The notes beneath the pieces are model-generated. The model was not told the origin of the DNA. It saw nothing but the letters and a program-made list of their open reading frames with translations, and did not search any database. Position numbers and translations under genes: made by a program. A stretch of 51,425 bases of DNA, from the NCBI RefSeq assembly GCF_022095675.1, contig NZ_JAHYSG010000087.1, positions 1 through 51,425 of the forward strand. Direction: 5' to 3'. Origin of the DNA: Dactylosporangium sp. AC04546. Lineage in GTDB: Bacteria > Actinomycetota > Actinomycetes > Mycobacteriales > Micromonosporaceae. This document shows, piece after piece, positions 1 to 51,425 of this stretch (the stretch's first letter is position 1; every line of letters starts with the position of its first letter).

Positions 1-660
1 GTACGGGACGTAGCGGACCCGCAGGCGGGCCGCCCGCAGCGGCGGGGCGACCGCGGCCGGGCACGGGTCGATGACGGTGTGGATCCGGTCCGGGGTGAAC
101 TCGCCGAGGCCGTGGCGGGGGAACGAGCCGCTGTGGTCGGGCGGGACGATCGCGGCGTGGCCCGGCTCGTGGGTGCCGACCGGGCCCCACAGGCACATCA
201 CGGACGCGACGCCGAGGACCGCGCCGACCAGCGCACCCTCCAGGCTCGCCGGGTCGTGCAGGACCAGGTCCGGGCGCCACCAGCGGGCGTACGCCAGCGC
301 CGCGTCGTGGCCCGCGGCCGCGCGGGCGGCCAGCAGCGGGGCCTGCGTCGCCGCGTACGCCGCCCGGTCGAAGCCGGCCAGGGTTCGCAGTGGTGCGCCG
401 GTCAGCGGGTGCGGCGGCAGCCACGGGTAGGGCCAGGCACCGGCGACCGCCTGGTCGTAGTACTGCAACCTGAGCCGCTGCCGGACATCCAGGCCGTCCA
501 GGACCGGGACCGGGACCAGGCCGGTCGCCGACAGCGACGGGACCTGCGACGGCGGGCACACCACGCGCACCTCGTGGCCGGCCGCCTGCAGCGCCCAGCC
601 GAGCGGCACCATCGTGGCGTAGTGGGTGGCCCAGCTCGACACCGTGAACAGCACCCGCAC
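1..660 (-). CDS. Glycosyltransferase, GT-B/GT1 type (C-terminus cut by window edge)
   Basis: The frame opens at a GTG (complement of 658-660) and stays open to base 1, so about 220 N-terminal residues are visible. It begins VRVLFTVSSWATHYATMVPL and continues GWALQAAGHEVRVVCPP, the N-terminal acceptor domain typical of antibiotic glycosyltransferases (EryCIII/DesVII/UrdGT class). The last visible residues, LRVRYVPY, match the usual interdomain position before the nucleotide-sugar domain, so the UDP/TDP-binding half lies outside the window. The start sits 1 base after the stop of the MFS gene (TGA-C-GTG), implying one minus-strand transcript. It probably transfers a deoxysugar to the polyketide. 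It is one of three glycosyltransferases in the window. The family call is firm; donor and acceptor are unknown. Confidence 0.85.
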   Translation of the reverse strand, partial: MRVLFTVSSWATHYATMVPLGWALQAAGHEVRVVCPPSQVPSLSATGLVPVPVLDGLDVRQRLRLQYYDQAVAGAWPYPWLPPHPLTGAPLRTLAGFDRAAYAATQAPLLAARAAAGHDAALAYARWWRPDLVLHDPASLEGALVGAVLGVASVMCLWGPVGTHEPGHAAIVPPDHSGSFPRHGLGEFTPDRIHTVIDPCPAAVAPPLRAARLRVRYVPY

Positions 661-661
661 G

Positions 662-1942
662 TCAGGCGTCCCGGGTCGCGGCGGCCAGCGCGGCCGCGCG
701 GCGGCGCATCGGGCCGGCCAGCCGCAGCGTGGCCGCGGTCGTCAGGACGGCGACGCCGACGCAGCCCCACCACAGGGCCGCCTCGCCGGCCGTGACGAAC
801 AGCAACGACGCGATCGCCGGGGCGGCGAAGCGGGCCACCGACCAGATCCACGCGAACGCGCCCTGGTAGCGGCCGCGGGCGTCGGGCGGGGCCAGGTCGG
901 CGACGATCGTCGCGCCGACCATCGCGTGGGCCACCTCGCCGACCGTCCACACGACCGTGGTCGCCGCGTACTGCCACGCGTGGTCGGCCAGGCCGGTGCC
1001 CGCGACGCCGAGGCCGATGAGCAGCCAGGCGGCGACCAGGATGCGGACCCGGTCGAGGCCGACCATCCACTGGTACGCGAACGGTTGCAGGACGATCACC
1101 AGGATCGCGTTGGTCGCGCCGACCAGGCCGAAGACCGTGGGGGACAGGCCGTCGACCTTGATGGCGAGGGGTACCGCGAACTCCGTCTGCGAGTAGATGA
1201 GCACGCCGAGCAGGTTGATTGCCAGGTAGCCGAGCATGACCCGGTCGCGCAGCACGACGCCGTAGCCGGTGGTGCGCTCCGCGGCGCCGGCGGTGGGGTG
1301 GGTGCCGGCGGGCACCCCGAGGTACACGATGACCGCGAAGGCCAGGCATCCCACGCCGTCGACCAGGAACAGCAGCCAGTAGCCGTGCGCGGCGAGGAAG
1401 CCGGCGGCGGCGCTGGAGATCGCGGTGCCGATGTTGATCGCCCAGTGCAGCAGGCTGAACGCCTTCATCTGCTGCGCCGGGGCGACGATGTCCGACACGA
1501 GCGCCGACGCGGCCGGTTTGGGGACGCTGCTGCCGGCGCCGAGGACCACGGCCGCGGCGATGAACAGCGGCACCGACGGGGCGGCGAACAGGGCGCCGAG
1601 ACCGAACGGGGTCAGGGTCAGGCCCAGGATCACCGTGAAGCGGCGGCCGACCCGGTCGGCGAGCAGGCCGCCCAGCGCCGGGCCGAACAGTCCGCCGAAC
1701 CCGACAGCCGCGGCGACCAGCCCGGCCGCGCCGGCGGACACGTGGCGGGTGCCGAGAAAGAACACCAGAAACGGCACGACCATGTTGCCGACGCGATTGG
1801 CGATCATGCCGCTGAACATGATCCAGAATGCGCCGGGGAGCCCGCCGAACCGGGCCGCCGCGGCCGCCCGCAGCCGGCCTCGTGGAGCGGGCGCGGCGGG
1901 TTCGGCGGAAACTGTGCCCGAGATGACGCACCCCCAGCTCAT
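662..1942 (-). CDS. MFS efflux transporter
   Basis: About 426 residues with the alternating hydrophobic segments of a 12-helix major facilitator. The motif-A-like loop between helices 2 and 3 reads GGLLADRVGRRF, and the N-terminal helices are rich in small residues. Members of this family beside biosynthetic genes usually export the product using the proton gradient, and that is the inferred role. The ATG at 1942 gives MSWG and a short cytoplasmic leader; an in-frame ATG at 1969 also exists and neither has a strong ribosome-binding site. The gene is cotranscribed with the downstream glycosyltransferase and divergent from the DsbA-like gene. The substrate cannot be read from sequence. Confidence 0.82.
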   Translation of the reverse strand: MSWGCVISGTVSAEPAAPAPRGRLRAAAAARFGGLPGAFWIMFSGMIANRVGNMVVPFLVFFLGTRHVSAGAAGLVAAAVGFGGLFGPALGGLLADRVGRRFTVILGLTLTPFGLGALFAAPSVPLFIAAAVVLGAGSSVPKPAASALVSDIVAPAQQMKAFSLLHWAINIGTAISSAAAGFLAAHGYWLLFLVDGVGCLAFAVIVYLGVPAGTHPTAGAAERTTGYGVVLRDRVMLGYLAINLLGVLIYSQTEFAVPLAIKVDGLSPTVFGLVGATNAILVIVLQPFAYQWMVGLDRVRILVAAWLLIGLGVAGTGLADHAWQYAATTVVWTVGEVAHAMVGATIVADLAPPDARGRYQGAFAWIWSVARFAAPAIASLLFVTAGEAALWWGCVGVAVLTTAATLRLAGPMRRRAAALAAATRDA

Positions 1943-1994
1943 CGGTCCGGGACACAACGTAACCCGCAATTCCGGGGACCCTCAAGAGATGCGG

Positions 1995-2036
1995 TTGATT
2001 GCGAACAGAACAATCAATTCACACGCCTATTGTTCG
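1995..2036. promoter_or_regulatory. Nested inverted repeats in divergent promoter region
   Basis: Between the MFS gene and the DsbA-like gene lie two overlapping inverted repeats. TTGATTG (1995-2001) pairs with CAATCAA (2011-2017), and GAACAAT (2008-2014) pairs with ATTGTTC (2029-2035). The stretch is clearly more AT-rich than its surroundings and lies directly upstream of the start at 2042/2051. It is a plausible operator for a dimeric regulator; the regulator is not identifiable. Confidence 0.4.
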
Positions 2037-2050
2037 TTACGATGAAATAT

Positions 2051-2641
2051 ATGAGCACGACATTCTGGTTCGATCCCAGCTGTCCATTCACGTGGCGCAC
2101 GTCGCGCTGGATTCGCGACACCGCCGCCCGCCGCGGCGAGACCGTCCGGTGGCGCTTCCTGAGCCTCGCGATCCTCAACGAGGGCCGCGACGGCGTGCCC
2201 GAGCGGTTCCGCACCGCGCACGCCGCCGCGCTGCGCGCCCTGCGGGTGCTCGCCGCCGCCGACGAGCAGCACGGCCAGGAGGCCGTCGACGCGCTCTACA
2301 CGCAGCTCGGCGCGCGGGTCCACGACCGGGACGAGCCGCTGTCGTCCGAGACGATCGCCGCCGCGGTCGCCGCCGCCGGGCTGCCCGCCGGGCTGAGCGC
2401 CGCGGCCGACGACACCGCCCATGACAAGGCGGTGCGGGAGAGCCACGACGACGCCCAGGCCCGGGTCGGCACGGAGAGCGGCAGCCCGGTGCTCGCCGTC
2501 GGCGACGGCCCGGCGTTCTTCGGCCCGGTGCTGGTGCCGGTCCCGCAGGGCGCGGACGCCGACCGGCTCCTCGACGCGCTGCGGCTGCTGTCGCAGGTGC
2601 CGCAGTTCAGCGAGCTCAAGCGGGGCCGCAACCCGCTGTAG
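2051..2641 (+). CDS. DsbA-family thioredoxin-fold protein, mycothiol-dependent nitroreductase (Rv2466c)-like
   Basis: 196 residues starting MSTTFWFDPSCPFTWRTSRW. The FWFDP-CP--W--SRW signature and length match the actinobacterial Rv2466c-type DsbA subfamily, which uses mycothiol as reductant. Where the classical members carry CPWC, this protein has CPFT, so the second active-site cysteine is replaced by Thr and only Cys11 remains; that favours monothiol chemistry. An upstream in-frame ATG at 2042 is an alternative start. It stands alone between the hydrazine operon and the exporter. A role in reducing or detoxifying a reactive N-N or quinone intermediate is inference from position only. Confidence 0.75.
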   Translation: MSTTFWFDPSCPFTWRTSRWIRDTAARRGETVRWRFLSLAILNEGRDGVPERFRTAHAAALRALRVLAAADEQHGQEAVDALYTQLGARVHDRDEPLSSETIAAAVAAAGLPAGLSAAADDTAHDKAVRESHDDAQARVGTESGSPVLAVGDGPAFFGPVLVPVPQGADADRLLDALRLLSQVPQFSELKRGRNPL

Positions 2642-2672
2642 GCCGCCGGGGGCATGGTGGCTCGTCCGGCGA

Positions 2673-2708
2673 TATTCCGCTCAGGAATACATATTCCCCA
2701 CAGGAATG
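2673..2708. repeat. Two adjacent TATTCC-N5-GGAAT inverted repeats
   Basis: TATTCC (2673-2678), 5-base spacer, GGAATA (2684-2689), followed by TATTCC (2692-2697), 5-base spacer, GGAATG (2703-2708). The two sites have identical geometry and centres 19 bases apart. They lie between two convergent genes where no promoter is expected. They could be a tandem operator, part of a transcription end, or remnants of a lost intergenic element. Confidence 0.45.
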
Positions 2709-2726
2709 TCGCGCGGAGCGGGCACA

Positions 2727-4118
2727 TCACGGTGGGGCCCGCAACGCTCCGTCGTTGATCGCGCCGTTGACCGGGGCCGGCCCGGCGGCGCGGTCCTCGG
2801 CGAGGAACAGGCGGACGAGTGACGGCAGCGCGTAGCGGCCGGGACCGCCGTCGGGCTCTGCCAGGCCGGCATCGACGAGCGCCTCCATGGCCGCCTCGGC
2901 CTCGCCGTCGGGCGCCGCACCGCCGGCCGTGGCCGGCCGGTCCGCGGGAAGGGCGCCGTCGGTTGGGGAAGGGCGGTCCGCGGGAAGGGCGCCCTCCGTT
3001 GGGGGAGGGCGGTCCGCGGCCAGGGCGCACAGCACGGCCCGTGTGCGCTCCAGCGCTGTGAACGCGGCCGCCGCGTCCGCCAGGCGGGCCCGCAGGTCGG
3101 TGTCGCCGGCCCGCAGCTCGGCCAGGCGGCGCCGCGGGTCGCGCAGGCGGGCCGCGGCCTGCTCCAGGGTCCAGCCGGGAGGCGCCGCGCGGGCCGCCGC
3201 GATGCGCAGGGCGAGGGGCAGGTGGTCGCACAGCTCCGCCACCTCCGCCGCCGCTGCCGGGGCGGCGTCGACCCGCTCGCCGCCCAGCAGGGCGCGCAAC
3301 AGCGCCAGCGACTCGGCGGGCGGGAGACGGCCGACCGGGACCCGTTCGACGCCGTCGAGGCCGAGCAGGCGGGAGCGGCTCGTCAGCAGCATCCGGCTGC
3401 CGGGCGCCTCGCCGAGCAGCGGCCGTACCTGCGCCTCGCCGCACACGTTGTCGAGCACGACCAGCAGCCGCCGCTGCGCGAGGACCGACCGCAGCGTGCG
3501 GCCCAGCTCGGCGAGCGAGCCGCAGTCGGGCGCGCCGACCGAGCGCAGCAGCTCGGCGAGCACGCCGCCGGTCTCGTCCGGGTCGACGTCGCGCAGGTCG
3601 GCGTAGAGGACCCCGTCCGGGTAGCGGGTGCGGTGGGTCGCCGCCCACCGCACCGCGCACGCGCTCTTGCCGGTCCCGACGGCGCCGTGCAGCAGCGTCG
3701 GGGCCGGGCCGGTCACGCCGGCCGGGGCGTCGAGCTCGGTCAGCCGGTCGAGGACCGCGGCCCGGCCGGTGAACCGGGCCGGGCCGGCCGGCAGCTGCAT
3801 CGGCACCGGCAGGACGTGGCGGGGCACCGGGTCCCCGCCGGCGTACCGCCCGTCGGTCGCCACGGCCAGCCGGCGCCACCGCTGCTCCCACTCGTCCCGG
3901 TCGCCGCCGCACGCCTCGACGAACGCGAGCGTCACCGCCAGGGTCGGCAGCCCGCCGCCGCTGGTGGCGGTGGACAGCACCGACGGCGAGTACCGGGCGC
4001 GGGTGGCCATGGCCCGGTAGCTCGGGCCGCCGGCCGCCCGGCGCAGCTCGCGCAGGTCCGACGCGAACGCCGCGACCGGGCTCGCGTGCGGGTCGATGGG
4101 CCGCTCAGGCCGGGCCAT
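2727..4118 (-). CDS. HTH plus NB-ARC (STAND-type) regulator
   Basis: 463 residues. An N-terminal XRE-like helix-turn-helix region (about residues 15-75; LRELRRAAGGPSYRAMATRA) precedes an NB-ARC ATPase with P-loop GAVGTGKS, a Walker-B-like LLVVLDN and a sensor region LLTSRSRLLG. Such proteins are usually nucleotide-switched transcription regulators. No C-terminal TPR or WD array is present; the protein ends about 150 residues after the ATPase, so it is short for the class. A Pro-rich segment near residues 365-395 is a 12-residue repeat (about GALPADRPSPTD) encoded by 36-bp tandem repeats at 2939-3019. Its start overlaps the ATP-grasp gene by 14 bases, making it the last gene of the hydrazine operon and probably its pathway regulator. 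Confidence 0.78.
   Translation of the reverse strand: MARPERPIDPHASPVAAFASDLRELRRAAGGPSYRAMATRARYSPSVLSTATSGGGLPTLAVTLAFVEACGGDRDEWEQRWRRLAVATDGRYAGGDPVPRHVLPVPMQLPAGPARFTGRAAVLDRLTELDAPAGVTGPAPTLLHGAVGTGKSACAVRWAATHRTRYPDGVLYADLRDVDPDETGGVLAELLRSVGAPDCGSLAELGRTLRSVLAQRRLLVVLDNVCGEAQVRPLLGEAPGSRMLLTSRSRLLGLDGVERVPVGRLPPAESLALLRALLGGERVDAAPAAAAEVAELCDHLPLALRIAAARAAPPGWTLEQAAARLRDPRRRLAELRAGDTDLRARLADAAAAFTALERTRAVLCALAADRPPPTEGALPADRPSPTDGALPADRPATAGGAAPDGEAEAAMEALVDAGLAEPDGGPGRYALPSLVRLFLAEDRAAGPAPVNGAINDGALRAPP
2939..3019. repeat. 36-bp tandem repeat inside the NB-ARC regulator gene
   Basis: Two near-identical 36-bp units (about 2939-2974 and 2975-3010) followed by a partial third (to 3019). 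They encode the repeated Ala-Leu-Pro-Ala-Asp-Arg-Pro-rich linker of the regulator. The repeat is in frame, so copy number can change without breaking the gene. Confidence 0.6.
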
Positions 4119-5412
4119 GTGCCGAGCCGTGCGCGGCGGGTTCGACGACGACGGCGACGGTGTCGGCGGCCGCCTTCACCAGCGGCGGGATCGGCTCGTC
4201 GAGCGGCGCGTCGAGGATGACCGACGTCGAGCGGGCCTCGCTGTCGGTCTGCGGCCCCAGCCGCTCGCCGGCCAGCCGGGTCACCAGGACCGCCAGGGTG
4301 CGCGGCGGCGCGTCGGCGGGCGCCGGGGAGAACGCGGGCCAGCGCGCGTCGCGCTCCACCCACGACACGGGCGCGGCCGAGCTCGCCACGTCGCGCAGGA
4401 TGCCGTGCGGGTGCTCGAGGTACACCTGGACCGCCCGCCGCACCGGCGCGGGATGGCTCGACGGCGTGCCGAGCGCGAGGTCGAGCATCGCCGGTTCGAG
4501 CGGCTGGCCGGTCGCCAGCTCCCACAGGAACATGATGCCGTCGCCGGGCAGCCGTGCCGCCGCCTCCATCAGCACCGGCACGCCGTCGACGAGCCGGAAC
4601 TCCAGGTGCGTGATGCCGTCGCGGAACTGCAGCTTGCGCAGGGCGTCGGCGTTGGCGACGGTGAGCGCGTCGAGCTCGGCGGGCGTGATCGGCGCCGGGC
4701 TCACATGGCCCATCTCGGTGAAGTAGACGCTGTCCACCTCGTTGGTCTGCTTCGCCGTCACCCCGGTCCAGAACACCTCGCCGTCGCGGGTGAGCGCCTC
4801 GACCGAGAACTCCGGCCCGACGACTCGTTCCTCGACGAGCACGGTCTCGTCCGGGCCGTAGGTGGCCAGCACCGCCGGCAGGGCGGCCGGGTCGTCGACC
4901 TTGCGCACGCCGAGGCTGGAGAACCGGGCCACCGGCTTGACGACCACGGGGAAGCGCAGCTCCGAGGCGTCCACAGTGGAGCGCTGCCCGGGTGTCACCG
5001 GGATCCAGCGCGGCGACAGGTGCGGCAGGGTCGTGCGCTGCAGCAGCTTGTTGCGGCAGACGCGGGCCGCGGTGGCACCGGTGCCGGGCAGGCCGAGGCA
5101 GTCGCCGACCAGGCCGACCGGCTCGACGAACAGGTCGCCGATGCACAGCACGGCCCGCACGTCGTAGCGGCGCAGCAGCGGCTGGATCGCCGGCAGGACG
5201 TGCTCGACGGTGGCCTCCGGGACCAGCACCACGTCCTCGAGCAGCGACAGCGGGTGGCTCGGGTCGGCGCGGTAGCGCTCGAAGCGCACCGGATCGGTGT
5301 CGGGCGTGATGACGAGCAGCGGCGCGTAGCCGCGGCGCTTGGCCTCGGTGATGAGGCGCAGCTGGCGGGCGACGATGATGAGGTCGCCCATGAAGAGCAC
5401 GGCCTTGGTCAC
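4105..5412 (-). CDS. ATP-grasp ligase
   Basis: 435 residues from a GTG start preceded by a strong GGAAGGAGT. The N-terminal Rossmann-like domain (VTKAVLFMGDLIIVARQLRL) is followed by an ATP-grasp core: FPVVVKPVARFSSLGVRKV (ATP-binding lysine and small-residue loop), VLVEERVVGPEFSVEAL, and the metal-binding segment THLEFRLVDGVPVLMEAAARLPGD. This matches carboxylate-amine ligases of the BL00235/L-amino-acid ligase type, which make an acyl-phosphate and couple it to an amine. The GTG overlaps the stop of the FAD gene (GTGA). It probably activates an amino-acid or hydrazino-acid carboxylate for amide formation, possibly joining the N-N unit to the polyketide. Substrates are unknown. Confidence 0.82.
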   Translation of the reverse strand: MTKAVLFMGDLIIVARQLRLITEAKRRGYAPLLVITPDTDPVRFERYRADPSHPLSLLEDVVLVPEATVEHVLPAIQPLLRRYDVRAVLCIGDLFVEPVGLVGDCLGLPGTGATAARVCRNKLLQRTTLPHLSPRWIPVTPGQRSTVDASELRFPVVVKPVARFSSLGVRKVDDPAALPAVLATYGPDETVLVEERVVGPEFSVEALTRDGEVFWTGVTAKQTNEVDSVYFTEMGHVSPAPITPAELDALTVANADALRKLQFRDGITHLEFRLVDGVPVLMEAAARLPGDGIMFLWELATGQPLEPAMLDLALGTPSSHPAPVRRAVQVYLEHPHGILRDVASSAAPVSWVERDARWPAFSPAPADAPPRTLAVLVTRLAGERLGPQTDSEARSTSVILDAPLDEPIPPLVKAAADTVAVVVEPAAHGSAHGPA

Positions 5413-7277
5413 GGTGAGACTCCTTCCACGATGGCGGGTTGTCGGCGCAGCACGGCCAGCACGCTGCGGGCGATCCGGTCGTTCTGGCGGAACGACAGGG
5501 CGTTGCTGCGCGGCCGGGCGAACGTGCCGAAGTAGGTCACGCTCGTGAACGGCCCGACGGCGAAGCGCTGCGGGTGGGCCCGGCCGTCGCGTTCGATCAG
5601 GCGGAAGTCCGCGTCGACGCGCAGCTGCCCGTGCCGCTGTGGCCGCTCGTCGGCGGCGACGAGCAGCTGCTCGCCGGCCTCGCCGCGCTCGCAGAGGTCG
5701 CGCAGCAGGCGGTCGGTGCAGGTCCGCACGTCGCCGGCCGGCAGCCGCGCCTCGATCAGGCCGGTGGCGGTGGCGATCCCGGCCGCGGTGTCGCCGGCGA
5801 CGCGGAACACCCCGCCGCGCTCGTCGCGGTGGACCCGCATGCCGGCGCCCGCGAACCGCACGATCCCGGCCCGGGACAGCGCGAGCAGCTGCCGGACCCG
5901 CACGGCCGGCGGCCCGCTGCCGTAGTACTCGAAGAAGCTCTGCCACCAGCCCCGCACGTCCTCGACGTAGGAGGTGGCGTGGATCCGCCCGGTGGCCAGG
6001 ATGTCGGCCATCTGGCCGTAGGCGGAGCGCAGCCCGTGGAAGGCGGCCAGGTCGGCGCTGTGCGCCGGGTCGCCGCGGCGGCGCAGGTCGGCGGCGAGAT
6101 GCCCGCGCAGGTGCTCCTGGAGCCGGGCGAGGGACGGCAGCGACACCCCATGCAGCGGCCGGTCGTACGCCTCGAAGTCGAGCCGGTCGGCCGGGTCGGG
6201 CACGGCGGCGGCGACGAGGTCGCGCCGCGCGGGGGAGTACCAGTCCAGCTCGGCGTAGCCGTCGGCGAAGGCCGCCCACGGCAGCGCCGTGCGCCCCGGG
6301 TGGGCGGCGAAGAGCTGGTGGTAGTACGCCCAGCCGACCTCCTTGGCGATGAGCGGCCACAGGTCGGCCTGGAAGTCGATCGACCGGCCGGCGAGGGAGC
6401 CGGTCACGCGATCGGCGTCGAAGAACCGGGGCAGCGGCGCCGGCGGGGCCGGCAGGCGGTAGGTGAACTTCGCCCGGTACGGCACGCCGCGGCGGGAGCC
6501 GGCCAGCAGCACCGGCTCGGCGCCGCACGGCACGTACTCCAGCTCGCCGCGGCGCTCGCGGTACCGGCCGCCACGGCCCTCGGTGAGCAGCACCATGAGG
6601 TCGGTGAAGGCGAGGCCCAGCCCGCGCATCGCGACCACCTGGCCGGCGCCGAACGCCGAGAGGTCCGCGTCGGTGGAGTACGCCCGCGGCAGGTAGGGCA
6701 GCCGGTGCCGCCCGGCGAACGCCGCCATCGCCTGCTCGTGCTCGCCGGGGGCGTTGTCGAGATGCCCCATCGACAGCACCACGACGTCGGCGGCGAGGCA
6801 GCCCGGCGCGTCGCGCAGCCACACCCGCTGGCGGCCGCCGGGGCCGGTGTCGAGGCGGACGGCGAGCGTCGGGTGGACCCGCACGGTGACGTTCGGTGGG
6901 CGGCCGGCGACGAGGCGCTCGAAGACCCACCCGAGGTAGCGGCTCTGGACCCGGCGGCTGGCGAACGACATGCCGGTCAGCCCGGCCACGGCGCCCTCGC
7001 CGGCGGCCCACTCGGACAGCGACGGCCCCGGCCGGGGCGGCCCGGCGCAGCGGACCGTCTCGTCCGGGAACATCGTGACGTCCTCGGCCATCGCGTTCAT
7101 CCACATGAGCGGCGGCTGGTCGGCCCGCCACACCCGCCCGCCGCCCGGCGGGTACGGGTCGACCAGCTCGATCCGCATGGGCGCGCCCCCCAGCAGCTCG
7201 CCGGCGTTGGCCAGCAGCCGTTCCAGCACGCCGGTACCGCGGGGGCCGGCACCGACGATCGCCACGGTGAACGTCAT
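5409..7277 (-). CDS. FAD/NAD(P)-binding protein, large (NAD_binding_9-like)
   Basis: 622 residues opening MTFTVAIVGAGPRGTGVLER, a GxGxxG Rossmann motif in the form typical of the FAD-NAD(P)-binding (NAD_binding_9) family, which is distantly related to N-hydroxylases. A second nucleotide-site-like segment, VVAMRGLGLAFTDLMVLLTEG, follows near residue 220. Its start overlaps the 2OG-oxygenase stop (ATGA) and its end overlaps the ATP-grasp start. It is much larger than the D-amino-acid-oxidase-like flavoenzyme that follows hydrazine synthesis in the s56-p1 pathway, so it may do a different redox step. A role in oxidising or N-hydroxylating the hydrazine product is inferred. Family membership is reasonably sure, the reaction is not. 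Confidence 0.75.
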   Translation of the reverse strand: MTFTVAIVGAGPRGTGVLERLLANAGELLGGAPMRIELVDPYPPGGGRVWRADQPPLMWMNAMAEDVTMFPDETVRCAGPPRPGPSLSEWAAGEGAVAGLTGMSFASRRVQSRYLGWVFERLVAGRPPNVTVRVHPTLAVRLDTGPGGRQRVWLRDAPGCLAADVVVLSMGHLDNAPGEHEQAMAAFAGRHRLPYLPRAYSTDADLSAFGAGQVVAMRGLGLAFTDLMVLLTEGRGGRYRERRGELEYVPCGAEPVLLAGSRRGVPYRAKFTYRLPAPPAPLPRFFDADRVTGSLAGRSIDFQADLWPLIAKEVGWAYYHQLFAAHPGRTALPWAAFADGYAELDWYSPARRDLVAAAVPDPADRLDFEAYDRPLHGVSLPSLARLQEHLRGHLAADLRRRGDPAHSADLAAFHGLRSAYGQMADILATGRIHATSYVEDVRGWWQSFFEYYGSGPPAVRVRQLLALSRAGIVRFAGAGMRVHRDERGGVFRVAGDTAAGIATATGLIEARLPAGDVRTCTDRLLRDLCERGEAGEQLLVAADERPQRHGQLRVDADFRLIERDGRAHPQRFAVGPFTSVTYFGTFARPRSNALSFRQNDRIARSVLAVLRRQPAIVEGVSP

Positions 7278-8254
7278 CAGGTCAGGACGTGCCCGTCACC
7301 CGGCCGGTACGCGCGCGAGCGGCGCAGGTCGGCCGCCGCGAACGTGCGCTGCAGCCAGCGGTCGCGGCCGTCGTAGCGGGGCCGGAACCCGGTCCGCCCG
7401 TGCGCCGCGACCCGGTTGTCGACGATCGCCAGCTCACCCGGCGCCAGCCGGACCGTGGCGCCTTCCTCGCCGAAGACCCGGCCCAGCTCGGCGAGGGCGT
7501 GCTCGGCCCGCGGCGTCTGCGGCGCCGTCGCCGCCAGGTCGACCCGCATGTCCGGGTCCTCCTCGGGACCGGACAGCACCGGGTGCGGCTCGGTGCCCCC
7601 GCCGCCGGCGCCGAACGACGGCGGCGGCGCGGTGACGAACTCGGGGCTGCGCAGCGCGGCCACGACCGCGCCGTCGAGCCGCGGCAGCATCTCGCGGATG
7701 CCGGCGGTGCGCAGCCCGGCCGTGCGCTCGTGGTCGGCCCGCAGGCACAGCAGCAGCACGTAGTCGGGCCGGTGCGGGTGGAACGCGTTCTCGTTGTGGA
7801 ACGACAGCCGCACCGAGCCGGCGTTGCCCTGGAACTCCTCGTGCCCGGGCACCGGCACCACGTCCTGGACGAGCGCGCCGGTCTTCTCGGCCCGGAACGC
7901 GGCCGGCTCGCCGAGCACGCACGCGGTCATCACGAGCAGCGCGGCCGGCCCGGTCGCGGCCCGCTGCACGGACTCGGCGACGGCCGGGGTCGGCGGCAGC
8001 GCGGCCGGCTCGACCGGGAAGCCGCGCAGCAGCAGCGCACCGCCCGGGCCGGAGTCGCGGCGGAACTGCCGCAGGGCCTGGCGCAGCCGGGCCGGCATGG
8101 CGTCGGCGCCGCGCCGGGCGGCCCGCAGCCAGTCAGGGTGGTCGACGAGGCGCGGCTCGGTGCCGGCGACCGCGGCCGCGATCCGGCCGAGCTCGGCGGT
8201 CTCGGGCGGCTCCAGCGTGAGCGGTTGGGCCGCGGCATAGGTATCGGTGGACAT
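7277..8254 (-). CDS. Fe(II)/2-oxoglutarate amino-acid hydroxylase (TauD / clavaminate-synthase-like)
   Basis: 325 residues. The facial triad is visible: His153 and Glu155 in SFHNENAFHPHRPDY, and His285 in VDNRVAAHGRTGF. The 2-oxoglutarate-binding Arg is in the following GRDRWLQR. The HxE form, rather than HxD, and the surrounding sequence match amino-acid beta/gamma-hydroxylases such as AsnO, VioC and the lysine hydroxylases. In this operon, beside a lysine/ornithine N-hydroxylase, it may hydroxylate lysine, another amino-acid partner or the hydrazine product at carbon; this is inference. The gene follows the MetRS-like gene by 18 bases with a good ribosome-binding site, and its stop overlaps the FAD gene start. 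Confidence 0.83.
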   Translation of the reverse strand: MSTDTYAAAQPLTLEPPETAELGRIAAAVAGTEPRLVDHPDWLRAARRGADAMPARLRQALRQFRRDSGPGGALLLRGFPVEPAALPPTPAVAESVQRAATGPAALLVMTACVLGEPAAFRAEKTGALVQDVVPVPGHEEFQGNAGSVRLSFHNENAFHPHRPDYVLLLCLRADHERTAGLRTAGIREMLPRLDGAVVAALRSPEFVTAPPPSFGAGGGGTEPHPVLSGPEEDPDMRVDLAATAPQTPRAEHALAELGRVFGEEGATVRLAPGELAIVDNRVAAHGRTGFRPRYDGRDRWLQRTFAAADLRRSRAYRPGDGHVLT

Positions 8255-8272
8255 CTTCCCCGTGCACCTTTC

Positions 8273-9862
8273 CTAGTCGATGGGGGGCGGGCCGAGGCGC
8301 GGGAGCGGGAACGGCTGGGTGCGCCGCTCGGTCCACGCGCCCTCGGCCAGGCTGAGCCGGCGGCCGGCGGCCGCGTCGGCGAGGATCGGCGCGGCCCCGG
8401 CCAGCAGCACGGCCACCTCGTGGTACAGGTCGCCGAGCTCCTGCGGGGTGGCCGCCCGGCCGGCGCCGGCCAGCTCGCCGGCCCGCCGCAGCAGCCGGGC
8501 GACCTGCGCGACGACGAGGTCGGCGGCCCGGGTCAGGCTGTAGGTCGCCAGTTCGTAGCAGAGCCGGAAGCGGGCCGCCACGGCCTCGGCCCGGTCCGCG
8601 GCGGCGGCGCTCACCGGCAGCGCCGCGGTGCCGGCACCCGCGTCGGCGGCGAGCTTGTCCAGCAGCCCGGCCAGCCGGTCCCAGGGTCCGACCAGGCGCT
8701 CCCCGGCGACCTTGTCGAGGGCCTCCCGGCTGAAGTTGGTCCGCTGGTGCTCGGGGCAGGTGAGCGCCAGGTAGAAGCGGATCAGGTCGCGCGGCACCTC
8801 GCGCAGCAGGTCGCGGCTGTGCAGGACGTGGCCCAGGCTGGTGGAGAACTTGTCGTTCTCCAGCTCGTAGAACTCGTTGGAGACGTACGTGTCGGGCAGC
8901 GCGTACCGCTCGCCGTGGGCCATCAGCAGCGCCAGGTGCGTCATCCCCCAGAAGTAGACGTTGTCGAAGCCGATGAAGTAGACGATGTGCGGGTCGTGCT
9001 CGGCGCGCCACAGCTCGTCGTCGGCCCGTCGCGGCAGGCCCGCCTGCTCGGCCGCGAACTGGGTGCAGTACATGACGGCCGGGATGCCCTCCACCCAGGC
9101 GTTGACGGTCTGCCCGGGCGTCTCAGCGAACGGCGCCGGGATGCCCCACGCGACCGGGTAGGTGACCGGGAAGTCGGGCAGCGGCCTGTCGAGCAACTCC
9201 CGCACCAGCTGCACGGTGTGCGGCCGCATGCGGCCGGTGCGCTCGGCGTAGTAGGCGGTGAGCCGGTCGCGGTAGCGCTCCATCGGCAGCACCAGGATCC
9301 GCGCCTCGCGGGTGGTCACCGGGTCGTCGGGGTCGACGGTCGAGCGGGCGTTGAGCAGCTCGTCGAAGTTGTTGGGGTGCCCGCACGTCTCGCACAGCCC
9401 GCCGCGGCTGAACGTGAGGCAGACCGGGCAGTCGCCGGCGACGAGCCCCTCGACGAGGAACGTGCCGGTCCGCTCGGAGTACGGCAGCCGCACGTCCCGC
9501 GGTTCGAAGACGCCGCCGCGGTACAGCGGGGCCAGGAAGTCCAGCACCGCGGCGCGGTAACGCCCGTCGTAGGGGGCGAAGCCGTCCAGCGAGATCGCCA
9601 TGCCGGCGAGGGTGGCCCGGATCTCGTGCCAGGACCGCCCGGCCAGCTCGGCCGGGTCGATGCCCTTGCGCTGCGCGGAGGCCAGGACGTAGGTCTGGCT
9701 GTCGTCGGTGCCGCTGCTGAAGACGACCCGGCGGCCGAGCCCGCGCAGGTAGCGGGCGTAGACGTCGGCGGCGATGAACGGGCCGGCGAGGTGGCCGACG
9801 TGCAGGTCCCCGTTGGAGGTGGGCGGGGTGTCGACGACGATCGCGAGGCGGTCGGCGCTCAT
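8273..9862 (-). CDS. Methionyl-tRNA-synthetase-like half of a hydrazine synthetase
   Basis: 529 residues of class I MetRS fold. A HIGH-type motif appears as HVGH (residues 21-24, in NGDLHVGHLAGPF). A zinc knuckle is formed by CPVC (145-148) and CETC (157-160). The KMSKS loop is altered to KFSTS (338-342). In known hydrazine-forming enzymes (Spb40 of s56-p1 and homologues) a cupin fused to a MetRS-like domain activates an amino acid and joins it to N-hydroxylysine, after which the cupin rearranges the ester to an N-N bond. Here the MetRS-like part is a separate gene whose ATG overlaps the cupin stop (ATGA). The altered KMSKS and the operon make a housekeeping MetRS very unlikely. The partner amino acid is unknown. 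Confidence 0.85.
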   Translation of the reverse strand: MSADRLAIVVDTPPTSNGDLHVGHLAGPFIAADVYARYLRGLGRRVVFSSGTDDSQTYVLASAQRKGIDPAELAGRSWHEIRATLAGMAISLDGFAPYDGRYRAAVLDFLAPLYRGGVFEPRDVRLPYSERTGTFLVEGLVAGDCPVCLTFSRGGLCETCGHPNNFDELLNARSTVDPDDPVTTREARILVLPMERYRDRLTAYYAERTGRMRPHTVQLVRELLDRPLPDFPVTYPVAWGIPAPFAETPGQTVNAWVEGIPAVMYCTQFAAEQAGLPRRADDELWRAEHDPHIVYFIGFDNVYFWGMTHLALLMAHGERYALPDTYVSNEFYELENDKFSTSLGHVLHSRDLLREVPRDLIRFYLALTCPEHQRTNFSREALDKVAGERLVGPWDRLAGLLDKLAADAGAGTAALPVSAAAADRAEAVAARFRLCYELATYSLTRAADLVVAQVARLLRRAGELAGAGRAATPQELGDLYHEVAVLLAGAAPILADAAAGRRLSLAEGAWTERRTQPFPLPRLGPPPID

Positions 9863-10233
9863 GCCTCCGTGCTCCCGTGGCTCCCGTGCCGCTCGGCGAA
9901 CACGGCGGTCATCGGCGCGTCCCACCACACGGCGTAGAACTGCAACGGCTCGTCGGTCTCGTTGACGACCTGGTGCTCGACGTGCGGCGGGAAGTGCACG
10001 ACGTCGCCCTCGACGAACGGCACCCGCTCGCCGGCCGAGGCCAGCACCCCCTGCCCGGAGACGGCGATGAAGATCTCGTACTCGTGGTGCGCGTGCGCGG
10101 TCGTGGCGCTGTGCGGGTTGACGACGCACCAGGCGCCCTCGAACGGGGCGTTGAGCTCCGGCCAGGGCAGCAGCCGCTGGGAGTAGGCGTTGTCCGGGTG
10201 CAGGGCGGCGCGGTCGAGGTGGCGGATTCGCAT
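9859..10233 (-). CDS. Cupin half of a hydrazine synthetase
   Basis: 124 residues, one cupin barrel. Metal-binding motif 1 is HAHHEYE (HxHxxxE) followed by IFIAVSGQG. Motif 2 is FPPHVEHQVVN, with the expected His and Asn. In fused hydrazine synthetases the equivalent zinc cupin catalyses rearrangement of the N-hydroxylysine aminoacyl ester to the hydrazine. Here it lies between the N-hydroxylase (2 bases upstream) and the MetRS-like gene (ATGA overlap), in the order cupin then MetRS. The start follows AAGGAGTGACC, a strong ribosome-binding site. Taken alone it would be an anonymous cupin; the neighbours give the assignment. Confidence 0.83.
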   Translation of the reverse strand: MRIRHLDRAALHPDNAYSQRLLPWPELNAPFEGAWCVVNPHSATTAHAHHEYEIFIAVSGQGVLASAGERVPFVEGDVVHFPPHVEHQVVNETDEPLQFYAVWWDAPMTAVFAERHGSHGSTEA

Positions 10234-10235
10234 GG

Positions 10236-11516
10236 TCACTCCTTGGTGGATGCCGCGTCGCGCAGGTCGGCGAGCAGGTCGCCGACGATGTCCGCGGCGC
10301 GCGGGGCCATCATGCTGAGCAGGGAGTCGGAGATGCCGTGGGTGGCCTCGTTGACGCCGACCAGGTAGCAGGCGGCGCCGTCGGCGTCGGGCAGGTCGAG
10401 GCGGTAGTTGCGGTTCACGGTGATCCGGGCCAGCCCGAGCCGGTCGGCCAGGCCGCGGACCAGCGGCGGCGGGTCGCGCCGGAAGCCGGTGCCGAGCAGC
10501 ACGAGGTCGCAGCGCAGCACGTCGCGGCGGCCGGTGCGCCGGTCGGTGAGCTCCAGCACCACCTCGCCGGACTCGTGCCGGGCGTCGGTGACGTCGACCA
10601 TGGTCAGCACCTGCAGCTGCCCCTTGCCGCTGAGCCGGTCGAGGTACAGCTGCTCGTAGATCGACTCCAGGGTGTGCTCGGCCAGCGCCGAGTAGTTCGT
10701 CAGGTGCATCTCGCCGAGGATCTGCCGGCGGGCGGCTGGGCCGGCGCCGTAGTAGTCGTCGACGGCCGACGGGAAGTAGTGCTCGTTGGTGAACTTGCTG
10801 TTCTCGTAGGTGCGCATGGCGATCGAGCGCATCGCGATCGTGCGGTGGCAGCCGGGCAGGTCGTGCTGCACGGCGTCGAACATCTCCGCGGCGCTCTGCG
10901 CGCCGCCGATTACGACCACCCGCTGCGGGACGCCCCTGGGCACGGCGGCGATGCGCCCGCGGTACTCGGCGCTGTGGATGACGTGGCGGGGCGGGAGGGC
11001 GGCGAACGCGGCGGGCACGTTGGGCTCGCGGCCGGCGCCGACGACGAGGTGCCGGCAGCCGATGGTGGAGCCGTCGGCGAGGTGCGCGACCCAGCCGGTG
11101 ACGGGCCCGTCGCCGGCCCGGCGGGGCGTCAGCGCGACGCAGCGCTGCGAGCACTCGACCCGGACCTTGGCCAGGGAGGCGGCGACCCAGTGGAAGTAGT
11201 CGGACAGCTCGACCCGGTACGGCGTGACGCGGCCCAGGTTGACGAACTGGCTGAGCCGGCCGGTCTCGTGCAGGTAGTTGACGAACGTGAACCGGCTCAG
11301 CGGGTTGCGCAGCGTCGCCACGTCCTTGAGGAAGGACACCTGGCTCTGCACGCCGGGCAGCAGCATGCCGCGCTGCCAGGCGACCGTCTCGGCCTGCTCG
11401 ATGACGAGCGCGTCGCGGGCGTACGCGTCGGGCGCGAGCTCCTCGACCGCGACGGCGACGGCGAGGTTGCCCGGCCCGGCGCCGACGGCGAGCAACGCGA
11501 CCTCACGGTGCTCCAT
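10236..11516 (-). CDS. L-lysine/L-ornithine-type N-hydroxylase (flavin N-monooxygenase)
   Basis: 426 residues of the IucD/SidA/PvdA family. It carries the FAD motif GAGPGN (12-17), the family segment VSFLKDVATLRNP near residue 60, a substrate/NADPH region RVVVIGGAQSAAEMFDA, and a C-terminal ATHGISDSLLS. Family enzymes hydroxylate the terminal amine of lysine or ornithine using FAD and NADPH. No siderophore NRPS or IucA/C synthetase is nearby; the next two genes are the cupin and the MetRS-like protein, which require N6-hydroxylysine in the known pathways. Lysine is therefore the expected substrate. Its ATG overlaps the stop of the aldo-keto reductase gene (ATGA). Confidence 0.87.
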   Translation of the reverse strand: MEHREVALLAVGAGPGNLAVAVAVEELAPDAYARDALVIEQAETVAWQRGMLLPGVQSQVSFLKDVATLRNPLSRFTFVNYLHETGRLSQFVNLGRVTPYRVELSDYFHWVAASLAKVRVECSQRCVALTPRRAGDGPVTGWVAHLADGSTIGCRHLVVGAGREPNVPAAFAALPPRHVIHSAEYRGRIAAVPRGVPQRVVVIGGAQSAAEMFDAVQHDLPGCHRTIAMRSIAMRTYENSKFTNEHYFPSAVDDYYGAGPAARRQILGEMHLTNYSALAEHTLESIYEQLYLDRLSGKGQLQVLTMVDVTDARHESGEVVLELTDRRTGRRDVLRCDLVLLGTGFRRDPPPLVRGLADRLGLARITVNRNYRLDLPDADGAACYLVGVNEATHGISDSLLSMMAPRAADIVGDLLADLRDAASTKE

Positions 11517-12499
11517 CAGGCGTCAATCAGCATCGTGACCAGCTCGCCGTAGCGCTCCCCGGCGAGCTGCCCGGCCGGGAACGCCTGCTCCAGCTCGGCG
11601 AGGTCGTCCGCGGTGAGCCGCAGGCCGGCGGCGGTGGCGTCCTCCCGGATGTGCTCGGGGGTCTTGCAGCCGGCAAGGGCGACGATGGCGGGGCCGCGGG
11701 ACAGCACCCAGGCCAGCGCGACGACCGCCGGGCTGGTGCCGTGCCGCCCGGCGACGGCCCGCAGCGGCGCCAGCAGCTCCAGGTTGCGCTCGATGTTGCC
11801 GTCGGCGAAGCGGGGGAAGTTGTTGCGCCAGTCGCCCTCGTCGAGGTGGGCCAGCCCGCGCACGGTGCCGGTGAGGAAGCCCCGGCCGAGCGGCGCGTAG
11901 GCGACCAGCCCGACGCCGAGGTCCGCCAGGACGTCGAGGATGTGCTCCTCGACGTGCCGGGTCCACAGCGAGTACTCGGTCACCAGCAGCGCCACCGGGT
12001 GGGCGGCGATCGCCCGGCGCAGCGTGGCGGGGGCCGCCTCGGACAGCGCCAGGTGCCGGACCTTTCCGGCCGTGACGAGCTCGCCGAGCGCGCCGACGGA
12101 CTCCTCGACCGGCACGTCCCGGTCGACCCAGGCCAGGCACGACACGTCGAGGCGGTCGGTGCCGAGCCGCCGCAGCGACTCGTCGACGGAGCGGCGCAGG
12201 AACTCCGGCCGCCCGTCGAGCTTCATGCCGCCGGCGTCGGGGTCGGGCCGGATGCCGGTCTTCACCATGAGCACGGCCTCGTCGCGGCGGTCGCCGAGGG
12301 CCCGGCCGATGAGCCGCTCGCCGCGGCCGTCGCCGTAGAAGTGCGCGGTGTCGACGAGGGCGACGCCGGCGTCGAGCGCGGCGCGGACGGTCGCCTCGCA
12401 CGCGGCCTCGTCCTCGACGCCGTAGCCGCCGGTCATGCCCATGGTGCCCAGGCCGATCGCCGGCACCGTGAGGTGTGGGGTGAGTGCACGCTGCTGCAC
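11516..12499 (-). CDS. Aldo-keto reductase family protein lacking the catalytic histidine
   Basis: 327 residues from a GTG start, the first gene of the minus-strand hydrazine operon. The fold is that of the AKR13/YajO-type reductases: IGLGTMGMTGGYG at the N-terminus, Asp50 and Tyr55 in VDTAHFYGDGRGE, Lys80 in VLMVKTG. The strand that normally reads LHR-VDP reads CLAWVDRDVP, so the catalytic His is Ala123 and the next residue is Trp. Reduction of an aldehyde (for example the semialdehyde released in hydrazine pathways) would be the natural guess, but loss of His suggests weakened or altered chemistry, as in AKR-fold double-bond reductases. The NADPH-binding end (LAGCKTPEHIRE) looks intact. Confidence 0.8.
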   Translation of the reverse strand: MQQRALTPHLTVPAIGLGTMGMTGGYGVEDEAACEATVRAALDAGVALVDTAHFYGDGRGERLIGRALGDRRDEAVLMVKTGIRPDPDAGGMKLDGRPEFLRRSVDESLRRLGTDRLDVSCLAWVDRDVPVEESVGALGELVTAGKVRHLALSEAAPATLRRAIAAHPVALLVTEYSLWTRHVEEHILDVLADLGVGLVAYAPLGRGFLTGTVRGLAHLDEGDWRNNFPRFADGNIERNLELLAPLRAVAGRHGTSPAVVALAWVLSRGPAIVALAGCKTPEHIREDATAAGLRLTADDLAELEQAFPAGQLAGERYGELVTMLIDA

Positions 12500-12703
12500 G
12501 CCAGACCGCCTTCGCGTAGGAAACCGTCTCGACCGCGCCATGGTCGCCGGGTGTCGTCGCGGGCCGCTCGAGCCTGGGTGGAGAGGGGCACCGCACCGGG
12601 TTCTCAAGGGGTCCTTGAGCCGGCCCGGTGACGATGCCGGAGTTCTGCGCGGCCGGGTGACGCCGGCCCGTGCCCGACGCCCAGTGCAGGAGGACGACAT
12701 CCC
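12500..12703. promoter_or_regulatory. Divergent promoter region with 7-bp inverted repeat
   Basis: The 204-bp gap separates the minus-strand hydrazine operon from the plus-strand O-methyltransferase operon. CTCAAGG (12603-12609), spacer GGT, CCTTGAG (12613-12619) is a perfect inverted repeat with a 3-base centre and is flanked by ACCGGG and CCGGCCCGGT. It is well placed to control both operons. An AGGAGG-like site (about 12688-12694) serves the O-methyltransferase start. Promoter hexamers are not convincing. Confidence 0.5.
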
Positions 12704-13732
12704 ATGACGCAGGAAGCCAAGGCGCTCACGCCGGAGCGGTTCCACCAGGTCCTGCTCGCCTACTGCGGGTCGAAGACGCTGATGAGCGCGGTCGAGGTCG
12801 ACCTGTTCAGCGTGCTGGCGGAGCTCGGCGCCGCGACCGAGGAGCAGCTGCGACGGCGGCTGAACCTGCACCCGCGCTTCGCCCGGCACTTCCTGGAGGC
12901 GCTGGTGGCGCTGGAGCTGCTGGCACGCGACGGCGAGCAGTACCGCAACACCCCGCTGTCCGAGGTGTTCCTCGACCGCAACAAGCCCTCCTACGTGGGC
13001 GGCTTCGCCGAGATGACCAGCGAGACCTTCTACCCGGCCTGGGGCCGGCTGACCAAGGCGCTGCACACCGGCCAGGCGCAGGCGCCGCAGCCGCCCGACG
13101 ACGACGTGCACCTGTTCCGCCTCGACTCGACCCGCGAGCCGGAGCGCGTGCGCCGGTTCATGACCGCCATGGATTCGCACAGCACGCGGATGGGTGAGGC
13201 GCTCGCCGAGCTCATCGACTGGCGGCGGTACCGCACGTTCGCCGACCTCGGCGGCGCCCGCGGCAACCTGGCGTCGGTCATCGCCAAGGCCCACTCGCAC
13301 CTGACCGGCGTCTGCTTCGACCGGCGGCAGTCGCAGCCGTTCTTCGACGAGCACATCGAGCGCCTCGGCCTGGCCGAGCGGATCACGTTCCAGGCGGGCG
13401 ACTTCTTCAGCTCGCCGCTGCCAGAGGCCGACGTGCTCGTCTACGGCCACGTGCTGCACGACTGGGGCCCGGACAACCGCCGGCAGCTGCTGGCCCGCGC
13501 CCACGACGCGCTGCGGCCCGGCGGGGCGCTCGTCGTCTACGACCGCATGATCGACGGCACGCCGACCGACCTCAACCGGCTGTTCTTCAGCCTCACGTTC
13601 ATGCTCGCGTCGGCCGGCGGCTCCGAGTACAGCGTCGACGAGTGCCGCGCGTGGCTGCGCGAGGCCGGCTTCACCAGCATCGAGCACCACGCCGTCCTCG
13701 ACGACCACACCGTCGTCGTCGCGTACCGCTGA
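12704..13732 (+). CDS. SAM-dependent O-methyltransferase (DnrK/TcmO-type)
   Basis: 342 residues. The N-terminal winged-helix dimerisation domain (LLAYCGSKTLMSAVEVDLF) is followed by a class I methyltransferase core with FADLGGARGNLASVIA as motif I, FQAGDFFSSPLPEADVLVYGHVLHDWG as motifs II-III, and LRPGGALVVYDRMID. This is the plant-OMT-like family that methylates phenolic hydroxyls of aromatic polyketides. Motif I has GGARG instead of the usual GGGxG, a mild deviation. The gene starts an operon with a FAD hydroxylase (10 bases downstream) and a P450. It probably methylates the aglycone; the position is unknown. Confidence 0.85.
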   Translation: MTQEAKALTPERFHQVLLAYCGSKTLMSAVEVDLFSVLAELGAATEEQLRRRLNLHPRFARHFLEALVALELLARDGEQYRNTPLSEVFLDRNKPSYVGGFAEMTSETFYPAWGRLTKALHTGQAQAPQPPDDDVHLFRLDSTREPERVRRFMTAMDSHSTRMGEALAELIDWRRYRTFADLGGARGNLASVIAKAHSHLTGVCFDRRQSQPFFDEHIERLGLAERITFQAGDFFSSPLPEADVLVYGHVLHDWGPDNRRQLLARAHDALRPGGALVVYDRMIDGTPTDLNRLFFSLTFMLASAGGSEYSVDECRAWLREAGFTSIEHHAVLDDHTVVVAYR

Positions 13733-13741
13733 GAGGTCGCC

Positions 13742-15340
13742 ATGCAAACCTACGACACCCCGGTCCTCATCGTCGGCGGCGGGCTCACCGGCCTGGCCGC
13801 GTCGGCGCTGCTGTCCCTGCACGGCGTGGAGTCCGTGCTCGTCGAGCGGCACAAGGGCACCTCGGTACACCCGAAGGCCCGCGCGATCAACCCGCGCACC
13901 ACCGAGGTGCTGCGCGCCATCGGCATCGAGGACGAGGTCATGGCCAACCGCTCGCCCATCGCCGGCAACACCGACCTCGTGCACGTGGTCACCCTCGCCG
14001 GGGCCGAGCGGGTGCGGCTGCCGCGCCCGTCGCAGCAGGACATGTCGGCGCTCACGCCGAGCGGCTGGGCCCTCATCGACCAGAACCGCCTGGAGCCGAT
14101 CCTGCTGGAGCAGGTGCGGCGCAACGGGGCCGGGCTGCGGTACCACACCGAGCTCTCGGCGCTGGAGATCGACGACGACGGCGTCACCGCCGTGCTGCGC
14201 GACCGGGGCACCGGCGAGCAGCAGGAGCTGCGGGCGCGGTACCTCATCGCCGCCGACGGCAACCGCAGCCCGGTCCGGCAGCTCGCCGGCGTCGCCCAGC
14301 ACGGCGCCGGCACCCTGACGAGCATGGTCAGCTTCATGTTCGACGCCGACCTGAGCGCCGCCATCGGCGACCGGCGGATCATCGCCGCCTACGTCAACAA
14401 CGAGCACCTGCGCGGCACCCTCATGCCGCTGGACAACCGGCAGCGCTGGGTCTTCAACGTCTCCTACGAGCCGGAGCAGGGCGAGAAGCCCGAGGACTTC
14501 ACCGCCGAGCGGTGCGTCGAGCTGATCCGGCTCGGCGTCGGCGACCCGGACCTGGCCGTCGAGCTGGAGCGCACCCCGCTGCTGCCGTGGGAGATCGCCG
14601 CCCGCTGCGCCGACCGGCTGCGCAGCGGCCCGGTCTTCCTGGCCGGCGACGCGGCCCACGTCATGCCGCCCACGGGCGCGTTCGGCGCCAGCGCCGGCAT
14701 CCAGGACGTGCACAACCTGGCCTGGAAGCTGGCCGCGGTGCTGCACGGCGTGGCCGGCCCGGACCTGCTGGACACCTACGACAGCGAGCGGCGCCCGATC
14801 GCCGAGCTCATGGTCAGCCAGTCGATGCTGCGCTTCGAGATCCGCGAGGGCAAGCCCTACGACGCGGTGGCCGGGGCGATGCTCGACGAGCTGGTGATGT
14901 CGTTCGGCTACCGCTACGACGGCGCCGGCGGCTACGGCATCGAGGACCCGGACGAACCGTCGGCCGAGCCCGGCGCGCGGGCCCCGCACGCCTGGCTGGA
15001 GCAGGGCGGCCAGCGGCTGTCCACAGTGGACCTGTTCGACCGGTCGCTGGTGCTGCTCACCGGGCCGCAGGGCGGGGCCTGGGCGACGGCGTTCGACGCG
15101 GTCGCGGCGGCGGTCGGCGCCCGGGCGGCGAGCCACACCGTCGGCGCGCTCGGCGACCTGGTCCCGGCCGACGACTGCTTCGCCCGCCGCTACCGCCTCG
15201 GCGCGGCCGGTGCGGTGCTGGTGCGCCCCGACGGCTTCGTGGCCTGGCGGGCCGGCGCCCTGGCCGCCGACCCGCGGGCCGAGCTCGCGGACGCGCTGAC
15301 CCGCCTGCTGTGCACCACCGGACGGGAGGCCGGGGCATGA
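13742..15340 (+). CDS. FAD-dependent aromatic hydroxylase / monooxygenase (PgaE/OxyS/RdmE class)
   Basis: 532 residues of the group A flavoprotein monooxygenases. It has an N-terminal ADP-binding GGGLTG (12-17), the mid-protein DG motif region YLIAADGNRSPVR, and the FAD ribityl-binding GDAAHVMPPTGAFGAS near residue 301, followed by DVHNLAWKLA. The C-terminal thioredoxin-like domain typical of polyketide hydroxylases (about 420-530) is present. Relatives hydroxylate or carry out Baeyer-Villiger oxidation on aromatic polyketides, including xanthone formation in pentangular compounds. Its stop overlaps the P450 start (ATGA). The exact reaction cannot be told from sequence. Confidence 0.87.
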   Translation: MQTYDTPVLIVGGGLTGLAASALLSLHGVESVLVERHKGTSVHPKARAINPRTTEVLRAIGIEDEVMANRSPIAGNTDLVHVVTLAGAERVRLPRPSQQDMSALTPSGWALIDQNRLEPILLEQVRRNGAGLRYHTELSALEIDDDGVTAVLRDRGTGEQQELRARYLIAADGNRSPVRQLAGVAQHGAGTLTSMVSFMFDADLSAAIGDRRIIAAYVNNEHLRGTLMPLDNRQRWVFNVSYEPEQGEKPEDFTAERCVELIRLGVGDPDLAVELERTPLLPWEIAARCADRLRSGPVFLAGDAAHVMPPTGAFGASAGIQDVHNLAWKLAAVLHGVAGPDLLDTYDSERRPIAELMVSQSMLRFEIREGKPYDAVAGAMLDELVMSFGYRYDGAGGYGIEDPDEPSAEPGARAPHAWLEQGGQRLSTVDLFDRSLVLLTGPQGGAWATAFDAVAAAVGARAASHTVGALGDLVPADDCFARRYRLGAAGAVLVRPDGFVAWRAGALAADPRAELADALTRLLCTTGREAGA

Positions 15341-16590
15341 CCGCGACGACCACGCCGATCGGCGCCGAGTACCGGCCGTTCGTCGACCTCGACCAGTACC
15401 CGCTGTACCGCCGGGCCCGCCACGAGGAGCCGGTGTTCTTCAGCCCGGCCCTCGGCGCGTGGGTGGTCACCCGCTACGACGACGTGCGCGAGGTGCTGGG
15501 CAACCCGAAGGCGTACTCGCTGGCCACCGTGCCGGACTCGCTCGCCCGGCTGTCGGACGAGGCCTACACCGAGCTGGCCAGGACGTTCTCCGAGGTGCCG
15601 GTCGCGATCCGCGAGGACGCCGTCGACGAGGCCCGCAAGCGCGTGCGCACGCCGATCCTCCAGGCGTTCTCGCCGGAGGTCGTCGCGTCGATGGGCCCGT
15701 TCATCGCCGAACAGGTCGGGGGGCTCGTCGACGCGTTCGCCGGCGCCGGCCGGACCGGTCGGGCCGACCTGATGGCGCAGTTCGCGCGGCAGGTGCCGGT
15801 GCGGGTCAAGGCGCCGGTGCTCGGCATCGACGAGGCCGACGTCGACGCGTTCGTCACCGGCACGTTCGACTTCATGGAGCTGCACTCGGTCGCCGCCCAG
15901 CTGCCGGTCGAGCGGCAGGTCGAGAAGGCCCGCGCGGTCGTGCGCTACCAGCTGCTGCTCGACGCGCACGCCCGGCGCCGCCGCGCCGAGCCGCGCGACG
16001 ACCTGTTCAGCCGGCTCGTGACCGCGCTCGCGCCGGGCGGGCCCGGGCAGGAGCTGAGCGTCGCGCAGCGCAAGGTGCTCGTCGACGCGATGACCGGGCT
16101 GATCGCGGCCGGCCACTTCACCAGCACCGCCATGATCGGCACCGGCGTCTACCACCTGCTGCGCCACCGCGACCAGTGGCGGCTGCTGTGCGAGCGGCCC
16201 GAGCTGCTCGACACCGCGATCGAGGAGCTGGCCCGCTACGACATGCCGCTGCGCGGGCTCATGCGGCGCACCACCAAGCCGGTCACCCTGGCCGGCCTCG
16301 ACCTGCCCCCGCGGACCGAGCTCATGGTGGTGTACCAGTCGGCGAACCGCGACGAGACCGTCTTCGAGCGGCCCGACGAGCTCGACATCACCCGGGCACC
16401 CGGCGAGCACCTCGGCTACGGCCACGGCTCCCGGTCCTGCGTGGGCGCGCCGCTCGGCCGGGCGATGTTCCGGGAGTGCCTCGCGCAGCTCACCCGGCGG
16501 CTGCCGGACCTGCGGCTGGCGCCGGGGGCCGAGGTGCGGTTCATGCCGGGCCTGCACGTCATCCCGACCGCGATCCCCGTCGTGTGGTGA
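15337..16590 (+). CDS. Cytochrome P450
   Basis: 417 residues. The I-helix oxygen-activation segment reads GLIAAGHFTSTAM, the ExxR of helix K is in EELARYD, and the heme loop is GYGHGSRSCVG with axial Cys368, so it should be a working P450. Its N-terminus (RRARHEEPVFFSP then AWVVTRYDDVREVL) and many later segments are strikingly similar to the second P450 of the window, suggesting duplication within the cluster. It ends the plus-strand tailoring operon and is followed directly by a strong bidirectional terminator. Likely oxidises the aglycone. Confidence 0.9.
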   Translation: MTATTTPIGAEYRPFVDLDQYPLYRRARHEEPVFFSPALGAWVVTRYDDVREVLGNPKAYSLATVPDSLARLSDEAYTELARTFSEVPVAIREDAVDEARKRVRTPILQAFSPEVVASMGPFIAEQVGGLVDAFAGAGRTGRADLMAQFARQVPVRVKAPVLGIDEADVDAFVTGTFDFMELHSVAAQLPVERQVEKARAVVRYQLLLDAHARRRRAEPRDDLFSRLVTALAPGGPGQELSVAQRKVLVDAMTGLIAAGHFTSTAMIGTGVYHLLRHRDQWRLLCERPELLDTAIEELARYDMPLRGLMRRTTKPVTLAGLDLPPRTELMVVYQSANRDETVFERPDELDITRAPGEHLGYGHGSRSCVGAPLGRAMFRECLAQLTRRLPDLRLAPGAEVRFMPGLHVIPTAIPVVW

Positions 16591-16592
16591 AG

Positions 16593-16632
16593 CCGGCGCC
16601 GGGCCGCCCGATGGCTGGCGGCCCGGCGCCGG
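16593..16632. terminator. Bidirectional hairpin terminator
   Basis: CCGGCGCCGGGCCGCC (16593-16608) and its exact reverse complement (16617-16632) form a perfect 16-bp GC stem with an 8-base loop. It lies between the stop codons of two convergent genes, the P450 and the first SARP. Confidence 0.85.
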
Positions 16633-16635
16633 TGC

Positions 16636-17457
16636 TCATGGCAGGACCGGCGGCAGGTGGAACGCGCTGTGCTCGTCCACCGAGATGACCTTGCGCAGCT
16701 GCTCGATGCGGGGTGACGGCCGTAGCGCCAGCTCGGTGCGCAGCGTGTCGCGGAAGCGGCGGTACACCTGCAGCGCCTCGCCGCGCCGGCCGCAGCGGTA
16801 CAGCACCACCATCAGCTGGGCGTGGAACATCTCGTCGGTCGGGAACGCCGCGGTCAGCTGCTTGACCTCGCTGACCAGCTCGCGGTGCCGGCCGAGCAGC
16901 AGCTCGGTGCGGATCAGCAGCTTGCGGGAGCGCACCCACAGCTGCTCCAGGCGCACCGCGATCGGGGTGAGCACCGGCCCGGTCGCGATGCCGGTGAACG
17001 GCCGGCCCCGCCACAGCTCCCGCGCCTCGCCCAGCAGCTTCGCCGCGTCGCGGACCGGGCCGAGGTCGTCGTGGCCGTGCTCGCGCGCGTGGTGCTCCTC
17101 CAGCATCCGGCCGGCCGTGGCGACCAGGTCCCCGAAGCGTTCCGCGTCGATCTGCTCGCGGCGCAGGCTCAGCCGGTACCCGCCGGGCTCCGTCGTGATG
17201 CTGACGCCCGCGCCGCCGTCGCCCTCCGCGTCGTCGCGCAGCGCCGAACGGATGACGTAGATGTAGGTCTGCACGGTCGTGCCGGCGCTGCGCGGGCGCC
17301 GGCGGGGCCACAGCTCGGTCATGATGCTCTCGGTCGGCACGGTGTAGCCGACGCTGGACGCGAGCACCGCCAGGGTCTGCTGGATCTTTGGTGCCGTCAG
17401 GCTCACCGGCCGGGTTTCGGCGAAGAGCTCGAACGGACCGAGCAGGTTGATCTGCAC
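16636..17457 (-). CDS. SARP-family transcriptional activator (first copy)
   Basis: 273 residues from a GTG preceded by GGAGGCTAC. An OmpR-like winged-helix DNA-binding domain (INLLGPFELFAETRPVSLTAPKIQ through TTVQTYIYVIRSAL) is followed by the bacterial transcriptional activation domain (LWRGRPFTGIATGPVLTPIAVRLEQLW to the end). No ATPase or TPR follows, as in short SARPs such as ActII-ORF4 and DnrI. These bind heptameric direct repeats at 11-bp spacing near -35 and activate type II PKS operons; such repeats are present at 18144-18185. It lies downstream of the DUF1772 gene on the same strand. Confidence 0.92.
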   Translation of the reverse strand: MQINLLGPFELFAETRPVSLTAPKIQQTLAVLASSVGYTVPTESIMTELWPRRRPRSAGTTVQTYIYVIRSALRDDAEGDGGAGVSITTEPGGYRLSLRREQIDAERFGDLVATAGRMLEEHHAREHGHDDLGPVRDAAKLLGEARELWRGRPFTGIATGPVLTPIAVRLEQLWVRSRKLLIRTELLLGRHRELVSEVKQLTAAFPTDEMFHAQLMVVLYRCGRRGEALQVYRRFRDTLRTELALRPSPRIEQLRKVISVDEHSAFHLPPVLP

Positions 17458-17560
17458 GTAGCCTCCACGGTTGAGGTCGGGCCGGGCAGGTGGCGTCCCG
17501 GGCCCGGACCGCGCTGGCCGGGCCCGGCCCTCGGGTGTACGTGCGGCCGGCGGGCGCCGG

Positions 17561-18016
17561 CTACAGGTGCACCGCGGCCAGGGCGGCGAGCAGCAGGGCC
17601 AGCAGCGACAGGCCGGTCCGGGCGAGGTGCCAGCGCCGCCACGCCGGTCGTTCGTCGCGCCAGGCGGCGGTGATCGCGCCGGGGTCGAGACGCTTCACCC
17701 GGCGGTTGATCGGCACGTTGCCGAACTGCGACACCAGCGACACCCCGAACAGGCAGCCGGCGCAGGCGGCCGCGGCCGACCCGGTGGGCCCGCCCCAGCG
17801 CAGCGCCGCGGTCACCGCGGCGACCACGGTCGTCGCCACGACGAGCGGCGGCATCACGCGGTCGAAGTACCGGCCGAACAGCCGGTGCGCCCGCACGTAC
17901 TCGCCGGGCGGCAGGGCGGCGAACGCCGGCACCAGGCTCAGCGCGACACAGCACAGGACACCCGCGGTGATCCCGCTGCCCACGACGATCGCGACGGTTG
18001 CGGTCTTGTCCCACAT
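17561..18016 (-). CDS. DUF1772 (anthrone-oxygenase-like) membrane protein
   Basis: 151 residues with about four hydrophobic helices (VAIVVGSGITAGVLCCVALS; MPPLVVATTVVAAVTAALRW; AAAACAGCLFGVSLVSQFG; LSLLALLLAALAAV). The internal VSQFGNVPINRRVKRLDPG is a conserved DUF1772 feature. The family includes anthrone oxygenases that convert anthrones to anthraquinones in aromatic polyketide clusters. Divergent to the type II PKS operon and upstream of the first SARP, it may oxidise an anthrone-like ring or deal with quinone stress. Start chosen at the ATG giving MWDKTATV. Confidence 0.75.
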   Translation of the reverse strand: MWDKTATVAIVVGSGITAGVLCCVALSLVPAFAALPPGEYVRAHRLFGRYFDRVMPPLVVATTVVAAVTAALRWGGPTGSAAAACAGCLFGVSLVSQFGNVPINRRVKRLDPGAITAAWRDERPAWRRWHLARTGLSLLALLLAALAAVHL

Positions 18017-18143
18017 CGGGAGGGCCCTTCGATGTACGCATGTGGATGTTTCCGCTCCGTACAGTTGCCGCGCGGCCTTGATTGTCGCTTTAGAACCGGT
18101 GGAGAACCTTTCATCCGGAAAGATTTCGCACGATTCCGGGCCC

Positions 18144-18185
18144 TCCACCGTTCCTCGACCGTGGGCTCACCGCGGACCCCCACCG
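18144..18185 (+). promoter_or_regulatory. SARP-box direct repeats upstream of the PKS operon
   Basis: TCCACCG (18144-18150), TCGACCG (18155-18161) and CTCACCG (18166-18172) are spaced exactly 11 bp, with a further CCCACCG at 18179-18185. Direct heptamers at 11-bp pitch are the known recognition pattern of SARPs and AfsR. They lie about 70-110 bp upstream of the first PKS-operon gene and between it and the divergent DUF1772 gene, so they probably drive the PKS operon. Confidence 0.65.
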
Positions 18186-18256
18186 TGGGTGGCTGACGGC
18201 CGTCGCGAGCCGCCGGCCGACCCGGCCGCGGCGACGGCCGCGGGAAGGACGGCGCC

Positions 18257-18583
18257 GTGCCACCGACGCTGATCGTCGCCCGGATGCAGGCCGCGGCCGC
18301 GCCCGACGTCGCCGGGATCTTCGCCCGCTCCGACACGCGGACCGAGCTGCCCGGCCTGATGGGCGTGCGCCGCCGGGTCCTGTTCCGCTTCCACGACCTG
18401 TACTTCCACCTCATCGACAGCGCCGACGGGCTCGGCGAGCGGCTCACCGACCACCGCGCCCACCCCGACTTCACCGACGTCAACCGGCGGCTGGCCGAGT
18501 TCATCCGGCCGTACTCGCCGCAGTGGCGCTCGCCGGCCGACGCGATGGCGACCCCGTTCTACGAGTGGACGGCTGACGTTTAG
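18257..18583 (+). CDS. TcmI-family polyketide cyclase
   Basis: 108 residues from a GTG start after a GGAAGGA site. It has the TcmI/WhiE-ORFVII/PdmD length and pattern: VARMQAAAAPDVAGIFARSDTRTELP at the N-terminus, GVRRRVLFRFHDLYFHLI in the centre, and a final PYSPQWRSPADAMATPFYEW. The family is a ferredoxin-like dimer that cyclises the later rings of aromatic polyketides, especially tetracenomycin and pentangular compounds. First gene of the operon and 10 bases before the cupin gene. Confidently a cyclase; regiochemistry is inferred from relatives. Confidence 0.9.
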   Translation: MPPTLIVARMQAAAAPDVAGIFARSDTRTELPGLMGVRRRVLFRFHDLYFHLIDSADGLGERLTDHRAHPDFTDVNRRLAEFIRPYSPQWRSPADAMATPFYEWTADV

Positions 18584-18593
18584 GAGGTCCGGT

Positions 18594-18998
18594 ATGCCGG
18601 CCCAGCAGTACCGCAAGATCTCGGTCGACGACGTGCCGGCGAACACCCGCCGCGGCGGCGACCTGCGCACGCTCGTCAGCCCGGCCACCGCCGGCGCGCG
18701 GGGCGGCCTCTTCGGCGTGGTCACCCTCGGGCCGGGCGAGGTCGTCGGCGAGCACTACCACCCCTACTCGGAGGAGACGCTGTTCGTCGTCGACGGCGCC
18801 GTCACCGCCCGGCTCGACGGCGCGGCGGTCCTGCTGCACGCCGGCGAGGCCGTGCTCGTCCCGGTCGGCGTGCGGCACCGGGTCGAGCACGCCGAGGGCG
18901 CCCCCGCGCGGGTCACGTTCGCGCTGTTCGGCCTGGCGCCCCGGCCCGACCTCGGCCACGTCGACACCGAGGCGGACTACCTGCGGGGGCAGGCCTGA
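18594..18998 (+). CDS. Cupin, WhiE-ORFII-like polyketide cyclase/accessory protein
   Basis: 134 residues, a single cupin barrel with motif 1 GEHYHPYSEETLFVVDG (HxHxxxxE) and motif 2 VPVGVRHRVEH. Proteins of this type accompany KS/CLF genes in spore-pigment (whiE) and pentangular polyphenol clusters, where they are thought to aid cyclisation or oxidation. It follows GGAGGT and its stop overlaps the KS-alpha start (TGATG). It is unrelated in context to the cupin of the hydrazine operon. Confidence 0.85.
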   Translation: MPAQQYRKISVDDVPANTRRGGDLRTLVSPATAGARGGLFGVVTLGPGEVVGEHYHPYSEETLFVVDGAVTARLDGAAVLLHAGEAVLVPVGVRHRVEHAEGAPARVTFALFGLAPRPDLGHVDTEADYLRGQA

Positions 18999-20259
18999 TG
19001 CGCCGCGCGGTCATCACCGGCCTCGGCGTGGTGGCCCCGGGCGGCATCGGGGTCAAGGCGTACTGGGACCTGCTGACGGCCGGCCGGACGGCGACGCGGG
19101 ACATCACGCTGTTCGACGCGACCGGCTTCCGGTCCCGCATCGCCGCCGAGTGCGACTTCGACCCGCTCGCCGCCGGGCTCACCGCCGGGCAGGCCGGCAC
19201 GCTCGACCGCGCGGCCCAGTTCGCGGTCGTCAGCGCCCGCGAGGCGCTCGCCGACGCCGGGCTCGCCCCGGGCGCGCTGCCGCCGGAGCGCACGGCGGTG
19301 AGCATCGGCAGCGCGGTGGGCTGCACGATGAGCCTCGAGCGGCACTACGTACGGGCCAGCGACCACGGCCGGCACTGGACGGTCGCCCACACCACGGACG
19401 CGGACCTGCACTCGTACCTCGTGCCCAGCAGCATCGCCCGGGAGGTGGCCTGGGACGCCGGCGCCGAGGGCCCGGTCAGCCTGCTGTCCAACGGCTGTAC
19501 CTCCGGCCTCGACGCGGTACGCCACGGCGCGCGGCTCATCGAGGACGGCCTCGCCGACGTCGTGCTCGCCGGCGCCTCCGACGCGCCGATCTCGCCGATC
19601 ACCTCGGCCTGCTTCGACGCGATCAAGGCGACGTCGCCGAACAACGCCGAGGCCGCCACGGCGAGCCGCCCGTTCGACGGCCGCCGCGACGGCTTCGTGC
19701 TCGGCGAGGGCGCCGCCGTGCTGGTGCTGGAGTCACCGGAGCGGGCCGCGGCCCGCGACGCGCCCGCCTACGGCGTCGTCGCCGGCGGCGCCAGCCGGGC
19801 CAACGCCTACCACATGACCGGCCTGCGCGCCGACGGCCGCGAGATGGCCGAGGCGATCCGGGTCGCGCTCGGCCAGGCCCGCCGCGACCCGTCCGACGTG
19901 CACTACGTCAACGCCCACGGCTCGGGCACCCGGCAGAACGACCGGCACGAGACGGCCGCGTTCAAGGCCAGCCTCGGCGCGCACGCCTACCGGGTGCCGG
20001 TCAGCTCGATCAAGTCGATGATCGGGCACTCCCTCGGCGCGGTCGGCGCGCTCGAGCTGGCGGCCTGCGCCCTGGTGCTGCGCCACCACGTGGTCCCGCC
20101 GACCGCCAACCTGCACCGGGCCGACCCCGAGTGCGACCTCGACTACGTGCCGGTGCACGCCCGCGACCGGCGGGTCGACACGATCGTCAGCGTCGGCAGC
20201 GGGTTCGGCGGCTTCCAGACCGCGATCGTGCTCACCGCCCCGGACGGCGGGGTGCGCCG

Positions 20260-20263
<4 letters not shown>
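18998..20263 (+). CDS. Type II PKS ketosynthase alpha (KS-alpha)
   Basis: 421 residues, full length for KS-alpha. The catalytic triad is visible: Cys167 in LLSNGCTSGLDAV, His307 in VNAHGSGTRQNDRHETAAFK, and His344 in SMIGHSLGAVGALE. It condenses malonyl-ACP units together with KS-beta, which starts 4 bases before its stop (GTGA overlap). Gene order cupin, KS-alpha, KS-beta, cyclase resembles whiE and pentangular polyphenol clusters, but the usual third gene, a free ACP, is missing. Confidence 0.97.
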
Positions 20264-22649
<2,386 letters not shown>

Positions 22650-22657
<8 letters not shown>

Positions 22658-22964
22658 GCAGCGCCGCGTGCGGGTCGTCGTCTGGTGCCGCGAGCCGGCC
22701 GGCGACCCGGGCGCGGTCCGGCGCGCCTACGACGACGTGAGCCGCCGCCTGGCCGGCACCCCCGGGCTGGTCGGCAACCAGCTGCTCGTGTCGCGGCTGC
22801 ACCCCGGCGTCGTGGCGGTGCAGAGCGAGTGGGCCAGCCTGGCCGAGTTCCGCGAGTGGGAGGAGGGCGGCGAGCACCGGGACGCCACCGCGGCGCTGCG
22901 CCCGTTCCAGGACGCCGGCCGGACGCCCGTGTACGACGTCTACGAGGTCGTCGCCGAGTACTGA
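22650..22964 (+). CDS. Antibiotic biosynthesis monooxygenase (ABM) domain protein
   Basis: 104 residues from a GTG that overlaps the ketoreductase end by 8 bases. It has the ABM ferredoxin-like pattern: RVVVWCREPAGDPGAVRRAY, GLVGNQLLVSRLHPGVVAVQSEWASLAEFREWEEGGEHRDA, then FQDAGRTPVYDVYEVV. Cofactorless ABM enzymes such as ActVA-ORF6, TcmH and BenJ oxidise phenols to quinones or hydroxylate aromatic rings. It ends the plus-strand operon and overlaps the convergent biotin carboxylase gene by 25 bases. A second ABM domain is fused to the ACP nearby. Confidence 0.88.
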
Positions 22965-24304
22965 GCCTCGGCGACCGGCGGGTCCAGCAGGGTGGTCGTG
23001 TGCCGGGCCGCGGCGAAGCGCGGGTCGGCCAGGATCGTGCGCAGGAACGGCGCCGTGGTCCGGATGCCCGGCCCGGCCACGACCAGCTCGGCGAGGGCCC
23101 GGTCCATCCGGGCGAGGACCTCGGCCCGGTCGGCGCCCCAGGTGATCACCTTGGCCAGCAGCGAGTCGTAGTGGGCCGGGATGCGGCAGCCGCCGTAGCA
23201 GTGGGTGTCGACCCGGGTGAACGGCCCGCCCGGCGGCCGGAAGTCGGTGATCAGCCCGGCCGTCGGCAGGAACCCGCGCTGCGGGTCCTCGGCGTTGATC
23301 CGGCACTCGACGGCCGCGCCGCGGCTCGTCACGCCCGGCAGGTCGAGGCGCTGGCCGTCGGCGATGAGCAGCTGCTGGCGGACGATGTCGACGCCGGTGA
23401 CCATCTCGGTCACCGGATGCTCGACCTGCAGGCGGCAGTTGACCTCGGTGAAGTGGAACCGGCCGGCCGCGTCGAGCAGGAACTCCCAGGTGCCGGCGCC
23501 GACGTAGCCGGCCCGCCGGGCGCCGCGCACGGCCGCGTCGTGCAGCGCTTCCCGGGTCGCCGGGTCGAGGCCGGGGGCGGGGGACTCCTCGACCAGCTTC
23601 TGGTGGCGCCGCTGCACGGTGCAGTCGCGCTCGCCGAGGCTGACGACGTTGCCGTGCCCGTCGGCGAGGATCTGCACCTCCAGGTGGCGGGCCTGCTCGA
23701 CGTACCGCTCGAGGTAGACGCGGTCGTCACCGAAGAGCGCGGCCGCGTCGTGGCGGGTCTCGCGGAACGCGGCCGGGGCCGCGCCGGGGTGGCTGGTCAG
23801 CCGGATGCCGCGCCCGCCGCCGCCCGCGGCCGCCTTGACCATGAACGGGTAGCCGATCTCGGCGCCGACCCGCAGCAGCTCGCGCTCGTCGCGCACCGGC
23901 CCGGCGCTGCCCGGCAGCACCGGCACCCCGGCGTCGGCCATCGTCCGCCGAGCCGCGATCTTGTCGCCGAGCGCGGCCATCACCGGCGCCGGCGGCCCGA
24001 CGAAGGTCAGCCCGGCCGCCGCGCACAGCTCCGCGAAGTCGGCGTTCTCCGAGAGGAAGCCGTACCCCGGGTGGACGGCGTCGGCGCCGCGCTGGACGGC
24101 GGCCTCCAGCAGGGCGAGCGTGTCGAGGTAGCTGCGCCGGGGCGCGCCCTCGCCGATGCAGACCGCCTCGTCGGCGAGGTCGAGCACGGCCGCGTCGGCG
24201 TCGGCCCGGGAGTACACGGCCACCGTCCGCAGGCCCATCTCCCGGCAGGTGCGCGCGATGCGCACGGCGATCTCGCCGCGGTTGGCGATGAGCACGGTCC
24301 TCAT
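22940..24304 (-). CDS. accC: Biotin carboxylase subunit of acetyl-CoA carboxylase
   Basis: 454 residues: N-terminal [25 protein letters not shown], the ATP-grasp glycine loop KAAAGGGGRGIR, the biotin-carboxylase segment HLEVQILADGHGNVVSLGERDCTVQRRHQKLVEESPAP, and EVNCRLQVEHPVTEMVTG with the catalytic Glu/Arg region. It carboxylates biotin on the BCCP using bicarbonate and ATP. It is the last gene of an operon running ACP-ABM, AccDA, BCCP, AccC, each coupled by overlaps. A cluster-specific carboxylase supplying malonyl-CoA, as with JadJ-type genes in other aromatic clusters, is the likely role. Confidence 0.95.
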   Translation of the reverse strand: MRTVLIANRGEIAVRIARTCREMGLRTVAVYSRADADAAVLDLADEAVCIGEGAPRRSYLDTLALLEAAVQRGADAVHPGYGFLSENADFAELCAAAGLTFVGPPAPVMAALGDKIAARRTMADAGVPVLPGSAGPVRDERELLRVGAEIGYPFMVKAAAGGGGRGIRLTSHPGAAPAAFRETRHDAAALFGDDRVYLERYVEQARHLEVQILADGHGNVVSLGERDCTVQRRHQKLVEESPAPGLDPATREALHDAAVRGARRAGYVGAGTWEFLLDAAGRFHFTEVNCRLQVEHPVTEMVTGVDIVRQQLLIADGQRLDLPGVTSRGAAVECRINAEDPQRGFLPTAGLITDFRPPGGPFTRVDTHCYGGCRIPAHYDSLLAKVITWGADRAEVLARMDRALAELVVAGPGIRTTAPFLRTILADPRFAAARHTTTLLDPPVAEAQYSATTS

Positions 24305-24783
24305 GCCGGGTCCAGGCGGAACAGCTCGGTGCCGTACTCGACGCTCGCGCCGTCCTCGGCGAGCACCTCGGCGATCGTGCCGGCCGCGTCGGCCTCCACG
24401 GGGATCATGAGCTTCATCGCCTCCACGATCGCGACCTGCTGGCCGGCGCGCACGGTGTCACCGGGCCGGACGAACGGCGGCTCGCCCGGGGCGGGCGCGC
24501 GGTAGAACGTGCCGACGGTGGGCGCCCTGAGGTGGTGCGCCGCGCGCCCGTTGGGGCTCTCCGCGGGCTTCGGGCCGGGTTCGGTGTCGTACCCCGGGGC
24601 GCCGGACGCGGCCGGCGGCGCGCCGGCGGGTGCGAGGGTGCCGGCGCCCGTCCACTCGATGGCGACGTCGCCGGCGCTGATGCGCACCCGGCGGGTCGCG
24701 GTGCCGGCCGTGGCCAGCAGCCGGGTGATGATGCCCTCGGCGCTGCTCAGCAGGGCCTGGGTGTGCTCAGGCAGCTGGTTCAT
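24301..24783 (-). CDS. accB: Biotin carboxyl carrier protein
   Basis: 160 residues. A short N-terminal domain, a Pro/Ala-rich linker, and a C-terminal biotinyl domain with [20 protein letters not shown] and the biotin site EAMKLM, biotinylated Lys124. It carries carboxyl groups between the biotin carboxylase and the AccDA carboxyltransferase. The start lies 14 bases inside the end of the AccDA gene, and its stop overlaps the accC start (ATGA). Confidence 0.95.
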
Positions 24784-26491
24784 CGGCGCTCCTCGCCAGC
24801 CCTTCCAGCCGGTCGGCCGGGTTCGCGCGGTACCGGGCCGCGCGCTGCGCCAGCCGCCGCCGTTCGTCGGTGCCGAGCAGCTCGCGCAGCACGCCCGCGA
24901 CGGCGGCGCCGACCCGTTCGGCGGTCGCGGCCGGGTCGGCGTGGGCGCCGCCGGGTGGCTCCGGCACCACCCCGTCGGCCACCCCGGCCCGCAGCAGCGC
25001 CGGCGCGTCGAAGCGCAGGGCACGCGCCGCGTCGGGCGCCGCGGCCCGGTCCTTCCACAGGATCGCCGCGCAGCCCTCGGGGCTGATGACCGAGTAGTAC
25101 GCGTGCTCCAGCACGAGCAGCCGGTCGGCCGCGGCCAGGGCGAGCGCGCCGCCGCTGCCGCCCTCGCCGGTGACGACGCTGACGACCGGCACCGGCAGGC
25201 GCAGCATCGCGCGCAGGCACTCGGCGATCGCGCCGGACTGGCCCTGCTCCTCGGCGGCGCGGCCCGGCTCCGCGCCGGGCGTGTCGACGAACGTGACGAC
25301 GGGCAGCCGCAGCCGGGCGGCCAGGCGCATGACGCGGCGGGCCTTGCGGTACCCGGCCGGGCCGGGCATGCCGAAGTTGGTGCGGCGCAGCTCGTCGATC
25401 CGGTGGCCCTTCTGGTGGCCGAGCACGACGACCGGCTGGCCGGCGAGCCGGCCGAGCCCGCCGACGACCGCCGGGTCGTCGGCGCCGGTGCGGTCGCCGC
25501 GCAGCTCGGTGAAGTCCTCGACGAGGCGGTCCAGGTAGTCGCGGGTGGTGGGCCGGCCCAGGTCCCGGGCGAGGCGCACGGTGTCCCACGCGTCCGCCGC
25601 CGCCAGCCGCTCCGGGGCGGTGACGAGCGCGGCCGCGGGCCGGCCGGCGGTCCGGGCGGCGGTCCGGGCGAGGCGGGCCCGCGCGCCGGGCGCGGCGGTG
25701 CGCAGCAGGTGGGCCAGGGCCTGGCGCAGGTGGGAGCGCGGTACGACACCGTCGATCAGGCCCCGGTCGAGCAGGAACTCCGCGGTCTGGAACCCGGGCG
25801 GCAGCGGCTCGCCGGTGGTCTGCTCGATGACCCGCGGCCCGGCGAACCCGCAGCGGGCGCCCGGCTCGGCCAGCAGCACGTCGCACAGGCTCGCGAAGGA
25901 CGCCGCGACCCCGCCGTACGTCGGGTCGGTGAGGACCGAGACGGTGAGCAGGCCGGCCCGGTCGAGCTCGGCCAGCGCCTGCGTGGTCTTGGCCATCTGC
26001 AGCAGCGACAGCGTGCCCTCCTGCATGCGGGCGCCGCCCGACGCGCTCACCACGACCAGCGGGCAGCGCCGCTGCAGGGCGGTCTCGGCCGCCCGGGCGA
26101 ACGCCTCACCGACGGCGGTACCGAGGCTGCCGCCCAGGAACCCGAAGTCCAGCACGGCGAGCACGGCGGGCAGCCCGTGCACGGTGACCCGGGCGCAGGC
26201 GATCGCCTCGGCCAGGCCGGTCGCGGCGCGGGCGGCGCGCAGCCGCTGCCGGTACGGGACCAGGTCGGCGAAGCCGAGCGGGTCCTCCGCCCCCGGCGGC
26301 GCCGGCAGGGCGACGGCGCTGCCCTCGTCGGCGAGCTGATCGATGCGCTCCCGGGCGCCGACCGGCGCGTGCCGGCCGCACGCCTCGCAGACGTGCAGCG
26401 CGCGGCGGAACCGGGCGGCCGGGACCGGCGTGCGGCAGCCGCCGCACAGCAGCCACATCGACTGCCCGGCTCGCTGCGCGGTCACCGTCAT
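24767..26491 (-). CDS. Fused acetyl-CoA carboxyltransferase beta-alpha (AccD-AccA)
   Basis: 574 residues with both carboxyltransferase halves in one chain. The AccD part (1 to about 275) has the zinc ribbon LLCGGC...HVCEAC and the acyl-CoA segment [12 protein letters not shown]. The AccA part (about 290-574) has [34 protein letters not shown], and [36 protein letters not shown]. It moves carboxyl from biotin to acetyl-CoA to make malonyl-CoA. Fused AccDA proteins are frequent in actinomycete aromatic polyketide clusters and differ from the housekeeping AccD/PccB types. Starts by ATGA overlap with the ACP-ABM gene. Confidence 0.95.
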
Positions 26492-27054
26492 CGCTGCGCT
26501 CCGGCGGCGCCGGGCATGTGGTGGACGGCGCGCATCGTGTCCATCGAGCCGCGGCTGCGGTACGGGTGCAGGCTTTCGCGGTGGGCGACGTGCGCCTCGC
26601 TGCGCTCGAACTCGCGGAAGCGGGCCTCGTCGACCCAGTCGCTCATGACGAAGTACACGCCCGGCTCGGTGGTGCTGCGCAGCAGCCACTGGGCGAGGTT
26701 GCCGGGGTTGCCGGTGACCGCGTCGCCGACCTTGCGCCAGGCCTCCTCGAAGTCCGCCTCGGCACCGGGCCGGATGTCCATGCGCAGCACCACCCGGAAG
26801 GTGGCGCCACCGAGCCGGGCCGTGACGTGGTCGACGAACTGCCGCGGCGTGGCCAGCTCGGCGACCGTGTCGTCGGGGATGCGCACGTCGAACTCGCGCT
26901 CGACCCGCGAGGTCGTCTCCAGCATGGCGAGGGAGTCGTAGCCGAGGTCGGCGAACGGCGTGTCGAGCACCGCGCCGCCGAGGTCGCGCGGCTCCGGCTC
27001 CCCGGCGGCCGCCTGCAACAGCCGTCCGAGGTCGTGGATCGTGAAGGCGGTCAT
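26488..27054 (-). CDS. Acyl carrier protein fused to an ABM monooxygenase domain
   Basis: 188 residues with two parts. Residues 1-82 are a type [26 protein letters not shown], then [21 protein letters not shown] with phosphopantetheine Ser41. Residues 83-188 are an ABM-type fold: [81 protein letters not shown]. The DNA is continuous, with no stop or frameshift between the domains. It is the only ACP seen in the window and heads the carboxylase operon, not the KS operon. The fusion may oxidise the chain while it is tethered. Domain calls are firm; functional coupling is inferred. Confidence 0.9.
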
Positions 27055-27490
27055 CGCGGTTCCCTTCGTGCGCAGCCCGGCTCCGTACGCCGCAGATCGT
27101 CGGCCGGGCCGCGCAGCGCAGCCTGGAGCTTCGGTGGAACTGTCCGGTTGCCCTCGCAGAATGACCGACGTATGCTTTCCACATACATTGCCGGTGATGC
27201 AAGACCGTGCCCGAAATGGGCAGGGCCGGTCGCGACTCGGGTGGACCGGGCCGATGACGGCGCACCATCATGCCCGTTGTCGGTGGTTTTCACGCTTGGT
27301 TTGCGACATGCGCATGCTATTCGTAAAAATTGATGTGCGTAGATTTACGCAATCAGGGGGGACGGCTAGGTTCGAGGTTGTTGGCGGGTCTGCGCTGCCG
27401 CCGATTCTTTCTGTCGCACGTCATCCACGGCGCCGGCGGCCGTGCGACCGCGCCGCCGCCGCGTGCTTCCAAGGCCCTCGGGGAGGCTAC
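27055..27490. promoter_or_regulatory. Divergent regulatory region between ACP-ABM and second SARP
   Basis: A 436-bp gap, locally AT-rich, holding several inverted repeats: GTATG-N7-CATAC (27170-27186), an ATGCGCAT palindrome near 27309-27316, and TGCGTA-GATT-TACGCA (27337-27352). The last lies about 140 bp upstream of the SARP start. They are candidate operators for control of the second SARP and of the ACP/carboxylase operon. No RNA gene was recognised. Confidence 0.5.
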
Positions 27491-28312
27491 GTGCATTTTC
27501 AACTGTTGGGACCACTGCATGTCCACAACGGGACGGCGACCTTCAATCTCACGGCGCCGAAGCCGCGCAAGGTGCTCGCGCTGCTGCTCGCCGACGCCAA
27601 CCGCCCCGTGCAGACCTCGACGCTCGTCGAGGAACTGTGGGGGCTCGAACCGCCGACGAGCGCGGTCACCACGCTCCAGACGTACATTTTCCAGATCCGC
27701 AAGGCCCTCGCGAAAACGTTCGGCCGCGACCGCGCGCAGAGCATCCTCAACACCAAACCGCTGAGCTACTCGATCGCGGTCGACGAGCAGCACCTCGACA
27801 TCCTGCTGTTCCGGCGGCTCGCCGCCGACGGGCGGGCGGCGATGGAGCGCGGCGAGCACGAGCTCGCGTCGGCGCGGCTGTGCCGGGCCCTGGACCTCTG
27901 GCGCGGCCCGGCCTTCGCCGACGTCGCCACCGGCCCGGTCCTCAACGTCCACGCCGTCGAGCTGGAGGAGCGGCGGCTCACCGCGATGGAGTGGCGGCTG
28001 GAGGTCGACCTGCACGTCGGCCGGCACCGCGAGGTGGTCGGCGAGCTGACCGGGCTCACCGCCATGCACCCCATGCACGAGGGCCTGCACGTGCTGCTCA
28101 TGGTCGCGCTCGCCGTGTCCGGCCGCCGCTCCGAGGCGCTCGACGTCTACCAGCGGCTGCGGAGCACCCTCATCACCCAGCTCGGGCTGGAGCCGTCCTG
28201 GATGCTGCGCCAAACCCAGCAGGCCATCCTGCAGTCGGACTCCGGCACACCCATTGACGTCCGAGACCTGCTCGAGCAGCGCGAGTCGGGGGCCAGCCGG
28301 CGGATCGCCTGA
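27491..28312 (+). CDS. SARP-family transcriptional activator (second copy)
   Basis: 273 residues from a GTG after GGAGGCTAC. It has the winged-helix domain (FQLLGPLHVHNGTATFNLTAPKPRKVLALLLADANRPV; TTLQTYIFQIRKALAKTFGRD) and the BTAD (LWRGPAFADVATGPVLNVHAVELEERRL, then MHEGLHVLLMVALAVSGRRSEALDVYQRLRSTL). It has the same length and plan as the first SARP and an identical RBS-start leader. It sits divergent from the ACP/carboxylase operon and upstream of the methyltransferase and M20 genes. Likely a pathway-specific activator; which operons each SARP serves is unknown. Confidence 0.92.
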   Translation: MHFQLLGPLHVHNGTATFNLTAPKPRKVLALLLADANRPVQTSTLVEELWGLEPPTSAVTTLQTYIFQIRKALAKTFGRDRAQSILNTKPLSYSIAVDEQHLDILLFRRLAADGRAAMERGEHELASARLCRALDLWRGPAFADVATGPVLNVHAVELEERRLTAMEWRLEVDLHVGRHREVVGELTGLTAMHPMHEGLHVLLMVALAVSGRRSEALDVYQRLRSTLITQLGLEPSWMLRQTQQAILQSDSGTPIDVRDLLEQRESGASRRIA

Positions 28313-28362
28313 CGTGGCCGGACCGCCGGGCGCGCTGCCGTGCGCCGTTGGAGGAACCGGTG

Positions 28363-29229
28363 ATGGATGTCGTCAAGCACAAGCGCGCGATCACGGAGGT
28401 GTTCGACCGCGCCGCGGCCGAGTTCGACGGCTCCGGTGTGGCGTTCTTCGGGCCGATCGGGCGGCGTGTGGTCGAGCTCGCCGGGGTCCGGCCCGGCGAC
28501 GCGGTGCTCGACATCGGCTGCGGCCGTGGCGCGATCCTGTTCCCGGCGGCCGGCGCGGCCGGGCCCGGCGGCTCGGTGCTCGGCGTCGACGTCGCCCAGG
28601 GCATGGTCGACGCGGTGCGCGCCGAGGCCGACCGGAGCGGGCTCGCCCACGTCACCGCGGTCGTGATGGACGGTGAGCGGCTGCGGCTCGGCGCCCTGCG
28701 CTTCGACGCGATCCTCGCCGGGTTCAGCATCATGCACATGCCGAGCGCGCCCGGCGTCCTCGGCAGCTACCTGCGGCTGCTCCAGCCCGGCGGGGTGCTG
28801 TGCTTCAGCGACCTGGTCGACGAGGACGGCCTCCCGCCGTTCGTGCCGCGGCCCGTGTTCGAGCTGCTGCGGCCGTACTTCCCGGCCGGCCCCGACCCGC
28901 GGGAACGCGGCCGCGACAGCTGGTCGCACCGGGTCGAGGACATCGAACGGGCCCTCGGCGGCCTCGGCTTCGACCGGGTGCACGTCCACGAGGAGACGTT
29001 CGACATGGTCCTCGAGTCGGGCGAGCAGTGGATCGCCTGGAGCATGTCGACCGGCCTGCGGGCCGCCTGGGACAACGTGCCGGCCGCGGACGCCGCCCCG
29101 CTGCGCGCGAGCGTCGCGGCCGGCGTGGAGCGGCTCCGCGACGCCGCCGGCGGCCTGCGCCTGCGGGTGCCGGTCCGGTACGTCACCGGCCGCCGGCCGC
29201 TCGACCGGGACCGGGAGCGGGCCGCATGA
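28363..29229 (+). CDS. Class I SAM-dependent methyltransferase (UbiE/COQ5-like)
   Basis: 288 residues. Motif I is LDIGCGRG (49-56), followed by VLGVDVAQGMVDAVRAEA and the acidic/post-I region VVMDGERLRLGALRFDAILAGFSIMHM, then LQPGGVLCFSDLVD. This class methylates carbon, oxygen or nitrogen of small molecules. GTG at 28360 in frame is an alternative start; GGAGG lies at 28350-28354. Its stop overlaps the M20 gene start (ATGA), so the two may act on the same intermediate. It is unrelated to the DnrK-like enzyme at 12.7 kb. Target atom unknown. Confidence 0.85.
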   Translation: MDVVKHKRAITEVFDRAAAEFDGSGVAFFGPIGRRVVELAGVRPGDAVLDIGCGRGAILFPAAGAAGPGGSVLGVDVAQGMVDAVRAEADRSGLAHVTAVVMDGERLRLGALRFDAILAGFSIMHMPSAPGVLGSYLRLLQPGGVLCFSDLVDEDGLPPFVPRPVFELLRPYFPAGPDPRERGRDSWSHRVEDIERALGGLGFDRVHVHEETFDMVLESGEQWIAWSMSTGLRAAWDNVPAADAAPLRASVAAGVERLRDAAGGLRLRVPVRYVTGRRPLDRDRERAA

Positions 29230-30653
29230 CCGCGCAGCTGAGCCAGCCGCTCGGGGCGCTGCACCGCGCCGACGACATCGACCCCGTGTCGCTCGCCCAG
29301 TCGATGATCACGTTCGACACGTCGCACAACGGCGAGGGCGCCGACACCCTGCCGTACGCGACGATGCTCGCCCGCGTCTGGGAGCACCACGGCGTCGCGA
29401 CCGAGATCATCGCCACGCCGAAGCCCGGCAACGTGCACTTCCTGGCCCGCGTCCCCGGCGCCGGCCGGCCCGAGCCGTTGCTGCTGCTGTGCCACTCCGA
29501 CGTCGTGCCGGCCGCCGCCGAGCGGTGGCGGGTGCCGCCGTTCAGCGGTGAGATCCACGACGGGCGGCTGTGGGGCCGCGGCGCCGTCGACATGAAGGGC
29601 GCCGCCGCCGCGATCATGAGCGCGGTCCTGCGGCACGTGCGGGAGGGCGCGACGTTCGACCGGGACCTGCTGTACCTCGCCGACTGCGACGAGGAGGGCG
29701 GCTGGTTCGGCACCCGCTGGCTCGTCGAGCACCACCCGGAGAAGGTCCGGGCCGGCGCGGTGCTCACCGAGGGCGGCTGGACGCTGTCCCACCCGGGCCG
29801 GTCCCGGCCGATGCTCGCGTCGATGACCGTCCTGGACCGCACGTTCGGCGCGGTGCGGCTGACCGCGCGCGGGGCGGCGACCCACTCGTCCCGCCCGCTG
29901 CCCGACAGCGCGATCATGGTGCTGGCCCGGGCGGTGAGCACCCTGGAAGGGTTCACGCCCGAGGTGGCGCTCACCGGGCTGACCCGGCGGTACTTCGGCA
30001 CCCTCGCGAAGGCGTCGGAGGATCCCCGCCTCGTCGGGGCGCTCGGCCGGCTGCTCGCCGCGGACACCGCGGGCGAGCGCGCCGCGGCCGCCGCCGAGGT
30101 GGTGGCGGCCGGCCCGTATCCCGCGCTGCACAACGCGATGCTGCGCGCCACCGTCGCGCACGTCGTCCAGGACGGCGGGCTGCGGGCCAACGTCATCCCG
30201 GCCGAGGCCTCGACGCTGCTCCAGCTGCGGTTCACGCCGCAGGGGCAGTCGCCCGCCGAGGTGCTGGCCGCGCTGCGCGCGCACCTGGCCGGGCAGCCGG
30301 TCGAGCTGCGGGTCGTGGGCCCGCCGGGGGAGGAGCCCGGCGACACCCTCGCCCGGTGGGAGCGCGACTGGCGCTGCGCCCCGGCGCCGCTGGACGGCGA
30401 CGTGTTCGCCGCGTGGGAGGCGGCGGTGGGGGAGGTGTACCCCGGGGTCCCCGCCACGCCGGCCCTCTTCGAGGCGTCGACGAGCGGCAAGCCCTGGCAG
30501 GAGCGGGGCGTGCCGGTCTACGGCGTCTACCCGTACGTCGTCGACGACGAGGAGCTCACCGCCATGCACGGCGACAACGAGCGGGTCCGGGTCGAGGCGC
30601 TGCGGGAGGGCGCCGAGCTGATGTACCGCCTGCTGGCCCGCTTCCGGATGTGA
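29226..30653 (+). CDS. M20-family metallo-amidohydrolase (ArgE/DapE/carboxypeptidase-like)
   Basis: 475 residues. Di-zinc ligands are visible: LLCHSDVV (His and following Asp), WGRGAVDMKG (bridging Asp), DCDEEGG (general base Glu and ligand Glu), and the C-terminal MHGDNER His. The dimerisation domain occupies the middle third. Relatives cleave amides: N-acetyl or N-aminoacyl groups, or C-terminal residues. In this cluster it could release a protected or aminoacylated hydrazine unit or trim the lysine-derived part; this is inference. It is translationally coupled to the methyltransferase. Confidence 0.85.
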   Translation: MTAQLSQPLGALHRADDIDPVSLAQSMITFDTSHNGEGADTLPYATMLARVWEHHGVATEIIATPKPGNVHFLARVPGAGRPEPLLLLCHSDVVPAAAERWRVPPFSGEIHDGRLWGRGAVDMKGAAAAIMSAVLRHVREGATFDRDLLYLADCDEEGGWFGTRWLVEHHPEKVRAGAVLTEGGWTLSHPGRSRPMLASMTVLDRTFGAVRLTARGAATHSSRPLPDSAIMVLARAVSTLEGFTPEVALTGLTRRYFGTLAKASEDPRLVGALGRLLAADTAGERAAAAAEVVAAGPYPALHNAMLRATVAHVVQDGGLRANVIPAEASTLLQLRFTPQGQSPAEVLAALRAHLAGQPVELRVVGPPGEEPGDTLARWERDWRCAPAPLDGDVFAAWEAAVGEVYPGVPATPALFEASTSGKPWQERGVPVYGVYPYVVDDEELTAMHGDNERVRVEALREGAELMYRLLARFRM

Positions 30654-30694
30654 ACCCCAGCCCGCCTCGAGGAGCGTCGGCGAGGCTGACCGCC

Positions 30695-31000
30695 ATGCGA
30701 TCGAAGGTTGCCGGCCTGCTCGCCCGGGTGGGCCGGCTGCTGGCCGCGGCGGGCGGCGGCCTCGCGGGCGTGGCCTGCTGCTTCGGGGTGATGCCGCCGA
30801 TATGGCCGGTCCGCGAGCCGTACGAACGGGTGTGGCCGGTCGAGCCCGTCGAGCCGGTGGCGCCGGCCGGGCCGGTGCGGGACGTGGCTCCGGCCGGGAC
30901 GGTGGATGTGGGTACCGTCCCGGCCGGAGACATCGACGCCGAGTGGGCCGCGTTCAACCGGACCGGCAGCTGGCCGCTCGGCGAGCCCGGGCGGTCGTGA
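30695..31000 (+). CDS. Hypothetical small Pro/Val-rich protein
   Basis: 101-residue frame beginning MRSKVAGLLARVGRLLAAAG, with one hydrophobic stretch (LLAAAGGGLAGVACCFGVM) and then a Pro/Val/Glu-rich tail (PVEPVEPVAPAGPV). It could be a small membrane-anchored or secreted protein. Its last 15 codons are made from the 44-bp tandem repeat that continues downstream, which weakens the case for a conserved gene. No clear ribosome-binding site. Low confidence. Confidence 0.3.
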   Translation: MRSKVAGLLARVGRLLAAAGGGLAGVACCFGVMPPIWPVREPYERVWPVEPVEPVAPAGPVRDVAPAGTVDVGTVPAGDIDAEWAAFNRTGSWPLGEPGRS

Positions 31001-31106
31001 TCAGCCGGTCCGGGTGGCCGCCCGGCCAACGCGGCCGCCTCTGGTCAACCGGTCCGGGTGGCCGCTCGGCGAGCCCGGGCGGCCGCGATCAGCCGGTCCA
31101 GGTGGC
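30954..31106. repeat. 44-bp tandem repeat array at the 3' end of the epimerase gene
   Basis: Units begin TCA(A/G)CCGG at 30954, 31001, 31045 and 31089, giving spacings of 47, 44 and 44 bp. Each unit carries variants of GGTGGCCGCTCGGCGAGCCC and ends in a run like GGGCGGCCGCGA. The last unit contains the real stop codon and final Thr-Gly codons of the minus-strand epimerase, so the others look like tandem copies of that gene end. Confidence 0.75.
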
Positions 31107-31661
31107 GAGGAGGCCGCGGTCGTGGGCCTCGGCGACCGTCGGGGCCTGGGCGTCCTTCGCGGACAGCAGCGGCGGGGCCGCGAAGTCCCACGGGAGGGCC
31201 AGCGCCGGGTCGAGGGGGTTGACGTCGACCTGGGTGCCGGGCTGGTGGGCGGTGGACAGCACGTAGGCGACGCAGGCGTCGTCGGTCAGGGCCAGGAAGC
31301 CGTGCACGACGCCCTCCGGGACGTAGACCGCGTCGCCCGCGGCGGCGGTGAGGACGTTGACGGCGTGGGCGCCGAAGCACGGCGAGCCGAGGCGCAGGTC
31401 GACGACGATGTCCCGGACCGCGCCGCGCACGCAGGTGACGAACTTGGCCTGCCCGGGCGGCACCGCCACGCCGTGCAGGCCGCGCAGCGTGTTGCGGCGC
31501 GACACCGAGTAGTTGACCTGCTCGGGGCGGAACCGCTGGCCGGTCGCGGCCTCCAGGTCGGCGAAGCGCACCGACTCGAAGAACACGCCGCGGCTGTCGG
31601 CCAGCGGCTTCGGGCGCACGAGCAGCGCACCCGGCACCGGCAGGGGTTCGAAGGCCGTCAT
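31089..31661 (-). CDS. NDP-4-keto-hexose epimerase (RmlC-like 3,5- or 5-epimerase)
   Basis: 190 residues, an RmlC-type cupin: PKPLADSRGVFFESVRF, LRGLHGVAVPPGQAKFVTCVRGAVRDIVVDLR with the catalytic His, then VYVPEGVVHGFLAL. It epimerises NDP-4-keto-6-deoxysugars at C-5 (and C-3), turning the D-series to the L-series. With the 2,3- and 3-dehydratases elsewhere in the window it most likely acts at C-5 on a 2,3,6-trideoxy intermediate, giving an L-rhodinose-type sugar. It starts 5 bases after the ABC permease stop, on the same strand. Confidence 0.88.
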   Translation of the reverse strand: MTAFEPLPVPGALLVRPKPLADSRGVFFESVRFADLEAATGQRFRPEQVNYSVSRRNTLRGLHGVAVPPGQAKFVTCVRGAVRDIVVDLRLGSPCFGAHAVNVLTAAAGDAVYVPEGVVHGFLALTDDACVAYVLSTAHQPGTQVDVNPLDPALALPWDFAAPPLLSAKDAQAPTVAEAHDRGLLATWTG

Positions 31662-31666
31662 GGGCG

Positions 31667-32509
31667 CTACAACGGGCGGCGGAAGCCGGCCACGGCCGCC
31701 GCGATGCCGACGACCATCAGCCCGGCGCTGGTGGCGACCGAGGCGGCGATCAGGTTGCCGACCGGCAGGTCGAGGGTGAGGCTGCGGGAGGCGTCGATCG
31801 CATACGTCACCGGGTTGACCTTGGCGACCGCCTGCAGCCAGCCGGGCAGGTTGGCGACCGGCACGAACATGCTCGACACGAACATGAGCGGGAACAGCAG
31901 CAGGAAGCCCAGCGCCTGCATCGCCTCCGGGTTGCGCAACCAGGCCGCCAGGGCCAGGAACACCCACACCATCGAGGCGCTCATGAGCGTCGCCAGCAGC
32001 AGCGCGGCGCCGAGGCCGGCCAGCCCGCCGGCCGGGTCGAAGCCGAACACCAGCATCGCCAGGCCGAGCAGCACGACCATGAGGATGACGTTGCGGATGA
32101 CCTCGGCGACGCTGCGCGCGAACAGCACCGAGGACCGGCTGATCGGCAGCGCCCGGAAGCGCGCGAGCAGGCCGCTGCGCAGCTCGGTGGTCAGCGCGAC
32201 ACCGGCCTCCGACGCGACCGACAGCGCCGAGACCACCAGGAAGCCGGGCATCAGATAGTCGACGTAGGTGGCGCCGGCCGGGAAGTTGGCGGTCGTGCCG
32301 AGGCTGCTGAACACCTGGGTGAGCAGCACCAGGAAGACCATCGGCTGCAGCAGCGAGATGATCAGCAGCTTCGGGTTGCGGGCGAGGGCCCGCAGGGACC
32401 GCCCGGCCAGCAGCGCGATCTGGCCGGGCAGGTGCGCGCCCTGCCAGCCGTCGCCCGCGACCGCGGCCTTGCTGTGGGCGGTGTGCGCCCCGATCGTGGT
32501 CATCGCCAT
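31667..32509 (-). CDS. ABC-2 type permease (DrrB-like)
   Basis: 280 residues with six predicted membrane helices (for example LLIISLLQPMVFLVLLTQVF; LILMVVLLGLAMLVFG; LLFPLMFVSSMFVPVANLPGWLQAVAKVNPVTYAIDASR). The last segment is the ABC-2 membrane signature before the final helix. Pairs with the ATPase gene 18 bases upstream to form a daunorubicin-resistance-type exporter for drug or glycosylated product. An in-frame ATG at 32503 is an alternative start. Confidence 0.9.
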   Translation of the reverse strand: MAMTTIGAHTAHSKAAVAGDGWQGAHLPGQIALLAGRSLRALARNPKLLIISLLQPMVFLVLLTQVFSSLGTTANFPAGATYVDYLMPGFLVVSALSVASEAGVALTTELRSGLLARFRALPISRSSVLFARSVAEVIRNVILMVVLLGLAMLVFGFDPAGGLAGLGAALLLATLMSASMVWVFLALAAWLRNPEAMQALGFLLLFPLMFVSSMFVPVANLPGWLQAVAKVNPVTYAIDASRSLTLDLPVGNLIAASVATSAGLMVVGIAAAVAGFRRPL

Positions 32510-32527
32510 GCCCTCCGGCTGGTGTGC

Positions 32528-33472
32528 TCAGGCGGCCGCGGTCGTCTTGCGCGACAGCGAGATGTAGACGTCGTCGAGGGTCGGGTCGGTGAGCTCCAGG
32601 CCGGCCAGCTCCACGCCGGAGTCGGCGAGCGCCGTGGCCACCCGCACCAGGTCGGTCGACCCGCCGACCGGGATGTTGAGCTCCTGCTTGCCGTCGTCGA
32701 ACGAGACCGCGAACGGCGTGCGCTCCAGGGCGCGCAGCGCGGTGCCGGCGTCCTCGGGGCGGGTCAGCGTGACGTGGACGGTGCGCTGCCCGACGCCGGC
32801 CTTCAGCGCGTCTGGCGTGCCGGAGGCGACGACCCGGCCGTCGGACAGCACGGTGATCGAGTGGGCGAGGCGGTCGGCCTCCTCCAGATACTGCGTGGTG
32901 AGCAGGACCGTGGCGCCGTCGTCGACGAGGTTCTCCACGATGTCCCACACCGCGGCCCGGCTGATCGGGTCGAGCCCGGTGGTCGGCTCGTCGAGGAAGA
33001 TGACCCGGGGCTGCCCGACGATGCCGGCGGCCAGGTCGAGGCGCCGCTTCATGCCGCCGGAGTAGGTGCGGACCGGGCGTTTCGCGGCGGCGGCCAGGTC
33101 GAACGCCTCGATGAGCTCGGCGGCGCGGGCGGCCGCCGCCCGGCGCGGCGCGCCGAGCAGCCGGGCGATCAGGACCAGGTTGTCCAGCCCCGACAGCTGC
33201 TCGTCGAGGGCGGCGAACTGGCCGGTGAGGCCGATCGCGCGGCGCACGTCGCGGCCCTGGCGCACGACGTCGAACCCGGCGACGGCGGCGGTGCCGGACG
33301 TCGGCGGCTGGAGCGTGGCGAGGATGTTGACGAGCGTGGTCTTGCCGGCGCCGTTGTGACCCAGCAGGCCCGCGATGGTGCCGGCGGGCACGTCGAGGGT
33401 CACGTCGGCGAGCGCCGTGACCTCACCGAACCGTTTCGTGAGGTGGTGTGCGTGGATCATCATCTCGGTCAT
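32528..33472 (-). CDS. ABC transporter ATP-binding protein (DrrA-like)
   Basis: 314 residues. Walker A GHNGAGKTT, signature YSGGMKRRLDLA, Walker B PRVIFLDEPTTGLDP and an H-loop region VLLTTQYLEEADRLA are all intact, with the C-terminal extension typical of DrrA/DRA family proteins. Start set at the ATG giving MTEMMIHAHHLTKRFGE. With the downstream permease it forms the exporter. It is transcribed divergently from a MarR regulator that probably controls it. Confidence 0.92.
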   Translation of the reverse strand: MTEMMIHAHHLTKRFGEVTALADVTLDVPAGTIAGLLGHNGAGKTTLVNILATLQPPTSGTAAVAGFDVVRQGRDVRRAIGLTGQFAALDEQLSGLDNLVLIARLLGAPRRAAAARAAELIEAFDLAAAAKRPVRTYSGGMKRRLDLAAGIVGQPRVIFLDEPTTGLDPISRAAVWDIVENLVDDGATVLLTTQYLEEADRLAHSITVLSDGRVVASGTPDALKAGVGQRTVHVTLTRPEDAGTALRALERTPFAVSFDDGKQELNIPVGGSTDLVRVATALADSGVELAGLELTDPTLDDVYISLSRKTTAAA

Positions 33473-33497
33473 GGTGGTGTCCCGCCTGAGCAAGTTG

Positions 33498-33512
33498 TGT
33501 GCGATACGCATA
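33498..33512. promoter_or_regulatory. MarR-type operator candidate in ABC/marR divergent promoter
   Basis: TGTGCGATACGCATA is a near-palindrome (TnTGCG-N3-CGCAnA) placed between the divergent ABC ATPase and MarR genes. A closely similar site occurs at 47884-47898. This is the usual location and geometry for MarR autoregulation. Confidence 0.5.
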
Positions 33513-33564
33513 TGTTAGCCCCGGCTCCTGGCACACGGTCAAGCCGGGATGAGATCCTTGCTGC

Positions 33565-34050
33565 ATGGACCAGACCCAGCCCGCCACGCGTGTTTCCGCC
33601 CTGGACTCCTCCGGAGACCCGGGCGTCGCCCTGTTCCGGCTCATCCGGCACTGGGCGCGGCGGGCACCCCAGCGCAGCGCCATGGTCGCCACCGGCTCGG
33701 CCAAGGACGTGCCGCGCATCCTGGTGATCGACGCCGTGGCGACCGCGCACGAGCACGCCGAGTTCGTCGACGTGACGGCCGTGGCGCGGGCGCTGGGCAT
33801 CGACCACTCCGGGGCCAGCCGGATGGTCAGCGACGCGGTGCAGGCCGGGCTGCTCACCCGCAGCACCGCCGCGCACGACACCCGCCACGCCGCCCTGCTG
33901 CTCACCGAGCAGGGCGAGGCCCTGGTGACCGCGGCCCGCGAGTGGCAGAACACGGTGTTCGACGAGTTCACCCACGACTGGTCGGTCAAGGACCGGGCCG
34001 AGTTCGCGCGGCTGCTCGTGCGGTTCTGCGCCGCGGCCACCGCCCACTGA
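33565..34050 (+). CDS. MarR-family transcriptional regulator
   Basis: 161 residues with a winged helix-turn-helix of the MarR type: HAEFVDVTAVARALGIDHSGASRMVSDAVQAGLLTRS, then the wing TAAHDTRHAALLLTEQGEAL. MarR proteins are usually dimeric repressors released by small aromatic ligands. Divergent from the DrrAB-like exporter, it probably induces export when product accumulates. It ends 6 bases from the convergent 3-dehydratase gene. Confidence 0.9.
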   Translation: MDQTQPATRVSALDSSGDPGVALFRLIRHWARRAPQRSAMVATGSAKDVPRILVIDAVATAHEHAEFVDVTAVARALGIDHSGASRMVSDAVQAGLLTRSTAAHDTRHAALLLTEQGEALVTAAREWQNTVFDEFTHDWSVKDRAEFARLLVRFCAAATAH

Positions 34051-34056
34051 GGGCGC

Positions 34057-35358
34057 TCACCGCGACTTCACGAACTCGGTGACCGACTCCACCATGTAGT
34101 CGACCATCTCGTCGGTGATCCCGGGGTACACCCCGATCCAGAACGTGCTCGTGGTGATCAGATCGCAGTCGGCCAGCTCGCCCGCCACCCGGAAGTGCAC
34201 GCCGTCGTAGGCGGGGTGGCGGGTCAGGTTGCCGCTGAACAGCCGCCGGGTGCCGATGCGCCGCTGCTCCAGGAACCGCACCAGGTCGGCGCACTCGAAC
34301 GGCGCCTCGGGCCGGACCGTGATGACGAAGCCGAACCAGCTCGGGTCGGCGCCGGGCGTCGCCTCGGGCAGCAGCAGCCCCGGCACGCCGGCCAGCCCGT
34401 CGCGCAGCCGCCGCCAGTTGCGCCGCCGCGCGTCGCCGAACGCCGCGAGCTTGCCCAGCTGGGTCAGCAGCAGCGCGGCCTGCAGGTCGGTCGCCTTCAG
34501 GTTGTAGCCGACCTGGGAGAAGATGTACTTGTGGTCGTAGCCGAACGGCAGGCCGCCCAGCTGGTAGCCGAACCGCTTGCGGCAGGTGTCGTCGACGCCC
34601 GGCTCGCACCAGCAGTCGCGGCCCCAGTCGCGCAGCGACTCCACCACCCGGGCCAGCTCGACCGTCGGGCTGAGCACGCAGCCGCCCTCGCCGGCCGTCA
34701 GGTGGTGCGCCGGGTAGAAGCTCACCGTCGCCAGGTCGCCGAACGTGCCGGTGAGGCGGCCGCGGTACAGCGAGCCGACCGCGTCGCAGTTGTCCTCCAC
34801 GAACAGCAGCTCCCGCTCGCGGGCGAGCGCCGCCACCTCCGCCACCTCGTACGGGTTGCCCAGCGTGTGCGCGAGCATGATCGCGCGGGTGCGCGGGCCG
34901 ATCGCCGCGCGGATGTCCTCGACCGTCGGGTTGTAGGTGCCGAGCCGCGAGTCGACGAAGACCGGCACCAGGCCGTGCTGCACGATCGGGTTCACCGTGG
35001 TCGGGAACCCGCACGCCGCCGTGACCACCTCGTCGCCGGGCCGCAGCCGCACGTCGCCGAGCCGGGGGGAGCACATCGCGGCGACCGCGAGCAGGTTCGC
35101 CGACGAGCCGGAGTTGACCAGGTGGGCCTTGCGCAGGCCGAAGTACCGCGCGAACTCGCTCTCGAACCGGCGCGCGTTGACGCCGGAGGCGATGCGGAAC
35201 TCCAGCGCGGCCCGCGTGAGCGCGACGCGGTCGTCCTCGTCGAGCACCGCGCCCGACGGCAGGATCGGTGTCTCGCCCGGCACGAACGGCCGCGGCGGGG
35301 CCGAGCGGTGGTAGTCCCGGACGCCGGACAGGATCTGTGCGAGCAGCTGATCGTCCAC
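34057..35358 (-). CDS. NDP-4-keto-6-deoxyhexose 3-dehydratase (E1/SpnQ type, PLP and [2Fe-2S])
   Basis: 433 residues in the DegT/DnrJ/EryC1 aminotransferase fold, but the PLP-anchoring Lys is replaced by His219 in SFYPAHHLTAGEGG, the mark of the E1 family of C-3 dehydrases. The iron-sulfur pattern C-X57-C-X1-C-X7-C is exact: Cys191, Cys249, Cys251, Cys259. The enzyme removes the C-3 hydroxyl through a PMP-bound radical mechanism with a reductase partner; none is obvious in the window, so a housekeeping ferredoxin/flavodoxin reductase may serve. The product is a 3-deoxy (here 2,3,6-trideoxy) sugar. It is therefore not an amino-sugar transaminase. Confidence 0.94.
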   Translation of the reverse strand: MDDQLLAQILSGVRDYHRSAPPRPFVPGETPILPSGAVLDEDDRVALTRAALEFRIASGVNARRFESEFARYFGLRKAHLVNSGSSANLLAVAAMCSPRLGDVRLRPGDEVVTAACGFPTTVNPIVQHGLVPVFVDSRLGTYNPTVEDIRAAIGPRTRAIMLAHTLGNPYEVAEVAALARERELLFVEDNCDAVGSLYRGRLTGTFGDLATVSFYPAHHLTAGEGGCVLSPTVELARVVESLRDWGRDCWCEPGVDDTCRKRFGYQLGGLPFGYDHKYIFSQVGYNLKATDLQAALLLTQLGKLAAFGDARRRNWRRLRDGLAGVPGLLLPEATPGADPSWFGFVITVRPEAPFECADLVRFLEQRRIGTRRLFSGNLTRHPAYDGVHFRVAGELADCDLITTSTFWIGVYPGITDEMVDYMVESVTEFVKSR

Positions 35359-35430
35359 TCGCGCATTCTCGGCGGGGCCGCTCGCGCGGCGCTCCAGTCA
35401 GGCTCGACCCGCGCTGCCTAGCGTTGCCGC

Positions 35431-36648
35431 ATGCGCGTGCTGTTCACCACCGTCGCCCAGTCCACCCACCTGTACAACCAGGTGCCCCTCGCCTGGGCGA
35501 TGCACACGGCCGGCCACGAGGTGTGCATCGCCAGCCACCCGAGCCTGGAACACAAGATCGTGCAGACCGGCCTCACCGCCGTGCCCGTCGGCGCGCCGCT
35601 GCCGCCCGCCCGCCGGCTCACCATGGCCGACTTCGCCTATCCGGAGCCCCGGCCGGCGGAGCTCGACTGGGAGTACATGCTGGGCAAGTTCGCGGTCTTC
35701 AGCGGGCTCATGTTCCCGTTCTACGAGCCCGAGACGCTGCGCAACGAGCTGGTCGACTTCGCCCGGGCCTGGCGCCCCGACCTCGTTGTGTGGGACATGT
35801 TCAGCTTCGCCGGCGCGGCCGCCGCGGCGGCCTGCGGCGCGGCACACGCGCGCATCCTGTTCGGCCTCGACCTGGTCGGCCAGATGCGGCGCATGTTCCT
35901 GGACCTGATGGCGCAGCAGCCGCAGGAGGCCCGCGACGACCCGCTCGCCGAGTGGCTGAGCTGGATCCTGCCGCGCTTCGGCGGCGAGTTCGGCGAGGAC
36001 CTCGTCGTCGGGCAGTGGACGGTCGACCCGATGCCGGCCGCGATGCGCCTGCCGGTGGCCGGGCACTACGAGGCGATGCGCTACGTGTCGTACCACGGGC
36101 CCGCCCCCGTGCCCGCCTGGGTCCGCGAGCCCGCCGAGCGGCCGCGGGTCTGCCTCACGCTGGGGCTGACCGCCCGCGAGGGCTGGGACGTGAGCAAGGT
36201 GCCGGTCGACGAGCTGTTCGAGGCGGTCGCCGACCTCGACGCCGAGGTCGTCGCGACGCTGAGCGCCGAGCAGATCGCCACGCTCGGCAGCCGTCCGGCC
36301 AACGTGCGCCTCGTCGAGTTCGTGCCGCTGCACGCGCTGCTGCCCAGCTGCGCGGCCGTCATCCACCACGGGGGCACCGGCACGTTCGGCACCGCGATCG
36401 TCCACGGGGTGCCGCAGGTCATCGTCCCGCACGGCTTCTGGGACACCTCCGCCAAGGCCGAGTACGTCGCCGCCAACGGCGCGGGCGTGCACCTGACGGA
36501 CTTCTCGGCCGGGGCGCTGCGCTCGGCCCTGCTCGACGTGCTGGGCGGCGGGTTCGGGGCGGGGGCCGGCCGGGTCCGCGACGACATGCGGGCCCAGCCG
36601 AGCCCCAACGACCTGGTCCCGGTCCTGGAGCGCCTCAGCCGGCGGTGA
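35431..36648 (+). CDS. Glycosyltransferase, GT-B/GT1 (EryCIII/DesVII class)
   Basis: 405 residues, full length. N-terminus MRVLFTTVAQSTHLYNQVPL; nucleotide-sugar domain with VRLVEFVPLHALLPSCAAVIHHGGTGTFGTAIVHGVPQVIVPHGFWDTSAKAEYVAANGAG, the typical HHGG motif of antibiotic macrolide/anthracycline glycosyltransferases. GTs of this class often need a P450-like partner, and such a gene is next door in convergent orientation. Donor is probably a trideoxysugar made by nearby genes; acceptor is unknown. Confidence 0.92.
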   Translation: MRVLFTTVAQSTHLYNQVPLAWAMHTAGHEVCIASHPSLEHKIVQTGLTAVPVGAPLPPARRLTMADFAYPEPRPAELDWEYMLGKFAVFSGLMFPFYEPETLRNELVDFARAWRPDLVVWDMFSFAGAAAAAACGAAHARILFGLDLVGQMRRMFLDLMAQQPQEARDDPLAEWLSWILPRFGGEFGEDLVVGQWTVDPMPAAMRLPVAGHYEAMRYVSYHGPAPVPAWVREPAERPRVCLTLGLTAREGWDVSKVPVDELFEAVADLDAEVVATLSAEQIATLGSRPANVRLVEFVPLHALLPSCAAVIHHGGTGTFGTAIVHGVPQVIVPHGFWDTSAKAEYVAANGAGVHLTDFSAGALRSALLDVLGGGFGAGAGRVRDDMRAQPSPNDLVPVLERLSRR

Positions 36649-36697
36649 CCTTCTGGTCGGGCCGTTCCGGCCGCCGTTTCGGCCGCGGCCTTCGGCC

Positions 36698-37708
36698 TCA
36701 GCCGAACGTGACCGGGAGTCTCGCCCAGGCCTGGGTCACGGGGGAGCGCAGCCGGCGCACCCCCGGCCCGGCCGGGCGCGGCAGCCTGCCGGCGGACTCC
36801 GCGGCGGCCCGCGCGACCTGCGCGCACATCCGGGCGAAGGGCGCGACCGCCGACAGGTACAGCCCGCCGGCCAGGGCGAGCTCCTCGTGCGGTCCGGTCA
36901 GCGCCACGATCTCGCTGCCGGCCTCGACGGCGTGGCCGGCGAGGTCCAGGTCCTGCTGGGCGACCCGGTGCTGCAGGTGTACCGGTGGTTCGCCGGCGTC
37001 CAGCAGGACGGCGCACATCAGGTTTGCCGCCACCTCCGTGCCGGCGACGGCGAGCAGCACCGCGTTGCGCGGCCGCCCGCGCAGCTCCCGCACCGCCGCC
37101 GTCAGCCGCCGGGCGACCGGGAACGGCGGCGGGCAGCACAGCGCGTCGAGCGCCGGCGCCGTGTCGTGGCACAGCCCGGCGTCGACGCCGACGGCGCCGG
37201 CGACCACGTCGGCCGCGATGCCGCGGGCCACCCGGGCCAGGTCACCCAGGTCACCCGGGTCACCCGGGCCGCTCGCACCGGCCAGCCACCGTTGCGCGAC
37301 CCGCTCGGCGAGGGGCCGCCACGGTTCGGGGTCGATCGCCTCGTACTCGCCCCGGGGCCGGCGGAGCGACGCCTCGTCCAGCCCCAGCACGTGCGCGAGC
37401 AGCGGGCGCGGCATCGCGTACGGCGAGCGCCGCCCGTCGGCCGGGTCGGGGTACCACAGGCCGAACTCCGGCCCGTCGATCACCGCCGCGCAGACGTCGC
37501 GCGCCGTCGCGACCCACACGCCGGCCGAGCTGAGGAACAGCGGGCCGCGCTCGGCCATGCGGCGGTGGTGCGCGGCCGGGTCGCCGAACCCGCGCAGCAG
37601 CAGCGCGTACGGGTCGCGGTCGTGCACCGCGCCGGCGATCCACTGCCTTCCGCGCAGGTCGAGCAGGTACGAGCCGAGCTCGCCGTCGGTCAAGGTGGTC
37701 GTCGTCAT
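36698..37708 (-). CDS. P450-like glycosyltransferase auxiliary protein (DesVIII/EryCII type)
   Basis: 336 residues related to cytochromes P450 but lacking the heme-ligand loop: no FGxGxHxC motif appears and the C-terminus ends VTQAWARLPVTFG. The N-terminal segment GRQWIAGAVHDRDPYALLLRG and the central VARGIAADVVAGAVGV resemble EryCII, DesVIII and AknT, which activate and stabilise partner glycosyltransferases without catalysing oxidation. It is followed upstream on the same strand by the sugar O-methyltransferase. Probably assists the GT at 35431, the GT at 40534, or the left-edge GT. Confidence 0.85.
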   Translation of the reverse strand: MTTTTLTDGELGSYLLDLRGRQWIAGAVHDRDPYALLLRGFGDPAAHHRRMAERGPLFLSSAGVWVATARDVCAAVIDGPEFGLWYPDPADGRRSPYAMPRPLLAHVLGLDEASLRRPRGEYEAIDPEPWRPLAERVAQRWLAGASGPGDPGDLGDLARVARGIAADVVAGAVGVDAGLCHDTAPALDALCCPPPFPVARRLTAAVRELRGRPRNAVLLAVAGTEVAANLMCAVLLDAGEPPVHLQHRVAQQDLDLAGHAVEAGSEIVALTGPHEELALAGGLYLSAVAPFARMCAQVARAAAESAGRLPRPAGPGVRRLRSPVTQAWARLPVTFG

Positions 37709-37727
37709 CGCCAGTCCTCTCCTGTCG

Positions 37728-38858
37728 TCACTGGGCCCGGGCCGGATGCCACGGCGGCAGGCTGCCCTCGGCGTTGCTGCCCTTCTCCACGACGGCCAGG
37801 TTGTGGTGGAAGTGCACGCCGCGGATCTGCCGGTCGGTCGGCGCCGGCGCCCGCCGGCCGATCTCCTCGTGGTTGAGGCCGTCGACGAGCGCCTTGAGCC
37901 GCCCCATGCTCGTCACGGTGGTGTTGAGGTCGTCGCTGCGCCCGCCGAAGCCCGGCCAGTACGACGTCTGCAGGTCCTCGACGAAGTACAGCCCGCCGTC
38001 GCGCAGGTGCGGGAAGAACAGCTCGAACGACGCGATGACGTCGGCGCTGCGGTGGCTGCCGTCGTCGAGCACGATGTCCGGCGGCCCGGTCTCGGCGAGC
38101 ACCTGCGCGACGAACCCGGTGTCGGCCTGGTCGCCCTGCAGCGTCGTCACGCGCGGATGGCGCACGTCGCGCTTGTCGGCCACGTCGATGCCGTACACGA
38201 GCCCGCGGTGGAAGTACCGGCTCCAGGCGTGCAGCGAGCCCCCGCCGACGCCGGCGTGGTCGAACCCGCCGACCCCGATCTCGACCATGACGACCGGCAG
38301 GTCGCGCAGCGGGGCGAGGTACCGGTCGTAGTGCTGCGTGTAGTAGTGCAGCCCCCACTTGTCGGACCCCATGCGCAGGATGAGCTCGGCGAGGTCGGGC
38401 CGGTCCGGCTCGGCGCCGCGCAGCAGCCGGTGGGTGGCGGGGGCGGCGCGGGGTACCTCGGAGAAGGCGCTCACCGGCGTGTCGTCGGTCCAGATGATGC
38501 GCCGGCTCGGGTTGCGCCGCACCGCGTCGGGCCCGTACACGCCGCGGACGGCGTCGAGGAGGTCCTGCTCCACGACCACCTGGGCCGCTGCTGCGGGTGC
38601 TGCATACTCGCGCGGCTCCGCGGACAGCTCCGCGACGTGCGGCACCACGCCTCCCGCCCACCGCAGGTCGAACCGCACGGTCACCGGCAGCGGCACGTCG
38701 GCCGCCGGCAGGTCGGCCCGGTCGAGCAGCTCCGTCACGACGACCCGCGCGGTGGCGTCCGCGCCGAGCCGCTGGACGGCTTCGCGGAGCTCGCTGTCGC
38801 CGGCCCCGGCGGCGCGGATGAGGCGCCCGAGGTCCTTGGGGTGCGGGTCGGCGCTCAT
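37728..38858 (-). CDS. Sugar O-methyltransferase (MycE-like)
   Basis: 376 residues. The C-terminal half carries the MycE/TylE-type methyltransferase core: LILRMGSDKWGLHYYTQHYDRYL, VVMVEIGVGGFDHAGVGGGSLHAW, YGIDVADKRDV, and the metal-binding PDIVLDDGSHRSADVIASFELFF followed by LYFVEDLQTSYW. MycE-type enzymes use SAM and Mg to methylate sugar hydroxyls of glycosylated antibiotics. The N-terminal 140 residues form the helper domain usual for MycE. Start follows an AGGCAGGA site. A methoxy sugar in the final product is thus likely. Confidence 0.88.
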   Translation of the reverse strand: MSADPHPKDLGRLIRAAGAGDSELREAVQRLGADATARVVVTELLDRADLPAADVPLPVTVRFDLRWAGGVVPHVAELSAEPREYAAPAAAAQVVVEQDLLDAVRGVYGPDAVRRNPSRRIIWTDDTPVSAFSEVPRAAPATHRLLRGAEPDRPDLAELILRMGSDKWGLHYYTQHYDRYLAPLRDLPVVMVEIGVGGFDHAGVGGGSLHAWSRYFHRGLVYGIDVADKRDVRHPRVTTLQGDQADTGFVAQVLAETGPPDIVLDDGSHRSADVIASFELFFPHLRDGGLYFVEDLQTSYWPGFGGRSDDLNTTVTSMGRLKALVDGLNHEEIGRRAPAPTDRQIRGVHFHHNLAVVEKGSNAEGSLPPWHPARAQ

Positions 38859-38997
38859 GGTCCTGCCTCTCGTCGGTGGGCGGTCGCGCTCCACGGTCGG
38901 CGCTGCCTGTCGCGGCGGCCTGGAGCCTCGATCGAGCCGTACCGCTCGGGTGGATCGACCAACGTCTACGGGCTGCGCGGCGTTCCGGGCAGCCGCG

Positions 38998-39055
38998 CCA
39001 TGATCGAGGGAAACTTCTGGCTGCCCCAACGACCGGAAGTTTCCCTCGATCATGG
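38998..39055. repeat. Long perfect hairpin (20-bp arms)
   Basis: CCATGATCGAGGGAAACTTC (38998-39017) is the exact reverse complement of 39036-39055, with an 18-base loop whose ends can add two further G-C pairs. It lies near the start side of the O-methyltransferase gene, not at a gene end, so a simple terminator is less likely than a dispersed repeat or a regulatory structure. Confidence 0.7.
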
Positions 39056-39179
39056 GGGCTGGCGGCTTGATCGGTGTTTGGGCCGCGGAGGTGAGGCGGG
39101 CGTGCTGCTTCAGCGGCCCGTCGTCGGCCTTGGCGGATCGCGACCGGAGATCGCCCGACCACCGCAGCGCCACGGCAGT

Positions 39180-39305
39180 TCGGTCGGTCGACCGACCGAG
39201 TGTCCGCGGTTGCTTTCGGTCGGTCGACCGACCGGATGTTCGTGGTTGCTTTCGGTCGGTCGACCGACCGACTGTCCGCTTTCCTGTGGTCGGTCGACCG
39301 ACCGA
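39180..39305. repeat. Four-copy palindrome array, 36-bp pitch
   Basis: The palindrome CGGTCGGTCGACCGACCG occurs at 39181-39198, 39217-39234 and 39253-39270, with a slightly shorter copy (GGTCGGTCGACCGACC) at 39288-39303. Centres are 36, 36 and 34 bp apart. Spacers also share sequence (variants of GTCCGCGGTTGCTTT), so the whole block is a tandem repeat. It lies about 90-210 bp upstream of the gene at 39393. Confidence 0.85.
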
Positions 39306-39392
39306 GGCGGTGGACGTGGTGTGGACCCGGGCTTGAGGCACGCGGCTGACGATCTGGCCACCAACGCATCGCGCCGCCCCACAGGAGTGCCC

Positions 39393-39722
39393 ATGCAGAC
39401 ACGTCGCATCCGCATCCGGCTCAAGCCCGGTACCGCCGACCGCATGGAGCAGTGGCTCGTCTCCAGTTTCGGCGACCGGCACGACGAAGCGCTCGCCTCG
39501 ATGCGGAACAACGGGCTGCTGTGGGAGTGCGCGTACATCGAGCGGGGGGAGGTCGACGTCGTCGTGCTGCTGCAGTGCTCCGACGACTTCGGCGAGACCT
39601 CGCGGCGGTTCCTCGGCTCCGACCTGCCCATCGACCGCGACGCGCAGGCCGTGCTCGGCGAGGTCGGCGAGCAGTTCGACAGCGTCGTCGCGCCCGCGTA
39701 CCTGACGGTTCGCGAGCGGTGA
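39393..39722 (+). CDS. Small conserved-looking protein, DUF6176-like
   Basis: 109 residues: RIRIRLKPGTADRMEQWL at the start, then ECAYIERGEVDVVVLLQCSDD and a C-terminal acidic segment ending VVAPAYLTVRER. The beta-alpha-beta pattern suggests a small ferredoxin-like dimer of the kind annotated DUF6176; function is not known. It has a good ribosome-binding site (ACAGGAG) and its stop overlaps the PIG-L gene start (GTGA), so the two are cotranscribed. Family call is tentative. Confidence 0.65.
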   Translation: MQTRRIRIRLKPGTADRMEQWLVSSFGDRHDEALASMRNNGLLWECAYIERGEVDVVVLLQCSDDFGETSRRFLGSDLPIDRDAQAVLGEVGEQFDSVVAPAYLTVRER

Positions 39723-40537
39723 ACCCCGAGCGCGCGCTCGTCGTCGTCGCGCACCCCGACGACGTCGACTACGCGGCGGCCGGGACCGTGGCCGGGTGGG
39801 TCGACGGCGGTACCGTCGTGACCTACTGCGTGCTCACCGACGGCGAGGCCGGCACCGGCGACGCCGCCGAACCGCCGCAGCGGGTCGCCGCGCGGCGGCG
39901 GGCCGAGCAGGTGGAGGCGGCGGCCGCGGTCGGGGTGAGCGACGTGCGGTTCCTCGGGTACCCGGACGGGGTCCTCACCGTCACCAGCGGGCTGCGCCGC
40001 GACATCGCCCGCGTGGTCCGGCAGGTTCGGCCGCAGCGGGTGCTCGCCCAGAGCCCGCAGATCGCGTGGGACTTCCTCGCCGTGAGCCACCCCGACCACC
40101 GGGCGGCGGGCGAGGCGGCGCTCGGCGCGGTGTTCCCCGACGCCCGCAACCCGGCCGCGCACCGCGAGCTGCTGCTGCGCGAGGGGCTGCAGCCGTGGGC
40201 GGTCACCGAGCTGTGGCTGATGGGCGCGCCCCAGCCGAACCACTTCGTCGACGTCACCGCCACGTTCGAGCGCAAGCTCGCGGCGCTGTGCGCGCACCGG
40301 TCGCAGATCGCCGACCCGGCGGCGCTGCGCCGGTCGCTGCCCGCCCGGCAGGCGCGCGTGGCCGAGGCGGCCGGCCTGTCCGCCGGGCGGCTGGCGGAGC
40401 CGTTCTACGTGGCGTCCACCGGAACACCGTCGAGCGAAACAGCGTCGAGCGGAACAGCGTCGAGCGAATCGGCGGCCACCGAATCGGCGGCCACCGAATC
40501 GGCGGCCACCGAAACCGCGGCCAAACGAACGCGCTAG
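39719..40537 (+). CDS. PIG-L family zinc deacetylase
   Basis: 272 residues from a GTG overlapping the previous stop. The metal motif AHPDDVD (11-17) and the second site SHPDHRAAG are intact, as in MshB, Mca and glycopeptide/teicoplanin deacetylases. It should remove an N-acyl group from a sugar or amine-bearing intermediate. The last 45 residues are a low-complexity tail of Ser/Ala/Thr/Glu repeats (ESAATESAATESAATETAA) encoded by 15-bp tandem repeats. Its TAG stop shares CTAG with the stop of the convergent glycosyltransferase. Substrate may be the sugar or the hydrazine-bearing part. Confidence 0.87.
   Translation: MNPERALVVVAHPDDVDYAAAGTVAGWVDGGTVVTYCVLTDGEAGTGDAAEPPQRVAARRRAEQVEAAAAVGVSDVRFLGYPDGVLTVTSGLRRDIARVVRQVRPQRVLAQSPQIAWDFLAVSHPDHRAAGEAALGAVFPDARNPAAHRELLLREGLQPWAVTELWLMGAPQPNHFVDVTATFERKLAALCAHRSQIADPAALRRSLPARQARVAEAAGLSAGRLAEPFYVASTGTPSSETASSGTASSESAATESAATESAATETAAKRTR
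40425..40522. repeat. 15-bp tandem repeats in the PIG-L gene 3' end
   Basis: Two runs: about three copies of a GCGTCGAGCGGAACA-like unit (about 40430-40465) and about four of GAATCGGCGGCCACC (about 40467-40522). They encode the repetitive C-terminal tail of the deacetylase and preserve the frame. Confidence 0.65.
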
Positions 40538-41649
40538 CAGAGCGCGACGATACGCTCCACCGTCTCCGCCGGCGTCGGCTGCTTCGCGTTCTCCTCGGCG
40601 AACGCCCGCGCGGTCGCCGCGAACGACGGTTCGCTCAGCAGCCGTGCCAGCGACTCGCCGAGCGCCGGCAGGCGGTCCGGCGGCAGCGACAGCCCGGCGC
40701 CGGTCTCCGCCAGCCGCCCGGCGTTCGCGAACTGGTCGGCGAAGTGCGGCAGCGCCAGCTGCGGCACCCCCCGCGCGAGGCTCGTCATCGTCGTGCCCGA
40801 ACCGCCGTGGTGGACGACCGCGTCGCACGACGGCAGCGCCAGCCCCAGCGGCAGCCAGGCCGCGGCCCGCACCCCGTCAGCCGACAGGCCGAGCCGGCTC
40901 GCGTCGGCCGGGTCGATGCCGAGCAGCACCTCCGCGTCGTGCTCCCGCGCCGTGGCGACCAGCGACGAGAGCAACGAGCGCAACGATGACGCGTCGCCGT
41001 AGCGCGGCAGCACCGTCCCGAGGGTCACCAGGATCCGCCGCCGCTCGCGCGAGACCATCCAGTCCTCGTGCCCGGCCGCGCCGTTGTACGGCACGTACCG
41101 CATCGACCAGGCCGCAGCCGCGGCAGGGAACTGGAAGCCCGGCGGGCACACGTCGACGACGAGCGCCGGCGGCGCCTGGTCGCCCTGCCCGACCTCCTGC
41201 CGCAGGATCGCCATCAGCTGGGAGCTCAGCGCCAGCCCCCAGCGGTGCTCGACCCACGGCACGCCGAGGCGCTGCGCCGCGATCGGCCCCGACTGCGCCG
41301 TCGGTTCGGCGATGACGAGGGCCGGGCGCCACCGCAGTACCAGCGAGACCACCTCGTCGACCGCGCGCCGGGTCAGCTTCGCGAAACCCTGCGCGGTCTG
41401 GGCCGTCACGACCGCGGGGTCCGTGGCCCGGGTGGGCGGCCCGTCGCCGCGGTCGGGGCGCATCGCCGCGATCATGTCGAACTCGCCGCCCGTCACGGCG
41501 GCGGGGAGGCCGGCGGCCAGGATCTCCGGCCGCAGCGCCGCGGGGGAGGCGACGAGGACGTCGTGCCCGGCGGCGCGCAGTGCCCACGCGAGGGGCACCA
41601 TCGGGAAGAAGTGCCCCTGCGCGGGGTTGGTCACGAACAGAATCCGCAT
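40534..41649 (-). CDS. Glycosyltransferase, GT-B/GT1
   Basis: 371 residues. N-terminus MRILFVTNPAQGHFFPMVPL; nucleotide-sugar domain VRAAAWLPLGLALPSCDAVVHHGGSGTTMTSLARGVPQLALPHFADQFANAGRLAETGAG with the HHGGSGT motif. Slightly shorter than the other GT of the sugar region and from a distinct subgroup. Start follows the P450 stop by 11 bases on the same strand. It ends in a 4-base overlap with the convergent PIG-L gene. It probably adds a deoxysugar, possibly a second one. Confidence 0.92.
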   Translation of the reverse strand: MRILFVTNPAQGHFFPMVPLAWALRAAGHDVLVASPAALRPEILAAGLPAAVTGGEFDMIAAMRPDRGDGPPTRATDPAVVTAQTAQGFAKLTRRAVDEVVSLVLRWRPALVIAEPTAQSGPIAAQRLGVPWVEHRWGLALSSQLMAILRQEVGQGDQAPPALVVDVCPPGFQFPAAAAAWSMRYVPYNGAAGHEDWMVSRERRRILVTLGTVLPRYGDASSLRSLLSSLVATAREHDAEVLLGIDPADASRLGLSADGVRAAAWLPLGLALPSCDAVVHHGGSGTTMTSLARGVPQLALPHFADQFANAGRLAETGAGLSLPPDRLPALGESLARLLSEPSFAATARAFAEENAKQPTPAETVERIVALC

Positions 41650-41660
41650 GGCGTCGCTCC

Positions 41661-42893
41661 TCACCAGGTCACGTCGAGCCGGCGCAGGATCCGGTGGAAC
41701 CCCGGCACGAAGGTCATGTCCCCGGCCGGGCGCAGGCCGGGCAGTTTGGCGCTGACGTCGAGCAGCGTCAGGTGCAGCAGCTTGCGGGCCAGGTGCTTGC
41801 CGACGCAGCCGCGCGGGCCGTGCCCGAACGAGAAGTGCCGCTTCACCGGGCGGGTGATGTCGAGCCGGTCCGGGTCGGGGAACACCGCCTCGTCCCGGTT
41901 GGCGGACGCGAACATCACCATGAGCAGCGCACCCTCGGGCAGGTCGTGCCCGCCGAGGCGGACCGGCCGGGTCGTGGTCCGCAGCAGCCCTTGCAGCGGC
42001 ATGTCGTACCGCAGGATCTCCTCGACCGCGTTCGGCGCCAGCTCGGGCCGGGCGCGCAGCAGCTCCCACTGGTCGCGGTGCTCCGTCAGGTGCCAGATGC
42101 CGCTGCCGATCACCGCCGTCGTCGTGCTCTGCCCGGCGCCGATGAGCCCGGCCATCGACTCGACGACGGTCTTGCGCTCGAACACCTCCAGGGGCCCGGG
42201 GTGCGGCGCGACCGCCTCGACGACCGCGGTGAACAGGTCGTCGGCCGGCTCCTCCCGGCGGCGCTGGGCGTACGTGTCGAGCAGCCGCTGGTAGCCGGCG
42301 ACCCGGCGGGCGTTCTCGACCTGCTCGGCGGGGCTGAGGCTGGCCGAGCCCGACATGAGGTACGTGAGCGAGTAGCTGCCCTCCACGACCGTCTCGATGT
42401 CCTGCGCTTCGAGGCCGAGGACCCGGGCCTTGCCGTACACCGGCAGCTTGCGGGCCAGCCGGCTCATCAGGTCGCCGGGACCGCCGGCGGCGAAGCGGTC
42501 GACGAGCGCCGACACCTGCGTGCGCAGGTGGTCCTCGATGGCCGCGACCCGCTCCGGCGTGAACGCCTGCTGGATGGCCGGGCGGGCCCGCTTGCGCGCC
42601 TCGTCGCCCGGCTCGGCGTGGTCCTCCGGCAGCGGCGGGATCGCCCGCTGCAGCTCCTCCAGGGCCTCGGGGACCAGCTCCTGCAGCGACCGCAGGACGG
42701 TGGCGAGGGAGTACACGTCCGGGTTCGCGAGCACCTCGCGCACGTCGTCGTAGCTCGTCACGACCCACGCGTCGAACTGCGGCGAGAAGAACACCGGCTC
42801 CTCGCGGCGGGCCCGCCGGTAGAAGGTGTACGGGTCGGCCTGCGACTCGTATGGGCGGTGGTCGGCGCCGATCGTAGAGGTCATGCCGGCCAT
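41661..42893 (-). CDS. Cytochrome P450 (paralogue of the P450 at 15337)
   Basis: 410 residues. I-helix GLIGAGQSTTTAVIGSG, ExxR in EEILRYDMPLQG, heme loop SFGHGPRGCVGKHLAR with Cys363: all catalytic features are present. The N-terminus (RRARREEPVFFSPQFDAWVVTSYDDVREVL) and much of the fold closely match the other P450, so the pair probably arose by duplication inside the cluster and acts on related substrates. An ATG three codons in (42884) is an alternative start. It is cotranscribed with the glycosyltransferase. Confidence 0.92.
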   Translation of the reverse strand: MAGMTSTIGADHRPYESQADPYTFYRRARREEPVFFSPQFDAWVVTSYDDVREVLANPDVYSLATVLRSLQELVPEALEELQRAIPPLPEDHAEPGDEARKRARPAIQQAFTPERVAAIEDHLRTQVSALVDRFAAGGPGDLMSRLARKLPVYGKARVLGLEAQDIETVVEGSYSLTYLMSGSASLSPAEQVENARRVAGYQRLLDTYAQRRREEPADDLFTAVVEAVAPHPGPLEVFERKTVVESMAGLIGAGQSTTTAVIGSGIWHLTEHRDQWELLRARPELAPNAVEEILRYDMPLQGLLRTTTRPVRLGGHDLPEGALLMVMFASANRDEAVFPDPDRLDITRPVKRHFSFGHGPRGCVGKHLARKLLHLTLLDVSAKLPGLRPAGDMTFVPGFHRILRRLDVTW

Positions 42894-43009
42894 GCTCGTC
42901 AGGCCGTCTCAGCGGCCGGTGGAGAGGCGGTCGAGCGGACGCACCGGGCTGGATCTGGCCTCCAGCCAGCCTCGACCGTTCGGGCCGCCGCCGTTGACAT
43001 GATCCCGGC
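42894..43009. promoter_or_regulatory. Divergent promoter region, P450 / FAD oxidase
   Basis: 116-bp gap between divergent genes. TTGACA at about 42992-42997 is close to the FAD-oxidase ATG, so if it is a -35 element the transcript would be nearly leaderless. No clear operator was found. Confidence 0.35.
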
Positions 43010-44614
43010 ATGAAACCCCTCCTCTCCCGCCGCCAGGCGCTCGGCGGAGCCGTCGCCGCCGCCGCGGCCACTGGTCTCCTGCCGGAGCCGGCCGCCGCGG
43101 GGCCGGCCGGGTCCGGCGCCGGGGCCGCGCTGATCCGGGCCGGCGACCCGCGCTACCCCGTGCTCGCCGAGCGCGGCTACAACAAGCGGTTCACCGCCAC
43201 ACCCGACGAGATCGTCCTCGTCCACTCCGCCGAGCAGGTCCGCGACGCCGTCGAGCGGGCCGTGCGGGCCGGCCGGCGCATCGGCATCCGCAGCGGCGGG
43301 CACTCCTTCGACGGGCTCGTCGACGACCCCGCGGTCCGCGTCCTCATCGACCTGTCGGCGATGAAGCGGGTCGAGTACGACGAGCGCCTCGGCGCGGTCG
43401 CGGTCGACGCCGGGCTCACGCTCGGCGAGGCGTACCGGGCACTGTTCCTCAACTGGGGCGTCACGATCCCCGGCGGCATCTGCCCCGACGTGGGGCTGGG
43501 CGGGCACGTGGCCGGCGGCGGGTACGGGCCGCTGTCGCGCCGGCACGGCCTCGTCGTCGACCACCTCCACGCCGTCGAGGTCGTCGTGGTCGACGCCGCC
43601 GGGCGGGCCCGGATCGTGGTCGCCACCCGCCGGCCCGACGACCCGAACCACGACCTGTGGTGGGCGCACACCGGCGGCGGGGGTGGCAGCCTCGGCGTGG
43701 TGACGCGGTACTGGTTCCGCTCGCCCGGCGCGCAGGGCGGCGACCCGGGCCGGATCCTGCCCCGGCCGCCCCAGGAGGTCCTCCAGCGCACGGTCACCTG
43801 GTCGTGGGCGCAGCTCGCGGCCGAGGACCTGCCGGTGATCCTGCGCAACCACGGCCGCTGGCACGCCGCCAACGCCGGCTCGGCCGGCCCCTACGCCGAC
43901 CTCTACAGCGCGCTGAGCGCCTACCAGCGGCTGGTCTCCCCGCAGTACACCACCTCGGTCGAGCTGAGCATGCAGATCGACGCCGCCGTCCCGGACGCCG
44001 CCGGGCTGCTCGACGCGTACTGCGCGGCGGTCCGCGCCGGGGTCGGCAGCGCCCCGGTCACCGGCACCACCACGAGCCGCTGGCTGACGGCGGCGCTCGC
44101 CTTCGACCCGGGGCCGGGCGCGCGGACCAAGAGCAAGGGCGCCTACCTGCGCGCGCCGTGGGACGACCGGCAGCTCGCCGCGGTCTGCGACCACCTGACC
44201 CGGCCGGTCGGCCGGGGCCTGCTCGTCACGACCGCGTACTCCTACGGCGGGCGGGTCAACGACGTGGCGCCGGGGGCGACCGCCGTGGCCCAGCGCGACT
44301 CGGTGCTCAAGGCCTGGTTCGCCGCGTTCTGGCCGGACGCCTCCGGCGACGCCGAGAGCCTCGCCGCGATCCGCCGCTTCTACGCCGACGTGCACGCCGC
44401 CGACGGCGGGGTGCCCAGGCCCGGCCCGGTCACCGACGGCTGCTACATCAACTACGCCGACATGGACCTGGCCGACCCGGCCCTGAACACCTCCGGCGTC
44501 CCGTGGAGCACGCTGTACCACAAGGACGGCTACCCGCGGCTCCAGGCGGTCAAGCAGCGCTACGACCCGCGCGACGTCTTCCGGCACGCCCTGTCGATCA
44601 GGCTCCCGGGTTGA
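43010..44614 (+). CDS. Exported FAD-linked oxidase (AknOx-like, bicovalent flavin)
   Basis: 534 residues. The N-terminus MKPLLSRRQALGGAVAAAAA is a twin-arginine signal followed by an Ala-rich stretch and a PAAA-type cleavage region, so it acts outside the membrane. The PCMH/BBE fold has both covalent flavin residues: His98 in IRSGGHSFDG and Cys158 in GGICPDVGLGGHVAGGGYG, 60 residues apart as in aclacinomycin oxidoreductase (His70/Cys130). AknOx oxidises rhodinose to cinerulose and then L-aculose on the glycosylated product. With the trideoxysugar genes downstream, a similar extracellular sugar oxidation is likely. Confidence 0.9.
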   Translation: MKPLLSRRQALGGAVAAAAATGLLPEPAAAGPAGSGAGAALIRAGDPRYPVLAERGYNKRFTATPDEIVLVHSAEQVRDAVERAVRAGRRIGIRSGGHSFDGLVDDPAVRVLIDLSAMKRVEYDERLGAVAVDAGLTLGEAYRALFLNWGVTIPGGICPDVGLGGHVAGGGYGPLSRRHGLVVDHLHAVEVVVVDAAGRARIVVATRRPDDPNHDLWWAHTGGGGGSLGVVTRYWFRSPGAQGGDPGRILPRPPQEVLQRTVTWSWAQLAAEDLPVILRNHGRWHAANAGSAGPYADLYSALSAYQRLVSPQYTTSVELSMQIDAAVPDAAGLLDAYCAAVRAGVGSAPVTGTTTSRWLTAALAFDPGPGARTKSKGAYLRAPWDDRQLAAVCDHLTRPVGRGLLVTTAYSYGGRVNDVAPGATAVAQRDSVLKAWFAAFWPDASGDAESLAAIRRFYADVHAADGGVPRPGPVTDGCYINYADMDLADPALNTSGVPWSTLYHKDGYPRLQAVKQRYDPRDVFRHALSIRLPG

Positions 44615-45540
44615 GCCGCAGCATCGTGGTGCTCGGCGGCAACGGCTTCGTCGGGCGCCACGTCTGCGCGGCGTTCGACGGGGCCGGTGACCGCGTGGTG
44701 CGGGTGTCGCGGCGCGCCGCCCCCGGCAGCGGCGTGCCGGGCCGCGCCGTCCCGCTCGACCTGACCGGCATCGACGTCGCCCGCCTGGCCACCGTGCTCG
44801 GCACCGCCGACACCGTCGTCAACGCGGCCGGCGCCGTCTGGCGGGCCTCCGAGCGGGACATGTGGCGCACCAACGCCGAGCTGGTCCGCAACGTGCTCGC
44901 GGCGCTGGCCACGCTGCCGTCGCCGCCGCGCCTGGTGCACCTCGGGACGGTCCACGAGTACGGCCCGGCGCCGGCCGGCGGGGCCATCCCGGAGGAGCAC
45001 CCGCCGGTGCCGTCCACGCCGTACGGCGCGTCGAAGCTGCGCGGCACCGAGCTGGTCCGCGCCGCCGGGCTCGACGCCGTCGTGCTGCGGGTCGCCAACG
45101 TCTACGGCCCGGGCTCCCCGGCGGCCAGCCTGCTCGGCGGGGTCGCGGCCCGCCTGGCGGCCGCCGCCGGCCCGGTGCGGCTGCGGATGGGCCGCCTCGA
45201 CGCCGAGCGGGACTACGTCGACGTGCGCGACGTGGCCGCGGCGGTGGTCGCCGCGGCCGGCCGGGCGGAGGCGCCCGGCCTGACGGTGAACGTCGGCCGG
45301 GGCGCGCCGGTGCCGGTCCGGGCCCTGGTCCACCGCCTGGCCGAGCTCAGCGGCGCGGCGGTCGACGTCGTCGAGGACGGCCCGGCGGTGGACCGGGCCG
45401 GGGCCCGCGACGTGCTGTACCTCGACACCGCCCGGGCCCGCCGGGTGCTGGGCTGGCGCCCGTGGCTGGGCGTCGACGCCTCCCTGCGCGACATGCTCGC
45501 CGCAGCGGGCGTCCGCGACCTGGCTTCCAGGGATACTTGA
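44611..45540 (+). CDS. NDP-hexose 4-ketoreductase (NAD-dependent epimerase/dehydratase family)
   Basis: 309 residues from a TTG start that overlaps the FAD-oxidase stop (TTGA). N-terminal SIVVLGGNGFVGRHVCAAF is an extended-SDR cofactor site; HLGTVHEYG and PYGASKLRGTE form the active-site Ser/Thr and YxxxK. Relatives (UrdR, LanR, EryBIV) reduce the C-4 ketone as last step of deoxysugar synthesis. Next come the 2,3-dehydratase and 3-ketoreductase, giving a compact sugar operon. Stereochemistry at C-4 is unknown. Confidence 0.86.
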   Translation: MSRSIVVLGGNGFVGRHVCAAFDGAGDRVVRVSRRAAPGSGVPGRAVPLDLTGIDVARLATVLGTADTVVNAAGAVWRASERDMWRTNAELVRNVLAALATLPSPPRLVHLGTVHEYGPAPAGGAIPEEHPPVPSTPYGASKLRGTELVRAAGLDAVVLRVANVYGPGSPAASLLGGVAARLAAAAGPVRLRMGRLDAERDYVDVRDVAAAVVAAAGRAEAPGLTVNVGRGAPVPVRALVHRLAELSGAAVDVVEDGPAVDRAGARDVLYLDTARARRVLGWRPWLGVDASLRDMLAAAGVRDLASRDT

Positions 45541-45552
45541 CCGCCACGCCGA

Positions 45553-46920
45553 ATGCTGGGCAGCGTGTTCGCCAGCCTGCCGGAGTTTCACGAGTGGTTC
45601 GCCGGGCGGTCGCGGGTCCACCGCTACCGGGTCGAGCGGGTGCCGCTGGCCGCGCTCGACCAGTGGTACCGCGCCCCCGAGACCGGCAACCTCGGCCACC
45701 GCAGCGGGAAGTTTTACACCGTCGAGGGGCTGCGGGTCCGCACCGACCACCGGGAGGTGGGGGAGTGGAGCCAGCCGATCATCGTGCAGCCGGAGATCGG
45801 CATCCTCGGCATCCTCGTCAAGCGGTTCCAGGGGGTACCGCACTGCCTGATGCAGGCGAAGATGGAGCCCGGCAACGTGAACCTCATCCAGGTCTCGCCC
45901 ACGGTGCAGGCCACCCGCAGCAACTACACGCGGGTCCACCACGGCGCCGCGGTACCGTATCTGGAGCATTTCCGGGCACCGCGGCGAGGGCGGGTCATCT
46001 TCGACGCGCTGCAGTCCGAGCAGGGGTCGTGGTTTCTCAACAAGCGCAACCGCAACCTCATCGTCGAGGTCGACGAGGACGTCGAGCCGCACGAGGACTA
46101 CTGCTGGCTCACCGTCGCGCAGCTGCGGTCGCTGCTGACCGAGCCGAACCTGGTCAACATGGACTCGCGCACCGTGCTGTCGGGGATGCCGTTCCTGTCC
46201 AAGGCGCAGCGGGCGGGCGCCACCGGCTACGGGCGGATGCCGGCCCGCGAGCGCGACGCGGGCGCGCTGCACACCACCGAGCAGGCGCTGAGCTGGTTCT
46301 GCGAGGCGAAGTCGGCGTACCAGCTGGACCGCCGCCGCATCGCGCTGGACGACGTCAAGAACTGGCTCAACGCCGACGACGAGATCGCCCACGAGCGCGG
46401 CCTGTACTTCAGCGTCATCGGCGTCGACGTGCAGGCCAGCAACCGCGAGGTGAGCCACTGGTCGCAGCCGATGCTGGCGCCGCGCGGCCGGGGCGTGGTG
46501 GCGTTCCTCGGCCGGTGGCTCGGCGACGTGTTCCACGTGCTGGTGCAGGCGCGCACCGAGGCCGGCACGGCCGACGTGGTGGAGATGTCGCCGACCGTGA
46601 ACTGCGCCCCGGAGAACTACCGCCTCCTGCCGCGGGAGCGCTGGCCCCGCTACCTCGACGCGGTGCTGTCGGCGCGGCCCTCATCGCTGCTCGTCGATGT
46701 CGTGCACTCCGAGGAGGGTGGCCGGTTCTTCCACGCCGAGAACCGCTACGTGGTCGTGGACGTGGGTGACTCGGTACCCCTGCGCGTGCCCGACGACTAC
46801 CTGTGGATGAGCGTGCCGCAGCTGACCGGGTTCGTAAGGTACGGCAGCCACGTCAGCGTCGGCGCCCGCTCGCTGCTGACCTGCCTGGAGCGGCGTATCG
46901 AACAGCGGGTCGCCGGATGA
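45553..46920 (+). CDS. NDP-4-keto-6-deoxyglucose 2,3-dehydratase (SpnO/EryBVI/UrdS family)
   Basis: 455 residues with the duplicated structure of this family: the first half holds GKFYTVEGLRVRTDHREVGEWSQPI, IGILGILVKRFQGVPHCLMQAKMEPGNVNLIQVSPTVQAT, and the second half repeats the plan (GLYFSVIGVDVQASNREVSHWSQPML, then DVFHVLVQARTEAGTADVVEMSPTV). It eliminates water from the C-2/C-3 positions, the first step to 2-deoxysugars. Its end overlaps the 3-ketoreductase start (ATGA), the enzyme that traps its unstable product. Confidence 0.95.
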   Translation: MLGSVFASLPEFHEWFAGRSRVHRYRVERVPLAALDQWYRAPETGNLGHRSGKFYTVEGLRVRTDHREVGEWSQPIIVQPEIGILGILVKRFQGVPHCLMQAKMEPGNVNLIQVSPTVQATRSNYTRVHHGAAVPYLEHFRAPRRGRVIFDALQSEQGSWFLNKRNRNLIVEVDEDVEPHEDYCWLTVAQLRSLLTEPNLVNMDSRTVLSGMPFLSKAQRAGATGYGRMPARERDAGALHTTEQALSWFCEAKSAYQLDRRRIALDDVKNWLNADDEIAHERGLYFSVIGVDVQASNREVSHWSQPMLAPRGRGVVAFLGRWLGDVFHVLVQARTEAGTADVVEMSPTVNCAPENYRLLPRERWPRYLDAVLSARPSSLLVDVVHSEEGGRFFHAENRYVVVDVGDSVPLRVPDDYLWMSVPQLTGFVRYGSHVSVGARSLLTCLERRIEQRVAG

Positions 46921-47882
46921 GCCTGCGGATGGCCGTGCTGGGCCTGGCCGACATCGCGCTGCGCCGGATCGTCCCGGCGATGAGCCGCACGCCCGGCGTC
47001 CGGCTCACGGTCGTGGCCAGCCGCGACCCCGCCCGCGCCACCGCGGTCGCCCGGACCCTCGGGGTGCGGGCCGCACCGGACTACCGGGCGGCGCTGGAGG
47101 ACCCCGAGGTCGACGCGGTGTACCTGCCGCTGCCGCCCGCGGTCCGGGCGCCGTGGGTGGCGGCGGCGCTGGCGGCCGGCCGGCACGTGCTGGCCGAGAA
47201 GCCGCTCACCGCGGACCGCCACCAGACCGCGGAGCTCGCCGCTACCGCCGCCGCGCGGGGCCTGGTCCTGGCGGAGAACTACATGTTCGTCCACCACGCC
47301 ATGCACCGGCAGGTCGCCGCGCTGGTCGCTCACCGGCTCGGCCGGCTGCGCGCGTTCGAGGCCGCCTTCGCCATCCCGGCCCGCCCGGCGGGGGACATCC
47401 GGCTGCGGCCCGAGCTGGGCGGCGGTGCGCTGCTCGACGTGGGCGGGTACCCGCTGCGGGCCGCCCGCTACTTCCTCGGCGACGAGCTCGGCGTCGCCGG
47501 CGCCGCGCTCTGGCGGGACCCGGCGCTCGGGGTCGACCTCGGCGGCGCCGCGCTGCTCACCCGCCCCGACGGGGTCACCGCCCAGGTGTCGTTCGGGCTC
47601 GCCCACCAGTACGTGTCCCGCTACGCCCTCGTGGGGGACGGCGGGCGCCTGAGCGTCGAGCACGTCTTCACTCCTGGGCCGGGTGTGCGTGGTACCGCCG
47701 AGCTGGCGTGCGGCGGCGACCGCCGGACGGTGCGGCTGGTCGCCGACGACCACGCCGCCAACCGCCTCGCCGCGTTCGCGACGGCGGTCCGCGCCGGGCC
47801 GGCGCTCGCGGCCGACGGGGCGGACGGGGCGGACGCGGTACGCCAGGCCGACCTCGTCGCGGCGGTCGCCGCACTGGCTTGA
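46917..47882 (+). CDS. NDP-3,4-diketo-2,6-dideoxyhexose 3-ketoreductase (Gfo/Idh/MocA; SpnN/UrdT type)
   Basis: 321 residues. N-terminal Rossmann fold MAVLGLADIALRRIVPAMS, the Gfo/Idh/MocA motif AEKPLT (HVLAEKPLTADRHQT), and YMFVHHAMHRQVAALV in the catalytic region. It reduces the C-3 ketone with NADPH just after 2,3-dehydration. Translational coupling to the 2,3-dehydratase fits. It is the last clear cluster gene on the right. Confidence 0.9.
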   Translation: MSLRMAVLGLADIALRRIVPAMSRTPGVRLTVVASRDPARATAVARTLGVRAAPDYRAALEDPEVDAVYLPLPPAVRAPWVAAALAAGRHVLAEKPLTADRHQTAELAATAAARGLVLAENYMFVHHAMHRQVAALVAHRLGRLRAFEAAFAIPARPAGDIRLRPELGGGALLDVGGYPLRAARYFLGDELGVAGAALWRDPALGVDLGGAALLTRPDGVTAQVSFGLAHQYVSRYALVGDGGRLSVEHVFTPGPGVRGTAELACGGDRRTVRLVADDHAANRLAAFATAVRAGPALAADGADGADAVRQADLVAAVAALA

Positions 47883-47883
47883 G

Positions 47884-47898
47884 TATGCGAATCGCATG
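47884..47898. promoter_or_regulatory. Palindrome resembling the MarR-site upstream of SnoaL-like gene
   Basis: TATGCGAATCGCATG contains ATGCGA-A-TCGCAT, a perfect 6-bp-arm palindrome, 17 bases upstream of the ATG at 47915. Its core TGCG-N3-CGCAT matches the candidate MarR operator at 33498-33512. Confidence 0.45.
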
Positions 47899-47914
47899 TA
47901 TTACCGTCTGGAGC

Positions 47915-48322
47915 ATGGTCACTTCCACCGGGCCGCTCGCGACGATCCAGCGCTGGCACGCGGCCGTCAACGCGGTCGACGCCGACGCGCTGGCCGAGCT
48001 GGCGACCGAGGACATCACGGTCGTCGGCCCGCGCGGCGTCGGCCACGGCCGGCCGGTGCTGCTCGACTGGCTGCGCCGGGCCGGCCTGTCGTACCGTCCG
48101 CGCCGCTGGTTCTTCGACGGCCGCGCCAACGCCGTCGTGGAGGAGCTGGCGACCTGGCGCGACGTCGCGACCGGCGAGGTGCTCACCGCGGACGCCCTGG
48201 TGGCCTCGCGGTTCGTCCTCACCGGCGGCCGCATCAGCTGCTACGCGCGCCACGACGCCCTCGACGAGGCACTCGGCGAGGCCGGCCTCGACGGGTCCGC
48301 GCGCGTCGAGCCTCCGGCGTAG
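47915..48322 (+). CDS. SnoaL-like / NTF2-fold protein
   Basis: 135 residues: TIQRWHAAVNAVDADALAELATEDITVVGPRGVGHGRPVLLDWL is the SnoaL-like/NTF2 opening, ending in a C-terminal beta-rich part (ISCYARHDALDEALGEAG). The upstream in-frame ATG at 47885 lies inside the palindrome, so the ATG at 47915 is preferred. Family members range from polyketide cyclases to stress proteins of unknown function. At the cluster edge it may or may not belong to the pathway. Confidence 0.75.
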   Translation: MVTSTGPLATIQRWHAAVNAVDADALAELATEDITVVGPRGVGHGRPVLLDWLRRAGLSYRPRRWFFDGRANAVVEELATWRDVATGEVLTADALVASRFVLTGGRISCYARHDALDEALGEAGLDGSARVEPPA

Positions 48323-48333
48323 GGTGGGTCGCG

Positions 48334-48771
48334 ATGGCACAGCATGACGACGAGCCGCTCGACAGTCCCGTGTGGTGGGTGTCCGAGCACATCCGCGAGT
48401 ATGTGTCGACCGGCGGCGCGAAGGGCCACATGTTCCAGCAGTGGCCGAGCCTGCTGCTCACGACCCGCGGCCGCCGCACGGGCAAACCGAGACGCACGGC
48501 CCTGATCTACGGCCGGTCCGGCGACGACTACGTGGTGGTCGGCTCCAACGGCGGCAAGGACGAACATCCGCTCTGGTATCACAACCTGCTCGCCGACCCC
48601 GAGGTCACGGTGCAGGTGGCCGCCGAGGAGTTCCGCGCCCTGGCCCGCACGGCGCCCCCCGAGGAGCGGGAGCGGCTGTGGCGCACGATGGCCGAGCTGT
48701 TCCCGACCTACGAGAGCTACCGGGCGGGCACGGCGCGCGAGATCCCGGTGGTCCTGCTGGAGCGCCGCTAG
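48334..48771 (+). CDS. F420-dependent (deazaflavin) nitroreductase-family protein
   Basis: 145 residues of the DDN/FDOR-A family: LLLTTRGRRTGKPRRTALIYGRSGDDYVVVGSNGGKDEHPLWYHNLLADPEVTVQV is the diagnostic F420-binding segment, followed by PEERERLWRTMAELFP. These proteins reduce quinones or nitro groups with F420H2, mainly in actinobacteria. It follows the SnoaL-like gene by 11 bases. Probably general metabolism or quinone defence, not core biosynthesis. Confidence 0.92.
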   Translation: MAQHDDEPLDSPVWWVSEHIREYVSTGGAKGHMFQQWPSLLLTTRGRRTGKPRRTALIYGRSGDDYVVVGSNGGKDEHPLWYHNLLADPEVTVQVAAEEFRALARTAPPEERERLWRTMAELFPTYESYRAGTAREIPVVLLERR

Positions 48772-49067
48772 TCCTTTCGTCGTCCGCGGACGCCGAGGAA
48801 GAGCGCGCCGCCGCCGATGGCGGCGACCCCGGCGAGCAGCAGCCAGGTGCCGTTCTCCCGCACCGCCAGCCGATCCTCGTAGGTGTACGAGGCGCCGCGC
48901 GAGGACCGGCAGATGTCACCGGGCTGCATGCTGTCACCGCCGCAGTCGACCTCGTCGCTCCAGGGCTGGCGGAACAGCCCGCTGCACACCAGGATGACCC
49001 CGACGACGAGCCCCACCAACGCCACGACCCCGGGCCACGCCCGCGCCTCACCCTTGCTGTCCGCCAT
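48768..49067 (-). CDS. Small membrane protein, function unknown
   Basis: 99 residues from MADSKGEARAWPG. Two hydrophobic helices (VVALVGLVVGVILVCSGLF and GTWLLLAGVAAIGGGALFLGV) flank an extracytoplasmic loop with CGGDSMQPGDICRSSRG, two Cys that could form a disulfide, and a charged RGRRKD C-terminus. Its stop overlaps the end of the F420 gene by 4 bases in convergent orientation. No family recognised. Confidence 0.65.
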   Translation of the reverse strand: MADSKGEARAWPGVVALVGLVVGVILVCSGLFRQPWSDEVDCGGDSMQPGDICRSSRGASYTYEDRLAVRENGTWLLLAGVAAIGGGALFLGVRGRRKD

Positions 49068-49182
49068 GCCCGCGAACGCTAGCGCCACTGTGTAGCGACG
49101 GTTAGACAATTGGCCGTAACCGGCCACCCACGATGCGCCTCCACGCGGCTCGACAAAGGCTCATCTCGTACAGTGCCGGTTC

Positions 49183-50028
49183 ATGGGTTGGTACGGAACG
49201 CTCCTGCTCGCGAAGCCCGCCGAGGGCACTCTTCCGGCGTGCCAGGGGGTGCGGCAGGCGTTCGGGTCGCGGTTCGTCACACCGAGCGTGATGCCGATGT
49301 TCGGCAACCGGCTGGGGCTGCACGACTTGGGTGGCGGCTGGCAGCGGGTCGGCGTGCGTCTGTTCAACAGAGAGCGGCTGCGGTTGGCGGCAGGCGTCCA
49401 GGAGTTGGCCGCCGTGACCGCCGCTCCGGTGCTGGCGGGGTGGGTGTCGGAGAGTTCGTGTGTGCATCTGGAAGCCCGTACCCCCGCGGGTGTGGCGGTG
49501 TCCGTGCACCTGCCCAATACCGACGAGAACTGTGGATACCAGCACCTGGACGGCCGGCCCGGACGGGTCGAACCACACAGTGCCGTCGAAGCGTTCGAGG
49601 CCTGGGCTCACGAGGCCGGGCGGACCCCGGTGCCGGAGACCATCTCAGCCGTCGTCCACGGCACCTGGGACGAATCGCCATTCAGGGAGGACACAGTGCT
49701 GGCGCTGTTCGCCGCACTCGGTTACCCGTCGGAGCGGGAGGTCCTGCCGGTCGTCGACCCACACGATCCGGCGTTCGGAGACTACGACCTCTGGAGCCAC
49801 TTCGCCGACATCAGTGCCGGCGGGCTGATCCTCGCCGCGGAGAAAGGTTGGGTGCTGGGTCCCGAGCACGACGTGACCCCGATGGAGCAGGACTACCTGC
49901 GCTTCGAAGACCTGGTGTGGGGCTCGGTCTACGGCGGCGGCCTGAGCCGCGACGAACTGATCGCCGAGTACGAGCAGCTGAAGTCGCGATGGCCGGACCC
50001 GCAATCGAGTCGCCGCCGGCGGGATTGA
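49183..50028 (+). CDS. Hypothetical protein
   Basis: 281 residues beginning MGWYGTLLLAKPAEGTL. It is soluble, acidic and Trp-rich, with segments such as GGGWQRVGVRLFNRERLRLAAGVQEL, LAGWVSESSCVHLEARTPAG and a C-terminal EDLVWGSVYGGGLSRDELIAEYEQLK. No motif recognised. Codon use is less GC-extreme than in the cluster, as for the following genes, consistent with a different genomic context. Confidence 0.7.
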   Translation: MGWYGTLLLAKPAEGTLPACQGVRQAFGSRFVTPSVMPMFGNRLGLHDLGGGWQRVGVRLFNRERLRLAAGVQELAAVTAAPVLAGWVSESSCVHLEARTPAGVAVSVHLPNTDENCGYQHLDGRPGRVEPHSAVEAFEAWAHEAGRTPVPETISAVVHGTWDESPFREDTVLALFAALGYPSEREVLPVVDPHDPAFGDYDLWSHFADISAGGLILAAEKGWVLGPEHDVTPMEQDYLRFEDLVWGSVYGGGLSRDELIAEYEQLKSRWPDPQSSRRRRD

Positions 50029-50218
50029 CGTGCCCTGTGCAAGGCACGTCGTCGGGCACCCCGGCCCCGGTGCAGTGGCTTCGGTCGCGGGAATGGGGAC
50101 CGTATGGGCGTCCCTTCCGGGCCCCGGGCTGAGCGTTTCCCTGTGATCAATATGCGTGAGTTTGGGTCCCACCCTGCAGAGATCGGCGGGTGAGTGCGAG
50201 CATCACGTTCTTGGTCGG
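50029..50218. other. Intergenic gap
   Basis: 190 bp between the hypothetical gene and the Nudix gene. I see no RNA gene, repeat or convincing promoter. Confidence 0.5.
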
Positions 50219-50647
50219 ATGGTCATGCCACAATCCCCAACCATGCACGAGATTGTTACCGCGGCGCTGGTTCGCGAAGGTCGAGTCCTACTCGTCCACC
50301 GAAGTCCGAAACGCCGCGCCTACCCGGACGTGTGGGATCTGCCCGGCGGACACATCGAGACAGGCGAGACAGAGCTGGCTGCGCTCACCAGGGAGATGCA
50401 CGAGGAACTGGGCGTGCAGATAGCAACAGACTCGGCGATCCATCTGTGTCGGCTGGAGGCAGGCCACGGAGAGGAATCCGTACGCTTCAGCGCCTGGCTT
50501 GTCGGCGAGTGGGAGGGGACACCGACAAACGTCGCTCCCGATGAACATGACGAGATCCGTTGGTTCCGGCCTGAGGAGGTGCCTCCGCTCGCCCTCGAAC
50601 TGATGGGCCCGGCGGTGGTGGAAGCGATGCGGAGTGCCCGCGCCTGA
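50219..50647 (+). CDS. Nudix hydrolase
   Basis: 142 residues from the ATG giving MVMPQSPTMHEIV (a second ATG at 50243 is possible). The Nudix box is complete: GGHIETGETELAALTREMHEELGV, matching GX5EX7REUXEEXGU, after a typical LVHRSPKRRAYPDVWDLPG. It should hydrolyse a nucleoside diphosphate-linked compound such as an oxidised nucleotide. Likely housekeeping and outside the cluster. Confidence 0.93.
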   Translation: MVMPQSPTMHEIVTAALVREGRVLLVHRSPKRRAYPDVWDLPGGHIETGETELAALTREMHEELGVQIATDSAIHLCRLEAGHGEESVRFSAWLVGEWEGTPTNVAPDEHDEIRWFRPEEVPPLALELMGPAVVEAMRSARA

Positions 50648-50882
50648 ACGTCAACGCGCCGTCATCGGCGGATCTGGACGCTGCCGAAGTCCGCGAATTC
50701 CACCTGGTCCAAGACTGACGCCCAAAGAAACCCGCAGGCAGATACCGGGACCAGACTCCCGCCCAAACGGGACCGCTACTCGCGCTCAGAACCAGTGCGG
50801 CCGCAGATTCAGTTGTCCTCACGAACAGCCAGGATCACGCGGTGGCCCCTGAACATAGGCCTGAGCGAAGTTGAATCTGGTG
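50648..50882. other. Intergenic gap
   Basis: 235 bp with no supported gene on either strand. Short frames exist but lack start context and coding bias. No repeat or hairpin stands out. Confidence 0.5.
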
Positions 50883-51356
50883 ATGAGCTTCGACCTCGTC
50901 GTGCTGGCGATGAACCCGGATGCGACAGCATCAGAGGCACGTGCCATGGCCGAGAGCTGCGAATACGAGTCCAGGCGCCACCCAGAAGGTGACATGGACC
51001 CACGGATCGCGGCGTTCTACGTGGAGCTCACCCAGCAACTTCCCGACCGCCCGCCGTACTCCGACGACGCGCCCTGGTCATCGATGCCCCTCACCCTCGG
51101 CATAGATCACGTCGTCATGTACATGGGCACGGGCACGGTGAGCACCCCTGCAATCGACCTCGTGCGGAGCCTCGCGCAAGAACATCGCCTGGTCATCTAC
51201 GACGGGCAGGGAGACAACGTCTACCTACCCGACGGGTCTGTCGAACCATCGGTACACCAGGTCCAGGGGACTGTTCTGCCACTGGGCCACGGCCTCGGTG
51301 GCCTTATCGGCAAGCACGAAGTCGCCAACGCCGCGCACGACTCGCGGCGATCCTGA
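50883..51356 (+). CDS. Hypothetical protein
   Basis: 157 residues from MSFDLVVLAMNPDATASEARAMAESCEYES; a TTG four codons upstream is an alternative start. The pattern resembles small actinobacterial proteins found near toxin-immunity or phage-defence loci, with YVELTQQLPDRPPYSDDAPW and LTLGIDHVVMYMGTGTVS, but I cannot assign a family. No membrane segments. Confidence 0.65.
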   Translation: MSFDLVVLAMNPDATASEARAMAESCEYESRRHPEGDMDPRIAAFYVELTQQLPDRPPYSDDAPWSSMPLTLGIDHVVMYMGTGTVSTPAIDLVRSLAQEHRLVIYDGQGDNVYLPDGSVEPSVHQVQGTVLPLGHGLGGLIGKHEVANAAHDSRRS

Positions 51357-51425
51357 CTGATGCCGCCACGCGGTGCAGTGCTACGGGCGGGCCGGGCGGA
51401 GCCAGGACGGGTCGAGGTCCGGGGG
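51357..51425. other. Window end, nothing supported
   Basis: 69 bases after the last gene, too short to call. A minus-strand gene could enter from the right edge. Confidence 0.3.

What the first reader, a model, noticed from the sequence alone, without database searches (positions are those of the whole stretch)
8273..11516. Hydrazine synthetase gene set embedded in a type II polyketide cluster
Directly seen: N-hydroxylase, cupin and MetRS-like genes side by side with ATGA or 2-base spacing. Established: N-hydroxylysine plus cupin/MetRS (Spb38/Spb40 in s56-p1 and homologues in triacsin, pyrazole C-nucleoside and other pathways) makes N-N bonds. Inference: the same cluster makes an aromatic polyketide 7 kb away, so the final product may be a hydrazine-, pyridazine- or N-amino-containing glycosylated aromatic. 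I know of no characterised pathway combining these parts.
Basis: partly seen in the sequence, partly recalled or inferred. Interest (0 to 1): 0.92.

Follow-up and report, generated by a model that had tools for sequence, protein, structure and literature searches.

The report
Hydrazine-making operon beside aromatic polyketide genes
A soil actinomycete carries a set of genes predicted to join two amino acids through a rare nitrogen-nitrogen bond, right beside genes for a sugar-bearing aromatic polyketide, so it may make an unusual hybrid compound or two separate ones.

Summary
The three genes are as described and look like a genuine split hydrazine synthetase (MetRS-like 8273-9862, cupin 9859-10233, N-hydroxylase 10236-11516). 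Four cupin residues spaced as the zinc and catalytic residues of RHS1/PyrN are invariant in 74 of 74 cupins compared; the MetRS-like protein is far from the genome's housekeeping MetRS. The claim that nothing characterised combines these parts is wrong: albofungin pairs a type II PKS with split MetRS, cupin and N-hydroxylase. This set is not of that type: its MetRS is 35% identical to an albofungin-type locus, and no asparagine-synthetase transferase is among 50 window proteins scanned. New: the genes sit in a predicted eight-gene operon whose synthetase belongs to a clade that always carries an AsnO-like asparagine hydroxylase (16 of 16, against 0 of 64 other loci at >=50% identity). In its inner branch (9 of 9) the usual DAO-type oxidase is missing and a PF13454 flavoprotein, related to aspartate N-hydroxylases, is present. 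In the 8 nearest relatives this cassette has no type II PKS on its contig, so coupling to the polyketide is open; a polyketide-type glycosyltransferase on the outer flank favours it slightly.

The parts
1..660 (-). N-terminal 220 aa of an EryCIII-like glycosyltransferase, cut by the contig start; probable C-terminal half at the end of contig C33 (105596-106003)
662..1819 (-). MFS exporter (matches exporters in 27 of 79 hydrazine loci at E<=1e-12, best 34%); its stop lies one base before the glycosyltransferase start
2051..2641 (+). Rv2466c/DsbA-like protein, found at 62-67% in 7 of 8 close cassettes
2727..4118 (-). NB-ARC/AAA regulator, last gene of the predicted operon
4105..5412 (-). ATP-grasp ligase (best solved relative L-amino acid ligase BL00235, 57 bits)
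5409..7277 (-). PF13454 FAD/NAD(P)-binding flavoprotein, 39% identical to L-Asp N-hydroxylase 8CP2 but without most of its Asp-binding residues
7277..8254 (-). AsnO-like Fe/2-oxoglutarate dioxygenase (61% identical to asparagine oxygenase 2OG5)
8273..9862 (-). MetRS-like half of the hydrazine synthetase
9859..10233 (-). cupin half of the hydrazine synthetase
10236..11516 (-). flavin-dependent omega-amino-acid N-hydroxylase
11516..12466 (-). aldo/keto reductase, first gene of the predicted operon; no match in 79 related hydrazine loci
12704..16590 (+). polyketide tailoring: O-methyltransferase, FAD ring hydroxylase, P450
18257..22964 (+). type II PKS core: cyclase, cupin, KS, CLF, aromatase/cyclase, ketoreductase, ABM monooxygenase
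22940..27054 (-). acetyl-CoA carboxylase subunits and an ACP fused to an ABM domain
31089..47882 (.). region with deoxysugar and glycosylation genes (3,5-epimerase, DegT aminotransferase, two GTs, MycE-like MT, P450 with its best NCBIfam match to GT activators below cut-off, BBE oxidase, epimerase, 2,3-dehydratase, Gfo/Idh)

Best explanation
The predicted operon 12466-2727 is a hydrazine-building cassette of the split MetRS/cupin kind. Proposed course: the flavin N-hydroxylase makes an omega-N-hydroxy lysine or ornithine; the MetRS-like protein adenylates a second amino acid and esterifies it onto the N-OH; the Zn-cupin rearranges the labile ester to an N-N bonded adduct (mechanism established for PyrN/RHS1, inferred here). 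The clade-wide partner, an AsnO-like dioxygenase, supplies 3-hydroxyasparagine, which I infer to be the second amino acid or its ligation partner. The PF13454 flavoprotein takes the slot of the Spb39-type oxidase and oxidises the adduct, perhaps at nitrogen; the ATP-grasp enzyme makes an amide bond, and the MFS protein exports. In this strain the cassette has been taken into a glycosylated aromatic type II PKS cluster and more likely than not feeds it. Shown by sequence: gene content, spacing, intact cupin site, clade, co-occurrence. Inferred: operon, substrates, the flavoprotein reaction, coupling to the polyketide.
For: Domains. Cupin H47/H49/E53/H87 invariant in 74 of 74 (window plus 73 of 79 loci; six loci gave no usable cupin match: L069, L083-L087), with the same spacing as the RHS1 zinc residues D63/H65/E69/H103 and PyrN H50/E56/H90. 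MetRS-like protein in a 9-row clade (96*) with 8 close cassettes; 8 housekeeping MetRS rows separate at 100*. AsnO-like dioxygenase at 58-64% in 15 of 15 other members of the 16-row clade (99*), 0 of 64 other loci at >=50%. Flavoprotein in 8 of 8 close cassettes plus window, 0 of 71 others; Spb39-type DAO in 0 of 8 of these and 7 of 7 sister loci. Coupling: a glycosyltransferase one base from the exporter on the outer side; its N-half matches 3 and its presumed C-half 7 of 28 stretches from PKS-bearing contigs, and 0 of 79 hydrazine loci (E<=1e-12); AKR matches 2 of 28 and 0 of 79. HS-to-CLF distance 10.4 kb, shorter than the six other pairs within 50 kb found in 127 genomes.
Against: No KS or CLF in the fetched flanks (up to 10 kb, shorter at contig ends) of 79 loci. 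A CLF on the cassette's contig in 0 of 8 close relatives; 3 of them have no CLF-grade hit at all. None of 10 near CLF clusters fetched carries N-hydroxylase, cupin pair, MetRS-like, AsnO, flavoprotein or ATP-grasp matches. The flavoprotein family is large (3512 hits among 8000 candidates, against 890 for the MetRS-like protein), so a hydrazine-specific role is weakly grounded. No known transferase to join hydrazine to polyketide is in the window. The contig join to C33 is inferred, not read.
Confidence: 0.55

Rival explanations
1. Two independent neighbouring gene clusters: a self-contained cassette making a small exported N-N dipeptide or amino acid, and a glycosylated aromatic polyketide without N-N bond; 'embedded' is only adjacency.
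For: Cassette conserved with no type II PKS on its contig in 8 of 8 close relatives (drafts), with an exporter. The two gene sets diverge at a 237-bp gap, 12467-12703. The PKS side has its own SARP-type regulators and ABC exporter. A MetRS-like gene lies 23-48 kb from a CLF in 6 of 127 genomes, so proximity occurs at a low rate.
Against: A polyketide-type glycosyltransferase lies on the far side and an AKR heads the operon, neither matched in 79 hydrazine loci; FemAB-like (5 of 8) and questin-oxidase-like (7 of 8) genes found beside the cassette in relatives were not found among the window proteins scanned by Pfam.
Confidence: 0.38
2. An albofungin-type pathway: free hydrazine made by the set is put into the polyketide by an asparagine-synthetase-like transferase to give an N-amino ring.
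For: Same combination of split MetRS, cupin, N-hydroxylase and type II PKS; albofungin-type locus G651 has a CLF 59% identical.
Against: No Asn_synthase among 50 window proteins, whereas G651 has one; MetRS 35% and NMO 28% identical only; the two MetRS rows are far apart, though the G651 row is a long branch of unsure place.
Confidence: 0.04
3. The MetRS-like gene is an ordinary or resistance-type MetRS and the neighbours are unrelated.
For: MetRS fold with HVGH and KFSTS motifs (protein); all but two of 35 solved matches are named Met-tRNA ligase/synthetase.
Against: Own housekeeping MetRS is on C16, 29% identical; MetRS-like row far from 8 housekeeping rows; positions aligned with E. coli L13 and H301 are P and W (roles recalled).
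Confidence: 0.02

Closest known systems
Albofungin (afn/abf) cluster
   Same: Type II PKS with separate MetRS-like, cupin and lysine N-hydroxylase genes
   Different: Has an asparagine-synthetase-like hydrazine transferase; in the albofungin-type locus G651 the MetRS-like protein is 35% identical and the N-hydroxylase lies about 14 kb from it
PyrN/RHS1, Spb40, Tri28 hydrazine synthetases
   Same: MetRS/cupin pair with N-hydroxylase; same spacing of cupin zinc and glutamate residues; split form known from RHS1
   Different: s56-p1 and triacsin sets use an Spb39-type DAO-family oxidase, which is not seen beside the set here
FzmM/CreE/Streptomyces sp. V2 L-aspartate N-hydroxylase
   Same: PF13454 flavoprotein, 230 of 586 aligned residues identical; R13, N62, R577, R593 kept
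   Different: Asp-binding R276, R412, N413, R416 replaced; no nitrosuccinate-lyase-type protein among the window proteins scanned; belongs to a large uncharacterised family
AsnO, asparagine oxygenase (2OG5)
   Same: 190 of 313 aligned residues identical, iron ligands and substrate residues kept
   Different: Sits among hydrazine genes; that AsnO itself serves an NRPS product is recalled
Kinamycin/lomaiviticin diazo pathways
   Same: N-N group on an aromatic polyketide (abstract start in listing)
   Different: One nitrogen comes from nitrous acid (abstract start) and a KinJ heme enzyme makes the N-N bond (passages); absence of a MetRS/cupin pair there is recalled

Membership tests
MetRS/cupin hydrazine synthetase | Cupin with zinc residues and catalytic Glu of RHS1/PyrN | tested here: met
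   H47, H49, E53, H87 in 74 of 74; spacing 2-4-34 equals RHS1 D63/H65/E69/H103, and 6-34 equals PyrN H50/E56/H90
MetRS/cupin hydrazine synthetase | MetRS-like partner distinct from housekeeping MetRS | tested here: met
MetRS/cupin hydrazine synthetase | Neighbouring flavin N-hydroxylase of the Lys/Orn type | tested here: met
MetRS/cupin hydrazine synthetase | ATP-dependent N-N bond formation | not testable with these tools
   needs enzyme assay
Hydrazinoacetate (Spb38-40) subpathway | DAO-family oxidase that cleaves the adduct | tested here: not met
   no DAO-type oxidase beside the set in the window (weak PF01266 match only in the ring hydroxylase) or in 8 close cassettes; present in 7 of 7 sister loci
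Albofungin-type pathway | Asn-synthetase-like hydrazine transferase | tested here: not met
   absent from 50 window proteins; present in G651
Aspartate N-hydroxylase (FzmM/CreE) | Arginine/asparagine cluster binding L-aspartate | tested here: not met
   R276, R412, N413, R416 of 8CP2 replaced in the window protein; R13 and R577 kept; roles
AsnO-type asparagine hydroxylase | Iron ligands and substrate residues H155, E157, H287, E125, N146, D241, R305 | tested here: met
   all identical; residue roles and the offset of 24 are recalled or inferred, no call
AsnO-type asparagine hydroxylase | 3-hydroxylation of L-Asn | not testable with these tools
   needs assay
Type II PKS cluster | KS, CLF, ACP, KR, aromatase/cyclase | tested here: met
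   the only ACP among the proteins scanned is fused to an ABM domain

The most novel reading that the evidence does not exclude
A glycosylated aromatic polyketide that carries an oxidised hydrazine built from an N-hydroxy diamino acid and 3-hydroxyasparagine: a second, independent route by which type II PKS clusters acquired a split hydrazine synthetase, without the asparagine-synthetase transferase of albofungin, and with a PF13454 flavoprotein as a new class of hydrazine N-oxidase.
Probability: 0.25. Interest if true: 0.8.

Novelty: new variant of a known kind. Interest (0 to 1): 0.55.

Why it matters
Two open points become testable. First, which amino acids unassigned branches of the hydrazine synthetase family use: the strict pairing with an AsnO-like enzyme predicts (hydroxy)asparagine, outside the Gly, Ala, Ser, Glu, Tyr set given in the review. 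Second, which enzymes oxidise hydrazines at nitrogen: that step is described as unresolved for N-nitroglycine and not identified for azaserine, and here a flavoprotein stands where the cleaving oxidase usually is, in a whole clade. If the polyketide link holds, it is a second origin of N-N bonded aromatic polyketides by this enzyme family.

Tried and rejected
Rejected: housekeeping MetRS; albofungin-type pathway; literal Asp N-hydroxylase/nitrite supply, because most Asp-binding residues are gone and no nitrosuccinate-lyase-type protein appeared in the Pfam scans. I first read the PF13454 protein as an N-oxygenase with some confidence; one search showed a family larger than the hydrazine synthetases, so I lowered that claim. 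The genomic context of those relatives was not examined; by eye, ten of the 119 listed besides the window's share their longest-contig length with a listed MetRS-like protein. The residue table included five unrelated long proteins let in by a length filter; I rely instead. R409 looks conserved but aligns with a gap, and R266 is a gap and K; both are left undecided. Position Y260 of MetRS aligns differently to two solved MetRS, so only L13 and H301 are used.

Led nowhere or limited: searches for a described cassette of this composition showed none by title and start of abstract; of their hits only some papers were opened, by passages. One search, listing only, showed no fitting Dactylosporangium product. 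PMC7902042 held none of the hydrazine terms searched. Pfam scans cover 50 proteins from my own gene calls, so small or missed genes are possible. No structure prediction was run. antiSMASH/MIBiG and the sequences of Spb38/40, Tri28, PyrN and Afn8/9/18 were not available, so 'albofungin-type' for G651 is my label from gene content. The genome scan found 332 relatives, of which the best 80 (79 loci) were kept. The ten CLF clusters were chosen before one search listed nearer ones (G426, 66%, among others), which were not fetched. Loci L171-L174 were fetched; only L171 was used.
Full report
What is there. The window is one contig (C87, 51,425 bp) of a 13-Mb assembly. The genus Dactylosporangium is inferred because same-genus handles G004 and G005 coincide in coordinates with D. 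roseum (L052) and D. siamense (L033). On the minus strand lie, tightly packed, AKR 12466-11516, N-hydroxylase 11516-10236, cupin 10233-9859, MetRS-like 9862-8273, AsnO-like dioxygenase 8254-7277, PF13454 flavoprotein 7277-5409, ATP-grasp 5412-4105 and NB-ARC regulator 4118-2727. Junctions are overlaps, or gaps of 2 and 18 bases, so I call it a predicted operon.

It is a hydrazine synthetase by every feature I could test. The cupin carries H47, H49, E53 and H87, invariant in 74 of 74 cupins (the window and 73 of 79 loci; six loci gave no usable match). Their spacing equals that of D63, H65, E69 and H103 of RHS1, whose alanine variants were inactive, and of H50, E56 and H90 of PyrN (PMC8664883, passages). 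RHS1 is 5UQP, which the cupin matches over equal lengths. The MetRS-like protein has HVGH and KFSTS where MetRS has HIGH- and KMSKS-type motifs (recalled). The alignment with E. coli MetRS puts P at L13 and W at H301 (roles recalled). The genome's true MetRS is elsewhere, 29% identical. In a tree of 90 rows (window, 79 loci, 2 loci near a PKS, 8 housekeeping), housekeeping rows form one group at 100*, and the window sits with 8 close cassettes at 96* (quick method, and the program warns of long branches, the two PKS-associated rows among them).

A clade with its own chemistry. The 9 rows lie in a 16-row group (99*). All 15 other members carry the AsnO-like dioxygenase at 58-64% identity near the synthetase; of the other 64 loci none has it at 50% or more, and two have weak matches of 31-35%. 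I first picked those 15 loci for that gene, but the tree used all 79 loci. Inside, the 8 close cassettes and the window have the PF13454 flavoprotein and no Spb39-type DAO beside the set; the 7 sister loci have the DAO and no flavoprotein; the flavoprotein is in 0 of 71 other loci. Among the other 64 loci 14 have a DAO at 33% or more. ATP-grasp at 63-67% is in 8 of 8 close cassettes, the Rv2466c-like gene in 7 of 8. Flanks were at most 10 kb, so absences are local.

Partner enzymes. The dioxygenase matches asparagine oxygenase 2OG5 at 375 bits, clavaminate synthase at 154 and lysine 3-hydroxylase at 137; 190 of 313 residues are identical and the seven iron and substrate positions recalled for AsnO are kept. 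The flavoprotein matches one solved protein, 8CP2 (315 bits, 230 of 586 aligned residues identical), the L-aspartate N-hydroxylase of Streptomyces sp. V2 (PMC10404684, passages). In the 120 listed relatives, the window's included, N62 is kept in 120, while R276, R412 and N413 are kept in 0 and R416 in 10, not in the window. So it is related to, but not, an aspartate N-hydroxylase. Against an over-reading: 3512 relatives were found among 8000 candidates, the 120 listed being 48% identical or more, against 890 for the MetRS-like protein, so the family surely reaches beyond hydrazine clusters; N-oxidation of the hydrazine is a hypothesis.

Is it part of the polyketide cluster? Against: in 79 of 79 related loci no KS or CLF was found in the fetched flanks. 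In the 8 close relatives a CLF lies on the cassette's contig in 0 of 8 (drafts). Five have CLFs elsewhere; G378, G381 and G382 have only hits of 4.9e-42, 2.6e-41 and 5.9e-35, the range of other ketosynthases in that search. Ten near CLF clusters (20 stretches, nearer ones found later were not fetched) hold no match to N-hydroxylase, MetRS-like, AsnO, flavoprotein or ATP-grasp; relatives of the NB-ARC regulator do occur in L132 and L135. For: the cassette is bracketed. On its outer side an EryCIII-like glycosyltransferase starts one base after the exporter stop. Its missing C-terminal half fits the piece that ends contig C33; both halves match best one stretch of a Sphaerisporangium PKS locus (L133, positions 18326 and 19091), and 0 of 79 hydrazine loci match either half. 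The genes next to it in the last 78 kb of C33 look unrelated by their first residues, without a family search. The AKR that heads the operon matches 0 of 79 hydrazine loci and 2 of 28 stretches from PKS-bearing contigs.

Base rate. Among 61 genomes reached through loci (15 + 46; L071 not held; non-actinobacterial and a few other loci not sent) three have a MetRS-like gene within 50 kb of a CLF: G396 29.0 kb, G432 27.7 kb, G433 23.0 kb. Among 66 further Streptomyces genomes with a MetRS-like hit (74 of 392 searched; 8 already counted) three more: G651 25.4, G514 36.5, G494 48.3 kb. The window's 10.4 kb is the shortest. G651 is an albofungin-type locus by content: a cupin directly before the MetRS-like gene, an N-hydroxylase and a 619-aa Asn_synthase protein beside the PKS.

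Literature. Albofungin is a type II polyketide with a hydrazine group; its cluster has MetRS-like Afn8, cupin Afn9, hydroxylase Afn18 and transferase Afn14 (PMC11705231, passages; PMC9469721, passages). The review names Gly, Ala, Ser, Glu and Tyr as amino acid partners. The enzymes that finish the oxidation in N-nitroglycine are called unresolved and the azaserine hydrazone oxidase unidentified, while one diiron enzyme, Dob3, is known (PMC13274452 and PMC13061610, passages). Searches for a cassette like this one showed none, within an open-access library and by listing.

Verdict. A conserved but, as far as I could find, uncharacterised branch of a known enzyme family, whose link with polyketide biosynthesis is somewhat more likely than not in this strain.

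Noticed in passing
L156/L157 (G433, Kibdelosporangium banguiense): A distant hydrazine set (cupin, MetRS-like 34%, N-hydroxylase, DAO) 23 kb from a type II PKS whose OMT, ring hydroxylase and KR are 64-70% identical to those of the albofungin-type locus G651.
   Followed up: partly
L051, L063 (Serratia): Serratia hydrazine synthetases group with those of D. siamense and K. banguiense (support 94), which would suggest transfer between phyla.
   Followed up: no
window 26488-27054: The only ACP found in the PKS region is the N-terminal half of a protein with a C-terminal ABM monooxygenase domain.
   Followed up: no
L014 (Amycolatopsis xylanica) 13914-15551: Close cassette with an extra AMP-binding ligase and a second ATP-grasp gene; Rv2466c-like and questin-oxidase-like genes not found in the fetched flanks.
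   Followed up: no
L009-L016: A questin-oxidase-like gene (7 of 8) and a FemAB-like gene (5 of 8) accompany the cassette elsewhere but were not found in the window.
   Followed up: partly
window 36698-37708: 336-aa predicted protein in the sugar region with no Pfam match.
   Followed up: no
PDB 9L8V, 9VQ4: Best solved relatives of the MetRS-like protein (both about 166 bits), named Met-tRNA ligase; they may themselves be MetRS-like biosynthetic enzymes.
   Followed up: no
L159 14075-14374 (G651): The albofungin-type cupin has D-x-H-x3-E, as RHS1 does, where the window has H-x-H-x3-E.
   Followed up: no
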